Below are positions 1-64,000 of a stretch of 64,000 nt of DNA, piece after piece. The notes under the pieces were generated by a model. That model was not told where the DNA came from, searched no databases, and saw only the letters and a list, made by a program, of their open reading frames with translations. The DNA is from Warburgia ugandensis (taxonomy: Eukaryota; Streptophyta; Magnoliopsida; Canellales; Canellaceae): assembly GCA_035236585.1 (NCBI GenBank), contig CP141132.1, positions 20,807,945 to 20,871,944 of the forward strand. The letters are read 5' to 3'. Within the stretch, counting starts at the first letter, position 1. The number at the start of each line of letters is the position of its first letter. The position numbers were made by a program, and so were the translations under genes.

Positions 1-978
1 TAAGAAGTGAGAAGGTGATCTAACAACTTTCATTGTGCTTCATAGAGTTTTTTGTAGGGGTTGGAGGTAGATCCCTCGAAAGGTCAAAATAAAATCATGT
101 TTTTTGTGTTGTAGTAGTCATAAAATTTATAATTAAAAGCAAGCCAAGCTTTGAAGCTAAGGGACTATGCAACTCAAACCAAGCTTGTAAGCAAAGGGCT
201 AAACCACTCAAGCTAAGCTAAATGAGCAATCAAAGTTAGCCATTCAAGCCATGAGGACTTTTAGAAGTAATTGTTTTGCTAAAAACATGATTTTCCAAGG
301 GATAATTAGAAGATTTTGAGGGATATTTGTATAAGGTAAGATATGCATGCATAGGTGGACAATCAAGAGACAAAACCCATCTTTTATTTCCATTTGTTCT
401 TCCATTTCTATTCCATTTTCCACCCTAACTTAGGGATTTCAGTATTTTCACTTACTGGGAGATGCCCTCCTAAAAAAGTGGGGCAACCCCATCTAATTCC
501 AGCTATTAACTTACTACATGAACTCCACTTCCTATTCTTTCCTATTTCCTATCTTTTCCTCCATCTTTCCTCTTTCCTACCTTATTTCCTTTTTCTTTCT
601 TACTTACCACCTCACCATTCTTAGGAATTCCATGTGTGGTAGCAAGTGGAGACACCACTTTCCCAAGATTTATTCGCCTCCCACCTTGTCTCCACATGGG
701 TTCTTTTTTGGTTGCCCTGGATTTCCACCTCCTCTCCTATTTCCATTCAACCAGCTCATTCTCCACTCTAATATCTTAACTTTCCTAGATTTTACCCTTT
801 ATTTTATTCTCCCTTAAGATCTCTTTCAGAAGTGCAAAACATCTATAAAAAAACCATAGCAGCTCCATGTCTCAATCAACTAGCACCATAGGGTTTCCAC
901 GCCTCCTTCCGTTGGCTGCCTCTTTCGTTGGTGTTCCAAACTTTCTTCATTCAAGTCTTCTCCTTTCTTCTTACAAGG
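1..978 (+). repeat. Athila-type LTR, 5' part (outermost level of nest)
   Basis: Plus-oriented piece of a long (about 2.5-2.8 kb) LTR; its start lies outside the window. It shares the landmarks of the better-delimited copies at 19056, 34345 and 53194: a GTAGGG...TAGATC block near 54-75, a degenerate AAGCYAAGCCA-rich stretch (about 140-260), a hairpin block (457-490) and a TATA-like CTATAAAAA near 841-850. It breaks at 978, where a minus LTR begins, and appears to resume at 17814. There is no coding content; the two overlapping reading frames at 355-817 are CT-rich LTR sequence. The lineage call rests on sister copies that are followed by a tRNA-Asp primer site. Confidence 0.6.
457..490 (+). 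other. LTR stem-loop block (copy 1)
   Basis: Inverted arms TGCCC (463-467) and GGGCA (481-485) flank a loop with the shared core CTCCTAAAAAAGT. The same position in other LTR copies has different arms that still pair (27926-27962, 16939-16972, 59370-59406). Confidence 0.5.
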
Positions 979-2012
979 TGTAGCATTAAAATTACTTGCA
1001 AGTGCATGAATCAAAGTAGTAATTGCACGTAAGAGACGTCAATTCCATGAGGAATCTCATGAACTTTCAATAGATTGGATCTTGATTCAATTTGCTTATC
1101 TTACCCAAAGGAAGATTTATATGATTTAAACTAGGAATTTAAATGACATAAGAATGGAAACATGCATGGAATTAGACAGTACAACTAAAGGAAACTTTCT
1201 AAAAATAAAGCTATGCAATAGAATTAGCAACTTTTCTAATTAAATTTTATTCAAATAAAATAAACTAATGCAAAACTTGAATGAATGGATCTTGGAAACT
1301 TAAACTAAGAAAACTTGCTAAAAATGGAAAATTCCTAAATTAACAATTTCCCATACTTAAATTAGAAACTTACTAAAAATAAATATTGTTTTTATAGTAA
1401 ATTAAGAAAATTTCTAAACTAACTTATGCAGACAATTAATTAATTAATTCTAGACTAAGATTAATCAATCAAACAAGCAAATCTTAAAACAAAATTCACC
1501 CAATCACCATGTGCATGAACCTAGGAGTTTTCTGCATGATTCATGGGTTGGAAAATGGATAAAATTCTTCAATCAAAAGCTTACCAATATACAAACTAAT
1601 TGAGGCACTAACTAAGTAACTTAAAAAGCTATATGGGTTCCTAAGGAATCAAGCAACTAAGATGTATAGATTGCTGGAAATTAATCATGAACATTGAATG
1701 AAAAGATTCTACAATTTAGGTGCTAAAGAAACTCAATTCTAGCAAGGCATGGTAACCAACTTAACAAGTATTTTTTATTCAAGATAACACTTAAGAATTA
1801 AGGTAATTTACTACTAGAAGTAAGTAGCAACAATTATCTTTAAACAACTTTATTGATTGATTGGAAAAATATGTCAAATAATGGTGTGCATGAGCATGTA
1901 TACAAAATCAGAAATTGCACACTTTTTCAATGATTGTAACTTGATTCAAATCAAATATTAGGCACACTCTAATACCCTTAGACTAAACTTAGATAACATG
2001 CAAGTAAAACCT
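979..2012 (-). repeat. Athila-type LTR on minus strand, 3' end part
   Basis: Begins with TGTAGCATT at 979, the complement of an LTR 3' end, followed by ACTTGCAAGT and a CAATTCCATGAGGA block that matches the minus LTR at 57538. Degenerate AGTTTCTAAA-type repeats (seen as AACTTTCTAAA) fill about 1140-1440. The Tekay element interrupts it at 2013, and it resumes at 16171. Joined length is about 2.68 kb, as expected for this family. The 5-bp flanks (caagg, and ctaca at 17814) do not match, so I cannot prove it is a clean solo LTR. Confidence 0.6.
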
Positions 2013-3895
2013 TGTGACACCTGGAGTTTTCAAACTGTAAATACATATCGGATTCCTTTTGCAAATATTAATAAATTAAAGTTGCCTGAAAAATTTTAAA
2101 ATCTAAGCAACAACAGATTTTTTTTTTTTCCCCAAACCTCCAGGTATCAAATGATCCACTAGAAAATTCCATAAACATGAATATGAAGAAATAATACCAA
2201 CACATAAAATAAGACATGTCATATTTGACTAAATGAACACAAGTAATAATATTGAAAATACTAAAATTGTCAAGAATTAGGGTTTGTTCTTGATGACTCA
2301 ATATTCAACCATGAGACCAAATCCACATGTCCAAAATATTTGTAAAGGAACATCTGAGTATATACAGCCCATGTACAAGTCCAAAATGATTTCAAATCAA
2401 CTGTGTACATCTATATGATTGTCTGAAAATGATCTGGTTGTCCCTATCGACTTCAACGATCCTCCATTTATTTGCCCTTCTTAGTATCCTACTCTATATC
2501 TGAGGCATGCAAATAAAATAGCAATGCCTCTACAAGTTATTGCTTGTGTAGGTTTGTGAACATTTAATATTCCACAAAAAGATACCTATAGTGTGATAGA
2601 TAAAATACATGATCTCATAATAAACAATAACAACATCCACATATAATCCACATCAAAACCAAAATACAGTACATTAAATATGTCCTCGTATAAATCATAA
2701 GAATCACAAGAGCCAAAATCAACGTGACATGCATAACATAGTATAAATCATGGCTCATAAATCTGGGAATGCCGAGTGCAAGCAAATCCTTCATGTTAAA
2801 GCATAAGTGCATATCATGAATAGAGGGGTACATAATCCACTTGTGTCCCACAAGTGTACAACACACTCTCACATCTGGTCATGAGTACTCATACCAATCC
2901 TCCACACATCGTCACGTTGTGGGTACACATAGATATATCAATCCAGGCAATGATCATAATGCCGCATGAAAACTCAGAATAACAATATGAATCACCATGC
3001 TATAGCAGTAACCAACTCTAAGGTCTACCAACTGTTGCTCCGTGTTTACACTAGAAAGGGAGATTGAACATTTGTCGTGCATGGGGAGATCAGAGTTGTA
3101 GTGTGGACTACCCATGATACCACTTCCTATGAATTTGTCCCCTTTTGCGGCGAGTGTCAAATCATTTTGTTCAGTTAGTGGGTGGGTGGCTAACCTTATA
3201 ACCCTCCTAGTCTAGGGTCCATTGGGTGAAAGCACCCATCATAAATATGCAAAAATAAGAAATTCACATAGCATCCCAAAATAAGCTATAATGTCATGTC
3301 TAATGCATGAAATATTGGAGCACCAATAGCTCACCATCTCATAGCACTGCCCTCCCTAGAAGGCCAGTCTCTTAAGGACCAGCCACAAAGCCTCCTTGAT
3401 AAATTCATGGATAAACAATTCCAGTAAAATGAATGAATCAAAGCATCATGATTTCAATATAACCATGAGTCCATGGTCATAAAGCCAAATAGAGATGCAT
3501 CAACTGTAACGCCCGAGCAATTTACGCTATTTTGGACATTTTATAAGAAATAAACTGTGTTGAATGTTTTACCTTATTTAAAATAGTAAACGAAGGAATT
3601 TATGAGGAAACTTGGTACCACTATATTCTAGTTGAAAAATGGAATCCAACGCCTCAAAAATCACCCAAAACGGAGTTCGTACGAAGAAGTTACGACTGTT
3701 TAAAGATCAGGGGCAGTTCTGGAATTTAAATAAAAAAATGAAAAAGACGAAAAACGCAGGGGGCCGTTTTGATAATGGCACCCCCTATCGTCTTCCACCT
3801 TCAGACTTCTCCAGAAAACCCTTTTTCCCGATTTCTCCATAACACCCCAGGGGAAATGGCGGCACCGCCATTGAGGGGCACCGCCTTCTCCCCTC

Positions 3896-3903
3896 TATAA
3901 AAG
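3896..3903 (+). promoter_or_regulatory. LTR TATA box, solo LTR copy 1
   Basis: TATAAAAG after a CCCTC run, followed by a CT/CA-rich initiator-like stretch. The same spot in copy 2 (43911) reads TATAAAAA in the same context, so the core promoter is conserved between two independent insertions. Confidence 0.7.
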
Positions 3904-4160
3904 CCCCATATCCGCCTCTCCAAAAACATGTTTTTCGGCAACTTTTGGACTGGGGTTTCTGGAAAAAATCGGAAACCCGTCTCTCTGCAATTTTCGGCAA
4001 TGGCCAAGCCCTAGTCGGGCCGGCCATTCTCCCATTTCCTTTCTTCTTTCCGGTCTTAGCAATGGAGTTTCCCCCCTTCTTTGAGTTTCCCAGCAACGTA
4101 AGGCTTTCAGGCAGAAACGAGGGTTCCACCACCGGCAAAAAGGGCGTCCCCCAGGCGACC

Positions 4161-4168
4161 CAGGTAAG
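4161..4168 (+). other. Candidate splice donor in solo LTR copy 1
   Basis: CAG/GTAAGC about 265 bp after the TATA box. Copy 2 has CAG/GTAAGC at 44167-44174 at the same relative place. The match to the plant donor consensus and its conservation suggest that the parental element's transcript began in the LTR and was spliced out of its leader. This is inference from two copies. Confidence 0.45.
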
Positions 4169-7100
4169 CTGATTTTCCCCTACCTTCTCTCCGTGTGCTT
4201 CCCCTAGGCCAGATCCATACCGGATCTGGTTCTTTTCCCAGCCGTTTTCCAGCCGAGTTCCTGGCCGAAAAATGCTCCAAGTCGGCTTGGGCCGGCCCTG
4301 CACGAACAAGGCATCCCAGGGAAGCCATGCTCCACGTACGCCTGGGACGGGTTCCGGGCGTACGACAGTGCGTACACTGTCCCAGGTGCGGCCTTCGGGT
4401 GCGCGTGCGATGTGGGGCATGGGTCTTGGCTCGACCAGGATGCATGGGGTGCCCTGGGAACTGAGACGCGCCATGCTACACCAAAGGTGCGTCCGTGTGA
4501 TGATGCGCATCATAGCGCAATACTTGAGCATGCATGTGCGCGTACAAAATGCGGTCCCTGGTACAGCCTTTGGGCGCACACAAACGTGAGGTGGTCGCGG
4601 TTCAACCAGGATACATGGGTGTCCTGGGAACTAGGGCACGTGGACCTAATGAGACTTTAAAATTAGGATTAGAGTACAATTTACGGAGTTAACCATGGAA
4701 TAGTAGATCCACATCATAGGATCTAGCCTGACAATAAATCAGGCAAGGTCCATGGACCCTAGAGGCAGATATAACAATCTAATGTCTAAATGGATTGAAA
4801 TTAATAAGGACTGCTTGTATCCATTCATACCCAGGAGTTTATAAATGAGACCCAGGGACAGGTTGAAGTGATAAAGGACGAGACTCCAGGAGACCTTGAG
4901 GTAGGTGCTCTATCGCTACTAGACTTTTTAAAAGAGCTATGATTGTTTTGAGAATGCATGTTTTAAGTATAAGTATATGACTTGTTTAGCATGACTTATT
5001 TTATGACTAGTTTAGCATATAAATGAATTCAGCATGCATATGGTAAATACATTATGCATAGACATGTTTTGCAAACAATTGCATATATTGCATGATTTGT
5101 GAGCATTGAGTTCTTAAAAAATTGCATGTCCTTGAGGGTTACCAAAAGAGGCTGGAGTGCTCAAAAGACGCTGGGTAGACAGTTGTGAGGGCTAGGCAGT
5201 TGTGAGGGACCCAAAGAGGACAGGTTTTGAAAAAGAGGTTTTTGCTTGATTGATTGCATATATTGCCAAGACATGTGCTACATGCATAGATTGCATGATA
5301 AGTGTAGCCTTGGCCGATGAGGGCGGACTGATGAGGATGGGCCGATGAGGGCGGGCCAGAGAGAGCTGACAAGTTTCTAGGCTGGTAGGCTTCTAGGCAG
5401 GGTTATGACTTTGAATGCGATACTAGCATGAGCAGATTTTATACATTTGCATGCATGTTTTGCAACCGATTGCATAAATTGCATGATTTACGACGAATAA
5501 GTGTCATATGTCTCGTGGAGGCATATGACCCTGTGTCCCTAGGTACCCAGGGACCACACGGTGGCGAGGTCGTGGGCATAGTTGGGCCCTATGGTTGAGG
5601 ATTTACTTGCATTGCATATGGCGTGACATGAGGTTGGTCGACTATACCATATATCCATGAGTTGGATTCAGTGGAGCATCTTATGCATATCATTATGTTT
5701 TTGATATATGTGATACTTTCGACTTGGATTATGCTATTCTTTAAGTCGTTAGTATTTCAATTCGATAGTGGTTTTTAATATCGATATTGAACATGATTGT
5801 TTGAACATGCACATGTTTGAAAGAGCATATGATTTTAAACATGGCATGCACTACAAAACTAGTAGTGATAGACTCCTACTGAGTATACTATATACTCACC
5901 CTATCCTTTAGAGGACACCTATGTTAGTGCTACGAGCAAGAAAAATCAAAAGGGGACAATTATACATGTAAGTAAACACTCTACCCTTTGGACATGTATT
6001 TGTATTTATTTACAGTTGGGCTGTGAGCTATGACTGGATAGACCTGGGAAAAACATTTATGATTTCTGAGGTTTTTCAAAAACCACTTTGGTTATTGTGA
6101 AAGCAAATCGGGGTTTTCAAAATGAGTTTAAAACTAAAGATTTTTCCCTGCATTGCATGGTTTTTATAAAATGGTTTTCAAATAGGGATGCATCCCCCCT
6201 TAGGAATTAGATCTTGCATTTAAAAATGCATGGGAAAACCCGGGTCGTCACATCAACTCATCAATATATATGAAATCACCAAATGAATATCCATGTTTTA
6301 TACAAAATATATCAGTATAAAATGTTGTCACCTACCTTAGTGAGAACCAACTCTCTCAGGGGTGCCACATCTCAATTAGCAAGATTTGATGTACCTATCC
6401 AAATCACACATAACGTAATCCATCACTTATCGCTCAACAATTTTCATTTATACTCATATCACTCTAGATCCTCCTTGATCTGGGTGATTTGTATTCATTC
6501 ATCATTAGTTAAAGCCTACTCCCCTAAATCTTGTGCTTGTTATTTAATCTTTGTTATAGGTTACAAATTGACGGTCTAGATCATTCAATTTTCTACGATC
6601 CACAGTGATCAATGTGTTATCATTAGTCTTTCTTTTATTTTCATAGTCAATTCAAACAATCAAATGGTCAGATTTGAGCTTGATTAATCAGATTATTAGT
6701 TTTGATGAATTCTAAAGTCTGATCTTACTTAATTCATAGTTTCTTGCATGATCCAACCATTGGATTATTCTAAACATCCTCTTGGGTATCTCATACACCT
6801 CAATCCATCATATTCATAGTTTTTTCTAATATCTAGATGTGTACTAATAGACAATGTATTGATCTGACAGTTAGATCATCCTTTGATTAGTTAGATCTAT
6901 GGTTCTTATCCCATTAAATGGTTTAGATCATAATCTAGGTCAAATTGTGTGATCTGACCATTAAATCCCTCAATTCACTTATTGGATAATCTAATTGATC
7001 AAATTTTAAGGCCTAATCATGATTGGGCCAATCTGGGTCATCAAATGATTTCTAGGTTTTAATCAAGTCAAATTGTGGTCAAATCTAATTTTTTATCTCA

Positions 7101-8256
7101 AAATTAGGTTTGCATCATTGAGATGGATTCAATGGATGTCTTAGATAAAAAAAGTGACTTTATATAGCCTCCAGAATTGAATATTTTTAGTTTCAGATCA
7201 AAATCAATGGTTTTGATCAAAATTTGTATAAAAATAGTAAAGAATGCCATCATCGGGATGGACTGTGTCCTCAATTCGTGCCTAGGACGGTTTAGGCACG
7301 TCACGGCTGTTGGGACACATGTGGGTGCATCTCAGTTGCGAGGATGCACTAGCATCCAATTTCATATGCGAATAACGCAGTTGTGCCCTGCATGTGCTTT
7401 TTGGAACGTGTCCGCCTAGGCACTTCCTGGATGCAACGTTCATTAGGGAAGATGCACTTGGACCATCTATTCTTTTCCCTTTGGATCAACAATCTATATT
7501 GCTTATATTTTACTTTTTTCACCATTCCTAGGGTTTTGAGGGTCTAAGAATCCAATGGACAACTCTAGTTATCTATTCAAGCTGTCCTTGAGGTATGTTT
7601 TTTTTTGGCCATGTTGGTTTTCTTTGATATAACTTTACCAACTGGAAAAACTAGTCTGGCTAGTGTGAAGGGAAGAAATATTGAGGGAAAAGAGAGCAAG
7701 GGCCTACTTAGATATCACCACTAGAGTCCCATAGTGTTGTGTCACTGGAAAAACTAAGGGAAAATAGGAAAATAGTTGATTCAGGTAAGGGGAGAAAAGG
7801 GGGGAAAGTTGGTGAAACATGGTGAAATGGGGAGGGGGGGAAGGGGAAACACTGAAAGATGACTTGGGGGAAGGGGGTTAAAATGTGATAAACTACGACA
7901 CCAATGCTGTGTCATCTACTACCTGCCATACACATGACATGATAGCGGGTGCCATTTTCAAAACGCCTCTTGCATTTCTAACATTTTCTATTTTAAAATC
8001 AGCTAAATGGGCCTACTTAGAAAATTATTGAAATGCCCATCAACTTTAAACACTCATAGCTTTTTCATCTAGGGACTCCATTTTATGCTTTCCTAGTGAT
8101 ATTGGATTCCATTTTTTGAGTATTATGCAATCATCAATGTTCCAACTCTCAATTTGTCCTTTATAAATATCAATTTTCTATAAACTCAAAATTTTAATTT
8201 TCATGAAATTCTCAAATAATGTTATATAAATATTGAGAAAATCTACAGGTATTACA

Positions 8257-8268
8257 TCCTTCCCTCCA
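8257..8268 (-). other. Polypurine tract of the Tekay element
   Basis: On the minus strand GGAGGGAAGGA directly precedes the 3' LTR start TGTAATACC. Ty3/gypsy plus-strand DNA priming requires such a tract at exactly this place. Confidence 0.75.
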
Positions 8269-8329
8269 TATGAAAAATTTCTTCCTTGAAATTTTTGTAC
8301 AACTATATAAGCAACTCTAGATGGGTTCA

Positions 8330-8480
8330 CCTCATCTTCTCATCTCTCGCATGTGACCTCCTATGTAGAGTGGTGCTGCCAGAGGACCTTGACTTGTGAA
8401 ATAGTCTTGGTTCTCAACTCCTGGACCTTTTGGTCCAAAATTCACACTACTCTCTCCTCAAAAGTCAAATCAAATCCAAC
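8330..8480 (-). pseudogene. Tekay integrase C-terminal chromodomain (degenerate)
   Basis: Minus-strand translation reads ILDQKVQELRTKTISQVKVL, then WQHHST, a stop, and EVTCE. This matches the chromodomain that ends Tekay/Del polyproteins and is thought to direct integration to marked chromatin. Stops before ILDQK and inside the domain show decay. The purine tract and 3' LTR follow within about 75 bp, as expected at the end of pol. Confidence 0.7.
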
Positions 8481-9480
8481 CTCTCCAAGTATCTACTAGA
8501 ACACATGGGAGGGGTTTGGCACATACTTCCACAAAATAGATACATGGAAGACATTATGAATGTTTGCGAGCTATGGTGACAAAGTTAACTAATAGGAAAC
8601 AACTCCAATTCTCACCAAAATCTAAATATGGGGCTAAGCTTCCCTTTACTATCAAACCTCATCACTCCCTTCGTAGGGGAGACTTTTAAGACAACATGAT
8701 CCCCGATGGTAAACTCCATGTCCTTTAGCCACCTATCATCATAGCTCTTCTAGCGACAATGGGTCACCAAAAGTTACTTCTAGATTAGTTAGACCTTCTC
8801 TGTGCATTGCTCCACCAGCTGAGACCTCGCGAGGCATCTCTCTCCCACATCACTCCAACATAGGGTGTTCGACATGGTCTATCATATAGTGCCTCATATG
8901 GGGCCATGCCAATACTCAAGTAATAGTTGTTGTTATATGCAAACTCTACAAGTAGTAAATGATCATCCTAACTATCCTTCCAATTAATGGTGTAAGCACT
9001 CGACATGTCCTTAATGGTCCTTTCTGTTTGGCCATCTGTTTAGGGGTGAACAGCTATGCTAAACCTTAATGTCGATCCCAAGAAAAGTGTCCTTGTTAGA
9101 GATGATAACCAAGGAAATTTTGTGTAGACTTGCGATCTCCTTGACATACAATCTTGTTACACTATCTACTGTCTGATTCTATCTGATGGGAAGAATAGGG
9201 AAGACTTTGCAAATCTATCTATAATAACCCATATCATGTCATGTCCGCTCACAGTCCTCAAGGAACCAACTATGAAATCCATTGTGATATGATCCAATTT
9301 CCACTTAGGGAGGTCTAGTGTTTGAAGAAACCTTATATGTTATTGATGCTTAGCCTTGACCTACTGATAGATCAAGCACCACGCTACACATTCCTCAATG
9401 TATCGCTTCATCCTGTTCCACTAGAAATGTCACCTCAGATCCTGATATATCTTCATAGATTTAGGATGAATGGTGAATTG
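8481..9480 (-). pseudogene. Tekay integrase (degenerate)
   Basis: Minus-strand fragments in the right order. A zinc-binding (HHCC) remnant lies near 9370-9420, ECVAWCLIYQ, where the family usually has CLTCQ, so the last cysteine is lost. The catalytic core begins with TMDFIVG and continues HDMIWVIIDRFAKS near 9200-9300. TDGQTERTIKDM near 9000-9050 contains the catalytic glutamate region. Integrase would join element DNA to the host chromosome. Internal stops and frame changes rule out a functional enzyme. It lies between RNase H and the chromodomain. Confidence 0.82.
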
Positions 9481-9559
9481 TGAGTGGTGAGCCTTTTGAA
9501 GTAACTTAGGTCTCAAACCATCAATTGTAGTAACTACTAGCCTGACCTAGAATTGAATA

Positions 9560-10080
9560 CCACCATCCTGTCCTCTGGTGAAATCTGCCTTATCTACTAA
9601 TGCCTGGATTTCTGCATCCATAGTCTATGCTTGATTGATAAGCTGGCAATCACTACTCTCGACTTCTTTCTCAAGGCATCTACCACAATGTTTAACTTCC
9701 CAGAGTGGTATTGGATGGTATAATAAAAGTCCTTGAGATATCCATCAACCTACATGGCCTCATGTTCAAATCATTTTGAGTGAAAAAGTACTTGAGGCTC
9801 TTAGGATTAGTAAACACTTCAAATTTCTCATCATACAAGTAGTGCCTTTAGGACTTTAATGAAAATACCATTGTTGTTAACTCCATGTCATGGGTAGGGT
9901 AATTCACCTCATGCATCTTCAATTTCCTAGACGCATAGGCTATGACCTTCCCATGCTACATCAGTACCACTCCCTGCACCTTACTAGAGGCGTAATAATA
10001 AATTACATAATCACCAGATCTAGAGGATAGCGTCAACACCGCTGCAGAGGTAAGTCTCCTCTTAAGCTCCTAAAAGATCT
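9560..10080 (-). pseudogene. Tekay RNase H (degenerate)
   Basis: Near 9740-9830 the minus strand reads FEVFTNPKSLKYFFTQNDLN, the RNase H stretch that in active relatives contains TDHKSLKYFFTQ. The aspartate is replaced by asparagine and the histidine by proline, so activity is not expected. The domain degrades template RNA during reverse transcription. It sits between RT and integrase in the usual order. Confidence 0.75.
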
Positions 10081-10089
10081 CATAACATA

Positions 10090-10961
10090 CATCATTCTAG
10101 ATAAACTTGATGTCCTTTCTGATTAGGGTAGTTAGAGGCAAAGCAACCCTTGAGAATCCCATGATATATTTGTGGTAATGCCTTGCCAATTTGAGAAAAC
10201 TATGAATCTCAATCATCGTCGTAAGTCTGTCCTAGTTTAGGACTACCTCTACCTTAGCTGGGTCTATAGCTACTCCATCCTCGATACCATGTGGCCTAGG
10301 AAATGTACTTATTCTAGCTAGAAATCACACTTGCTAAACTTGGCAAACAAACACTAGCAATGTAGGGTGTCCAACACAACATGGAGATGATGTTCCTTAT
10401 GCGTCTCATAGTTGGGTGAGAAAACTAATATATCATCCACAAAGCTGATAATGAACTTATCTAGATAAGTCTGAAGGACTTAGCTCATCAAGTCCATAAA
10501 CACTACCAATGTGTTGGTCAAACCAGAAGACATCACTAGGAACTCATAATGATCATAGGGAGTCCTAAAGCAATTTTGGAGATGTCTTCCTCCCTAATCC
10601 TCAATTGATGGTATCTCAACCTTAGATCTATCTTCGAGAATACCTGCACTGATTGTAGTTGATCAAATAAATCATCAATGTGAGGCAAGGGATATTTTTT
10701 CTTCACTGTAACACCATTCAACAATTGATAATCTATACATAATTGCAATGATTTTTCCTTTTTCTTCACAAAAGGGACTATTGCTCTTCGAGGAGATCCA
10801 CTGGGTGTAATAAAACCCCTGTTGAGTAACTCCAGCAATTGGACCTTAAGCTCTCTCTGCTCAACTAGGGAAATCCTATGTGGCACCTTAGAGATGGGCA
10901 CTGTGCTTAGCACTAGATCAATGGTAAAATCAATCTCCCTACATGGTGGTAATCTTAGCAA
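10090..10961 (-). pseudogene. Tekay reverse transcriptase (degenerate)
   Basis: The frame open from 10961 to 10536 covers the RT N-terminal part: [59 protein letters not shown] and [16 protein letters not shown], the last holding the motif A aspartate. Further on, near 10436-10460, FVDDILVFS keeps the xxDD catalytic pair. The frame is lost between these blocks. The wording is that of Del/Tekay chromoviruses. Upstream (higher coordinate) is protease, downstream RNase H. Confidence 0.88.
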
Positions 10962-10988
10962 CTCCTTAGGAAAAACATTTACGAACTC

Positions 10989-11462
10989 TCACATGACATC
11001 AATGTCCTCCATTTGTGATGGCCTACTATCCTCCATTGTCACACAAGTGAGAAAGACTTGGCACCCTTGTGAATAATACAGCATTGCCTTCATGGAAAAA
11101 ATGACACATGTACCAGTGATACCCTTTCTACCTTGGATAGATGTCACTGCTTGTCCAAGTATGTTGAAAATAGCCCGCTTCTTACCATAGTCCAAGGTGG
11201 CCCAATATGTGGTTAGCCAATCTATCCCTAAAATAATGTCATAATCAACCATATCCAACAAAATGAGATTGAGGTCCATCTTCACACATGATATCTCTAT
11301 TGGTAGCCCTTGAAGGTACTCATTAGTCTCAACTGTCTCTCCCACATGTGTCATGGTATCTAGTCTAGAGGCTAATTTTATGAGCATGCATGTCAAGGCA
11401 ATCTGCAAATGTATAAGAGATGAAGGAATGGGAGGATCTTGAAACAAAAAGGGTCTTGACAT
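10989..11462 (-). pseudogene. Tekay protease region
   Basis: A 157-codon open frame. It contains LDMVDYDIILGIDWLTTY and WATLDYGKKRAIF, the conserved block just downstream of the aspartic protease site in Tekay polyproteins, then a run leading to RT. The DxG active-site segment itself should lie at the N-terminal end and is not clearly preserved. The protease would cleave the Gag-Pol precursor. Confidence 0.75.
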
Positions 11463-11489
11463 GTTTGTTTAAGATAAGAAATGTACCTT

Positions 11490-12700
11490 CCACAACTTGG
11501 TTTGAGGCTTGTGCTTGCCCTGAAGTAATGGTAAAGACTCACCCCTGGCTATGTGGCACTGCCTTCGTAGTGTTCCCATTCTCATTCTGCCTATCCCTCT
11601 ACTCTATGGGGCAATCCCTACGAAAATGTCCCATCTCTCCATAGCCAAAACATTTAAATGGCTGTCTCTGTGTGAGTGGCTATTGTTGTCAGTGCTGTTG
11701 CTGCTATCTACTGCCCTTATGGCATAGCGGTCCAAGGCTTCTACCTCTACATCTAGGGCACTTACCATTGTCAGTGTCTCTCCTCTACTTGTCCACCTAC
11801 TACTAAGAGGGTGCCCTACGACTATGTCAATGCAAAGGGTCTCTTGCCCCTATTGGGCTGACTCGAACCTTCCCATGTTCGATTGTAATCTCTCTTTAAC
11901 ATCAAGGCCATGTCTGCTACCTTGTGGACTATTGTGGGCACGCAATAATCACCTTGCTCTGTAGTCTAATTGTCAACCCATCAATAAAATGATCTATAGC
12001 TTACTTTTTAGTGGTAAAGGTATTAGGAGAAAATCTCCTCAATCTAGTGTATCGGTTCAAATATTGGTGAACCATCATGTCTCGCTATTGCAATGTAGTA
12101 AACTTCATCCGCATCGCCCACTGTATGTGAGAAGGAAAGTACTAATCATCAAAGGCCTTCCTGAAGGCCTCCTAGGTCAAAGTCCCTGGGCAACGGAGTG
12201 AGTGCTCTCAAATGCTTACCACCAAAACCAAGCCTAGCACTTCAATAAATAGGTGGTAATCTGTACCTGGTCCTAAGCTGAGACCTTCATACAACAAAGG
12301 CCCTTTCAACCTTAAACAACCATTTCTCGGCCTCCTTTGTGTCACCATCCCCATGACAATGTGGTACCATCCTTTGAAATCTTTCTAGTAACTTATCTGT
12401 CATGCTAGAACTATTTGAGGCACTTGGTGGGATGACTGGGTCGATGAATCTAGTTGTGCTGCTGTAGTCATCACATGGGTGTTGTACTCATGGCTTGCAC
12501 CACTAGTGGGGCATGAATCATCTACAGTAAATTCCAGAATAGGCCCTGTATCACTGGGCCATTATACACCATACTTGCTTCTTTTGCCCCAAAGATTCAG
12601 TAGGGGTGGCAATAGGTGGGGCAGGGGTGGATCTCGTTCTCCTTTTATGAGCAATCTGCCATAACACCCATGTAATCTAGAGTAAATTCTCTCTCCAACT
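11490..12700 (-). pseudogene. Tekay gag (degenerate) with damaged zinc knuckle
   Basis: Placed between the primer site and protease. Near 11595-11655 the minus strand reads KCFGYGEMGHFRRDC, a CX2CX4HX4C zinc knuckle in which the second cysteine is tyrosine. Most of the rest is broken by stops, so I can place gag mainly by position and this motif. Gag forms the virus-like particle and binds element RNA through the knuckle. Short plus-strand frames here (11420-12664) are shadows. Confidence 0.65.
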
Positions 12701-12762
12701 TATCTTTGGCAATAATTTTATGGGCTATAATACTTAGCTAGATTCATTGATGTGGTTGTGAT

Positions 12763-12786
12763 GGAGTAGACTGGCTTTCATACCAA
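12763..12786 (-). other. Primer-binding site, tRNA-iMet type (Tekay)
   Basis: Right after the 5' LTR end (GGTATCACA on the minus strand) the sequence reads TTGGTATGAAAGCCAGTC. It resembles the TGGTATCAGAGCC site complementary to initiator methionine tRNA used by most plant gypsy elements. It fixes which LTR is 5'. Confidence 0.8.
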
Positions 12787-12788
12787 TC

Positions 12789-15700
12789 TGTGATACCTCG
12801 AGTTTCCAAATGCAAAATACATACATATATATTATGAATATAAAATAGTTGGGATCCCTTTTGCAAATATCAATAAATTAAAGTTGTATAAAAATATTAA
12901 AATGTAAGTGACAACATAAATTTCTTTTTCTTCAAACTTCTAGGCATCAAACAGTTCATGAGAAAACACAATAAATGCAAATATGAAAAAATAATACCAA
13001 CACATAACATAAGACATATCATATCTGACTACATGAAAGCCAAATAAAAAATTAGAAAGTGCCAAGTGCAAGTAAATCCTTGATGTTAAAACATGAATGC
13101 ATATCATGAACAGAATGGTACACAATGGACAAGTCCAAAATGATGTCAAATCAACTATATATTTTTGTCTGATCATCTCAAAATGGTTTGGTTGTCCTTG
13201 CCGCCTTTAGTGATGCTTCACTGGTTTGCTCTTCTTAATGTCTTGCTCTATATATGAGACATCAATGCCTCAGCAAGCTATCGCTTAAGTAGATACATAG
13301 ACATTTAATATTCCATAAAAAGATACTAGTCCTGTGATAGATAAAACACATAATCTCATAAGAAACAATGACAACATCCACATATAATCCATGTCAAAAT
13401 TAAAATGCAATACGGTGAATATGACCTCATATAAATAATAAGAATCATATTAGTCAAAATCAACATGAAATGCATAACATAGTATAAATCATGGCTCATA
13501 AATCTGAAAGTGCCAAGTGCAAGTAAATCCTTGATGTTAAAACATGAATGCATATCATGAACAGAGTGGTACACAATCCACTCGTGTCCTGTGAGTATAC
13601 AACACACTCACATCTGGTCATGAGTACTCATATGAATCCTCCACATATTGTCACACCATTGGTACACATAGATATATCAATCCATGCAATGATCATAATG
13701 CTATATGAAAACTCAGAACAATAATATGGATCGCCATGCTATGGCTGTAACCAACTCCTGGGTCCACTAACTGCTGCTGCCCATTGGCACTAGAATGGGA
13801 GACTAAATGTTTGTTGTGCTTGGAGGGATCAAACTTGTAGTGTGGACTACCCATGATAGCACTCTCTACGAATTTGTCCCCTTTTGGGATAGTTGTTAAA
13901 TGATCTTGTCAAGTCAGAGGGCGGGGGCCCCAGCCTTACAAGCCTCCTAGAACAACGTTCACTAGGGGAAAGCACCCATCATAAATCTGTAGAAATAAGA
14001 AATTCTCTCAACATCCTAAAACAAATAATAATAAGTCATATCTAATGTACAAAATATAGGAGTCTTGTGGCTCACCATCCCTAAACATTGCCCTCACCAT
14101 AAGGTCAATCTCTTAAGGACCAGTCACAAAGCCTCCTCAATAAATCAACGAGTAAACAATTTCTATTAAATGAATGAATCAAAGCATCATGATATCCAAA
14201 TAACCATGAGTCCATGAAAAACATATAAATCAGAATAATCGTGCATAAGTACAACTATACTTGCTAAATAATAGTCTTAAGGTCATAAAGCCAAATAGAG
14301 ATGCATCAAATCATCAATGCACATGAAATCACCAAATAAACATCCATGTTTTTACATAAAATACATCAATATTAAATGTCATCACCTACATGAGTGAGAA
14401 CTAACTCTCTCAGGCATGCCACCTCTCAATTAGCATGATCTGATGCACTTGTCCAAATCACACATGACATAACCCATCACTTATCGCTCAACATTCTTCA
14501 TTTTGACTTATATCACTTTATATCCTCCTTGATTTGGGTGATTTAGTGTTCATTCATCACTAGTTATAGTTAGCTTCCCCTAAAGCTTTTGTTTGATCTT
14601 TGATCTTGGTTGTAGGTTGCAAATCAAGGGCCCAGATCATTCAATTTTATACAATACACAGTGTTTAATGTCTTATCACTAGTCTTTCTTCTATTTCTAT
14701 ATTCAATTCCAACAATCAGATTGTTAGATCTAGTATTGGTCGATTAGATAAATAGTTTTGATGACTTCTAAAGTTTAATCTTACTTAATTCGTAGTTTCT
14801 GGGAAGATCTACATGTGTATTAATAGTCAATCTATTGATCTGATGGTTAGATCATCCTTTGATTAGTTAGATCTATAGTTCTTATCTCATTCAATGGTTT
14901 GGATCATAATGTAGATCAATTTGTGTGATCTGACTATTAAATCCCTCTATTCACATGTTAGATCCTCTAATTGATCAATTTTGAAGTCTTGATCATCCTC
15001 TGATCTGGCCAATTTGGGTCATTCGATGATTTATATATTTTAATCAATTCAAAATGAGGTCAGATCTATATTTTCATTACAAAATTAGGTCTGCATTGTT
15101 AAGTCGGATTCAATGGATTTCTTAGATAAAAAATCAAGTTTATATAGCCGCTAGAATTGAAGATTTTAAGTTTTAGATCAAAATCAATGGTCCAGATCAA
15201 AATTTGGATCAAAACAGTAGAAAACAACATCATTGGGACACATTGTGTCTGGGCACGTCATAGTTGCTTGGATGCATGCGGGTGCATCTTGGTCAGTAGG
15301 ACACATGTGTGTCTAGTGCTGTGCACGAACGATGCCTGCAGTCACTCACGTCCTGGCCGCAACGTCCATTGGGGTCCATGCACTTGGACCGTCCATTCTT
15401 TTTCCTTATCAATGATCTAGATTTCTTGTATTTTGATTGTTTTTATCATTCTTATGGTTTTGAGGGTCTAGGAATCCGATGGACTGCTTAGATCCTTGAG
15501 GTGGGTTTTTTAGGCCATGTTGATTTTCTTCGATTGAATTTTGTGGGTTAGAAAAACTAGTCTGGAAAACGTGAATGGAAGAAAAATAGATGAAAAAGAG
15601 AGGGGGGACTAGCTGGATGTTTCTTGTGGAATCTTGTCATGTTGTGTCATTAAAAAAACCAAGGAGAAACTAAAAAATAGAAGATTCATGGGAAGGGGAG

Positions 15701-16170
15701 GAAAGAGGGAAAAGCTTATGAAACATGGCAAAACGGGGAGGAAGGGAGAAGGGGAAAAGCAAAAAAGATGACTTTGGGGGGGGGGGGGGGGTTTAAAACA
15801 TGGTAAAAATAGAGGCAGCAAGGCTGCACTATTTGCTTCCTGTTGTACATGTGACATGATAGGGGGTGCCATTATTAAAATACCCCCTTGCATTTCTGAC
15901 AATTTCTCATTTAAAATCAGATAATGGGCCCCACAAAAAATTATCAAAATGCCCCTCAACTTCAAACAGTCATAACTTTTCATTCAGACTCCATTTTAGG
16001 CATTCTTAGTGTCATTGGATTTCATATTTTGAGTGCTATGCAATAATCCATATTTAAACTCTCAATTTGGTCTCTACAAATATCAATTTTTTATAAACTC
16101 AATTTTCTTATTTTCATGAAATTCTTGAGTAATGTTATATAAATATGTGAAAAAATATATAGGTATTACA
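12789..16170 (-). repeat. Tekay 5' LTR
   Basis: 3,382 bp, plus-strand ends TGTGATACC and GGTATTACA. It matches 2013-8256 once the nested solo LTR is removed. Compared with its partner it carries a G homopolymer (15776-15791). No protein-coding signal is seen; frames at 12940-13607 and 15157-15983 are chance. Confidence 0.9.
15776..15791 (+). repeat. G16 homopolymer
   Basis: Sixteen consecutive G in the 5' LTR. The same spot in the 3' LTR (about 7864-7878) has GGGGG-AA-GGGGG, so this is a local expansion or loss of the interruption. Confidence 0.9.
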
Positions 16171-17813
16171 AACCCAAAAGAGAATTAAGAGAAAAGAGGG
16201 CTTGAATGTTAGGTATCATCTAAAGAAAAGATGCCTAAAACTAGCTCTAAAATTAGGTGAAAATGTGGACACATGGAAGGGAACTAAGAGATTCAAGCTT
16301 CTTTAGCTCTTGGCTATCACTAATATAGAAGAAATAACTTGGATCTTGAACTAATATGCAAGAAAACTAGAGAGATTGAAGCAAAGATTAATAAAAAAAA
16401 GCTAGTTCTATGTGTATAGAGCTAAAGAAACATAACAAAACAACCTAACAATGAAAGCAAGAAACTAGTCTAGAATGTGCAAGAGAAATGCAAAGAAGAA
16501 TAGCCAAAAGAAAGCCAAAATTTAAAGATCCAAAGATCTCCAATGTAGTGTGCCTCTTTCGAGGATTTTAAGCAAACCCTTTTCTTGAATTTCACATGGA
16601 ATCCATGGGGATTATATAGAGTTTTTTTATTTCCACTTTGTTGAGATCCTATTCTAGGAAAGAAACATGCAATTAGATATAGGATTTAGGGGGTAAGTTA
16701 GGTGAAGAGAGGATTATAGGATTAGCAAGTGAGGTGGTGTGATAGAATTAGAAGGGAGAGGCATCGCCTTTTTAGGAAGGTGGCATGGGGCTCCTCCTAG
16801 TTAGGAAAGAAAGAGAAAAGAGTGAGAGAGAAAAATAGAAAAGATGGGAAAAAAGATAGGAATTTGAGGTGTTTTGAGAGTAAAATAGAATTAGAAGTTT
16901 CCTACGCAGAAAGTCAACTTAGGTGACATCCAAGTAAGGGAGAGGCACCACTTTTTTAGGAAGGTGGCTCTCTCCTTAAGGAAAAATCATGGTAGATCTA
17001 GTTGGGGTGGGTGAAAAGGATGAAAAATGGATTTGGAAAGTGGGATTTCTCTCTTGATAGTTCCACTTGTGCATGATCATCTTATTAATTACAAATTTCC
17101 CTCAAAACCTTCTAATTATCACATGGAAATCATGTTTTTTTCATGGATAATTCTTGAAATATTGCTCCAATCATGTGGCTTCAAGTGGATGGCTCTATGT
17201 GGCTTAATGGCTTACTTTGATGGCTCATTCCTTGGTGGCTTGAATGCTTGGCTTCGTGGCTTGAATAGCTTGTTTAATTTGCCACCTTTTTTTATGGCTT
17301 AAATGGCTAAGGTGGCTTACATGGCCTTCATGCAAAGGTGGTGGAAATGCATGGCTTGTGCATAGGCCCATTTTAGTCACCTTTAACTTCTTCCAATTGC
17401 CTTAAGATAATTTTTAGGACTACTATAACACAACAGAGCATGATTTTTTTGTGGACTTTTTGGGGGCTCTACCCTCAACCCCCCAACAAAGGCGCATCGC
17501 CTTTTGCACCCCTACACGAGCTAACTGCATAGCTCAACTCATGAAACACTCTTTGAAGCACAATATAGGTCATTGGATAATCTTCTCACTTCATACAAAA
17601 AGAGTAAAAATCCTAACTAAATCCTAGAAAAATTATAATAATTGACATAGTTATTTTGAATTTACTTCTAAACATGCAAATTATCAACTTGTGAATTTTT
17701 ACATTAGAAATGCATGTGTTATGAAATTTCAAAAAAATATTATAATAATGCTTATAATTTATAATATATGGACTACTAATTAGGTACTTTTATACAAAAT
17801 TGAACACTTATCA
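16171..17813 (-). repeat. Athila-type minus LTR, 5' start part (resumes after Tekay)
   Basis: Continuation of the LTR broken at 2012. Read on the minus strand it ends at 17813 with TGATAAGTGTTCAATTTT, the family start seen at 19056, 34345 and 53194. It contains a minus-strand TATATAAT near 16612-16620, stem-loop blocks near 16757-16800 and 16939-16972, and the ATGGCTTAAGTGGCTT-type degenerate repeat (about 17170-17360). The frame at 17027-17302 lies in that repeat and is not a gene. Confidence 0.68.
16939..16972 (-). other. LTR stem-loop block (minus LTR)
   Basis: Arms GAGAGGCACC (16940-16949) and GGTGGCTCTC (16963-16972) pair at 9 of 10 positions around a loop whose minus strand reads TTCCTAAAAAAGT. 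The arm sequence differs from the 27926 copy but pairing is kept. Confidence 0.55.
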
Positions 17814-19055
17814 CTACACTTTAATTTCAGGTTAGTACTTTGTTCCTTACTTTCATTACCTTGCTTTATTCCCTTGCTTTCTTATTTACTTATTTAGTTC
17901 TTTACTTTACTTCCATACACATAGGACTTAGCCAGTCTTTCCTTGATATTGATTCTATCTCTCTTATTTTTCTTGCTTAGTTATTCAAGATCTAGGTTAT
18001 CTTGTCTCTTGTGGTGACAAGATCCTTCTTGTTTCCCCTTCTTCTAATTCCTTGTTCTAGCTTAGATCTAGGTCTAATTTGCTTGTTCTTTGCTTCCATC
18101 TTCATACTTTCATTCTCTTAAATTCTCTTTGGGTTCTACATGCATCATATCTGAAATTAATTTGGGAGTAATGGAGTGTGTTTAATTCTTGCTTTGAACC
18201 AAGTTCTAGGGATTAGAAAAGTGTAAAATTTCAAGCGTTTTTTTCTCTATGTACATGTGCACTAACTTTGATGTACTTTTCAAGTCAATCATTAAACTTA
18301 ATTGAGGAGCATGTTTACTATTAAATTTGAAAACAAATTTATTTCAATTCTTGAGTGTTATATTCCTTGAAAAGTGCTAGTTAAGTATCTTTCCATGCCT
18401 TGATTTAAGTTTCATATACACCATGTTACTAGAATTTTTCAAATCACGCTTCATGTGTCCAGCAGTCCATACACCTTATTCTCTTGAAATCTTTGGAACC
18501 CATTTAGCTTTCTAGTTTAGTTTGTGCTTTGAATAGTTGCATGTTAGTTAGATTTTAATTCATGTTTTCTATCTTTTTCCCAACCCATAAACCATGCACA
18601 CACTTCCATGAGTCATGTGCAGGTGATTAAAATTGGATTTTCTTAGTTAGTTATTGCTCTTTGTTTAGATAAGTTTAAATTCTAGTTGTTAATTGTTTTG
18701 CATTATGGATTAGTTTGAAAATTTTCTAATTTATTTTTAGAAACTTTTAGGTTTAAAAAGGTTCATGTTTAACAAGTTTCTTAGATTCATTCATTCTAGT
18801 TTTTCATTAGTTTCTTTTATTGAATGCATGCTAGTTAGGAAAGTTTCTAAGTCAATAAAAAATATTTATTTTTAGAAATTTTCCTTTAGTTCATGTTTCT
18901 AATCTTATGCATGTTTCCCTTTTCATGTTTTTTAAATTGCTAGTTTATCAAAACCCCATCTCTCTTTGGCAGGGTTAAGTAATCTAAATAAAATCCAATC
19001 AAAATCAAAATCTATGAATTCCCTTATGGGCATGCTAGTACTATTAAAGATACAG
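17814..19055 (+). repeat. Athila-type LTR, 3' part (resumes after nested insertions)
   Basis: Resembles the 3' half of the plus LTRs: a TTATTCAAGATC block near 17980, a GGTGACAAGATCC stretch, then TTTAGAAACTTT-type degenerate repeats near 18720-18890 and CCTTATGGGCATG near 19022. By content it continues the LTR broken at 978. It does not reach the usual ACTTGCAAGT-to-ACA end before the next element inserts at 19056. No genes seen. Confidence 0.55.
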
Positions 19056-19627
19056 TGATAAGTGTTTAATTTTGCATAAAAACCACCCAATTAGCTACCC
19101 ATATGTTATAACTTATTGGGGTAAAATAGTGATTTTGACAAAAATTTGTAACATATGTATTCTTGACTTAATGACTAAGAAATTTGATACTTTGTAGGTC
19201 TAGAGGCTAATTTGAGATATGTGTGTGATTAATCATGTTTTTTTAGGACTTAATAATATTTTTTAACTTTGTGTATGAAGCGAGATGATGACCCGACATT
19301 TGAGATCGCTCGAGATAAAAATTCAAGATCAAGATTAAACAATCCAGTCAAAGCCTAAATATTGTGAATCCAACATGAGATCAAGGATGAAGATCAAATT
19401 TGTTTTTTTGGACAAACAATGGATGCAATTAAAAGAGCCAAGGGTGGACAAAGCGGGCCCATGCACAAGCCATGCAAATTCCACCATCTTTGCTTGGGTT
19501 TCACTTAAGCTACTTAGCCAAATTCAAGCCATGAACAAGGTGACAAGCTAAGATGCTAAGCCAGCCACCTAAGCCAAAGATTTGTGCCATCAAGCTAAGC
19601 CAAGAAAGCCATCTAAGCTAGCCATGG
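19056..19627 (+). repeat. 5' LTR of non-autonomous element, first 572 bp
   Basis: Starts TGATAAGTGTTTAATTTTGC and matches the first part of the 3' LTR (34345-34912), including the AAGCYAAGCCA-rich tract at about 19490-19620. It is cut at 19627 by a TGTGAC... LTR. The missing remainder starts near 27330. Confidence 0.88.
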
Positions 19628-22600
19628 TGTGACAATTTGAGTTTTTACAACACTTTTTCATGTTTATTTTTGAAAGGTAGGGCCCTTGTTTTTTAAAACA
19701 AGTTGAAAATCAAACAATGAAAAATGTTTTCTTTTAAATTCATTTTTAAAAGCTTGGTTGTCACATTCACCATCTCACTACATATATATATATATATATA
19801 TACATTTGTATGTAATTTAGAAAATACATATTTATACTAAACAAAATTTTGAAAATAGTATCCATCCAGTGGTGTACATACATAGCCTCCTTGTATTTAT
19901 TACATAACATGTCCAAAGCTTACAATCCAAGTGTTTAAGTAAACAATACAAGCTTCTAGTAAACAATACCAATGAATATAACTAAGTATATAACCTTGAT
20001 TAGTTGTAATATTATCGATATCCCTGAGTTGTATCCTTCCACTACTGTTTATCTGGATTTGAGATATTGTAAACATTTACAATATCTTAGCAAACTGTGC
20101 TTGGTAGGGGATTTAAGAAGCATATGGAATTTAAAATAAGAAACATAAATTGACAATTCCTCAATACTTCAAATATCCACATCCATCATATTCATTTTGA
20201 ATAAAGTAATTCAATTTCCATGAACTATTCAATGTATAGAAATTCTATAAGATATTCCTTCTCATATGCAATCCTTTGTAAACATATGCCCACAATAATC
20301 TAGATATAATAACACTACTACATATATATGTATGAAATGAATAGCATCAATAGTTTCCACGCCCCTGACTATACGGGGTCCATAATCATCTAGACTCTGC
20401 TGGTCCATATCCATTTGTACATATATCGGTAGTGAGCTCATACGAGGCATGTCATCATGCCATAACATTGGCACCATAGTGCAAAAAATAAAAGGACTAT
20501 TATGCTACAGTGCAATCCAAACCTACACGTTGGGATCATTTCCAAGTAATCCATTGATATCATGGTGGAAATATATAATGTCATTGTCTATATGGAAAGG
20601 TAGGACTTTCATAGTGGTGGCCTTCCCATAATTGCCCCACTCAACTTTTACCCCTCTTTTGGGCAAGGTATATATATCATCAGTTTTGGAGAGTGGGTAA
20701 CCAAACTCTCATAACTTTCCTAGTATAGCATCCATAGGCCTATGCTTGTCGAAAAAAAACCCATAGGACTCCATGCCCGAATGTAAAATAATGATACTAG
20801 TAGGCTATTTGCCTATCCATATATAAAATTCATAACAATATCATCATCCTCATTTATTAGGTACTCGTGTACCAAGGATGTAATTTATCACTTTAAATTC
20901 ATGAATAAATAGATAATATAATTGGTACCTATGTACCAAGAATATAATTTCATGGACATACAAATAATGAAAAATCAAATCATGCTTTTTAGATAATGAT
21001 AGCATAATTATAAACATAAGATTATTATATCATACTAACTAAATTATTACATATCTTAAACAATTAAAGCATATTAATTTGCAGTTGTTATATATGATAA
21101 ACAATTTAAATTCTATAAATATCATAATATTAAATAAGATCCTGTTTAGAACACAGATCTTGTAATTTAGAAATATTCATTCTTAAGATTCCACCTACCT
21201 TATAATGAGCGACTAATTCCTTCAAAATCATACTCCTTTTTGTCGGTGTAATATGGTATATTTTCAAATTACATGTATAATGCATGATTATTTTCTATCT
21301 TTTAGTAACACCTTTGATTTATCTTATTATTGATCACCATAATTTTGGATGATCTTACAATTGATCTTCTCTGATCATAGTCATATTTCTTTATGGTTTG
21401 TCTAATCATTTGATTCTAACCATTGATTATCAATTTATAGTCCCGATAGCTTGATATCTTTTATACTTGTCTAATATGTCCCTTATAGATAATTTTTCTT
21501 ATATTAAAATTGTTGACTATTAATCTGATGATTGGATCACCTTTTGATTAGTCAGATTTTGGGTTTTTGACTATCTTCTATGTCAATTCTAATTTATCTT
21601 AGTGTTAACGATAAATTTAACAGTTAAATTGGTTTAATTGCTCAATTTATAACTCAATTATATTAAATTTTAGTATTTCAATTAATTTGATTACACATCC
21701 AGAGTTTATGTGTTGATCTAACGGTTAGATCTAACTTTTGATCTATTAAATCCACAATCTTGATTTAAGCAATGTTTTAGATCATAATTTTTGACATATT
21801 TAGATATTCTGATAATGACATTGGTCTTAATATCCTACTATATTATCTAATTAATCATTTCTTAGGATCTGATCAATCTAGGCAATTTGATATTTTATGA
21901 GTCTTGATCAGTTTAAATTGTTTCTTGATCCTAAATTTTATTTTATTAGTAAGTCCTTGTAGTCAAAATGAATCCAATAGACTTTTCTGATAAAAAATCA
22001 AATTTGTATAGCCTACTGTATTAAAGATTTTGCATTTCAGATCTTTTAAATGACCAAGATTTAATCTGTTAAAATAATATAGTAAACAAATGTCACTGGG
22101 ATGCAGCGGTGTCATGGTCGATCCATGACTGCTCCACATGCATTGTGCACGCACAAAAATGGGCTAGACGGTGCATTCTTGTTGTGCATTTGCGTAGGCA
22201 TCTCAGTTGCAGATCAGATCAAAACCATTCAAATGATGCAATCTCGGCGGGCTATCTATTTTTTGTTTAGTTGTCTGACCTAGCTCTTCTATATTTTTAC
22301 TGATCTGGGGTTTTTAGCATCCCACTAATTCATTGCACGGTTTAGATTTTCCATCTGGGTCATCCTTGAGGTGATTCCCATCTAAATCCATCGGATTTGT
22401 TTTCACTAGCAAATCGCTAGTCCATGAGACCATATCAGCCAGTGAGAGATGGAAAAGAACACTGAAAAGGGAAAAATGGAAAGAGAGACGGAGAGAGTTA
22501 CCTAAAACAGCCGGAGGGGAGAGAGGAGCTGGTGACTCTAGTGGGTGTAGATGCCGGTTTGTGCTCATTGGTGAGTTAGGCAGGCATAGAATTGAGGAAA

Positions 22601-22738
22601 TAGAATAGGGGAAGAATGGGGAATCCTTGCTGGAGAATAAAGGAAAGAAAGGGAAAGGGATAGAGGGGCAGATGGATTGTGGTATTCAGTGGTGGCCACT
22701 ATTCGGTTGCCTCCTAGGGCCGAACTGAGGAGGGAGCA
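19628..22738 (-). repeat. Tekay-type LTR A, first part
   Basis: Starts TGTGACAATTTGAG inside the host LTR. It shares diverged blocks with the Tekay LTRs and with LTR B at 22739, including GATCTAACGGTTAGATC near 21715. It breaks at 22738 and seems to resume at 26588. The joined length (about 3.85 kb) is almost that of LTR B (3.85 kb), supporting a nested pair. Strand is inferred from the Tekay element. An AT repeat lies at 19779-19802. No coding signal; frames at 20262-22765 are chance. Confidence 0.65.
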
Positions 22739-25700
22739 TGTGACACCCCGGGTTTTACACAACATATATATACTAATTTTTAAAAAGCTGGGGTCCTTGT
22801 TTTAAGAACTTTGAATTTTAAAATCGACTAAAAACAAAAACTTGAATAAAAAATGTTCATTTCAAAAATCCCGAGAGTCATATGACCCACAAAATCATTA
22901 GTTAACGGTGGAATGATATTTCCATTTTTACAAAAAATTTGACAGAGTCTCCTCTATATTTTGGACCATCACATGCAATGCATGCGATACAACAATACTT
23001 AATAAATACAATAAACATAAACACACCACTAAGGAGACTCAGTCTCCATACCCATCCATCTAGCTCAATTATAATTCTTGATAAAACCATATACCTTAAC
23101 AGTAAATTAAAAATAAAAGATATAACAAATTGCCCACGGTCTTTCCAAGCATAGCCATCACATCCAATGTGAATGCATCCATACATCCAAGTCACCATGT
23201 AAACTATACAAATATACAATCCATAATAATAGCTGAGGTAAGGTTTTGAACACACCATGTCCATTATTGAAATTTCCTCTATGCATCCCATGAAGGCCTC
23301 CAACGTCCTCAACTACTCTGCCATCATGTCATACTTGCTACTTCTCTTTGTATTTGAGGTATTGCACAAAAATTGCAATGGCTCAGATAGCTATGCTCGT
23401 GTAGGTGATGACAATAATAATAAGGATAAACATTTAACATAGTATGAAAAGATCATACATCTAATCTTATGGTATGTGATAAAATATTGAACTCATGAAA
23501 ACAGTTCTAGTATAATTTCAAATATGAAATAAATGATGATGAAGTATAACATAATTAGCTTCAAAATCAATTAAATCAGTGGCAATATCCAAGGCATCAA
23601 AGGCCATAATATTGCTAAAAGTAAGGCAATGAATCTAAGCCACCTAATGTTCCAAACATGCTGAGAAAATAATGCTTCGTAAGCTTTTCAAATGACAATA
23701 TCAAATCGATGTAACTTATGCCAACCACATGTCTGAAAACTTGTCAAATTAACTGAACTTCTAAGGCTCATAAATATGCCAAAATTATGTTAATACAAAA
23801 CATCAAAAGCGTAGAGAATATATCAATAAATTTGCGTATCGACATCAACGACACCCTCACACAGGGGTCTCAAGAGTGTTAAAATCACATCAATGTAATG
23901 CATCAAATACACAAGGAATATCTCAATGAATATAAATTCCATCAATGCTGGGCACCCTAACATGAGGATCCCATGAGTGTACCATATACTCGTATGTCCA
24001 ATCATGAGTACTCATACCAATCCTCCACGCGTCATCATGCTATGGGTAAACAGGGAATATCCATCCTGGTGTGTTCTCTACATAATATAATAAAATTAAT
24101 TATTAAGAAGTGCATGGACCGCTATGTTACAATGGTAACCAACTCCCCGGTCTACCATTGCCGATCCATGTCAACACCAGAATGTGAGACAAAGCATCTG
24201 TCTCTCATGGGTGAGGATCAGAGCTATAGTGTGGATTACCTATGATACCACTCCCTATGGTGTTCGCCCTTCTATGAGGCAGGTGTCTAATCATAATCAT
24301 CATAAGTTAGAGGGCGGGTGGCTTGCCCTACAACCCTCTTAGTGTAACGTCCATCGAGCAAAAACACCCATCATAAATATGTAAAACATGAAAATCATTA
24401 GACAAATTAGAGTTGATAAATAGAATGAATTCCTTTAGTGAATAATGAAATCCAGGAGCACTTGTGGCTTGCCATCTCAATGCACTATCTTCATCCCAGG
24501 GTTAGCCTCTATAGAGACTAGCCACTAAGCCTCCTCCACCAAGTCCACGGTAAAACCAGTGATAAAATAAGGCATCCAAGTGCCTTAACATGCAAAAGTG
24601 AATAAAATCACCATCTGATGACTTCACAGGTCATAGGAGTATGCTAAAATCATGCTTCCATGGAAAATGGTGATCAATGAGATCATGCATGCATGCATGC
24701 ATCAGTTACAAATAAGACAAATATCTTAATCAATATCATGATATAATAATATATGCATAAAATTCATTCATAATCACAGAGTTGATGAGATGAAAAGCTA
24801 TAATTTCAAAACAACATGCCCATTATTAATCATCATCACCTACCTCATATGACAAAACTTGCATGTACCTCTTAAATCACAATTGAACTTTAGTCTAGCA
24901 TAGTCTACCTCAATCCCACTACCTAGATACACATCACATCTAGGTCTCATTTAGAATCCAAGTTATCCAAGTTGGATTCTTAATTATAAAACAACATTAT
25001 ATTTCCATATCTCAATATATCATGTTTCAATACAATCCAATGGTTCACAGCCATGGAATCTGTTGGGGCTCGCCCTAGTTGGCTAATAATTCAAATCACA
25101 CTAAATGGGGTCTACTAATAAGCATATGGTTCCTCTTCTTAATTATGTCATAATGTATAACAGGGCTATCATACTCAAATCAAGTCAATCTCAGGTACTT
25201 TATGGTTTAATCAGCCAATCAAGCACTATTATATGCAAATCATGCACAATCTTATGTAATTACAACTAAATCAATAAAATCAACTAGTTAGAATGATAAT
25301 TCTACCTCATGTATGTCCATCTGAAGGATATCTAGCTGTCCATGTTGCTAGATCATCAACCGATCGCCTTGAAAGTGATTAATCTAAGATATCCATACTA
25401 ATTTGGTCAAAATTCTCCACACGATCATCCTAGATCAAAGAATAAATTAGTAATTCTAATCAAATAATCTTAATAATTCATTCAAATAGTATGATCATTG
25501 CACTTGATCCAATTTCATACCCAAATCCTTAGTTGATCTCAGTCGGTGATTAAGATCGACTAGATCATCTCACAAATGCCCCAGATCCAATATATCTTAC
25601 ATGGATCTTGATCTACACCATGGACAGTTCAAATGTTACAAATCTCACATCATGAATTCCTTATTGGATCGCATCCAAATTGGATGCTCAAATGATCCTC

Positions 25701-26587
25701 CATCAAAAATCTAACCATCCCATAGCATTGATCATATCAAAATACGCCTAGGGTGTGTTTTTCACTAAGTTTCACAAGTCGTCGGCTTTGATTGGCCATT
25801 GCCAAAGAATGTAATTGGCGATTGCTGCTGATGACCCATTTCTTAATGGATCTCCAAATTTTTTAATGGGAGTTCTAGATCTGCATCTTGCCTACAATTC
25901 TATAAAACTTGGTGAAGATCTAATGTTGTTTGATGCCAAAAAATGCCAAAAGTGGGTTTTAGCCATCGAATTTTTGCCATTCGTTGGCGTCATCTTCTAC
26001 AACATGAATCTTCCTCCTTACTTGCCTGATTGCCATGATTCTTGAGGGATTTTGATTGCATGGTCTGGCTAAAGAGAATGATCGGCTTAGATCCTAGATT
26101 TGAGCCATCTCATCTCTGATGGCTCTATGAAATTTGGCACTCGAAAACCCAAATTTTTTGCCTCGCCACATCAATCACCATTCCCAGTGGATGGCTTCGC
26201 CCCACTCTCTCCCTTTCTCCTCTCCTTCCTCCTTCCTCCTTCCTCCTTCCCATTTTCATTCTCTTTTTACCATTATGATCGGCAATGGGTGATAGTCATT
26301 GACTGTCACCTTTCTTAAAGAAGGGGGGTGCCGTTATCAAAACAACACCTCCCTTTTGTAAATATCCTTTTTTTTACCAAAATGCCCTCCTAGTTTGAAT
26401 CATCATATCTTCTCCATATGAACTTTGATTTTTGTGCCATTTATGCTGTTGGAATCTTCTTGACACGTACATTCCAAATTTGATGGTTTTAAGTTCCATT
26501 TTTTTAGCTTTCAAAGGGGTCATTTCAATAGAATTCAATTTTCATGGAGTTCAATTCCTGATTTTATTTTTAATTAAAAATGTAACA
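22739..26587 (-). repeat. Tekay-type LTR B nested in LTR A
   Basis: Starts TGTGACACCCCGGGTTTT and ends AATGTAACA. Blocks around 23990-24360 (GAGTACTCATACCAATCCTCC, then CCATGATACCACT-like text and AAACACCCATCATAAATATG) closely match the Tekay LTR at 2880-3250, so it belongs to the same group. There is no internal region next to it. Flanks gagca and taaca agree at only 3 of 5 positions, so the TSD is decayed or my end is slightly off. The frames at 22902-26318 are not genes. Confidence 0.65.
24684..24700 (+). repeat. GCAT tetranucleotide repeat
   Basis: Short GCATGCATGCATGCATG run inside LTR B; a simple repeat that is also self-complementary. Confidence 0.8.
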
Positions 26588-26623
26588 TAACACACATAAA
26601 ATGACCCAAAATTGAGGGTTGTT

Positions 26624-26677
<54 letters not shown>

Positions 26678-27329
26678 GCATGCATGCTAGAGAAGAAACA
26701 AGAAAGGTGGTTGGATGGGTTTGTTGGGTTAGGGATGATGTGTGGATGGATGGCCGTTCTTTTGTCCCTGTGCCTCACGTTGGTAGATGCTCTGGAGGGA
26801 CAGAAGAGAGAGAAAGTGCAAGAGAAAGAGAAAGGGAAGAGGGAGGAAAGGAAGGAAAATGGAGAGGGAAGAGGTAGAGAGTTAGTGGAAAAATTCGTAA
26901 GCTATTTTAGATTTATTATATATATATATTTTATCTTTTATTTACTTTTATTATTTTTTATCAAAAAGTGGCTTCTCATGATTACAACTTTAATCATTAC
27001 AAATTCTTATACATGATGACTCATGGCCCACCTAACTTGTTGTGGGGCCCACATAAAAGTAAAATTACCATTTTTTCCTTACTTAATGAAATTAAATTCC
27101 AAAAATTAAGAAAGATATAAAAATTTCATCTGAACTCGAATTTTAGTGTTCTTTATGTCATTGGACTCAAATTTTCAAGTACAATCAAAATATTCATATT
27201 TCAACTCCTGATTCCATTTCTATAAAAAGTTAACTTTCTTAGAATCTCAAATTCCAATTCTTCTTTCAAGATTTTCAACTCACATCTTCAATAAATCAAA
27301 TATATTAAAAAAATTGGGGTTATTGAACA
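26588..27329 (-). repeat. Tekay-type LTR A, remaining part
   Basis: Contains a GA microsatellite, a purine-rich stretch and an LTR tail ending GGGGTTATTGAACA, comparable with GGTATTACA in the Tekay element. After it the host Athila-type LTR resumes (agctcttacacttag from about 27347, matching 34912). The exact end is uncertain between 27329 and 27342, where GCCAATGG echoes GCCATGG at 19621-19627. Confidence 0.6.
26626..26675 (+). repeat. (GA)n microsatellite
   Basis: About 50 bp of uninterrupted AG repeat. The ERERER frames across it on either strand are artefacts. Confidence 0.95.
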
Positions 27330-27703
27330 TAAAGCCAAGCCAATGGAGCTCTTACACTTAGCCATCAAGCCACATAAGCTAAGCTACGTGGAAGGCCATG
27401 ATTGGATGAAAATCTAAAGAATTATCCTTGAATTTATGGAGATATGTTGAAGATAATTGAGGGAAAATCCATTAAGATAAGTAACATGTGGGCAAATAGG
27501 AAGAGGCCTCTCCATTTTTAATTTTTAATTTTATGTTTTTTTAACACTTTTCTCTCTCTTTCCACCTCCCCACTAAGATGCACAACGAATTACAAAGAGT
27601 CATATATTTCTAACACCTCCCCACCTTCCAAAACTACTATTCCAACCATCTAACCAATCCTCACTTCCCAGGAAACCACCTGGCCAATCACTTTTCCCAT
27701 AAC

Positions 27704-28109
<406 letters not shown>

Positions 28110-29667
28110 AGCTAGCCACTTGTTATCTCTTGAAAACCTTAGCTAACCAATCATCCTAACCATCCAATTCTCTTTATTTGTCATCCCCACCCTACCTTTA
28201 CCTTAGGACATCATAAAAAACTTAGTAAACAAAACATAGAAGGGCTAAAAGGGATTAAAAAAAGGGAACTTTTGAAGGAAGAAAAGAACCCCTCCTCCAA
28301 AGTGAAGAGCCATCCTCTTCCTTCTGTTCTCCCGTTACCTCTTTGCATTCAAGGATTTTCTCTTAGGGTGGCTGCAATCTCTCCTAATGTCCTATGCATG
28401 ATTTAAAGGTTTTATTCCTTAGTTCTTCAAGTAAAAGTTAGTTGGTTCCTTTGTCATCTTTCACTCTTTGTTTGATCTTGGTTTCCATAGTTTCTTAGTT
28501 TAATGCTTTTACATTCCCTTTGTTCCTCTTGCTTGTATATTCAAGATCCAAGGTTGCTTTTCCCTTTAAGTTACAAACAAGGGAAATCCACCTTGAGTCT
28601 ATCATTTTTCCTTGTTTTTAATTGCCCTTAGATCTCCTTTAGTTTCATTGAAATCCTTTCTTGTTTTCCTTAGTGTTACTCAGGCTTTCCCTTTAGTTTT
28701 TAGTGGATTTTCTCTTGATTTCTATACTTGCTTATTCATAATTGATGTTGGAACATTGAAGAAGGTTTATCTTGTAGTTTTGGGTTGCTTAATATCGAGT
28801 GGCATTCATTGTTATAGGACATAATTTTCAAATTTGGATTGCATGTATTGTGGGCTTTGTTTTGATGAATTTTAATGCAATTCAATAAAGTTAATTGGAG
28901 TTTTCAATTCATGCTTGTGTCTAGATGTTATTTGTCTTCATTCATGAATTTTGCATGCATTGGAATTGTTTAATTCCATGGTTTTCATGTTCCATCAAGT
29001 GAATGATTTATATAGCATGCTGTTGGAAATTTTCTTTATGGTTTGTTATTTTTAATTTTTAGAGCCATACACTTTATGTTCACTTGAATTTTTAAGATCT
29101 CAATTAGATTATTAGATTATTGAATTGATGCTTGAGTAAGATTGTGTGCTTTAGGTTTTCAAAGTAGTTAATTAGATTCATCCCTACCTAATGAATCATG
29201 CATACCATTCCATGGTTACACGATTGATACTTGGGGTGGTTTTCCTTTCTTTGATTAATTAGTAATTGCTTTCATTTGTTTTATTGTCTAGTTGTAGTTT
29301 AGTTTAGATTTCACTGTTTATAAGATGCATCTTACTTTAGTTTCTAAATTCTTAGTTTAGGAAAGTTTTAAATTTAAAAAATTTTCATTTAGGAATGTTT
29401 TATTGTTAGAATTTGTGTTTTAGGAAAGTTTTAAAGTTTAGCATGTACTTTTAGCATAGTTCCATCTTTCATATCTTGCATTCGTTTTTAGTTTCAATCA
29501 TTAGTTTAGGTTAAAAATCCTAAGATGTTTTGCTAGGTTAGATAATTTTAGGAAGGACCCACTAGTCACACATCCGTTCAGTTCCTCGTTGGAGTGAACT
29601 CCTTGGATGAATTACTACATTTGAATCGTGTACTTACGAGTTTCAACTTAAAATTACAACAAGTTTT

Positions 29668-29688
29668 TGGCACCATTTTTGGGGAATC
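29668..29688 (+). other. Degenerate tRNA-Asp primer-binding site
   Basis: TGGCACCATTTTTGGGGAATC, six bases after the LTR end, compares with TGGCGCCGTTGCCGGGGATC, the complement of the plant tRNA-Asp 3' end used by Athila elements. It identifies the upstream LTR as 5' and supports the Athila relationship. Confidence 0.75.
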
Positions 29689-31099
29689 ATAACTGTTTGT
29701 ATAAGTGGACCATACCTTAGATTATATACCTCTAGTTTAGGTTTAGGATGCATTAGTTTAGGGTTTTGCATTATTTTTTCATTTATTTGCTATTTCCTTA
29801 TATTAACCATTATTGTTTGATTTTCGTGTGAGAAAAATTGGCAAAGAAGCAATGACAATCTTGTAGGCCATGGCTTCATCAACATAGATTAAATTTTCAT
29901 TGCTTTTCTAGATTAAGATTTGAGTAAAATTATAATGGGGCCCATGGTAATTCTAATTCTAATTTTATTTAATTTTTAAATGGGTTGTAATAATACAAGA
30001 TAAGTGTGGGGTATGGTGGCCCACACTTGATCTTCATCGGACCCCTCATTGTGAGCAATCCTCACCCAAATTTTAATTTTTAGGATATAGTGCATTTAGT
30101 ATAATTTTGCATTTGTGATGGTAGTATAAATTATATATATTAGGGTTGTGCCTTGATAACCATTGCATAATACTTAGGATTGTTGCATTAGTTCAAGCAC
30201 CCATTTAACATTGGTTAGCCTGAGCTTGACTATAGCCAAAGCATAGGGTGCATGGTTATAGTATCCCATATATTAAGGTTCCTGACCCTTTGTTAAGTAG
30301 CATATAAATAGGCATTAGTTTGAATTTTGTTTTGTATTGCATGTTTACAACTTTTTGGTGGAATGGAACTTAATGCTGGTAAGGGTCCCATAGGAAGCCT
30401 TATAAGATAAGGACTGGATTTCATCACAAGCTCCTTAACCCACTTAAGAATCAATCAACAGCCTTGTATGTCACGATCTCAACCCTTGAACATAAATTTA
30501 AAACAAGTAGAAAGAGACTTAGGGTATGGATCTTATAGAACCCTTTTAGAAGGATGAGACATAATGTCACTCCAGTGGCTTTAGCACAGTAGTTATAATG
30601 GGTGTCTTAAAATCCAAGAGATTTTTTCACTCCTTCTATTGACATCAATTGAGGTCTAAATGCCTCCTGACACGAGGATTATACTAACCACTTTAGAGCA
30701 ACACCCAACTAGTAAGCAGTAGTCAAATTTGGATATAAGGAGGAGCTGTCTAGATCTAAGTCTAAGAACCTACCACCTATGTAGTAAGAAAAGATAATCA
30801 ATACATTGCTTGATTAGTGAATGCTAAGATTTGATTGTGCATCATTTAGCTTTGGACTAGCATTTAGGATTCATATAGTTAGGGTTTTACATTTAAAAAC
30901 TTTACCCAATTGATTGTATATAACGATTTGTTTCATTGTATACAAAGTTGAGAACAAAGGCTTATTGAGCTGGGGGTAGATTTCATAGATTAGATACAAC
31001 AATAGATAGGATAGATACTATAAAAAGTTAATTGCTTAAGATGATAGCTTCTAGGCAAGCTACTCAATAGTATTAGTACCATAATGACTATCCCTATTT
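29689..31099 (+). other. Internal leader region of non-autonomous element
   Basis: Non-coding by eye. From about 29980 (TTGTAATAATACAAGATAAG, GTGTGGGGTATGGTG, CACACTTGATCTTCAT) to about 30700 it is related to 41490-42140 of the gag-pol-bearing Athila region, showing common ancestry of the leader, where a packaging signal would lie. Confidence 0.6.
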
Positions 31100-31760
31100 T
31101 GAGCATCCCTATACCACTCCTACATGGTCATCAAGCTCCAATTACAATGAATATTATCAGGAGCCAATGGATGCACCTAGTGCATTTACACATCCTAGTA
31201 ATGACTACTATCCTGAAATAGTCTATCAAAATGGATGTACTAGGAATCACGAACAATCATGGTCTCAGGATTACAATACCTGGAAGAACCACAATGGTCC
31301 CGCCTCAGTCAACACTACAATGATTATTCATATTATCAGGGTCAACCATCATGGATTCAACCTACTCAGCCCTTTTTTAGCATCCCCAAAACCACGTCAA
31401 TACCAACCCTATGAGCCATTTACTCTATAGCTTGAAGAACCACCATTAGAAGAGAATACGCAACAAATTTGTGAGAGAATAGAACAAATCATGGATACCA
31501 TTGAAAAGGAGAATGAGAAAATGAAACAAGAGAGGGAGGAATGGGAAAAGAAAATGAAACCAATATGGGAAAATACTGAAAGAAACATTGTTGAATTTAT
31601 AAAGACGATTGAGGAATTCTAACCAATTGGGGATAATAAAGACCCATTTATTACTAATAATAGGATGAAAATTTCTTATGATCATTTTGAGCCACTAAGT
31701 CCACAACCATCCATAGAAACCTGCCACTCATATCTACTCGAGCCATTCATGCTCCTTGTT
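31100..31760 (+). pseudogene. Tyr/Gln/Pro-rich and coiled-coil ORF of non-autonomous element, N-terminal part
   Basis: With two or three frame changes the plus strand encodes a Tyr/Gln/Pro-rich stretch (YYQGQPSWIQPTQPFFS, then PRQYQPYEP). A charged segment predicted to form a coiled coil follows (31450-31620: ICERIEQIMDTIEKENEKMK, then QEREEWEKKMKPIW). A stop follows IEEF. The minus-strand copy at 62950-63580 encodes recognisably the same text. The style recalls low-complexity N-terminal gag regions, but I see no gag core or zinc knuckle. The minus frame at 31446-31685 is a shadow. Function unknown. Confidence 0.6.
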
Positions 31761-32200
31761 ACAATTATGATGAAGAGACTTCCATTGATGACGATAATGA
31801 ACCCTTAGAAACATTCAATCCAGATCCTCTAGGATCATGTCTTGCTCATTTTTATGATTTTGATGAAGGCACATCTATTGTTGAGGTGAATGTGTTGTTG
31901 GACACTGTGCCATTAATGAACACTTCCCAATGACAAGCTAGAGTAGAACCACTTATAGATCTTGAAATTTCAATTGAGCCATGCAATGTAGAAGATGTAC
32001 TTGATTCGAACTACAAAACTTATTTGAGCATTCATTAGAAAGTAATATAGGCCCAATTGAAACCTTACTTGTGCTAGAAGAACAAGAAGAAAAAGAGGCC
32101 ATTGATATATTTGCCCTACATCAGCCAACTCTAGGGTACACTTTAGAAGATACTAAAGGTTTAAGCTTCAACATGTCCCCGCCTCTAATAATACAAGAGT
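31761..32200 (+). pseudogene. Acidic middle part of the same ORF
   Basis: Plus-strand text EETSIDDDNEPLETFNPDPL and SCLAHFYDFDEGTSIVEVNV, followed by VEPLIDLEISIEPCNVEDVL and further Glu-rich stretches, is strongly acidic and broken by several stops. It links the coiled-coil part to the repeated C-terminal module. No match to a family I recognise. Confidence 0.5.
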
Positions 32201-32259
32201 AACCTTTTTGGGAAGGGTAGAGACGCCTTATACCCCCATTTCATGACAATGTAAGGGAA

Positions 32260-32625
32260 ATGGAGGACAAAGATAAACTGAGCATACTGGTCAATGCTAT
32301 CCCTAAAATTGGTAAAAATAAGGACCATTCATCCCCATATGGTCTAACAAATTTTAACTCCATGGTAATTCAAGATGTCATTGTATTACCATGGCTCAAA
32401 ATACAAGGTAGAGGAATTATGTTGACTACCATGAAATTTTAAAGATGGAGGATCATCAACGTGATTCCACCAAATTTAAAATTGTGGCGGTCTGTTTGGT
32501 TATAATGATATCACCACTTACAATTTCAAGGTAGAGAATGTATATAGACTACTGTGAGATTTTGAAGTGGCGTGAGAAATCTTTCCATTTCATTCTTAGG
32601 ATTAGAATTAGGAAAAATTAGTTGA
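32260..32625 (+). pseudogene. C-terminal two-module region (YGPT/RWR repeat), plus copy
   Basis: Two tandem modules of about 38 residues. Module 1 starts SSPYGLTNFNSMVIQDVIVL and, after a one-base shift near 32405, continues with a stop at the RWR tryptophan codon, then RNYVDYHEILK. Module 2 reads TKFKIVAVCLVIMISPLTIS, again a stop at the RWR tryptophan, then MYIDYCEILKWREKSFHF. Both tryptophans are TAG where the minus copy at 62097-62435 has TGG. The conserved tail FILRIRIRKN ends the ORF. I do not know this domain. It lies where pol would be in an autonomous element. Confidence 0.6.
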
Positions 32626-34331
32626 ATTAGCTAGGTATAGGTTTAGATGGTTAGGTTACTTATAGGCCACATCTAGCTGAAGACGTTAAACTTAGCACTC
32701 ACTAGGAGGAAACGGAGTAATTTTTTAGAATGTCTCATTATTTTGCATTACCCTTTCATCATTTAGGTGCCCTATATTTCAAAACATTGAGGACAATGTT
32801 TAGTTCAGGATAGGGGTGTAGAAATGAAATTTCTATGTTTTTCTTGCATTTTGTGAATTTTCTTTTGATAAGTTCCTTTATAGGGATGAGAATTTAAAAT
32901 TTTTGAATATTTAGTTATCTTTTGAAATTTAGATATTTATAGAGTTGCATACAATTAGTTTACTATTTTATTCTTATTCTAATGTATCTCATTAAAAATT
33001 AAACTTGAAATATAAATTGCACAAAAGAACTATGTCTAGTTTAAGTTGGAGAGAAAAATATAACTTGAAGATCCTAGAGACGATCTATGGAGACTTAGAA
33101 CCCAAGTGAATTTTGAGCCATTCTTCCTTTTTTGAGGGTTATACATAAATTCAAAATTTTCTTCAATAGACATTAGTTCTTAGTTGGTCTCATTATTTTT
33201 CATCTTGGTCAATTATTGAGAAATCACAAAAATATTATATCATATATCTCTTAAGTTTATGATCATTTTAAGTCATGTGAATCTTAGAAATGATAGAGGC
33301 CATCATTGATAAACTCAGAGGCTTTAGCCTTCCCTATACTATTTTCTTCTATCCCATTGAGCCTTTAAAATATTAGCCTTTTCTTTGTTTGCCAAACAAC
33401 CTTTATCTATATTGGACTCCTAATATATATCCATTACCCTTTTGTTTTAGAAATATGTAGAGAAGATTGAAGGACATCTTTAAAAAAAAGTACGAACAAT
33501 ATAATTCGTGAAAAAAAAAATGTTCACTCTTATGAGGAAAAATAGAAAAGTTGTGAATACACTGATAGAAGACCTTTAAATACTTTTCAAATAACTTTGT
33601 TTACTTTTATATCCATTCTTTTGATAACCCTTACCTAAGCCAATGTTTCATCCTAATAGAAGTCCTAACTTGATCTTCGGAATAGTATGACGTGGATATG
33701 GTTATGAATGAGCAAGGAATTTGGTAAAGTGTAATATTCTTAGTAGTTAATATCCTTTCATGAGACCATTATCATTCTTTCTAAGTTATGTTCTTTTGTT
33801 TAATATGTGCAATTTTTGGATTTGATGAACAATATTTTACTCACATATTAATGAGAGATTAAAACCTTTCTAAGTGACTTCTTGAGTTTTAAGTATATCT
33901 TGTGAAAATTGAAATCAAAGCATACATTTGGATGGTAATTTAGGTTATATTTGACTTGAAAAATATAATTATATATCAGCTATAGCACACATTTAGCTTC
34001 CAAAGTTTAATAAAATAATGGGATATCTTTAGCACAAGGGTTATATTTAGAATCTTTTTATTCATTTATATTAGCCGTTAAAGTTAAGTATTTAATGTAA
34101 GTTGAATAATATAAAAATGTTCTCAGATGAATAAAGTATTTTCATAAAATTTTTGAGGGCATATTCATTGCAAACCCTTATGTGGCATAGCTTGTCTACT
34201 AAGAGAAACCTAGGGGTTCAAAGGCTTATTGCATATGCTAAGTGCAATCATGAGTACCTACAAAAGTGGCACTTTATATCATTAAAAAATAATAATTATT
34301 TCATGTTTTTCTTGGGAACTATGAAAAATGC
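32626..34331 (+). other. 3' untranslated internal region of non-autonomous element
   Basis: AT-rich, with no coding signal. Contains a decayed form of the AGCGCT...GGCAACCC block (near 32690-32720), clearer in the minus copy (62000-62030), and a block near 33100-33400 (GAGGGTTATACATAAATTC; CATTGAGCCT) shared with 50700-50995 of the Athila gag-pol region. Frame 34153-34347 is chance. Confidence 0.55.
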
Positions 34332-34340
34332 TGGATGGGG
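34332..34340 (+). other. Polypurine tract of non-autonomous element
   Basis: TGGATGGGG four bases before the 3' LTR start. The minus-strand sister element has GGTTGGAGGG directly before its LTR (60334-60343). Confidence 0.6.
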
Positions 34341-35296
34341 CCTATGATAAGTGTTTATATTTGCATACAAACCACTCAATTAGTTACCCATGTGTTATAC
34401 TTATTGGGGCAAAATAGGGTTATTGACCAAAATTTGTAACACATGCATTTTTTACCTAATGGCTAAGAAATTTGATATTTTGTAGGTATAAAGGCTAATT
34501 CGAGGTAAGTGTATGATTAATCAAATTTTTCTAGATTTAATTAGAGGTTTTAACTTTTTGTAGGAAGCAAGATGATGATTTAACGGTAGAGATTGATCGA
34601 GATGAAAATTGAAGATCAAATCAAAAGATCGAGTCAGGCCTAAAATTCATCAACCCAACATGAGATGAAGGATGAAGATCATTTTTTTTTTTTTGATAAG
34701 CAATGTATGCAATCAAAAGACCCAAAGGTGGAAAAAGTTGACCCATGCGCAAGCCATGCAAAGTCCACTACCTTTGCATGGGTTTCACTTTAGCCACTTA
34801 GCCATATTCAAGCCATGAACAAGGTGATAAGCTAAGGAGCCAAGCGAGCTACCATAGCCAAGGTTTTGAGCCATCAAGCTAAGCCAAGAAATCCATTTAA
34901 GCTAGTTATGAAGCTCTCAAACTTAGCCATCAAGGCATATAAGCTAAGTTACATGGGAGACCATGATTGGAGGCAAATCCAAAGAATTAATCCTTGGGAT
35001 TCATGGGAATATTTTGAAGATAATTGAGGGAAAATTCATATGGATAAGATATCATGTAGACCAAAAGGAAGAGATCTCTCCATTTTTTTTAATGATTTTT
35101 TGCATTTTTTCCACTTTTTTCTCACTTTTCACCTTACCACTAAGATGCACTACCAATTTCACTTTTCATTTACGTGTCCTATCTTTCTTAGGCTTCCAAC
35201 CTTCTATTCTAACTATCTAACCAATCTTCACTTCCCAAGAAACCACGTAGCCAATCACTTTTCCCCACTTCACCTCTCTTTCTTAACTTTTCATAT

Positions 35297-35300
<4 letters not shown>

Positions 35301-35382
<82 letters not shown>
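35301..35382 (+). repeat. (CT)n microsatellite in 3' LTR
   Basis: About 82 bp of uninterrupted CT; the shorter counterpart of 27709-27880 in the 5' LTR. Confidence 0.97.
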
Positions 35383-35386
<4 letters not shown>

Positions 35387-36804
35387 TCATCCCATCCACC
35401 TAGACTTGCTATTTCCAAGGGCCTCAATGATTTTTGAAGGGGGAGATTCCTTCTCCTAAAAAATGGCATCTCCCCACCTCAATACAATAAAAAAGGAAAC
35501 CACTTGGTACCTCGTGAAAACCCTAGCTAACCATCCATCCTAGCCATCCAATTCTCTTTATTTTCCATCCCCACCCTACCTTAACCTGGTGACACCCTAT
35601 TAAACTTAGGAAACAAAACATAAAGGTCCAAAAGGGATTTAACAAAGGGAACTTTTGAAGGAAGAAAATAACCCCTCCTCCAAAGTGAGGAGGCATCCTC
35701 TTCCTTTCGTTCTCCTGTTACCTCTTTGCATTCAAGGATTTTCTCTTATGGTGGCTGCAATCTCTCCTAATGTACCATGCATGAGTCCAAGGTTATATTC
35801 CTTAGTTCTTCAATTAAAGGTTAGTTGGCTCCTTTGTGATCTCTCTCTTTGTTTGGTCTTTATTTCCATTGTTGCTTTGTTTAATGATTTTCCATTCCCT
35901 TAGTTCCTCGTGCTTGTTTATATAAGATCCAAGTTTACTTTTCCCTTGAAGTGACTTCCATGGGAAAGCCACATTGAATCTATCCCTTTTCCTTGTTTTT
36001 AGTTGCCATTAGATCGTCTTTATTTTCATAGAAATCCCTCCTTGTTTTCCTTAGTGTTACTTATGCTTTGCCTTTAGGTTCTAGTGTTTTTTTATCTTAA
36101 TTTCTATTTGTGCTTATTCATGATTGATGTTGGAATATTGAAGAAGGTTTAACTTGTAGTTTTGCATTGCGTAAGATCAAGTAGCATTCATTGTAATAGG
36201 ACATAATTTTCAAATTTGGGTTACATGTATTGTGGGCTTTATGCTGATTGATTTTAATGTAATTCAATAAAGTTAATTGGAGTTTTCAATTCATACTTGT
36301 GTCCACCAGTTATTAGTCTTATTCTTGAATTTTTCTTGCATTAGAATTGTTTAATTCCATGGTTTTCATGTTTTAATAAGTGAATGATTTATATAGCACG
36401 ATGCTTTAATTTCCAGAACCATACACTTTATGTTCACTTGAATTTTTAAGATCCCAATTAGATTATTATTTAATTGATACTTGAGTAAGATTGCATGCAT
36501 TAGGTTTTCAAAGTAGTTAATTAGATTCATCCCTACCCAATGAATCATGCATACCATTCCATGGTTACACGCATGATACTTGGGTAGTTTTCTTTTCTTT
36601 GACTAATTAGTAATTACTTTCATTAAATTTATTATTTAGTTGTGGTTTGGTTTAGATTTAATTGTTTATAAGTTGGATCTTACTTTAGTTTCTAAATTCT
36701 TAGTTTAGGAAAGTTTCAAATTTAGAAAATTTTCATTTAGGAAAGTTTTATTTTTAGAAACAGTGTTTTAGAAAAGTTTTTAAGTTTAGCATGTTTACCT
36801 TTAT

Positions 36805-36986
36805 CTTGAAGGGGAGCCTTGGAGCAACAATAAAAGTTGTCATCATGTGACCTTGAGGTCATGGGTTCAAGGTATGGAAATAGCCTCTTGCAAAATGCAA
36901 GGTAAGGTTGTGTACTTTTAGCCCTTGTGGTCTGCCCCTTCCCTGGACCCCACATAGGTGGGAGCTTTGTGCACTGTGGCTGCCCC
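36805..36986 (+). mobile_element. Au-type SINE (tRNA-derived)
   Basis: From GGGGAGCCTTGGAGCAACAA (36811) to GTGGCTGCCC the text follows the plant Au SINE. It has an A-box-like start, a B-box-like GGTCATGGGTTCAAGG near 36857-36872, the GCCTCTTGCA...AATGCA stretch, CCCTTGTGGTC, and CCCTTCCCTGGACCCCACA before the tail. It is flanked by 14-bp direct repeats, ATGTTTACCTTTAT (36791-36804) and ATGTTTGCCTTTAT (36987-37000), differing at one site. SINEs are pol III transcribed and mobilised by LINE enzymes. It inserted into the 3' LTR after the element landed, since the 5' LTR lacks it. Confidence 0.92.
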
Positions 36987-37065
36987 ATGTTTGCCTTTAT
37001 GTTGCATGAATTATGACATTTGATTCATGCAATTACTAGTTTTAACTTAAAATCACAACATACAC

Positions 37066-40000
37066 CAATAAACACTCACCTTAGAATAAAGATAATATTA
37101 TAGTCCTTCATATTTGTAGATGGGTAATAATGAGAATGCATATGTAAATAGCACTAATAGTCAACATACTGAGTTCAAGTTTAATTACAACATGTACATT
37201 CAATAATAAAACATCTATAGTTACAAGTATAGTAGAAATAAACAATGATCTCAATATGGCATAATTAACATAATGCTAGAAAAAGTCCAAATAACAGTTT
37301 AAATCAAATTATGAAATAAAACCTGGATCAATAAATCCTTGATAATGAAAAGCATAATGCAAGATGCTCTAATGAAAAAATAGTAATGATTTCACAATCA
37401 TGTGGGATAAATCAAGAAAATACCTATATGTATCATACTGAGCGACAATTTAGTCCTGTCACAAGGAGACTGGCACACTTATCCTACTAGTAGAGGCCTC
37501 CATGCAGGTCCAATAATCTTGGACCATCAATAACTCATCTCATAATATCCATGTCGCCTGGACATCAAACACATCTCCTACACTATCCAACTCTCCTCAA
37601 AATTAATCACACCTACCATACCATCGAACTCTCCTAGACATCAATCACACCTCCCATACTATCCAACTCTCCTAGACATCAATTGGCCTTATAGCTACTC
37701 AATAAGAACATGCCTCAGGGTTTGCCTACTTGAGTTGGTGTCGAGCACTTTTCCCTCAGTACCAAATCAAAACTTCATAGGTCTTATAGCATCTCTAAGA
37801 GTGCTAGCCTTGAAAACTTCTATTAAAGAGTTAAATCAAATCTTAAACCAAGTATAGCTTGAATACAGAAAAGTTCAAGTTTTCACACATTCTTATCCAT
37901 AAATATGCATTCTCAAATGATTTCAAAGTGCAAGGCTTTCCATATGTGGTGTCATGATTCATGCATCCTCACAAACAAAACCAAGTCCTACAAATAGTAG
38001 ATTCATAGCCATTTTCCACATGTCCTCATTTCATACTTATAGTCATGAGAAAGTCTAAAAGAAAAAGCATGAATCTAAATATTACATGTTTCCTACACTT
38101 CCATGTACAATCATAAATGAAACAATTTGGAATTTTATCAATGAAACTATATAATTCAAGTAACCATAGTATAATACACAAAAACACTTGTTGGCTGGTT
38201 CACATACATGCCTTAAATATACTTTAACTCATTCCACTACCTAAGTGTGCATTAGATATTTATCTTAACAAAATACTCAAACTAGCTTTGAGAGTATGCA
38301 TTAATTGGTTTGGAGGTTAAGGTAATTTAGTGAAAGTTCCTTGTATTTCCTATGTTAAGTGTTTTCATGCCTTCATTATAGAGTTAGTATTTTGGTGTAG
38401 TTACTCCTAAGCTGAATCCCCAAACACATAAGATGTTTAGTTAGAGATCAAATGTGCTTGATTAGTTTTCCTCAACAACCTAACTTTAGGTTATTCCTCC
38501 TTATGACTCATTTTTTTTTAAAAGACTATGTGCTAGTCATCCATTTCCAATTTTTTCTTGTGACTTTGTAGTAAACACAAAGGAAATATATTCTAGGCAT
38601 TTGAATTCTATTTTGAATAGTGGTAATACGCACTAAAAATTTTATGACTTTTGGATGAGTTTCCCATGGGCTATTGGCTTATGATGTTCCCTCTTTATAC
38701 TTCAACCACCCTAGGCATTCAAGTCCCCTACGCAAGCATACATTTCCTTGTTAACCACAGCCATATTACATTAGTTATAAGGTGAAAATTTGTGCAGAAA
38801 TCTACAGGCAGTAGCTTTGAATTCATCACCATTATACTATGGGTATTTGCCTCCAATTAACCCATAGAAAGCCTACACACATTCCCAATAACCTCCACTA
38901 CCCTCCAACCACAAGAAAAAAAGAAATGGCTGGCTCATATAAGCATCTTAGGAAGTCAATTTTTTGTAGAGATCTATAGAAAATAGTAGCAATTCTCTAT
39001 GCACTTCTCTTCATTCAACCACCTAGGTAAAGGAAACATCCAACATTCCATGATACATTCATGAGCAACAAAAGGAAACATAAAAATTCTTGTTGTTTCT
39101 AGGTTTTAGTTGACTAATTACCTCCCCAAAACAACACTAAGAATTAGGTGTCAACTTCCTTGTGTTGAAGACTAGAAATTCAGGTCTAGTTCCAAAGTTA
39201 TGTTCTAGCATGAGTTTACCAAAAAACCTCTCCAAATCATCATTCAAACATCCTCCATACATTCCATTGAAGTCACATCAATTATATATCCGTTCCCATT
39301 AAAATTTTATAAAGGAAAAATGAATGACTTGAGCATAGTATGCAGAGAAATTGAGTTTTACCAAATGCTAGAACACGGAATTTTGGAGTATGCTCCACTT
39401 ATACCTAACATAATATCTTAAGTCATTATAAAATGAAATTTTTGTATGCAATTAGCATGGACCCAAATGAGATTTGAATCCCAAGTATAATAGGTATAAC
39501 ATGAAAAACTGAAATTTGTTGGGAAACCCAAAACTAGTATTTTCTAAGGCAATTCAATGAACCTATTACTTTAGTTGCTTGAATCATGCTAGAATACATT
39601 TATGTTAATTAAATAGAGATATCCATAGTGTTACTTAAAAAAATAAATAAATTTCATGTATAAGGTTCTTAAAGCTGAGATTCATCAATTAAGTTAGAAA
39701 TCAAGGCTTTTAGCATAGACTGTCATACCTATTGATTTTCTAGCATAATCCATCCAATAAATTTTTTTAATAAGTAATTAGAGAAGACACCTATGGTGTT
39801 TTTAAAAAATCATTCCAATATAACATAAAGCTTGTAAAAACTAGGATTTACCGATAATTAGGAACTATAATTCCCTAGGGCATAACTTCTGATGTGGTAC
39901 TTTGATGGCTTGGATTATTTAATAGATATCAAGCAAGAAACAACTGAAGACTGTCCATCTGCAATGTCAAGAAAATTTTATGCATAACATGTAAAGTTTA

Positions 40001-41489
40001 AGCAACTGAGATTCACAAAAATAACTTAGAACAGAAATTTGCTAACGTATAGAACATATGACCCTTGTTGGGTACAATTCTTGGGTCACACTACCATACC
40101 CTTGTTGTTGATTAAGAACCCCTCTTTTTCCTCTTCTTTCTAACAGATTCAAACCAACTCATATTTCCCTCAAGTAATGGCCTTCAAGATCAATTTTTTT
40201 TTATGGGTTTTCATTTCAAAATTCACCTTCTTAGTTAGGATAAAAGTCAAATTCATGCCAAGCTTTCAATGATTCAATCTTCAATCCTCCTTGCAACCTC
40301 CAAGCATAATATGTATGGTGATGAAGAGGGAACAACCTTGGTTTTTGGTTTAAGGTGTTCTTAATTACAACTTAGGGAAATAACAAGGATTTTTAAGCAT
40401 GTTAACTTAGCGCTCATAAGTTCCACATGACTTGGGCTAGTTTCATGAGTGTAAAACCAGCCCCTATGTGATTTCTCCTTCCTACCCTCATTAGGTTAAT
40501 GTTTTGACTATTTCACTCATACCCTACTTTATTAAGACATGATCTATTGTACTCTAATTCCTTGCCTAATTTTGAAGTATTTTATACACCTTATTGATAG
40601 TTAAGTGATCTCTTAAATGTATTTGTCTAGAAATTAGAATGGATTAATGCATTGAACCATTGAACCATTAAGAAACTATGGTAAAAAAGAAGTGAAAGCA
40701 TGAATAAAAATGCTCCATATATATATATATATATGTTAACTTCCATATGTATAATTTGATATTTAAATGATCATTAGTATTACAGAAGGACACATGTTGC
40801 TGTTCCTGATCTTCTTTAATAGTAAAATTGTAGCTATCTTATGAGTGAGGTATAGAGGTCTGGGGAGGTAGTATTGAACCTCCTAGAGTCCCTATGTATC
40901 TCCATCTTTTTTTTTTTATCATGTAGCTCTGCTTTTGACTTTTGGAATGCCTCCTCGTCATCAGGTGTGAGTAGTTTTCCACAAAACCATAGCCTTGGCA
41001 CCTTACTCGGTAGGGTGCTCCTTGTTATTACCCTAATCCCTATTTAGGATGTCAATTTGCACCAATGCTACTTAAAATAGGTTTTTTCTATATATTTTAT
41101 TATAAGGACATGATCAATTTTGTCAATTAATGTATAAAATTCAGGCAATTCAAGGGTAGACATGTGCAACCACTTACAATACAAGAATCAACTTCTGAAT
41201 TAACTTTTTTTTTTGAAGGTTTGGGCATTATGACCCATTGAATGTGCCATCTTCTAGAGGATGGTGAGATCAATGGCATCCATAGTTACAACTTTCTTTT
41301 GCTGTTAAGTGTGACACTATAGTCAGGTAATGGAATATGTATAATTTAAAAGATATACTCTCATGGATACTTACATCATGTTCTTCAAATCTAGTGTAGA
41401 GAGGTGGTGGTGATATTATTGGTCACATGTACGTTTCTTCCTTTCATACTCCTTGCTTACACATATGATGCATAAGTAATTAAACATAA
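37066..41489. other. Unassigned repeat-like region
   Basis: About 4.4 kb of AT-rich sequence with no credible coding frame, primer site or LTR ends that I could fix. It probably holds decayed LTR material. Recognisable items are a tandem repeat of roughly 37 bp (37562-37683), an AT microsatellite (about 40717-40734) and short poly-T runs. It lies between the TSD of the element ending at 37060 and the first sequence homologous to the Athila leader. Confidence 0.5.
37562..37683 (+). repeat. Minisatellite, about 37-38 bp unit, roughly 3 copies
   Basis: Units of the form CATCAATCACACCTCCCATA followed by CTATCCAACTCTCCTAGA, with the copies diverging from each other. Confidence 0.8.
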
Positions 41490-42443
41490 TTAGTTGTAAT
41501 AATATAGGGCAAGTGTGGGGTATGGTGTCACACACTTGATCTTCATAAAAAACCCCACTATAAGATTCTCTCACTCTCTTTTATTTTGTTAGTGTAGTTG
41601 TACTTAGTGTAGCTGCATATTGGTTGATAGTATAAGTCATATAGTTTAGTGTCATTCATTATAACTATTGCATCTTACTTAGGGTTTTTCATTAGATTGC
41701 ACATATTTAATAAAGTTTATTTTTTTGGATAGCACATAGGTAGGCATTAGTTTCCCTTTCCTTGTGTTGTATTTCACATTTACTACTTTATGGTGGATGG
41801 AACACATTGTTAGTAAGGGCCCCATAGAAACCCATGCAAGATAAGGACTAAATTTCATCACGAGATCCTTGACTCACTTATGTAATCAAATCAATTCCTT
41901 GTATGTTTGTGATCCTAGCCTTTAAAAGCCTAATTTAAAATTAAATAGTGAGAGACTTAAGGATTCAATCTTCTAGGACCCTCTTTTAAAGAGGAGATCT
42001 ATTATGGCTCCAGTGGCATCTAACCATCATGGTTATAGTGGGTATCCAAAACCCAAGTGATTTTTCCATGCCTTTCATTGATGGTTGTTGAGGACTAAAC
42101 ACCTCCTTCCATGAGAATTGCATTAACCACTTTAGTGAAGAACCTAACTTGTAAGTAGTAGTCGAGCCTGGATAAAAGGAGGAGATGTCTAGATTTAAGT
42201 CTAAAAGCTACCACTCTGTACATTAGAAAAGATTATGAAAATAACTCGCTAGCATTATGGATTGATTGATTGTGCATCATATATGGTTAGGGAGTCACAT
42301 TTAGATTTAGGTTGCATCATTTAGACAAGATTTCATTTTAGTGCCTTCAAGGTCATTGATCCCAAAACACTGAGTAAGTATCATTAGATCCTAAAATTGG
42401 AAGTACCCATAAGTAAGGGGTAAGAAATCAAATTCCTAACCCC

Positions 42444-43499
<1,056 letters not shown>

Positions 43500-43910
43500 T
43501 GTAATGCCCGAGCAATTTACGCTATTTTTAACAAAAATTGGACATTTTATGGAAAATAAACTGTGTTGAATGTTTCACTTTATTTAAAATAGTAAACAAA
43601 GGAATTTTTAAGGAAACTTGGTACCATTAGATTCTACTCAAAAAATGGAATCCAACGCCTCAAAAATCACCCAAAACAGAGTTCGTATGAAGAAGTTATA
43701 GTCGTTTAAAGATAGGGGTATTTTTGGAGATTAAACAGAAAAACGAAAAAAACGAAAAAGGACGAAAAACACAGGGGGCCGTTTTGATAACGGCACCCCT
43801 GTCGTCTTCAACCTCAAGAACCCTCCATAAACCCTAAATCCCAATTTTTCTAGAGAGATCTGCCACCGCCATGGCAGCACCGCCATTGAGGGGCACTGCC
43901 TTCACCTCTC

Positions 43911-43918
43911 TATAAAAA
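43911..43918 (+). promoter_or_regulatory. LTR TATA box, solo LTR copy 2
   Basis: TATAAAAA after CACCTCTC, aligned with 3896-3903 of copy 1; the CCCCTCTCCAAAAACA stretch follows in both. Confidence 0.7.
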
Positions 43919-44166
43919 CCCCAACTCCCCCTCTCCAAAAACACAAGTTTTTCGGCGTTTTTCCAATCGTTTGAGACTGGGGTTTCCAGAAAAAACCGGA
44001 AACCCATCTCTCTGTGTTTTCCGGCAATGGCCAGGCCAAGTCTGGCCAGCCATCCCTTTGCCATTCCCCTCTCTTCCCTTTCCGATCTTGGTATGGGGGT
44101 TTCCTCTTCACGAAATTCCGATGGCATGGGGTTTTCAAAACCGGAACAGAGGAAGACCAGGCTGCC

Positions 44167-44174
44167 CAGGTAAG
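44167..44174 (+). other. Candidate splice donor in solo LTR copy 2
   Basis: CAG/GTAAGC about 255 bp after the TATA box, in the same place as the donor in copy 1. Confidence 0.45.
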
Positions 44175-46302
44175 CTGTCCTTCACTTCCACTTCCCCAAG
44201 TAAAAACCAGGTCGGACCTAGCATTTTCTAGCCGAAAATTGCAGAACCCAGGACCGGACCGACGAGGGAGACGGTCTTGGGCATGGTGCATGATGCACAC
44301 CTGACTGAGCCCATGGACGGACCCTAAGCACACCACAGTGCACGAGGGCATGCGACTGTGTATGGGCATAGCCTCGGTGCATCCTAGGCACAATCCAGGC
44401 TTGACCAGGACGCATGGGTGGCCCGGGAGCCAAGGCACATTTCAACTACGCTAAGGTGTGTTCGCGTGAGGTCATCCAGGACGCGCGTCATAGCATGTCA
44501 CTTAGGCATGCTTGTGCACATGCGAACACTGTGCCAGGTATGGCCTTCGGGTACGTGTGCAACATGGGGCACGGGTCCTAGCTCGACCAGGATGCATGGG
44601 GTGCCTTGGGAGCTGAGATGCACCATGCTACAAGGTGCGTCCGTGTGATGATGCACGTCATAGTGCGTCACTTGAGCATGCATGTGCGTGTGCAAAACGG
44701 GGTCTATGGCACGGCCTTTAGGCACACACGCATGTGAGGTGGTCGCAATGCAACCAGGATGCACGAGTGTCTTGGGAACTAGGACCCAATGAGACTTTAA
44801 AAATTAGGATTAAAGGATAAATTATAGAGTTTAACTATTGGAAAGTAGATCCATGTCATAGGATCTAGCCTGGCAATGAATTAGGCAAGGACCATTGACC
44901 CTAAACAGCAGATTTAGCGGTCTAATAGATTAAAATTAATAAGGACTCCTTGTATCCATTCATACCTAGGAGTTTATAAATGAGACCCAGGGACGGGTTG
45001 AGTGCTAAAGGACGCGACTCCAGGAGACTTTGAGGTAGGTGCTCTATCGCTACTAGACTTTTAAAAAGAGCCATGATTGTTTTGAGATTGCATGTTTTAA
45101 GTATACGTATATGACTTGTTTAGCATGACTTATTTGATGACTTGTTTAGCATATAAATGAATTCAGTATGCATAGGATAAAAACATTATGCATAGACATG
45201 CTTTGCAAATAATTATATTGCATGATTTGTGAGCATTGCGTTCTTGCAAAATTGCATGTCCTTGAGGGTTACCAAAAGACGCTGGGTAGGCAGTTGTGAG
45301 GGACCCAAAGAGGACAGGTTTTGAAAAGATGTTTTTGGCTTGTTTGATCGTACATGATTTGGGTTAATAAGCTCGTGGGCGCTGTGCTGAGAGGTCTGGG
45401 GTGGCCTCCCATCCTCTACCACTATTAGGTGGATGGGTACCACGCCCAAAAAGGGCATGTCCTTGCTTCGACTGCATGTGGTACAGGGGGCTACCACTGG
45501 TGTCATGGCACTGGGTCGAAGTGTCATATGCCTCGTGGAGGTATATGATCCTGTGTCCCTAGGTACCCGGGGACCACATGGCGGTGAGGTCGTGGGCATA
45601 GTTGGACCCTATGGTTTGAGGATTTATGTGCATTGGATATGGCATGACATGAGGTTGGTCGACCATACCATATATCCATGAGTTGGATTCAGTGGGGCAT
45701 CTTGTGCACACCATTATGTTATGATATATAGATGATACTTTCAACTTGGATTATGAGATTCTTTAATTGTCAGTATTTCAATTCGACAGTGGTTTGTAAT
45801 ATCGGTATTGAACATGGTTGTTCGAACATGCACATGTTTTAAGGAGCATATGATTTTAAACATAGCATACATTGCAAAACGAGTAGTGATAGACTCCTAC
45901 TGAGTATAATATATACTCACCCTATCCTTAACATTTTTCAGGATAGTTCCACTCACAAATAGAAGATGTCTCAGGAGATATTAGTGTTATGAGCAAGTGA
46001 ATCAAATAGGAGACAATTATACATGTAAGTAAACTCCCAACCCTTTGGACATGTATTTGTATTTATTTACAATTGGGCTGTGTGTTGTGAATGGATAGAC
46101 CTGGGGAAAATATTTATGATTTTTGAAGTTTTTCAAGAACTACTTTGATTGTTGTGAAAGCAAATGACACTCGGGGTTTTCAAATTGAATTTCAAATAAA
46201 AGAATTTTTCGCTGCGTTGCATTGTTTTTTTCAAATAGGGATCCCGCCTTAGGAATTTAGATTTTTCATTTAAAAATGAATGAGAAAACCCAGGTCATCA
46301 CA

Positions 46303-46900
46303 CTAAGACCTATAATCTAGGATGGCCTAGACATCCTTACTTGTCATGGTCTAAGAATAATTACTAAGGAGGTCCATATATGAACCCCCTACACAAAACT
46401 TTCCTAAATCTTTAAATCCCCTGTAGCCATTGGATTTCTTCTTCCTCAACAACCAAGAAACCATAAGCTGAGGACAATATGGAGTTTCTCCTTAAGAAAC
46501 AAGAGGAGACTAATAAGGCCTTACACTATATCCAGAATGAGAGTAGACTGAGATCAACCGTAAATTCCTAAGCTATTGCAAAATTAGAAATGCAATTGAG
46601 CTATTTGGCTACTACATTTAATGATAGAGAAAAGGGACAGTTTCCTAGTTAGCCAATTCCAAACCATAAGGGACAATTTGAAATAAGGTCCAGTTCACAC
46701 AAACAAAGACCCCATGAGCAAGCAAAGTCTACCACTATCCTTAGGAGTGGCTATTAGGTTGATAATAAACTAGGGTAGACTAAGGAAAACTTAGAGGAGA
46801 ATGAACTAGCTAAAACACAGAAAAAGGAGAAGACAGAAGTTTCCCATTCCATTTGAGACTATAATGGAGGCACTGTATGTGCCTAAAGACCCATTCCTTC
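46303..46900 (+). pseudogene. Athila gag, C-terminal part
   Basis: Directly after the TSD the frame reads TYNLGWPRHPYLSWSKNNY, the YNPGWRNHPNFSWRN-like block found downstream of the zinc knuckle in Athila Gag. Stops and shifts follow, then scattered Gln/Glu-rich remnants. Because the solo LTR's 5-bp TSD lies at the junction, gag was already present when the LTR inserted. Confidence 0.8.
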
Positions 46901-47089
46901 AGTTCTTCAATAAGGCGAAGAAAGGAAGCAATTTCAATTAGCTAATGGATGTGTTTAAACATGTGCAAATAAATATTCCATTACTTAATGCTATTGAAGA
47001 CATTGCTACTTGTGCCAAATTTCTTAAAGAGCTTTGCACACAAAAGCACAAGCTTAATGTGCATAAGAAAGCCTTTCTCACTGAGTAGG

Positions 47090-47600
47090 TAAGCCCTTTG
47101 ATCCCAAATTAGACCCTTCTTAAGTTTAGAGATCTAGTTTGCCCTACCATCTTTTGAGTTATTAGGAATCATGTCATTGATAAGGCACTATTTGATTTAG
47201 GGGTTACTGTTAACCTGTTGCCATTCTCTGTCTATGAGCAACTAGGGATCGATGAACTTAAGCTAACCACTACCACCTCACAATTAGTAGATAGATCAGT
47301 AAAATTTCCTTATGGTATGGTTGTGGATGTTTTAATACAACGGGCCGAGTTTTAGTTTCCTATAGATTTCATTGCCTTGGATACTCAATCTGTGTCAAAC
47401 CCCAGTAGTCAAATCCCAGTCATTCTTGGATGTCCATTTCTAGCAACATCCAATGCCATCATCAATTATAGAAATGGTGTAATGAAATTATCCTTCAGAA
47501 TTGTGAAAGTCAAGCTTAATGTTTTTAATGTCGATCATTAGCATCTGTACCTTGATGATTTATGTGTAGTCAATTTAATTGAAGGTCTACTTCAAGATGC
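47090..47600 (+). pseudogene. Athila aspartic protease (degenerate)
   Basis: The frame includes ALFDLGVTVNLLPFSVYEQL, with DLG where active relatives have DLGAS, so the DxG catalytic signature is altered after the glycine. LVDRSVKFPYGMVVDVLIQ, IPVILGCPFLATSNAIINYR and NGVMKLSF follow, all typical of Athila. There is a stop within the FYFPIDF-like segment. The protease matures Gag-Pol; RT follows after a variable linker. Confidence 0.85.
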
Positions 47601-47939
47601 TAATCAACCATCGTCTATTCGAGACCCACTTGAGGCATGTATAAAACAATTTAATTGTGGTGTCGATATAGACCAGTCCATTGATCAGGTAAATACTCTT
47701 CACGTTGCACTTATAATGGATACCTCCAAATGGAGTCCTCTAATAGAACCTCTTCCTCTTTCAGATTCTGTCTCAGTACCATTAGTTGAAAAACCACCTA
47801 CCTTGGTCTTAAGCCATTGCTTGTTAAAGAATTCTTACCTAGGGCTAGATGTAGATCATAAAGAGGAAGGTAAGCTTCTTGATGTTCTTAGATAACATAA
47901 GACAATTTTTGGATTGACCACAAGGAATACTAAGGGATT

Positions 47940-48660
47940 AGCCCTGCTGTGTGTATGCATAGAATTCAGTTAGAAGAAAATTCTAAACCATATAAGGAAA
48001 CACAGAGAAAGCTAAACCCTAATATGAAAGAGGTTGTGAGAGACAAAGTCTTTAAACTCTTAGATGTTGGTGTCAACTACCTTACATCTGGTAGCACTTG
48101 GTTTAGCCAAGTTCAGGTTGTCCCTAAGAAGTTCAAAGTCACAGGAATCCAAAACAAGGACAACGAGTTAGTCCTTACTCACATGACCAGCTGATGAAGA
48201 GTTTGAATAGATTATCTAAAACTAAACTCAGTTACTAGGAAAGACAACTTTCCTCTTCCATTTATAGACCAAATGCTAGAGAGGTTAGCCAGCCATAGTT
48301 ATTATAGCTTTCTTGATGGATACTATGGCTATAAGCAAATCTCCATAGCACCTGAAGACTAAGAGAAGACTGCCTTCACCTACGCTTTTAAGACCTTCGC
48401 TTATCATCATATACCTTTTGGACTCTGTAATACTTTAGCTGCTTTTCGAAGGTGTATGTTGAACATATTTTCTGATATGGTGGATAGGTTTTTATAAGTG
48501 TTTAAGGATGATTTTTCAATATTTTGTTCTTCATTTGATGAATTCCTGTCCGATTTAAAACTTGTCCTTTTAGGTGTTAGGAAAAGAATTTAGTGCTAAA
48601 TTGGAAAAAGAAATGTCATTTCACGGTTAAAAATGTCATTGTTTTAGACCACATCATATC
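47940..48660 (+). pseudogene. Athila reverse transcriptase (degenerate)
   Basis: The open stretch 47949-48194 gives CMHRIQLEENSKPYKETQRK, NPNMKEVVRDKVFKLLDVGV and VQVVPKK. After frame breaks come IDYLKLNSVTRKDNFPLPFI, YSFLDGYYGYKQISIAPED (motif A aspartate), FGLCNTLAAFRRCM and VFKDDFSIF, which keeps the DD pair near 48498-48525. Stops lie at several points, so it is not functional. Confidence 0.9.
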
Positions 48661-49440
48661 ACATAATGGCATAATTGTACAAAGCTAAAGTGGATTAAAT
48701 ATCTAACCTTCTTCCTCTAAGGATGGTGAAGGAAATCAACTAATTTTAAGCTATGCTAGTTTCTATAGACGATTTGCTAAGGACTTCAATAAAATTACTA
48801 AGCTCCTATGTAACTTACCAAGGAAGCAACTTTTGACTTTAATGATGATTGCATGAAAGCATTTGAGTGCCTAAAGTTTGAACTTACTTTTGCACCTACA
48901 ATTTGACCCTTAGATTAGTGTGCATTGTTCAAAATAAGTGTGATGCATTAGACTACACAATCAGGGATGTTTTGGGGTGCATATTGACAAACTCTACCAT
49001 GTGATAGTCCATGTTGTCGAACTCAATTATTCTACTACATAAAAGAGTTGTTGGTAGTTGTCTTTACCTTAGATAAATTCAGACCTTATCTGTTAGAATC
49101 TAAGATCAATGTCTATTTGGATCATCTAGTGTTAAAATACCTTCTTTCTAAGAAGGATGCTTAACCTAGGTTGATATAATGGATCTTATTGCTACATGAA
49201 TTTGATTTAAAAAATCATGATAAGAAAGGTTCCAAAAATATTGTAGTAGATCACTTATCTAAATTAGTTGTGGAGTCTATTATCAAGAATGTGCCTATAA
49301 TAGAAAATTTTCTACATGAACAATTGTTGCACATTCTTGAGTTGCCTTCGTGTGAGAATTTTGTTAGTTATCTTATCACAGGTCAAAATGAGATAGAAAA
49401 AGATTCATTGCTAAGGTCAAGGACTTTACGTGGGACGAAA
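48661..49440 (+). pseudogene. Athila RNase H region (degenerate)
   Basis: Near 49090-49270: INVYLDHLVLKYLLSKKDA, then LLHEFDLKNHDKKGSKNIVV and DHLSKL. This matches the TDHAALKYLLSKKDA and DKKGSENVVADHLSRL blocks of Athila. Upstream text (about 48700-48900) corresponds to the connection domain with many stops. The open frame 49189-49449 covers the end of this domain and the start of the linker to integrase. Confidence 0.85.
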
Positions 49441-49469
49441 CTTGTTTAAGCATTATCTTTATTAGGTTG

Positions 49470-50480
49470 TTAGGACATGCATACTTGATAATGAACATCA
49501 TAGAATAATTTCCTTTTGTCATAACCATCCATGTGGGGCCATTTTAGTTCTAAAAAGATAGGTACAAAGATTTTGTAGTGTAGTTTTTATTGGTCCACTC
49601 TTTTCAGGGATTCACATGCTTACCGCATAGCATGTGCTAGATTTCAACAGTAGAGAGCATAGGAAAAACAAATATGACACCCCTAATTCTGATTTTGATC
49701 ATTGAGCCTTTTGATGTTTGGGGCATTGATTTTATGGGACCTTTTCCTACCTCTTTTGATCATTGAGCCTTTTGATGTTTGGGGCATTGATTTTATGGGA
49801 CCTTTTCCTACCTCTTTTGGTTACCTATACATCCTTCTGGGAGTGGACTACCTGTCCAAGTGGGTAGAAGCCATGCCATGCAATACCAAGGACCACAGGG
49901 TGGTGGTCAATTTTTTAAAAGAAAATATATTTGCATGCTTTGGTACTCCTAGGTCCATAATTAGTGATAGGGGAAAACACTTTTGTAATAAATTTTTTGT
50001 GAATTTAATGAAGAAACATCATGTTACCCGTAGAATAGCTAGCCCTTATCATCCTTAGATGAGTGGACATGTAGAAGTGTCGAATAAGGAAAGAAAGCAA
50101 ATTTTAGAAAAGACTATCAACTCAAATAGGAAAGGCTAGTCTTTGAGGCTTAGTGATGCTTTATGGGCATATCATCTTGCATATAAGGCTCCTATAGGCA
50201 TGTCACCCTACTGCCTGGTCTATGGAAAGGCCTGCCAACTCCTAGTAGAACTTGAGCATAAAGAATATTGAGCCATTAAAAAGCTTAATTTTGACTTAGC
50301 TACTAATGAAACTCACAGAAAACTCTAACTCAATGATTTGGATGAGCTTAGGAAAGATGTATGAGTCAGCCAAGATATACAAAGACCTCATGAAAAGCAA
50401 TCATGATATACACATCTTGTAAAAGTTCTTCAGCCGCAGGATAGAAGGTCCTCTTGTATAATTTTAGATTGCATCTATTC
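49470..50480 (+). pseudogene. Athila integrase (degenerate)
   Basis: Zinc-binding remnants (49480-49660) lead into the core [40 protein letters not shown] and [28 protein letters not shown], a stop, then MSGHVEVSNKERKQILEKT carries the glutamate. The two aspartates and the glutamate of DDE are all visible. [20 protein letters not shown] and [17 protein letters not shown] follow. A 61-bp tandem duplication (49693-49814) shifts the frame at the first aspartate. The open frame 49702-50058 is the longest intact piece. Confidence 0.9.
49693..49814 (+). repeat. Perfect 61-bp tandem duplication in integrase
   Basis: Two adjoining identical copies of a unit starting TTTTGATCATTGAGCC. Because 61 is not a multiple of three, the WGIDFMGPF segment is encoded twice in different frames. 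Confidence 0.97.
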
Positions 50481-50995
50481 ACTGAAAAACTATGATCATG
50501 ATGGATTGGATCCTACTTAGTACATATTATTTACCCTCATGGGCCATAGTGATAGAAAAGGATAGAGAGATTTCCAAAGTCAATGGGCAAAGGTTGAAAG
50601 CTTATCTAGAGTTCGTAAACTCTGAAGTGGAAGAAACCTTACTCGAGGAACTAGTCTACCAGGAACCACCTTAGCATGTCCCATGACTGAGGAGTGAGTA
50701 TTAGAGACTATCATCTTTTTTAGGGTTATATGTAATTCTATAATTTCTTCAATGATCATCAATTTTGAAATATCGTAGTATCTTTGTTTTGGCAAAAATG
50801 CCAAGAACTAAAAAAAGTACGAACTGTCTCTCTTGAACATTTATTGAATCAACAGGCTTTAAGAAACCTAGAAAATGATATAGGTCATCCTTGTTTAAGC
50901 CTAGAGATATAAAGCTTACCTAGTATATTATACCACTAGTTACACCCATTGAGCCTCTTGGTAAGACTTTTCTTTTGAAAACCAAATGCATGCTT
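50481..50995 (+). other. Athila 3' untranslated block
   Basis: After integrase remnants, 50700-50995 (AGGGTTATATGTAATTC; TTCTTCAATGATCATCA; CCATTGAGCCTC) is related to 33110-33400 of the non-autonomous element. The two small frames at 50492-50804 are tail or shadow. Confidence 0.5.
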
Positions 50996-53193
50996 ACATC
51001 TTAATTGGAATAACTCAATGTACACCTAATACCAGTTAAGTACAAATAGAATTGACCTAGAAGATTAATGCAAGCTTGCACATGTAACAAATTTGTAAAT
51101 ACCAAATAACGTTTGAGAATAAATAGAAATCAGTAAGAAGCTAAAAGTTGACAAAAAACTAGTGGAATTAGTTATGCATAGTAGTAAGAACATAATTGGC
51201 GGTGGGCCACCCTAGAATTGGACACTTCTTTTATTTGCTGTAAGAAAGATAAAAATAATAATAATGAAACATCAAATGAGTCACAGTCCTTTAATTTATT
51301 GACAAGGCACGTCAATTATAATAAGCATGAGACACATTTAAGTACAAATAGAATCTAATAACAAGCTAAAAGTTCAAGAAAATACAAAAAGAGTTAGATT
51401 TGATTATCAGTAAATACACAATTCATATCTGTATCATAGCTATGTGTAAGAAGATGAAGAATAAGTATATGTGCTAATTAACATATCACTATTTAATGTA
51501 TAAATTTAATTTGAAATAATTCACAACAAATATTTTGTAAAACAAATGTTAACATGTAAATCAATAATTATTGAAGCATACTTGAAAGATAATATGTGAA
51601 ATAATAACATAAATTAGCATCTAAAAAATTTCCAAAAATAGTCTTAAAATAGTTTTTATTTAGTTGACAAGCATAGGCTTAGTATTAGGATTGAAATTAC
51701 CCTAAATTTAGCTCTAATTAATCTTCCTATCTTTGAGAAATTAATATTTAAAAGTTATAACTTTTAAATTAAATTGAGTATGTTAAATCACATAAACAAA
51801 TCACTTCTAGAGAGAAAATCAACTAGGATCGAAACCTTAAAGTTAGAACAATCAAGTGGCTCAATTTAGATTGATATTTTTAAAAACTATAGGAATAAAA
51901 ATAGTCCTAAATTTTAGGCTGTAGGAATGCTACACATAGGCATAGATCAATGCCTAAAGATAGCATCAAACTAATGCTTGAAGCATGCAATAAATTATTC
52001 CTAAATATAATAAAATAAATCACGATATAAAATGTGATTTAGTGAGCAACATAGTTGTGAAACATCACATAAAAGTAACACCCTATTTATGAATAAAAAG
52101 TTTGCCTAAAATTTCTTAATTGACTAGATCAAATCTAATAGATTTATAGCATTTAACCTAAGGAAAAGAAAAACAAGAGTTGCCAGGAGCCAATTAGAAG
52201 GAGCTGCAATAGAGAAAGGGGGAGATTTATAGAAGTATTAAGGTAGAAAGGGCAAAAGGGAGAGAATTTAGGTCATCTTACTTTAACCTAGCCAAACATT
52301 CAACAAAAGGACAATTTCTAACTAAAACTAAGTACAAGGGAAGTTAGACATAAAATAAACAACTAACTAATGGAAATAACTAAAATAACTAAGCAACTAG
52401 AATGCAAACCCTAAATTAGAAATCAAACAATTAACGAAATAGAAAATTATCTAAATAAATGAGGAAATAAATTTTGAAACTTTCTAAAACTACAACTAAC
52501 TAGGAATTAAGGTAACTTTCTAAAAGTAAAACTAAGTAGAAAAGAAAACTTTGTAAATTTACAACTAAGGAAACTATCTAAAATTATAACTAACATAGAA
52601 TTAAGGAAACTATCTAAACTACAACTAACTAAAAATTAATGTAAGGAACAAAGTATTAAGAAAAAGAAAAAGAAAAAGAAAAGAATTATTTCATTAATGG
52701 CCAAGTTACAAGGATTTGTTACATAAGTAATGAAAAGAAATCAAATAAAAGAAACAAAAGTCCTTCAAAGTCTAGCTTGAATTTTGCTATAGGGCCCACA
52801 TTTTGTGTCACCTAATAGGAACTTATACACTTCTATTCGACCCAAAATGCAAAAAAGTTACTGCTAAGCTTTTCACCTATCCTTAACTCGATATGCCTTA
52901 GATCAACAAATCCCATCCAATGATCCTTAGGATTGAAGTTTAATGCAACCAACAATAAAAGAAGCCTTAACTCCTTTCCTAAACAATCACCACCCATGAT
53001 AGAAAGAATAATGATGGAAGTGGAAATAGACAAATTTCTTGCATATTCCTTAAGCCTTAAAGGGAATTGAACCATAGGGGAGGCTTCCTGCCTTAAACAT
53101 TTCTCATCTAGTAGAAACTAATTTAGCTTCATTTGATCACTTGTGACCCTAGATAGCAAAGGCATCCTCAGGGTGATCTCCTAGTTCCTATTA
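50996..53193. other. Unassigned AT-rich region
   Basis: No recognisable gene. Degenerate ACTTTCTAAAA-type repeats near 52380-52640 look like the complement of the 3' part of the Athila-type LTRs, and a minus-strand CTATAAATCT occurs near 52226-52235, so decayed LTR material is likely. A GAAAAA-type hexamer run lies at 52652-52684. The minus frame 52833-53075 has no recognisable content. Confidence 0.45.
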
Positions 53194-55652
53194 TGAGTGT
53201 TCAATTTTGTATAACAAGTGCCTAATTAGTGGCCCATGTGTTACACAATTTAGTATTAATTCTATGGTTTTTTGAAAATTTTCTAACACATGCACTTCTG
53301 ACCTAATAAGTCAAAATTTTTATATTTTGCAGGTTCAGAGGCTAATCCAGAATAAGCATATGGATAATCATATTTTTTTAGGATTTAATTAGAGTTTTTG
53401 ACCTTTTGTAGGGATCAAGATGATAAGCCAATAGTTGAAATTGATCGAGATGGAGATTAGAGTCAGTCATGAGGTTTCCTAATCTAACTAAGAAACTTGA
53501 GGAAGCCAAGGCCTAAATGTTATAAAAAGGAAGATGTGATCAAGGTCAAAGATTATCTCTATGGTAAGCAAAAGATGAAATTTGAAGCACTAAAGGTACT
53601 TAAAATGGGCTCGAGCACAAGCCATGCATTTCCACCACCTTTGCATGGGAGTCATTCAAGCAACCTTAGCCATATAAGCCATGAGAGAAGGTGACAAGCC
53701 AAGGAGTCAAGACAAGCCATCAAAGCTAAGGATGCGAGCCATGAATCCAAGCCAAATGAGCCCTCTTAGATGCCATCTTGGTTATCTTAGTTGGTTTCCC
53801 TAGTTCCCCTCCTCATCTTGCTTTCCATTTTCATCTCTTCATTATTGTACCTCCCACTCCTCATCCATGGTTTGCCTATGATCATCATCTCCATCTTCCA
53901 CTCCTCATCCAAGGTTTTCCTATGATCCATCCCACATTCTAAATAGCAACACATGTTCAAATCATTAAATGGGTCCAACAATTTTTCCTTAGAAGCCTTA
54001 GATGCCTATTTTCTAAAAATAACTTCTTAAGCTATCCTACACTTCAAAATCATGTCATTTTTCTCCATCTTAGGATCACAATCCATCTAGATCAGAATGT
54101 GTCCAACCCATATAAAACTTAAGATGGGTTTCCATTGGAAAGATCACTTAGGAGAGGGGAGATTGCCCCCTTGTAAAAAGGAGGGGTCTCCACCCTTCCA
54201 TCCTTGCTAGACTTTCCATACACTTCTCCCTTCTCCTATCTTTCCACCTCCTTAAGCCCTTGTGTAGTATCACTCCTCTTGAAGTTCATGCCTCACTCTT
54301 GATTCCTTCCTTTGATTTTGCACTTGTAGTTTCCAAGTTAGATTGATTTGTTGTTCTTTTAATGGTTGCTTTGTTTGTTTGTTAGTTGTTATGTTTTATT
54401 CTTGCTTTAAGTTCCTTGTCTTCCTAGCTATTTCACTTGTTAATTTTAATCCTAGATCCTTGTTCCTAAGGATCACTAGTCTGTAGTAGTGACACCCAAG
54501 ATTTAGTGATCATTAGATTGAGTTATTTGGGTACCTTAGACTCCTTGATTCCAGTATTCTCACTCTCTTCTTTCTACCTTTTTCCTTGGCTATTACTTGG
54601 GTTCACATGAATGCTAGCTTGGGATTGGAATACATAGAAGAGGATTTAAAGTATTTATTTTGGTTGTATTTTGATCTTTGAATGATGCTCACATTCCTTA
54701 GAGGGTGCACATCATAATTGTTTTGTCTTATTATTTTGGATTATGTACAATGTAATAAGTGGTTTATTTATTTAAATCTTGTTTTCATGGTTGTGATTCA
54801 CACTCTCTATATTCAATATTCCATGCACCCTTGCTTCCTATCTCCCATGCATGCCATCCTAGATTAATATCACTCTAGTTGCATGTGCATCAGATTCAAG
54901 AACCATGCACACATCCCATGGTTCGTGTGCATGGCCTTGAATGGTGTTTCATTGGATTAATTGCTTATTTCATTCCTCTCTTAGATCATCTTCCATTCAT
55001 GTTTTGTGGTATTCTTAGATCCATGAATTCTACTCCAGTTGTCACATCCATTATGGGTTAGTTTTAGGCTTAGGAACTACATGCATTACACTATGCTTGA
55101 CGCATTGTTTCCATCATTAAATCATGCAAACCATGTCTCTTTTCATCCATGTTATTACATGCATGCTTCTAGTTCCATTCACTTCATGTTATCCTACTTT
55201 CCATGCATTGTTTTAGATTAGAGTTCATGAGTGCAATTCATTAGCTAATATGCACGACCTTGTTCTAGTTTTGCTTATTATTTGAGATCATGCTTGGGTT
55301 TGATTGTTGCTTAAGTTTAGATAAATTTAGGAAGTTTCTAATTTCAATTTTTAGAAAGTTTCTAACTGTAATCTTAGGAAAGTTCTATTTTTAGAAAGTG
55401 TGTTTTTATGAAAGTTTCTAAGTTTAGCTTGTTTTCTTTTAGCATGTTTCTTTATTCCATGTCTTTAATTTATGTCATGTTTCTTTGATTAACACTCTCC
55501 TTAGTTTAGGTAAAAGTCAACTTTCTTTGGTTGGGTTAAATAATTTAAATAAAGGTCCACCTAACGCAAAACCATTAGATTCCTTATGGGATTGACCTCT
55601 CTCACATGCATCTACTGCAATGGATTTGTGCACTTGCAAGTTAATTAAAACA
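53194..55652 (+). repeat. Athila-type LTR, plus strand (5' LTR by its primer site)
   Basis: Starts TGAGTGTTCAATTTTG, a variant of the TGATAAGTG start, and ends ACTTGCAAGTTAATTAAAACA, about 2.46 kb. It has the GTAGGGATCAAGATGATAAG block (53411), the AAGCCA-rich tract (53640-53760), a stem-loop block near 54154-54192, a TATA-like ATATAAAAC (54111) and TTTAGAAAGTTT repeats (55320-55420). Followed 26 bp later by a degenerate tRNA-Asp primer site. Frames at 53497-55221 are chance. Confidence 0.78.
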
Positions 55653-55678
55653 TAAATCATTCTATAGGGTGGAGAAGA

Positions 55679-55697
55679 TGGTGTTGTTCCAGGGAGT
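55679..55697 (+). other. Degenerate tRNA-Asp primer-binding site
   Basis: TGGTGTTGTTCCAGGGAGT compares with TGGCGCCGTTGCCGGGGAT; differences are mostly C-to-T or G-to-A. The 26-bp distance from the LTR end is longer than at 29668. Confidence 0.6.
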
Positions 55698-57537
55698 GTC
55701 AGCATCCTATCCTATTCTTAGATAATCTTAGATGTCCATAAAAATGGAATTGATCTAGAGAGATTCCCTAGTATTGGCTTGAAGTCAAGTGCAAGAAAAA
55801 GCGATGTAATTTGGTAGCAATCCGAGGAGCATCTGTACAAGGAAAGCAATTTGGTTAGTGCAAGAAAGCAAGCAAGCCAATTAGTGAGTCATTCTAATCG
55901 AAGAAAAAGAAAATAAAGTGGAGATAGTGGCCCTTGTTTTAGGACTCACCAATTCCAGCCTTAAGAGATGAAGTGAGAAATAGGTACATGGTGTATTCCT
56001 ACCCTTCAACAAGAAGCCTTTAGCTGGGAACCTAGGTAGCTTTATGGATGGATTTGCATATTTCCTCAACCTTTAATTAAGAAATTAGAAAGTTTCCTTA
56101 ATGCCTTTGAAAGACATATGGTTCTTTTTCTTTTCCTCGTCCAATTCTCCATAAAAGGAAATTAGAAGAGAAAGAGAACTGACCCATGAACTAACTAAGA
56201 TGGATTATGCATGCAATCTAAAATTAGAAAGTGGGTGCATGAAACATGAAAATAGAAAGTGTATGGACTTAGAAAGTGGATGAATTAGAAACATAGTAAG
56301 AAGGTGTGTGAGTGAAGATAAGTGATAGTGAAAGATGAAAGAAAGGATATGAATGCAAATCTAGCATGGAAGGATCCGTGAGTGCAACTATGATTAGGTG
56401 TGTGCGTGTAATTACAATTGTACAATGGAATTCTTACAATTAAGATGCATAAAACTACAATGCTATGCGTAACTTTCTAAATTAAGAATGTATTCTGTAT
56501 CTAAGAATCTAACATGCATGAAGTTTCTAAAATAAATGTATGCAAAAGAAATTAGAAAGTCAAACTAATTCAAAATAGGTTTCTAAATTAAGAAAGTGCA
56601 TGTTTCTAAACTAGGAAAGTGCTATATCTAAGAATCTACCATGCAACTAGTTCTAACATGGTTACAAATTACTCCTAAGACAATCTTAATGTATATAGCA
56701 AGAAAATTTTAGAGCTACCTAAGCTAAAGTGTAAGAAATGTAAGTTCTAAATATGGGATCCAAAATTAGAAACTCCATACTTCTAAAATAGGAAAGTTCT
56801 TTAAACATGGAAATAAAGAAAGCTAACTGGAAGGCTATAGTAAAAACTTAACCTACAAAGTAAAAGACAACCTAAGGAAACAAATTTAAAATGTGAGTCT
56901 AACATAAATGCAACCTAAAGCAAACTACAAAACAACCATGCATGCAACTATGAAAAAGATGCATCCATCAAATTTTGATGGAATGCAAGTAAAATCTATT
57001 CATTTTATGCATGCAAATCCTACTTGAATGGAAAGGAAATATGATATACATCTAAACTTCTGTAAGATGAAAGAATTACCATACTCTACATGAACTACAA
57101 GGCAAGTAAAGATAAGAAAATAACATACAAAACTAAGGAGAAGCTATAGACTATGTGTGTAATCTAAGTAAGCATGAAAGATGATGCATGAACAGTCTAA
57201 TTTAAGCAAAATCTAAGTGAATAAAGAACAAGGTGAATGAAGAAGATAGAAGATGGAAGAGAAAATAAAAAAAAGAAGAAGCAAGAAAAGGAATTGGAAT
57301 GGTTGAGACCCTACCTATATCTATAAAGGATTTCAACATAGAAGCTTGAAGGGTGCTTGGGTCAGGTTGATTTTCCTGGCTTTTTTTCTCTTGGCTTTGT
57401 CTTTGAGCTCTAGGGAAAGTTGAAAGATTCTTAATGTATTCAAAACACCTCTATTTATAGATTTCTAATAGGGGAGTCAAGAAGATTAAATGATTGAGAT
57501 CAATCCATTTTAATTAGAAATCAAGTGAGGGCTATGT
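55698..57537 (-). repeat. Internal fragment, then minus-strand Athila-type LTR fragment
   Basis: 55698 to about 56070 does not match the other internal leaders and is unassigned. From about 56080 to 57537 the plus strand shows AACTTTCTAAA-type repeats and, near 57450-57470, a minus-strand CTATAAATAG TATA box, as in a minus LTR without its start. It breaks at 57537 where another minus LTR begins. The frames 55517-56069 are chance. Confidence 0.5.
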
Positions 57538-60333
57538 TGTTGTTTTAAATAAAACTTGCAAGTACTCGAATCATTTGCAATATAGTATGCTAGGGAGGTC
57601 GATCCCATGAGGAGTTGAACTAGTGTGATGCTAGTGGTTCCTACTCTAAGTTTTCTAACTATCCAAGCTAATGAGATTTTAATCTAAACTAATGATGGAA
57701 ATAAAAAATGTATGAAATTAGAAACTTTCTAAAGTTAGAACTTTCAAAACCTAAACATGAAAAATTTCTTCAATAACTTAACTTGCACAATAAACTTAAA
57801 ACAATAATATAACTAATAAATCAAAACATGTACTAGTTATGTAAACAACTAAATGAGTGGCATGCATAAAATTAAGCTAGAAAGAATGCATGAAACAAAG
57901 TAAATATGAGGTATGGATGAACATAACAATATGCATGAACTATGATGCAAAAATAATCTAACATGGAATGCATGAATGGAACTAGAATTTGAGCATGATA
58001 ATCTAATCTAAACTAAGCAATTTGTCTAAGGGAAAACACCTTGAAACCATGTGTATTGACCATGGGTTTATGTGCATGATTTATGGAGTAAACATAGACT
58101 GAAATCAATGGACCTCTGGCTAACTATCATGCAATATACTCTAATAACTAAACACAAAATTTAAAATATTAATTAATTTCTTAAAGAATAACTTAGACCA
58201 TCACTAAATAATGTGAAGAATTAATAAACAAGGTGGTAGTTCTATGTTGCCGCAAATTCCAGCACCATGCTGTTTCCAATTTCCAAGTAATCAACACATA
58301 AAGGCATAACTTTATATGCATTAAAATATTTGATTCAGTAGTTCTTCAGTACTGAAAACAAGTGTAAACAAGAACTTCAATTGATTTCATTGAAACGGTA
58401 TCAATTACATCCAAAAAGTTGCATGCATAAAACATATGCATAATGCTGGAAACTGCATTCAATTCAACACATAAAACTTGATTAAAATCAATTCTAAAAC
58501 ACCTTCCAAAACCCTCAAACTGATCTCCTCTGATATGCAAGTGGTTTCAAAGAGAAAAGAAAGAGAAAAAATGGCTGGACTAATGAAGGAACTTAAGGAA
58601 AGGAACACCTAAAACTATGTCTATCTCTAAGAAGAAAGAATGGAATGCAAAGAGGGAAATCAAAGACTCAAGCAATTCTTCTCTTGGCTGTCACCAATAG
58701 GGAAGAATTAAATTGTTTCTTTGAGGAATAAGCAAGGGAAACTTAGAAGTTGAAAGCAATTCAACAAGGTAAACAACAAGGGAACCTAATGAAAATGAGG
58801 CTGGAATTCAAGGGAACCAAAAGGAGAACTAAATGGCAATGAAAAGCAAGGATAAGATTAGATCCAAGGTGACTTCTCTTGGCTGTCACCTCAAGGGAAA
58901 TCCAACCTTATACCTTAATCTTTAGGCAAGGAAAAGTAAGAAAATTGAGAATAAACAATGAGCAACAAAGGGAGAAAAATCAAACAAGGAGAAGTAAGGA
59001 GACTAACCAATCTTCAAGGAAGAATCAAACACCCAAGACATAGGTTTGAACACTTGAGGAAGCAATAACACACCTTGGAAGGGAATAGCAGCCACCCAAA
59101 GGAATCCACAAAACATAAGAAAAAGAGGGTAAATGGGCTGTAGGAAGAGGCCATCCTCCTCTCTAATGGAGGAGGCGAAAAAAGACTTTTTTGCTTAGAT
59201 TTTTGCTGGGTTTTTAAGCTTTCTACCTATTTTTTCTAGGAGTCCCTAATGCTAAGGTGTGGTGGGGATTAAAATGAGTCAATTTGAATGTCTAGGATGG
59301 GGGAAAGGGAAAGATATCAAATGAAAAGGTGTGGGGAAGGAGGTGACTACCTTAAGGAGGGGAGCTGGTGGGAGACGCCACCTTTTTAAGAAGAGGCATC
59401 TTCCCCCTTCCAAAATCATTGAAACACCTATGTTTTAGGAAGGTGCGTGAGAATGAGGTGGAGAGTTTTGGTTGTTTGGGAAGTTTCCTAGGAGGTGGAA
59501 TGAGATATAGTTTTGGAAATTTGTAGTGCATCTTAAGGGTGAGGTGGAAATTGAGACAAAATTGGAGAAAAGTGAGGAAAACACTAAAAATGGAATGCTC
59601 TTATACCATTGATCCACATGCCATCTTATTCTAATAGATTTCCCTTAATTATTTTCAAAATATCCCATGGATAACTCTCTTGAATCTCCTCCAATTCTAT
59701 CCTTCCATTTAGCATAGCTTGATGGCTTAAATGGCTAACTTTGAAGGCCCCATTGGCTAAGCTTCATAGCTGGCTTAGGAAGCTTTATTGACTTGACTCA
59801 TTGGATTCATCCCATTGCTTGAGTGGCTTGTATAGTTCTTCTAGAATTCCTTATCATGCCACCTTTTTTTATGTCTTATATGGCTAAGGTGGCTTAAGTG
59901 GCTCCCATGCAAAGGTGGTGGGAATGCATGGCTTACTTCATAGGCTCACTTTTTCCATCTTTAGCTCCTTTAATTACATCCATTAATGGTCCAAAATATG
60001 ATATTGGGATTTTGTTTCATGTTGAAGTGATGATTTTGAGGATTTGAGTTGATCTTTTGATCTTTAATTTTATCCCGATCGATCTTGACTATCGGATCAC
60101 CATATTACTTCCTACAAAAGTAAAAAATCTTAATTAAATCCTAAAAAACATTATTAATCATATAATTACATTTAATTAGCTTTTGAACCTACAAAATATC
60201 AAAATTTAGCATTATTAGGTAAAAAATGCATGTGTTATGAATTTTGCTCTAAAATCTTTAATTTACCCCTATAAGTTGTAACACATGGGTAACTAATTGA
60301 ATTTAATTTATGTAAAATTAAACACTTATTACA
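57538..60333 (-). repeat. 3' LTR of second non-autonomous element, minus strand
   Basis: On the plus strand it runs from TGTTGTTTTAAATAAAACTT (57538) to ACACTTATTACA (60333), so the minus strand starts TGTAATAAGTGTTTAATTTT and ends AAACAACA. About 2.80 kb. It has the stem-loop block (59370-59406) and the ATGGCTTAAGTGGCT tract (59700-59950). The purine tract GGTTGGAGGG directly precedes it on the minus strand, which makes it the 3' LTR. Its 5' LTR is beyond the window or lost. Confidence 0.82.
59370..59406 (-). other. LTR stem-loop block (second minus LTR)
   Basis: Minus strand: GGGGAAGATGCC, a loop TCTTCTTAAAAAGGT, then GGCGTCTCCC. The arms pair with one G-U wobble and one mismatch/bulge, unlike a random diverged inverted repeat. 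Confidence 0.55.
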
Positions 60334-60343
60334 CCCTCCAACC
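60334..60343 (-). other. Polypurine tract of second non-autonomous element
   Basis: GGTTGGAGGG on the minus strand, immediately before the LTR start. Confidence 0.65.
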
Positions 60344-62096
60344 AAAATTTTTCTTGTCCAAAGAAAAACATTCAAAAAATTATTTTACAAAAACAAGTAC
60401 AAAGTGTCACTTTCATAGGTAATGATTGCATTTAGTACATGCAATAAGCCCTTAAACCCCTATGTTACCCCTAGTAGACTAGTTAGGTCTTGTGAGGGTT
60501 TGCAGTGAATACACCCATAAAATTCTCAAAAAACGTTTCTTTTGTGAAAGTCCTTTATTCATTTGAGAAATTTTTTATTATTTAGCTTATCCTAATTCCT
60601 AACTTTAGCTTGCTAATAGAGATGAACAAAAAGGTTCAAAATCCTACCCTTATGCTAAAGATATCCTATTGTTTCTATGTTATAGTTGAATATAATTATA
60701 GTCTCCTACTCAAATATAATCTAAATGTCCATCCAAATGTATGCTTTGACTTCAATTTTTACAGGATATACTTAACACTTAGAAAGATGTCACTTAAAAA
60801 GGTGTATATCTCTCATTAATATGTGAGTAGAATGTTGTTCAATAAATCCAAAAGTCTAATATATTTCATGAAAGGATATCAAGTACTAAGAATGTTATAA
60901 TCTACCAAAGTCCTTATTCATTCATAATCATTTCCAAGCCATACTTCTCCTAAGATCAAGTCAGGACTTCTATTAGGACGAAACATAAGCTTAGGTAAGG
61001 GTTATCAAAAGAATGGATATAAAGATAAACAAAGGTTGTTTGAAAAATATGTAAAGGTCTTCTATTAGTTTATTCACAACTTTTTCATTTTTCCTTGTAA
61101 GAGTGAGCATTCTTCCTTTTCATTGGCTATCTTTCTCTTCTTCTTCTTTTTTTATATATTTTTCACTTGACTTGATATATAGCCTTTTTGAATCTTTCTT
61201 CTTTTTCACCCTTTTTAATGTTCATCTCTTGAATTATATTGTTCATACTTTTTCCAAGATGTTCTTCAATCTTCTCTAAATATTTCCAAAACAAATGGTT
61301 AATGGATAAATATTTGAGATTTAATATAGGTAAAGGTTGTTTGGTTAACAAAGAAAAAGATTGATATTTGAAAAGCTCAAGGGGCTTAGTAACAAAAAAT
61401 AATATAGGGAAAGCTAAAGGCTTTGGGTTTTACTAAGGATTGTCTCTATCATTTCCTAATAGATATGTGGTATAGTCTATTATGATTTTTCTATAGTTGA
61501 CCAAGATCAAGAATAATGAGACCAACTAAGATATAATGTTCATTGAACAAAATTTTGAATTTATGTATAACTCTAAAAAGAATAAAAATGAATGGCTTTA
61601 AAGTCACTTAGGTTATAAGTCTCCAAAGATCTTCGTTAGGATCTCTAAGTTATATCTGCTCTTCAATTTAAGCTATATCTATCTATTTTGTGTAATTAAT
61701 GTTTCAAATTTAATTTTTCATGAAATACTTTGGAAAAATAATAAAATAGGGAATTAATTATATAAAACTCTATTAATAAGAAAAAATTCAAAAAAAAAAT
61801 GTTGAATATTTAGAAATTTTAATTTGTCATCTTTACAACTCTATCAATTGTTTTTTTCTTTTCAAAAACACAAGAAAAGTTAGAAATTTCATAAGTATCT
61901 ACACCCCCAACCTAAAGTAAGCATTGTTTTCAATGTTTTGAAATATAGGACATCTAAATGATGAAAGGGTAATGTAGACTAATGAGACTTTCTTAAAACT
62001 CTTGGGTTGCCACCTAGTAAGCGCTAAGTTTAATGTCTTTAGCTAGACATGACCTATAACTAATCTAACATCTAAACCTAAACCTAGCTAGTTAAA
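60344..62096 (-). other. 3' untranslated internal region of second non-autonomous element
   Basis: Related in reverse to 32630-34330: blocks near 60440-60520 match 34150-34260, and 61920-62030 match 32690-32820. At 62004-62030 the minus strand reads AGCGCTTACTAGGTGGCAAC, a motif I associate with the region after pol in Athila-type elements. No coding signal. Confidence 0.65.
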
Positions 62097-62435
62097 CTAA
62101 TTTTTCTTAATCTTAATCCTAGGAATGAAATGGCAAGATTTCTCATGCCACTTCAGAACCTCACGATAAACTATGTATTTCCTCCACCTTGAAATTTTAA
62201 GTGGTGGTAATAATATGACATTGCGGACCACCACGATTTTGAATGTTGTGGGACCATATTGATGATCCCCCATTTTTAGTATTTCATAGTAGGCAATATA
62301 ATTTCTCCACCTTGTATTTTGAGGTGGTGGTAACATGATGACTTCATGTAGTACCATGCATTTTGTTGGACCATATGGAGACGAATGGTCCTTATCTTGA
62401 CCAAATTGAGGGATAACATTGACCAATTTATTCAA
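62097..62435 (-). pseudogene. C-terminal two-module region (YGPT/RWR repeat), minus copy, open
   Basis: 112 codons open on the minus strand. After MNKLVNVIPQFGQDKDHSS come module 1 (PYGPTKCMVLHEVIMLPPPQ, NTRWRNYIAYYEILK) and module 2 (QYGPTTFKIVVVRNVILLPP, LKISRWRKYIVYREVLKW). A basic tail with IPRIKIKKN ends it. The modules share YGPT, V-I/L-x-LPP, RWRxYIxYxE and LK, evidence of an internal duplication. The plus copy at 32260-32625 keeps the same layout but has TAG at both RWR tryptophans. No known domain recognised. Confidence 0.65.
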
Positions 62436-63184
62436 TTTATGTTTTTTCTCCTTTTCCCTTACATTGTCTTAAAATAGGGTAATAAGTTGACTCTACCCTT
62501 TCTTAAAAGGGCTTAAATCCTCATTCTCTTCTGATGCGTACCCTAAAGTAGGTTGATGTACATCAACTGACTCTTTTCTTTCCTATTTTATGAGCACATG
62601 TAAGATGTCAAATGGGCCTATATGACTATCTTGTGATTGTTCAAATAAGGTCGGTAAGTCCCAGTCAAGTACATCTTCTACATTATAAGGTTCAATATGA
62701 ATTTTAGGCTTTATATGGGGATCTACTCTAGCTTGCCATTAAGAATGTCCAATAAAGGCATAATATCCAATAGCTCATTCACCTCCTTAATGGATGGTCT
62801 TCATCGAAGTCATAAAAATAAGTGGGACACGAATTTAGAGGTTTTGGGTTGGATGTTTCGACAGTTTTATTTTCTTCATCAATGGAAGTCTCTTCATCAT
62901 AATTGTAAGGAGCAGCACATGGCTCAAGTAGATATAAGTTGGAGGGTTCTATGGATGGTTGTGGACTTTATGGCTTAGAATGATCATAAGATATTTTCAT
63001 GCTATTTTCAATAACAAATGGGTCTTTAGTATCCCTAATTTGTTTTATTTTCGTAGTCCTTTTTATACCTTCAGTAATGTTTCTATCAATATTTTCCATT
63101 TGTTTCATTTTCTCAATCCATTCCTCCATCTCTCATTTCATTTCCTCATGCATCTTTTCACTAGCAGCCATGGTTTGTTTTATT

Positions 63185-63456
63185 CTCTAAAAAAATTATT
63201 GCATATTTTCTTTTAATGGTTGTTCTTCATACTATAGAGGAAATGACTTGCAGGGTTGGTATTGCTGTGGCATTTGGGTACTAAAGAAGGGCTGAGCAAG
63301 TTGAAACCATGATGGTTGACCTCTAAAAAAATTGTTGCATATTCTCTTTTAATGGTTGTTCTTTATACTTTAGAGGAAATGACTCGTAGGGTTGGTATTG
63401 TTGTGGCATTTAGGTACTAAAAAAGGGTTGAGCAAGTTGAACCCAAGGTGGTTGAC
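63185..63456 (-). repeat. 136-bp tandem duplication in the ORF
   Basis: Two adjoining units (from 63185 and 63321, both starting CTCTAAAAAAATT) about 90% alike by eye. On the minus strand they encode a repeated QQYQPYESFPL...KEQPLKENMQQFF segment. The plus copy has only one. Confidence 0.85.
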
Positions 63457-63546
63457 CCTAATAATCAGAATAATCATGGTAGTGTTGATCAAGGTGGGAC
63501 TATTGTGTTTCTTCCTAATATTGAAAATCCTGAGACCATGGTTATT

Positions 63547-63582
63547 CATGATGCCTAGCCCATCCATGATGCCTAGCCCATT
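63547..63582 (+). repeat. Short direct duplication (CATGATGCCTAGCCCATC)
   Basis: The 18-bp unit starts at 63547 and is repeated from 63565, with only the final C missing at the end of the second copy, next to the junction with the LINE fragment. Confidence 0.75.
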
Positions 63583-63825
63583 CTTTCTTAAACAATTGAT
63601 AGAGAAATATACATATATGAGGAAGGACCTCCACATGGTCTTTATTGACTTAGAAAAGCCTTATGATGGGGTCCCTAGAGAGTTAATATGGTGGGTATTG
63701 GGCGAGAAAGGGGTTTCATGGGGGCATATATATAAAATTAAGGATATGTATGAGGGAGTGGTAGCAAATATTAGGACCACTAGTGGAGAGATGGTTGATT
63801 TACCTATCAATAGAAAATTGAACTA
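63583..63825 (+). pseudogene. L1-type LINE reverse transcriptase fragment
   Basis: The plus strand reads LKQLIEKYTYMRKDLHMVFI, then DLEKPYDGVPRELIWWVLGE, SWGHIYKIKDMYEGVVANIR and TTSGEMVDLPI. This is the RT motif A region of plant L1 LINEs (family wording HMVFIDLEKAYDRVPR), including the catalytic aspartate in FIDLEK. The usual GLHQGSxLSP block does not follow; a stop occurs after NRKLN. LINEs copy RNA directly into a nicked chromosome. It is 5'-truncated and was either inserted at, or joined to, the broken end of the minus element. Confidence 0.85.
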
Positions 63826-64000
63826 AGGGGAACCTGAGCTATATGATGCATATTAAAGGGCACACAGTTAATCTTAACCTTATGATAAACAAGCTGAAAG
63901 GTATGGTTTTTCCTTATTTTCTTTGAGGGGTGACTTTTAGGTTATTTCTAAGCTAGGTTGCTCCTCCTCTCTTTTAAACTTGCCCTACTACTTACTAGTT
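63826..64000 (+). other. Window end, unassigned (possible LINE remainder)
   Basis: Immediately after the RT fragment. GAACCTGAGCTATATGATGC and later GGGTGACTTTTAGGTTA do not give a readable RT continuation by eye. No other feature seen. Confidence 0.35.

Follow-up and report, generated by a model that had tools for sequence, protein, structure and literature searches.

The duplicated module encoded near the right-hand end of our window (the whole 64,000-nt stretch of Warburgia ugandensis DNA analysed here) is the C-terminus of an ORF product of ~510–530 amino acids, carried by a high-copy, pol-less retrotransposon family. The family is probably non-autonomous, of Athila type and mobilised in trans, and the product is most likely an accessory protein or derived from Gag. 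Elements of this large, pol-less sort tend to be viewed as passive passengers; if the frame described below has been kept through the subfamilies, then some pol-less elements contribute, or hijack with, a ~520-aa protein of their own.

A duplicated module at the end of a long ORF

The copy of the module in the window belongs to an element on the minus strand, which we call element B. The open C-terminal part of its ORF is a stop-to-stop frame at 62097–62468 (123 codons plus stop), with both modules and a basic tail inside (pI 9.97). The modules are ~36 residues each, lie in tandem and share the pattern YGPT…LPP…RWRxYIxYxE…LK; self-alignment places module 1 (YGPTKCMV...YEILK) at 62274–62375 and module 2 (YGPTTFKI...REVLK) at 62151–62258, both on the minus strand. 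A first-pass annotation, made from the sequence of the window, had described this tandem arrangement, and the duplication is far above chance level: the two modules of the window copy align with a score of 101, against a maximum of 46 and a mean of 21.8 in 2000 shuffles, the module region of another copy (L072) aligns to itself with a score of 85 (shuffle maximum 48), and the DNA of the two 117-bp units scores 45, with 1000 shuffles reaching no more than 25. Two details of that annotation change. It had ended the frame at 62435, which is an internal TTG and no boundary, the frame reaching 62468; and it had treated the module as a protein by itself, when it is instead the C-terminus of an ORF of ~510–530 codons with its own ATG.

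Further copies were collected from the genome (1.12 Gb in 14 contigs). Searched as DNA, the window copy yielded 3722 candidates, of which the best 40 were scored and are 86–91% identical, and the copy in element A, the second family member in the window, yielded 3383, the best 40 scored at 79–86% (query itself aside in each case). A protein search gave 6106 candidates, and the best 150 scored include a third set with ~59–66% amino-acid identity, our subfamily C. The candidates represent a first look in which only the best ones were scored, and their totals are no measure of copy number. The subfamily A and B samples consist of the top DNA matches to their respective queries and are biased. Five of the eight long C copies were chosen for openness (L071–L075, selected since long stop-free frames were listed there), and L068–L070 were taken from the protein list, among its stop-free matches. 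The 20 pieces L076–L095 are the sole ones picked via the N-terminal part of the ORF; two of these 20 subfamily-C pieces, L078 and L091, lack a module at the distance where it should lie, and with no module match they were excluded (2 of 28 C loci). The ORF-wide alignment excludes 7 of 22 long copies, whose upstream sequence is missing, and copy WA was handled separately.

In subfamily C the module forms the C-terminal ~115–135 residues of a single ORF, 522, 530 and 509 codons long in L071, L072 and L073, three of the five copies picked for openness; L074 has a stop within module 2, at 478 codons, and in L075 a single stop just 5′ of the module splits the ORF. A stand-alone protein of 112–123 residues was considered and is ruled out, as these open subfamily C copies show the end of a longer ORF. 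Nine of the 14 B copies and all 8 C copies have ATG as codon 1, and a TAG immediately precedes it in 7 of the 8 C copies. This is the sole ORF found in the element and starts ~1.2–1.3 kb past a site resembling a primer-binding site (PBS). From N- to C-terminus, its protein has a Y/Q/P-rich acidic part, a charged segment that is probably coiled, an acidic stretch, two predicted strand-helix units and the basic tail; the whole is acidic (pI 4.4–4.7) and the C-terminal segment basic (pI 8.5–9.8). CCHC, protease and reverse transcriptase-type motifs are absent from the L071–L073 protein. Single-sequence structure prediction of the module (P0001) had a mean pLDDT of 43 and was unusable.

Architecture of the elements

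Element A, on the plus strand, can be aligned to element B over ~3.9 kb at 72–81% identity. Its 5′ LTR is in two pieces, the first ~560 bp at 19055–19621 and a larger one at 27343–29446 (extent of the blast match), which match neighbouring parts of the 3′ LTR, 34345–34905 and 34908 onward; ~7.7 kb of inserted DNA (19622–27342) appears to split this LTR. There follow a PBS-like site at 29668–29685, after acaaca-agtttt, an ORF remnant at 31002–32621, with ATA at the ATG position of other copies and several stops and shifts, and a 3′ LTR at 34345–36794, which begins TGATAAG and has a G-rich tract before it. The frame-broken homologue that the first-pass annotation had placed on the opposite strand is the module region of this remnant, found by tblastn at 32245–32621 (+) in two pieces (E 1e-26 and 3e-9) with internal stops. 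In element B, the beginning of the 3′ LTR is seen at 59516–60332 (-), from the extent of its match to the 3′ LTR of element A, and alignment to the family assigns 62469–63570 (-) to the frame-broken upstream part of the ORF. Element B has no start codon, because family similarity ends near 63570, and an intact start is missing in both window copies.

Some other features of the window and the copies are recorded here. A 145-bp tandem duplication (63185–63329 and 63321–63464, 90% identical) lies within the upstream part of the element B ORF, and long CT/GA microsatellites occur in the LTR at 27716–27880 of the window and in the leader of L068, just 5′ of the ATG. Adjoining the broken end of element B is a fragment at 63583–63830 (+) that has no Pfam match at E 0.01; in its motif it resembles a plant LINE reverse transcriptase. 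Degenerate Ty3/Gypsy pieces lie at 10536–11468 (-), with a match to aspartyl protease (PF08284, E 2e-14) and a weak one, under its cut-off, to reverse transcriptase (PF00078). The segments 2050–8256, 12852–16170 and 43497–46302 form another repeat family, 74–82% alike over long stretches, with G+C partly higher than in the remaining window.

The LTRs are ~2.5 kb in the long copies (LTR pairs ~2.1–2.5 kb) and the internal region is ~4.7 kb. Twelve of the 22 long copies, reference L018 included, are collinear from about -2200 or further upstream to at least +1690 relative to the module start. With the internal region thus collinear there is no room for pol, and the description of the element as pol-less holds: an LTR pair and an internal region without pol are common to many insertions. 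The remaining 10 long copies are truncated at one end, have been replaced in part, or are rearranged. In one copy (L026) two partial module regions occur in tandem, with ~2.8 kb of other DNA between the partial ORF copies.

The seven copies displayed have a G-rich tract 5′ of the 3′ LTR, whose start is TGATAAG or similar, and we describe this tract as a polypurine-tract (PPT)-like site. Ten of the 22 long copies and all three C copies compared carry, between -2.4 and -2.6 kb, a PBS-like site with at most five substitutions from TGGCGCCRTTGCCRGGGA, mostly 3′ of acaaca-agtttt or similar and most clearly in L068. Likeness to TGGCGCCRTTGCCRGGGA points to the tRNA-Asp PBS of the Athila lineage, and in this respect the element carries Athila-type signals, in keeping with the Athila-like label of the first-pass annotation. 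The Pfam profile for Athila ORF-1 (PF03078) had no match in the genome and was uninformative, having none in 14 control genomes either; it is reported from 16% of Athila elements (PMC6317226). The LTR pairs of the 11 measurable copies differ by K2P distances of 0.113–0.177, and the insertions are therefore old.

With the LTRs, PBS and polypurine tract apparently kept as cis signals, we propose a likely cycle of packaging in trans, reverse transcription and integration. The LTR would drive transcription and the single ORF would be translated; the element RNA would be packaged and reverse-transcribed by the Gag-Pol of an autonomous Athila relative acting in trans, and would then integrate. The ORF protein, most likely a Gag-tail remnant or an accessory protein, may join the particles of this partner or hold the element RNA. 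The ORF would be kept during bursts and decay after insertion.

Searches for known relatives

The best Pfam match of the module was PF15563 (E 0.018), under its cut-off, and that of four long ORFs was PF19732 (E 0.021), likewise under the cut-off; nine shorter ORFs had no family over the cut-off. The best matches among PDB sequences (E 1.2 and 6) were sub-threshold, and among IMG/VR viral contigs two stretches fit a pattern and none was a relative. By unrecognised we mean absent from Pfam and PDB and without relatives among the IMG/VR contigs; the literature was checked by words, not by sequence. The first-pass annotation had known no family with the module signature, and Pfam and PDB, with no confident match, agree.

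A Gag domain, by which TR-GAG elements and the gag ORF of pol-less Athila elements are recognised, was sought as PF03732, absent from the four long and nine shorter ORFs alike, and as a CCHC motif, also absent. Because neither a Gag domain nor a CCHC knuckle was recognised, descent from Gag is argued from position and composition: the place of the ORF after the leader, its Y/Q/P-rich and charged segments and the lack of a capsid, a knuckle and pol would all suit a Gag tail, whose basic C-terminus may bind RNA or particles.

The hydrophobic strands of the module could instead be membrane segments of a retained env-like (ORF3) Athila protein. Over 19 residues, hydropathy peaks at 1.74–1.75 for L071 and L072 and at 1.57 for L073, presumably close to the usual membrane threshold, but the maximum is 1.27 in the window copy and the hydrophobic runs are short. 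Athila elements with gag and env and without pol are known (PMC2410132); yet here the only ORF found starts ~1.2–1.3 kb past the PBS-like site, and no Pfam family exceeds its cut-off. We consider an env-like origin very unlikely. Capture of host genes has been described for plant LTR elements (PMC7264820), and such an origin of the ORF would accord with the lack of similarity to catalogued retroelement domains. We give it only a slight chance here: the best 150 of the 6106 tblastn candidates form an unbroken series of element copies with 59–81% identity, query aside, although a low-scoring host gene would fall outside this set.

Retention of the reading frame

Between subfamilies the reading frame has been kept, while within them the copies decay approximately neutrally. 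All seven fixed indels that separate B from C within ORF codons 1–509 (14 B versus 8 C copies) have lengths divisible by three. In the flanking controls, which comprise three C copies only, this holds for 15 of 51 (3/15 downstream and 12/36 upstream), and the upstream control may reach into the first few codons of the B copies. With 22 such indels in the total of 58, the chance of seven out of seven is ~6 in 10,000, calculated by hand. A 1-nt indel at codon 510, within the tail region of differing stop codons, makes this 7/8 if counted. This indel test is the strongest of the tests for selection, and it supports the proposal of the first-pass annotation that a coding sequence was retained where gag-pol is missing. 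Four of the five fixed indels directly 5′ of the ATG likewise have lengths divisible by three, and L075 is open for 29 more codons upstream of it; coding may once have reached further upstream.

Stops are depleted, with 29 in 2695 codons of the module frame and 116–253 in each of the other five frames. Modules free of stops and gaps number 1/21 in A, 9/40 in B and 13/26 in C, the last biased by choice. Plain dN/dS within subfamilies was tried as a test and proved uninformative. Wrong frames gave similar values, and spectrum-corrected, net between-subfamily, codon-position and indel tests were therefore used. Within subfamilies, spectrum-corrected omega is 0.96, the two remaining forward frames giving 0.94 and 1.01, and K0/K4 for A, B and C is 0.92, 1.07 and 0.77. 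Between subfamilies, the net dN/dS of the module is 0.43 for B–C (bootstrap interval 0.22–0.88), 0.46 for A–B (0.22–1.10) and 0.64 for A–C (0.36–1.26), with 0.57–2.1 in the other five frames; ratios by codon position are 0.51, 0.64 and 0.67, with intervals that reach past 1. Over ORF codons 1–396, the B–C net dN/dS is 0.77 (0.54–1.13), a wrong forward frame being lower at 0.53 (0.39–0.74), and the ratio by codon position is 0.98 (0.71–1.35), so that ORF-wide B–C substitution tests over these codons show no significant selection. Substitutions thus give at best moderate backing to selection on the module, and over the remaining ORF they give no backing.

These substitution results count in favour of a relic, i.e. 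a frame that came from a coding ancestor, has been functionless since pol was lost, and is still readable as the bursts came from few young copies. The neutral-looking evolution within subfamilies, the non-significant ORF-wide tests with a control frame that scores lower, and the age of the insertions given by their LTR pairs all fit such a history. Against it stand the in-frame fixed indels (whether counted as 7/7 or 7/8), the depletion of stops, an ATG kept across diverged subfamilies, and the existence of copies with a long open ORF. On balance we regard a relic as rather unlikely. The first-pass annotation had itself named what would speak against a kept coding sequence, namely dN/dS near 1 across many copies with no conserved start codon, or a confident match to a known domain. 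Copies within subfamilies do look neutral, but its reading survives because the ATG is kept in 9/14 B and 8/8 C copies and no confident domain match was found.

It is also conceivable, if unlikely, that the ORF encodes a selected, new trans-acting protein in place of a decayed Gag, a hijacking factor whose duplicated strand-helix module would bring the element RNA into autonomous Athila particles. From sequence alone, a protein of the element's own cannot now be distinguished from a decayed Gag.

Comparison with known systems

The internal region of large retrotransposon derivatives (LARDs) is usually described as non-coding; unlike them, the family here has an ORF of 509–530 codons, with its ATG retained and its frame conserved between subfamilies. 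In its paired LTRs, its length (>2 kb) and the absence of any recognised domain, it agrees with the definition given for LARDs (PMC6022998). As in TR-GAG elements, the family is non-autonomous with at most one coding region past the 5′ leader, but here Pfam recognises no Gag domain (PMC6022998). The ORF is also reminiscent of the additional ORFs described in plant LTR retrotransposons, which are conserved, of unknown role and present in many copies; those adjoin gag-pol and mainly sit 3′ of pol, ahead of the 3′ LTR (PMC7264820), whereas here gag-pol is absent.

Within the Athila lineage, Diaspora and Calypso have a tRNA-Asp PBS ~5 bp after the LTR (PMC1142308), and our family shares with them the PBS offset, the apparent tRNA-Asp type and the long LTRs. 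Its untranslated leader is ~1.2–1.3 kb, compared with 873 bp in Diaspora, and it differs from Diaspora in that the latter has a full gag-pol ORF of 1892 codons (PMC1142308).

Dependent elements that carry their own genes have been described before; the protein here is unmatched in Pfam and PDB. Of the 11 Athila families that gag defines in Arabidopsis, 7 are without pol (Marco and Marin 2008, PMC2410132, Table 1), and purifying selection has been reported for the ORFs of the pol-less Athila elements tested (PMC2410132). Our family is like these in being made up of LTR elements without pol that were amplified as whole families (PMC2410132). The Arabidopsis ORFs are recognisable as gag and env, whereas here there is one unrecognised ORF, with no CCHC motif and with a duplicated C-terminal module. 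If that ORF is merely the tail of a Gag, the family would be a further case of the pattern known from Arabidopsis Athila.
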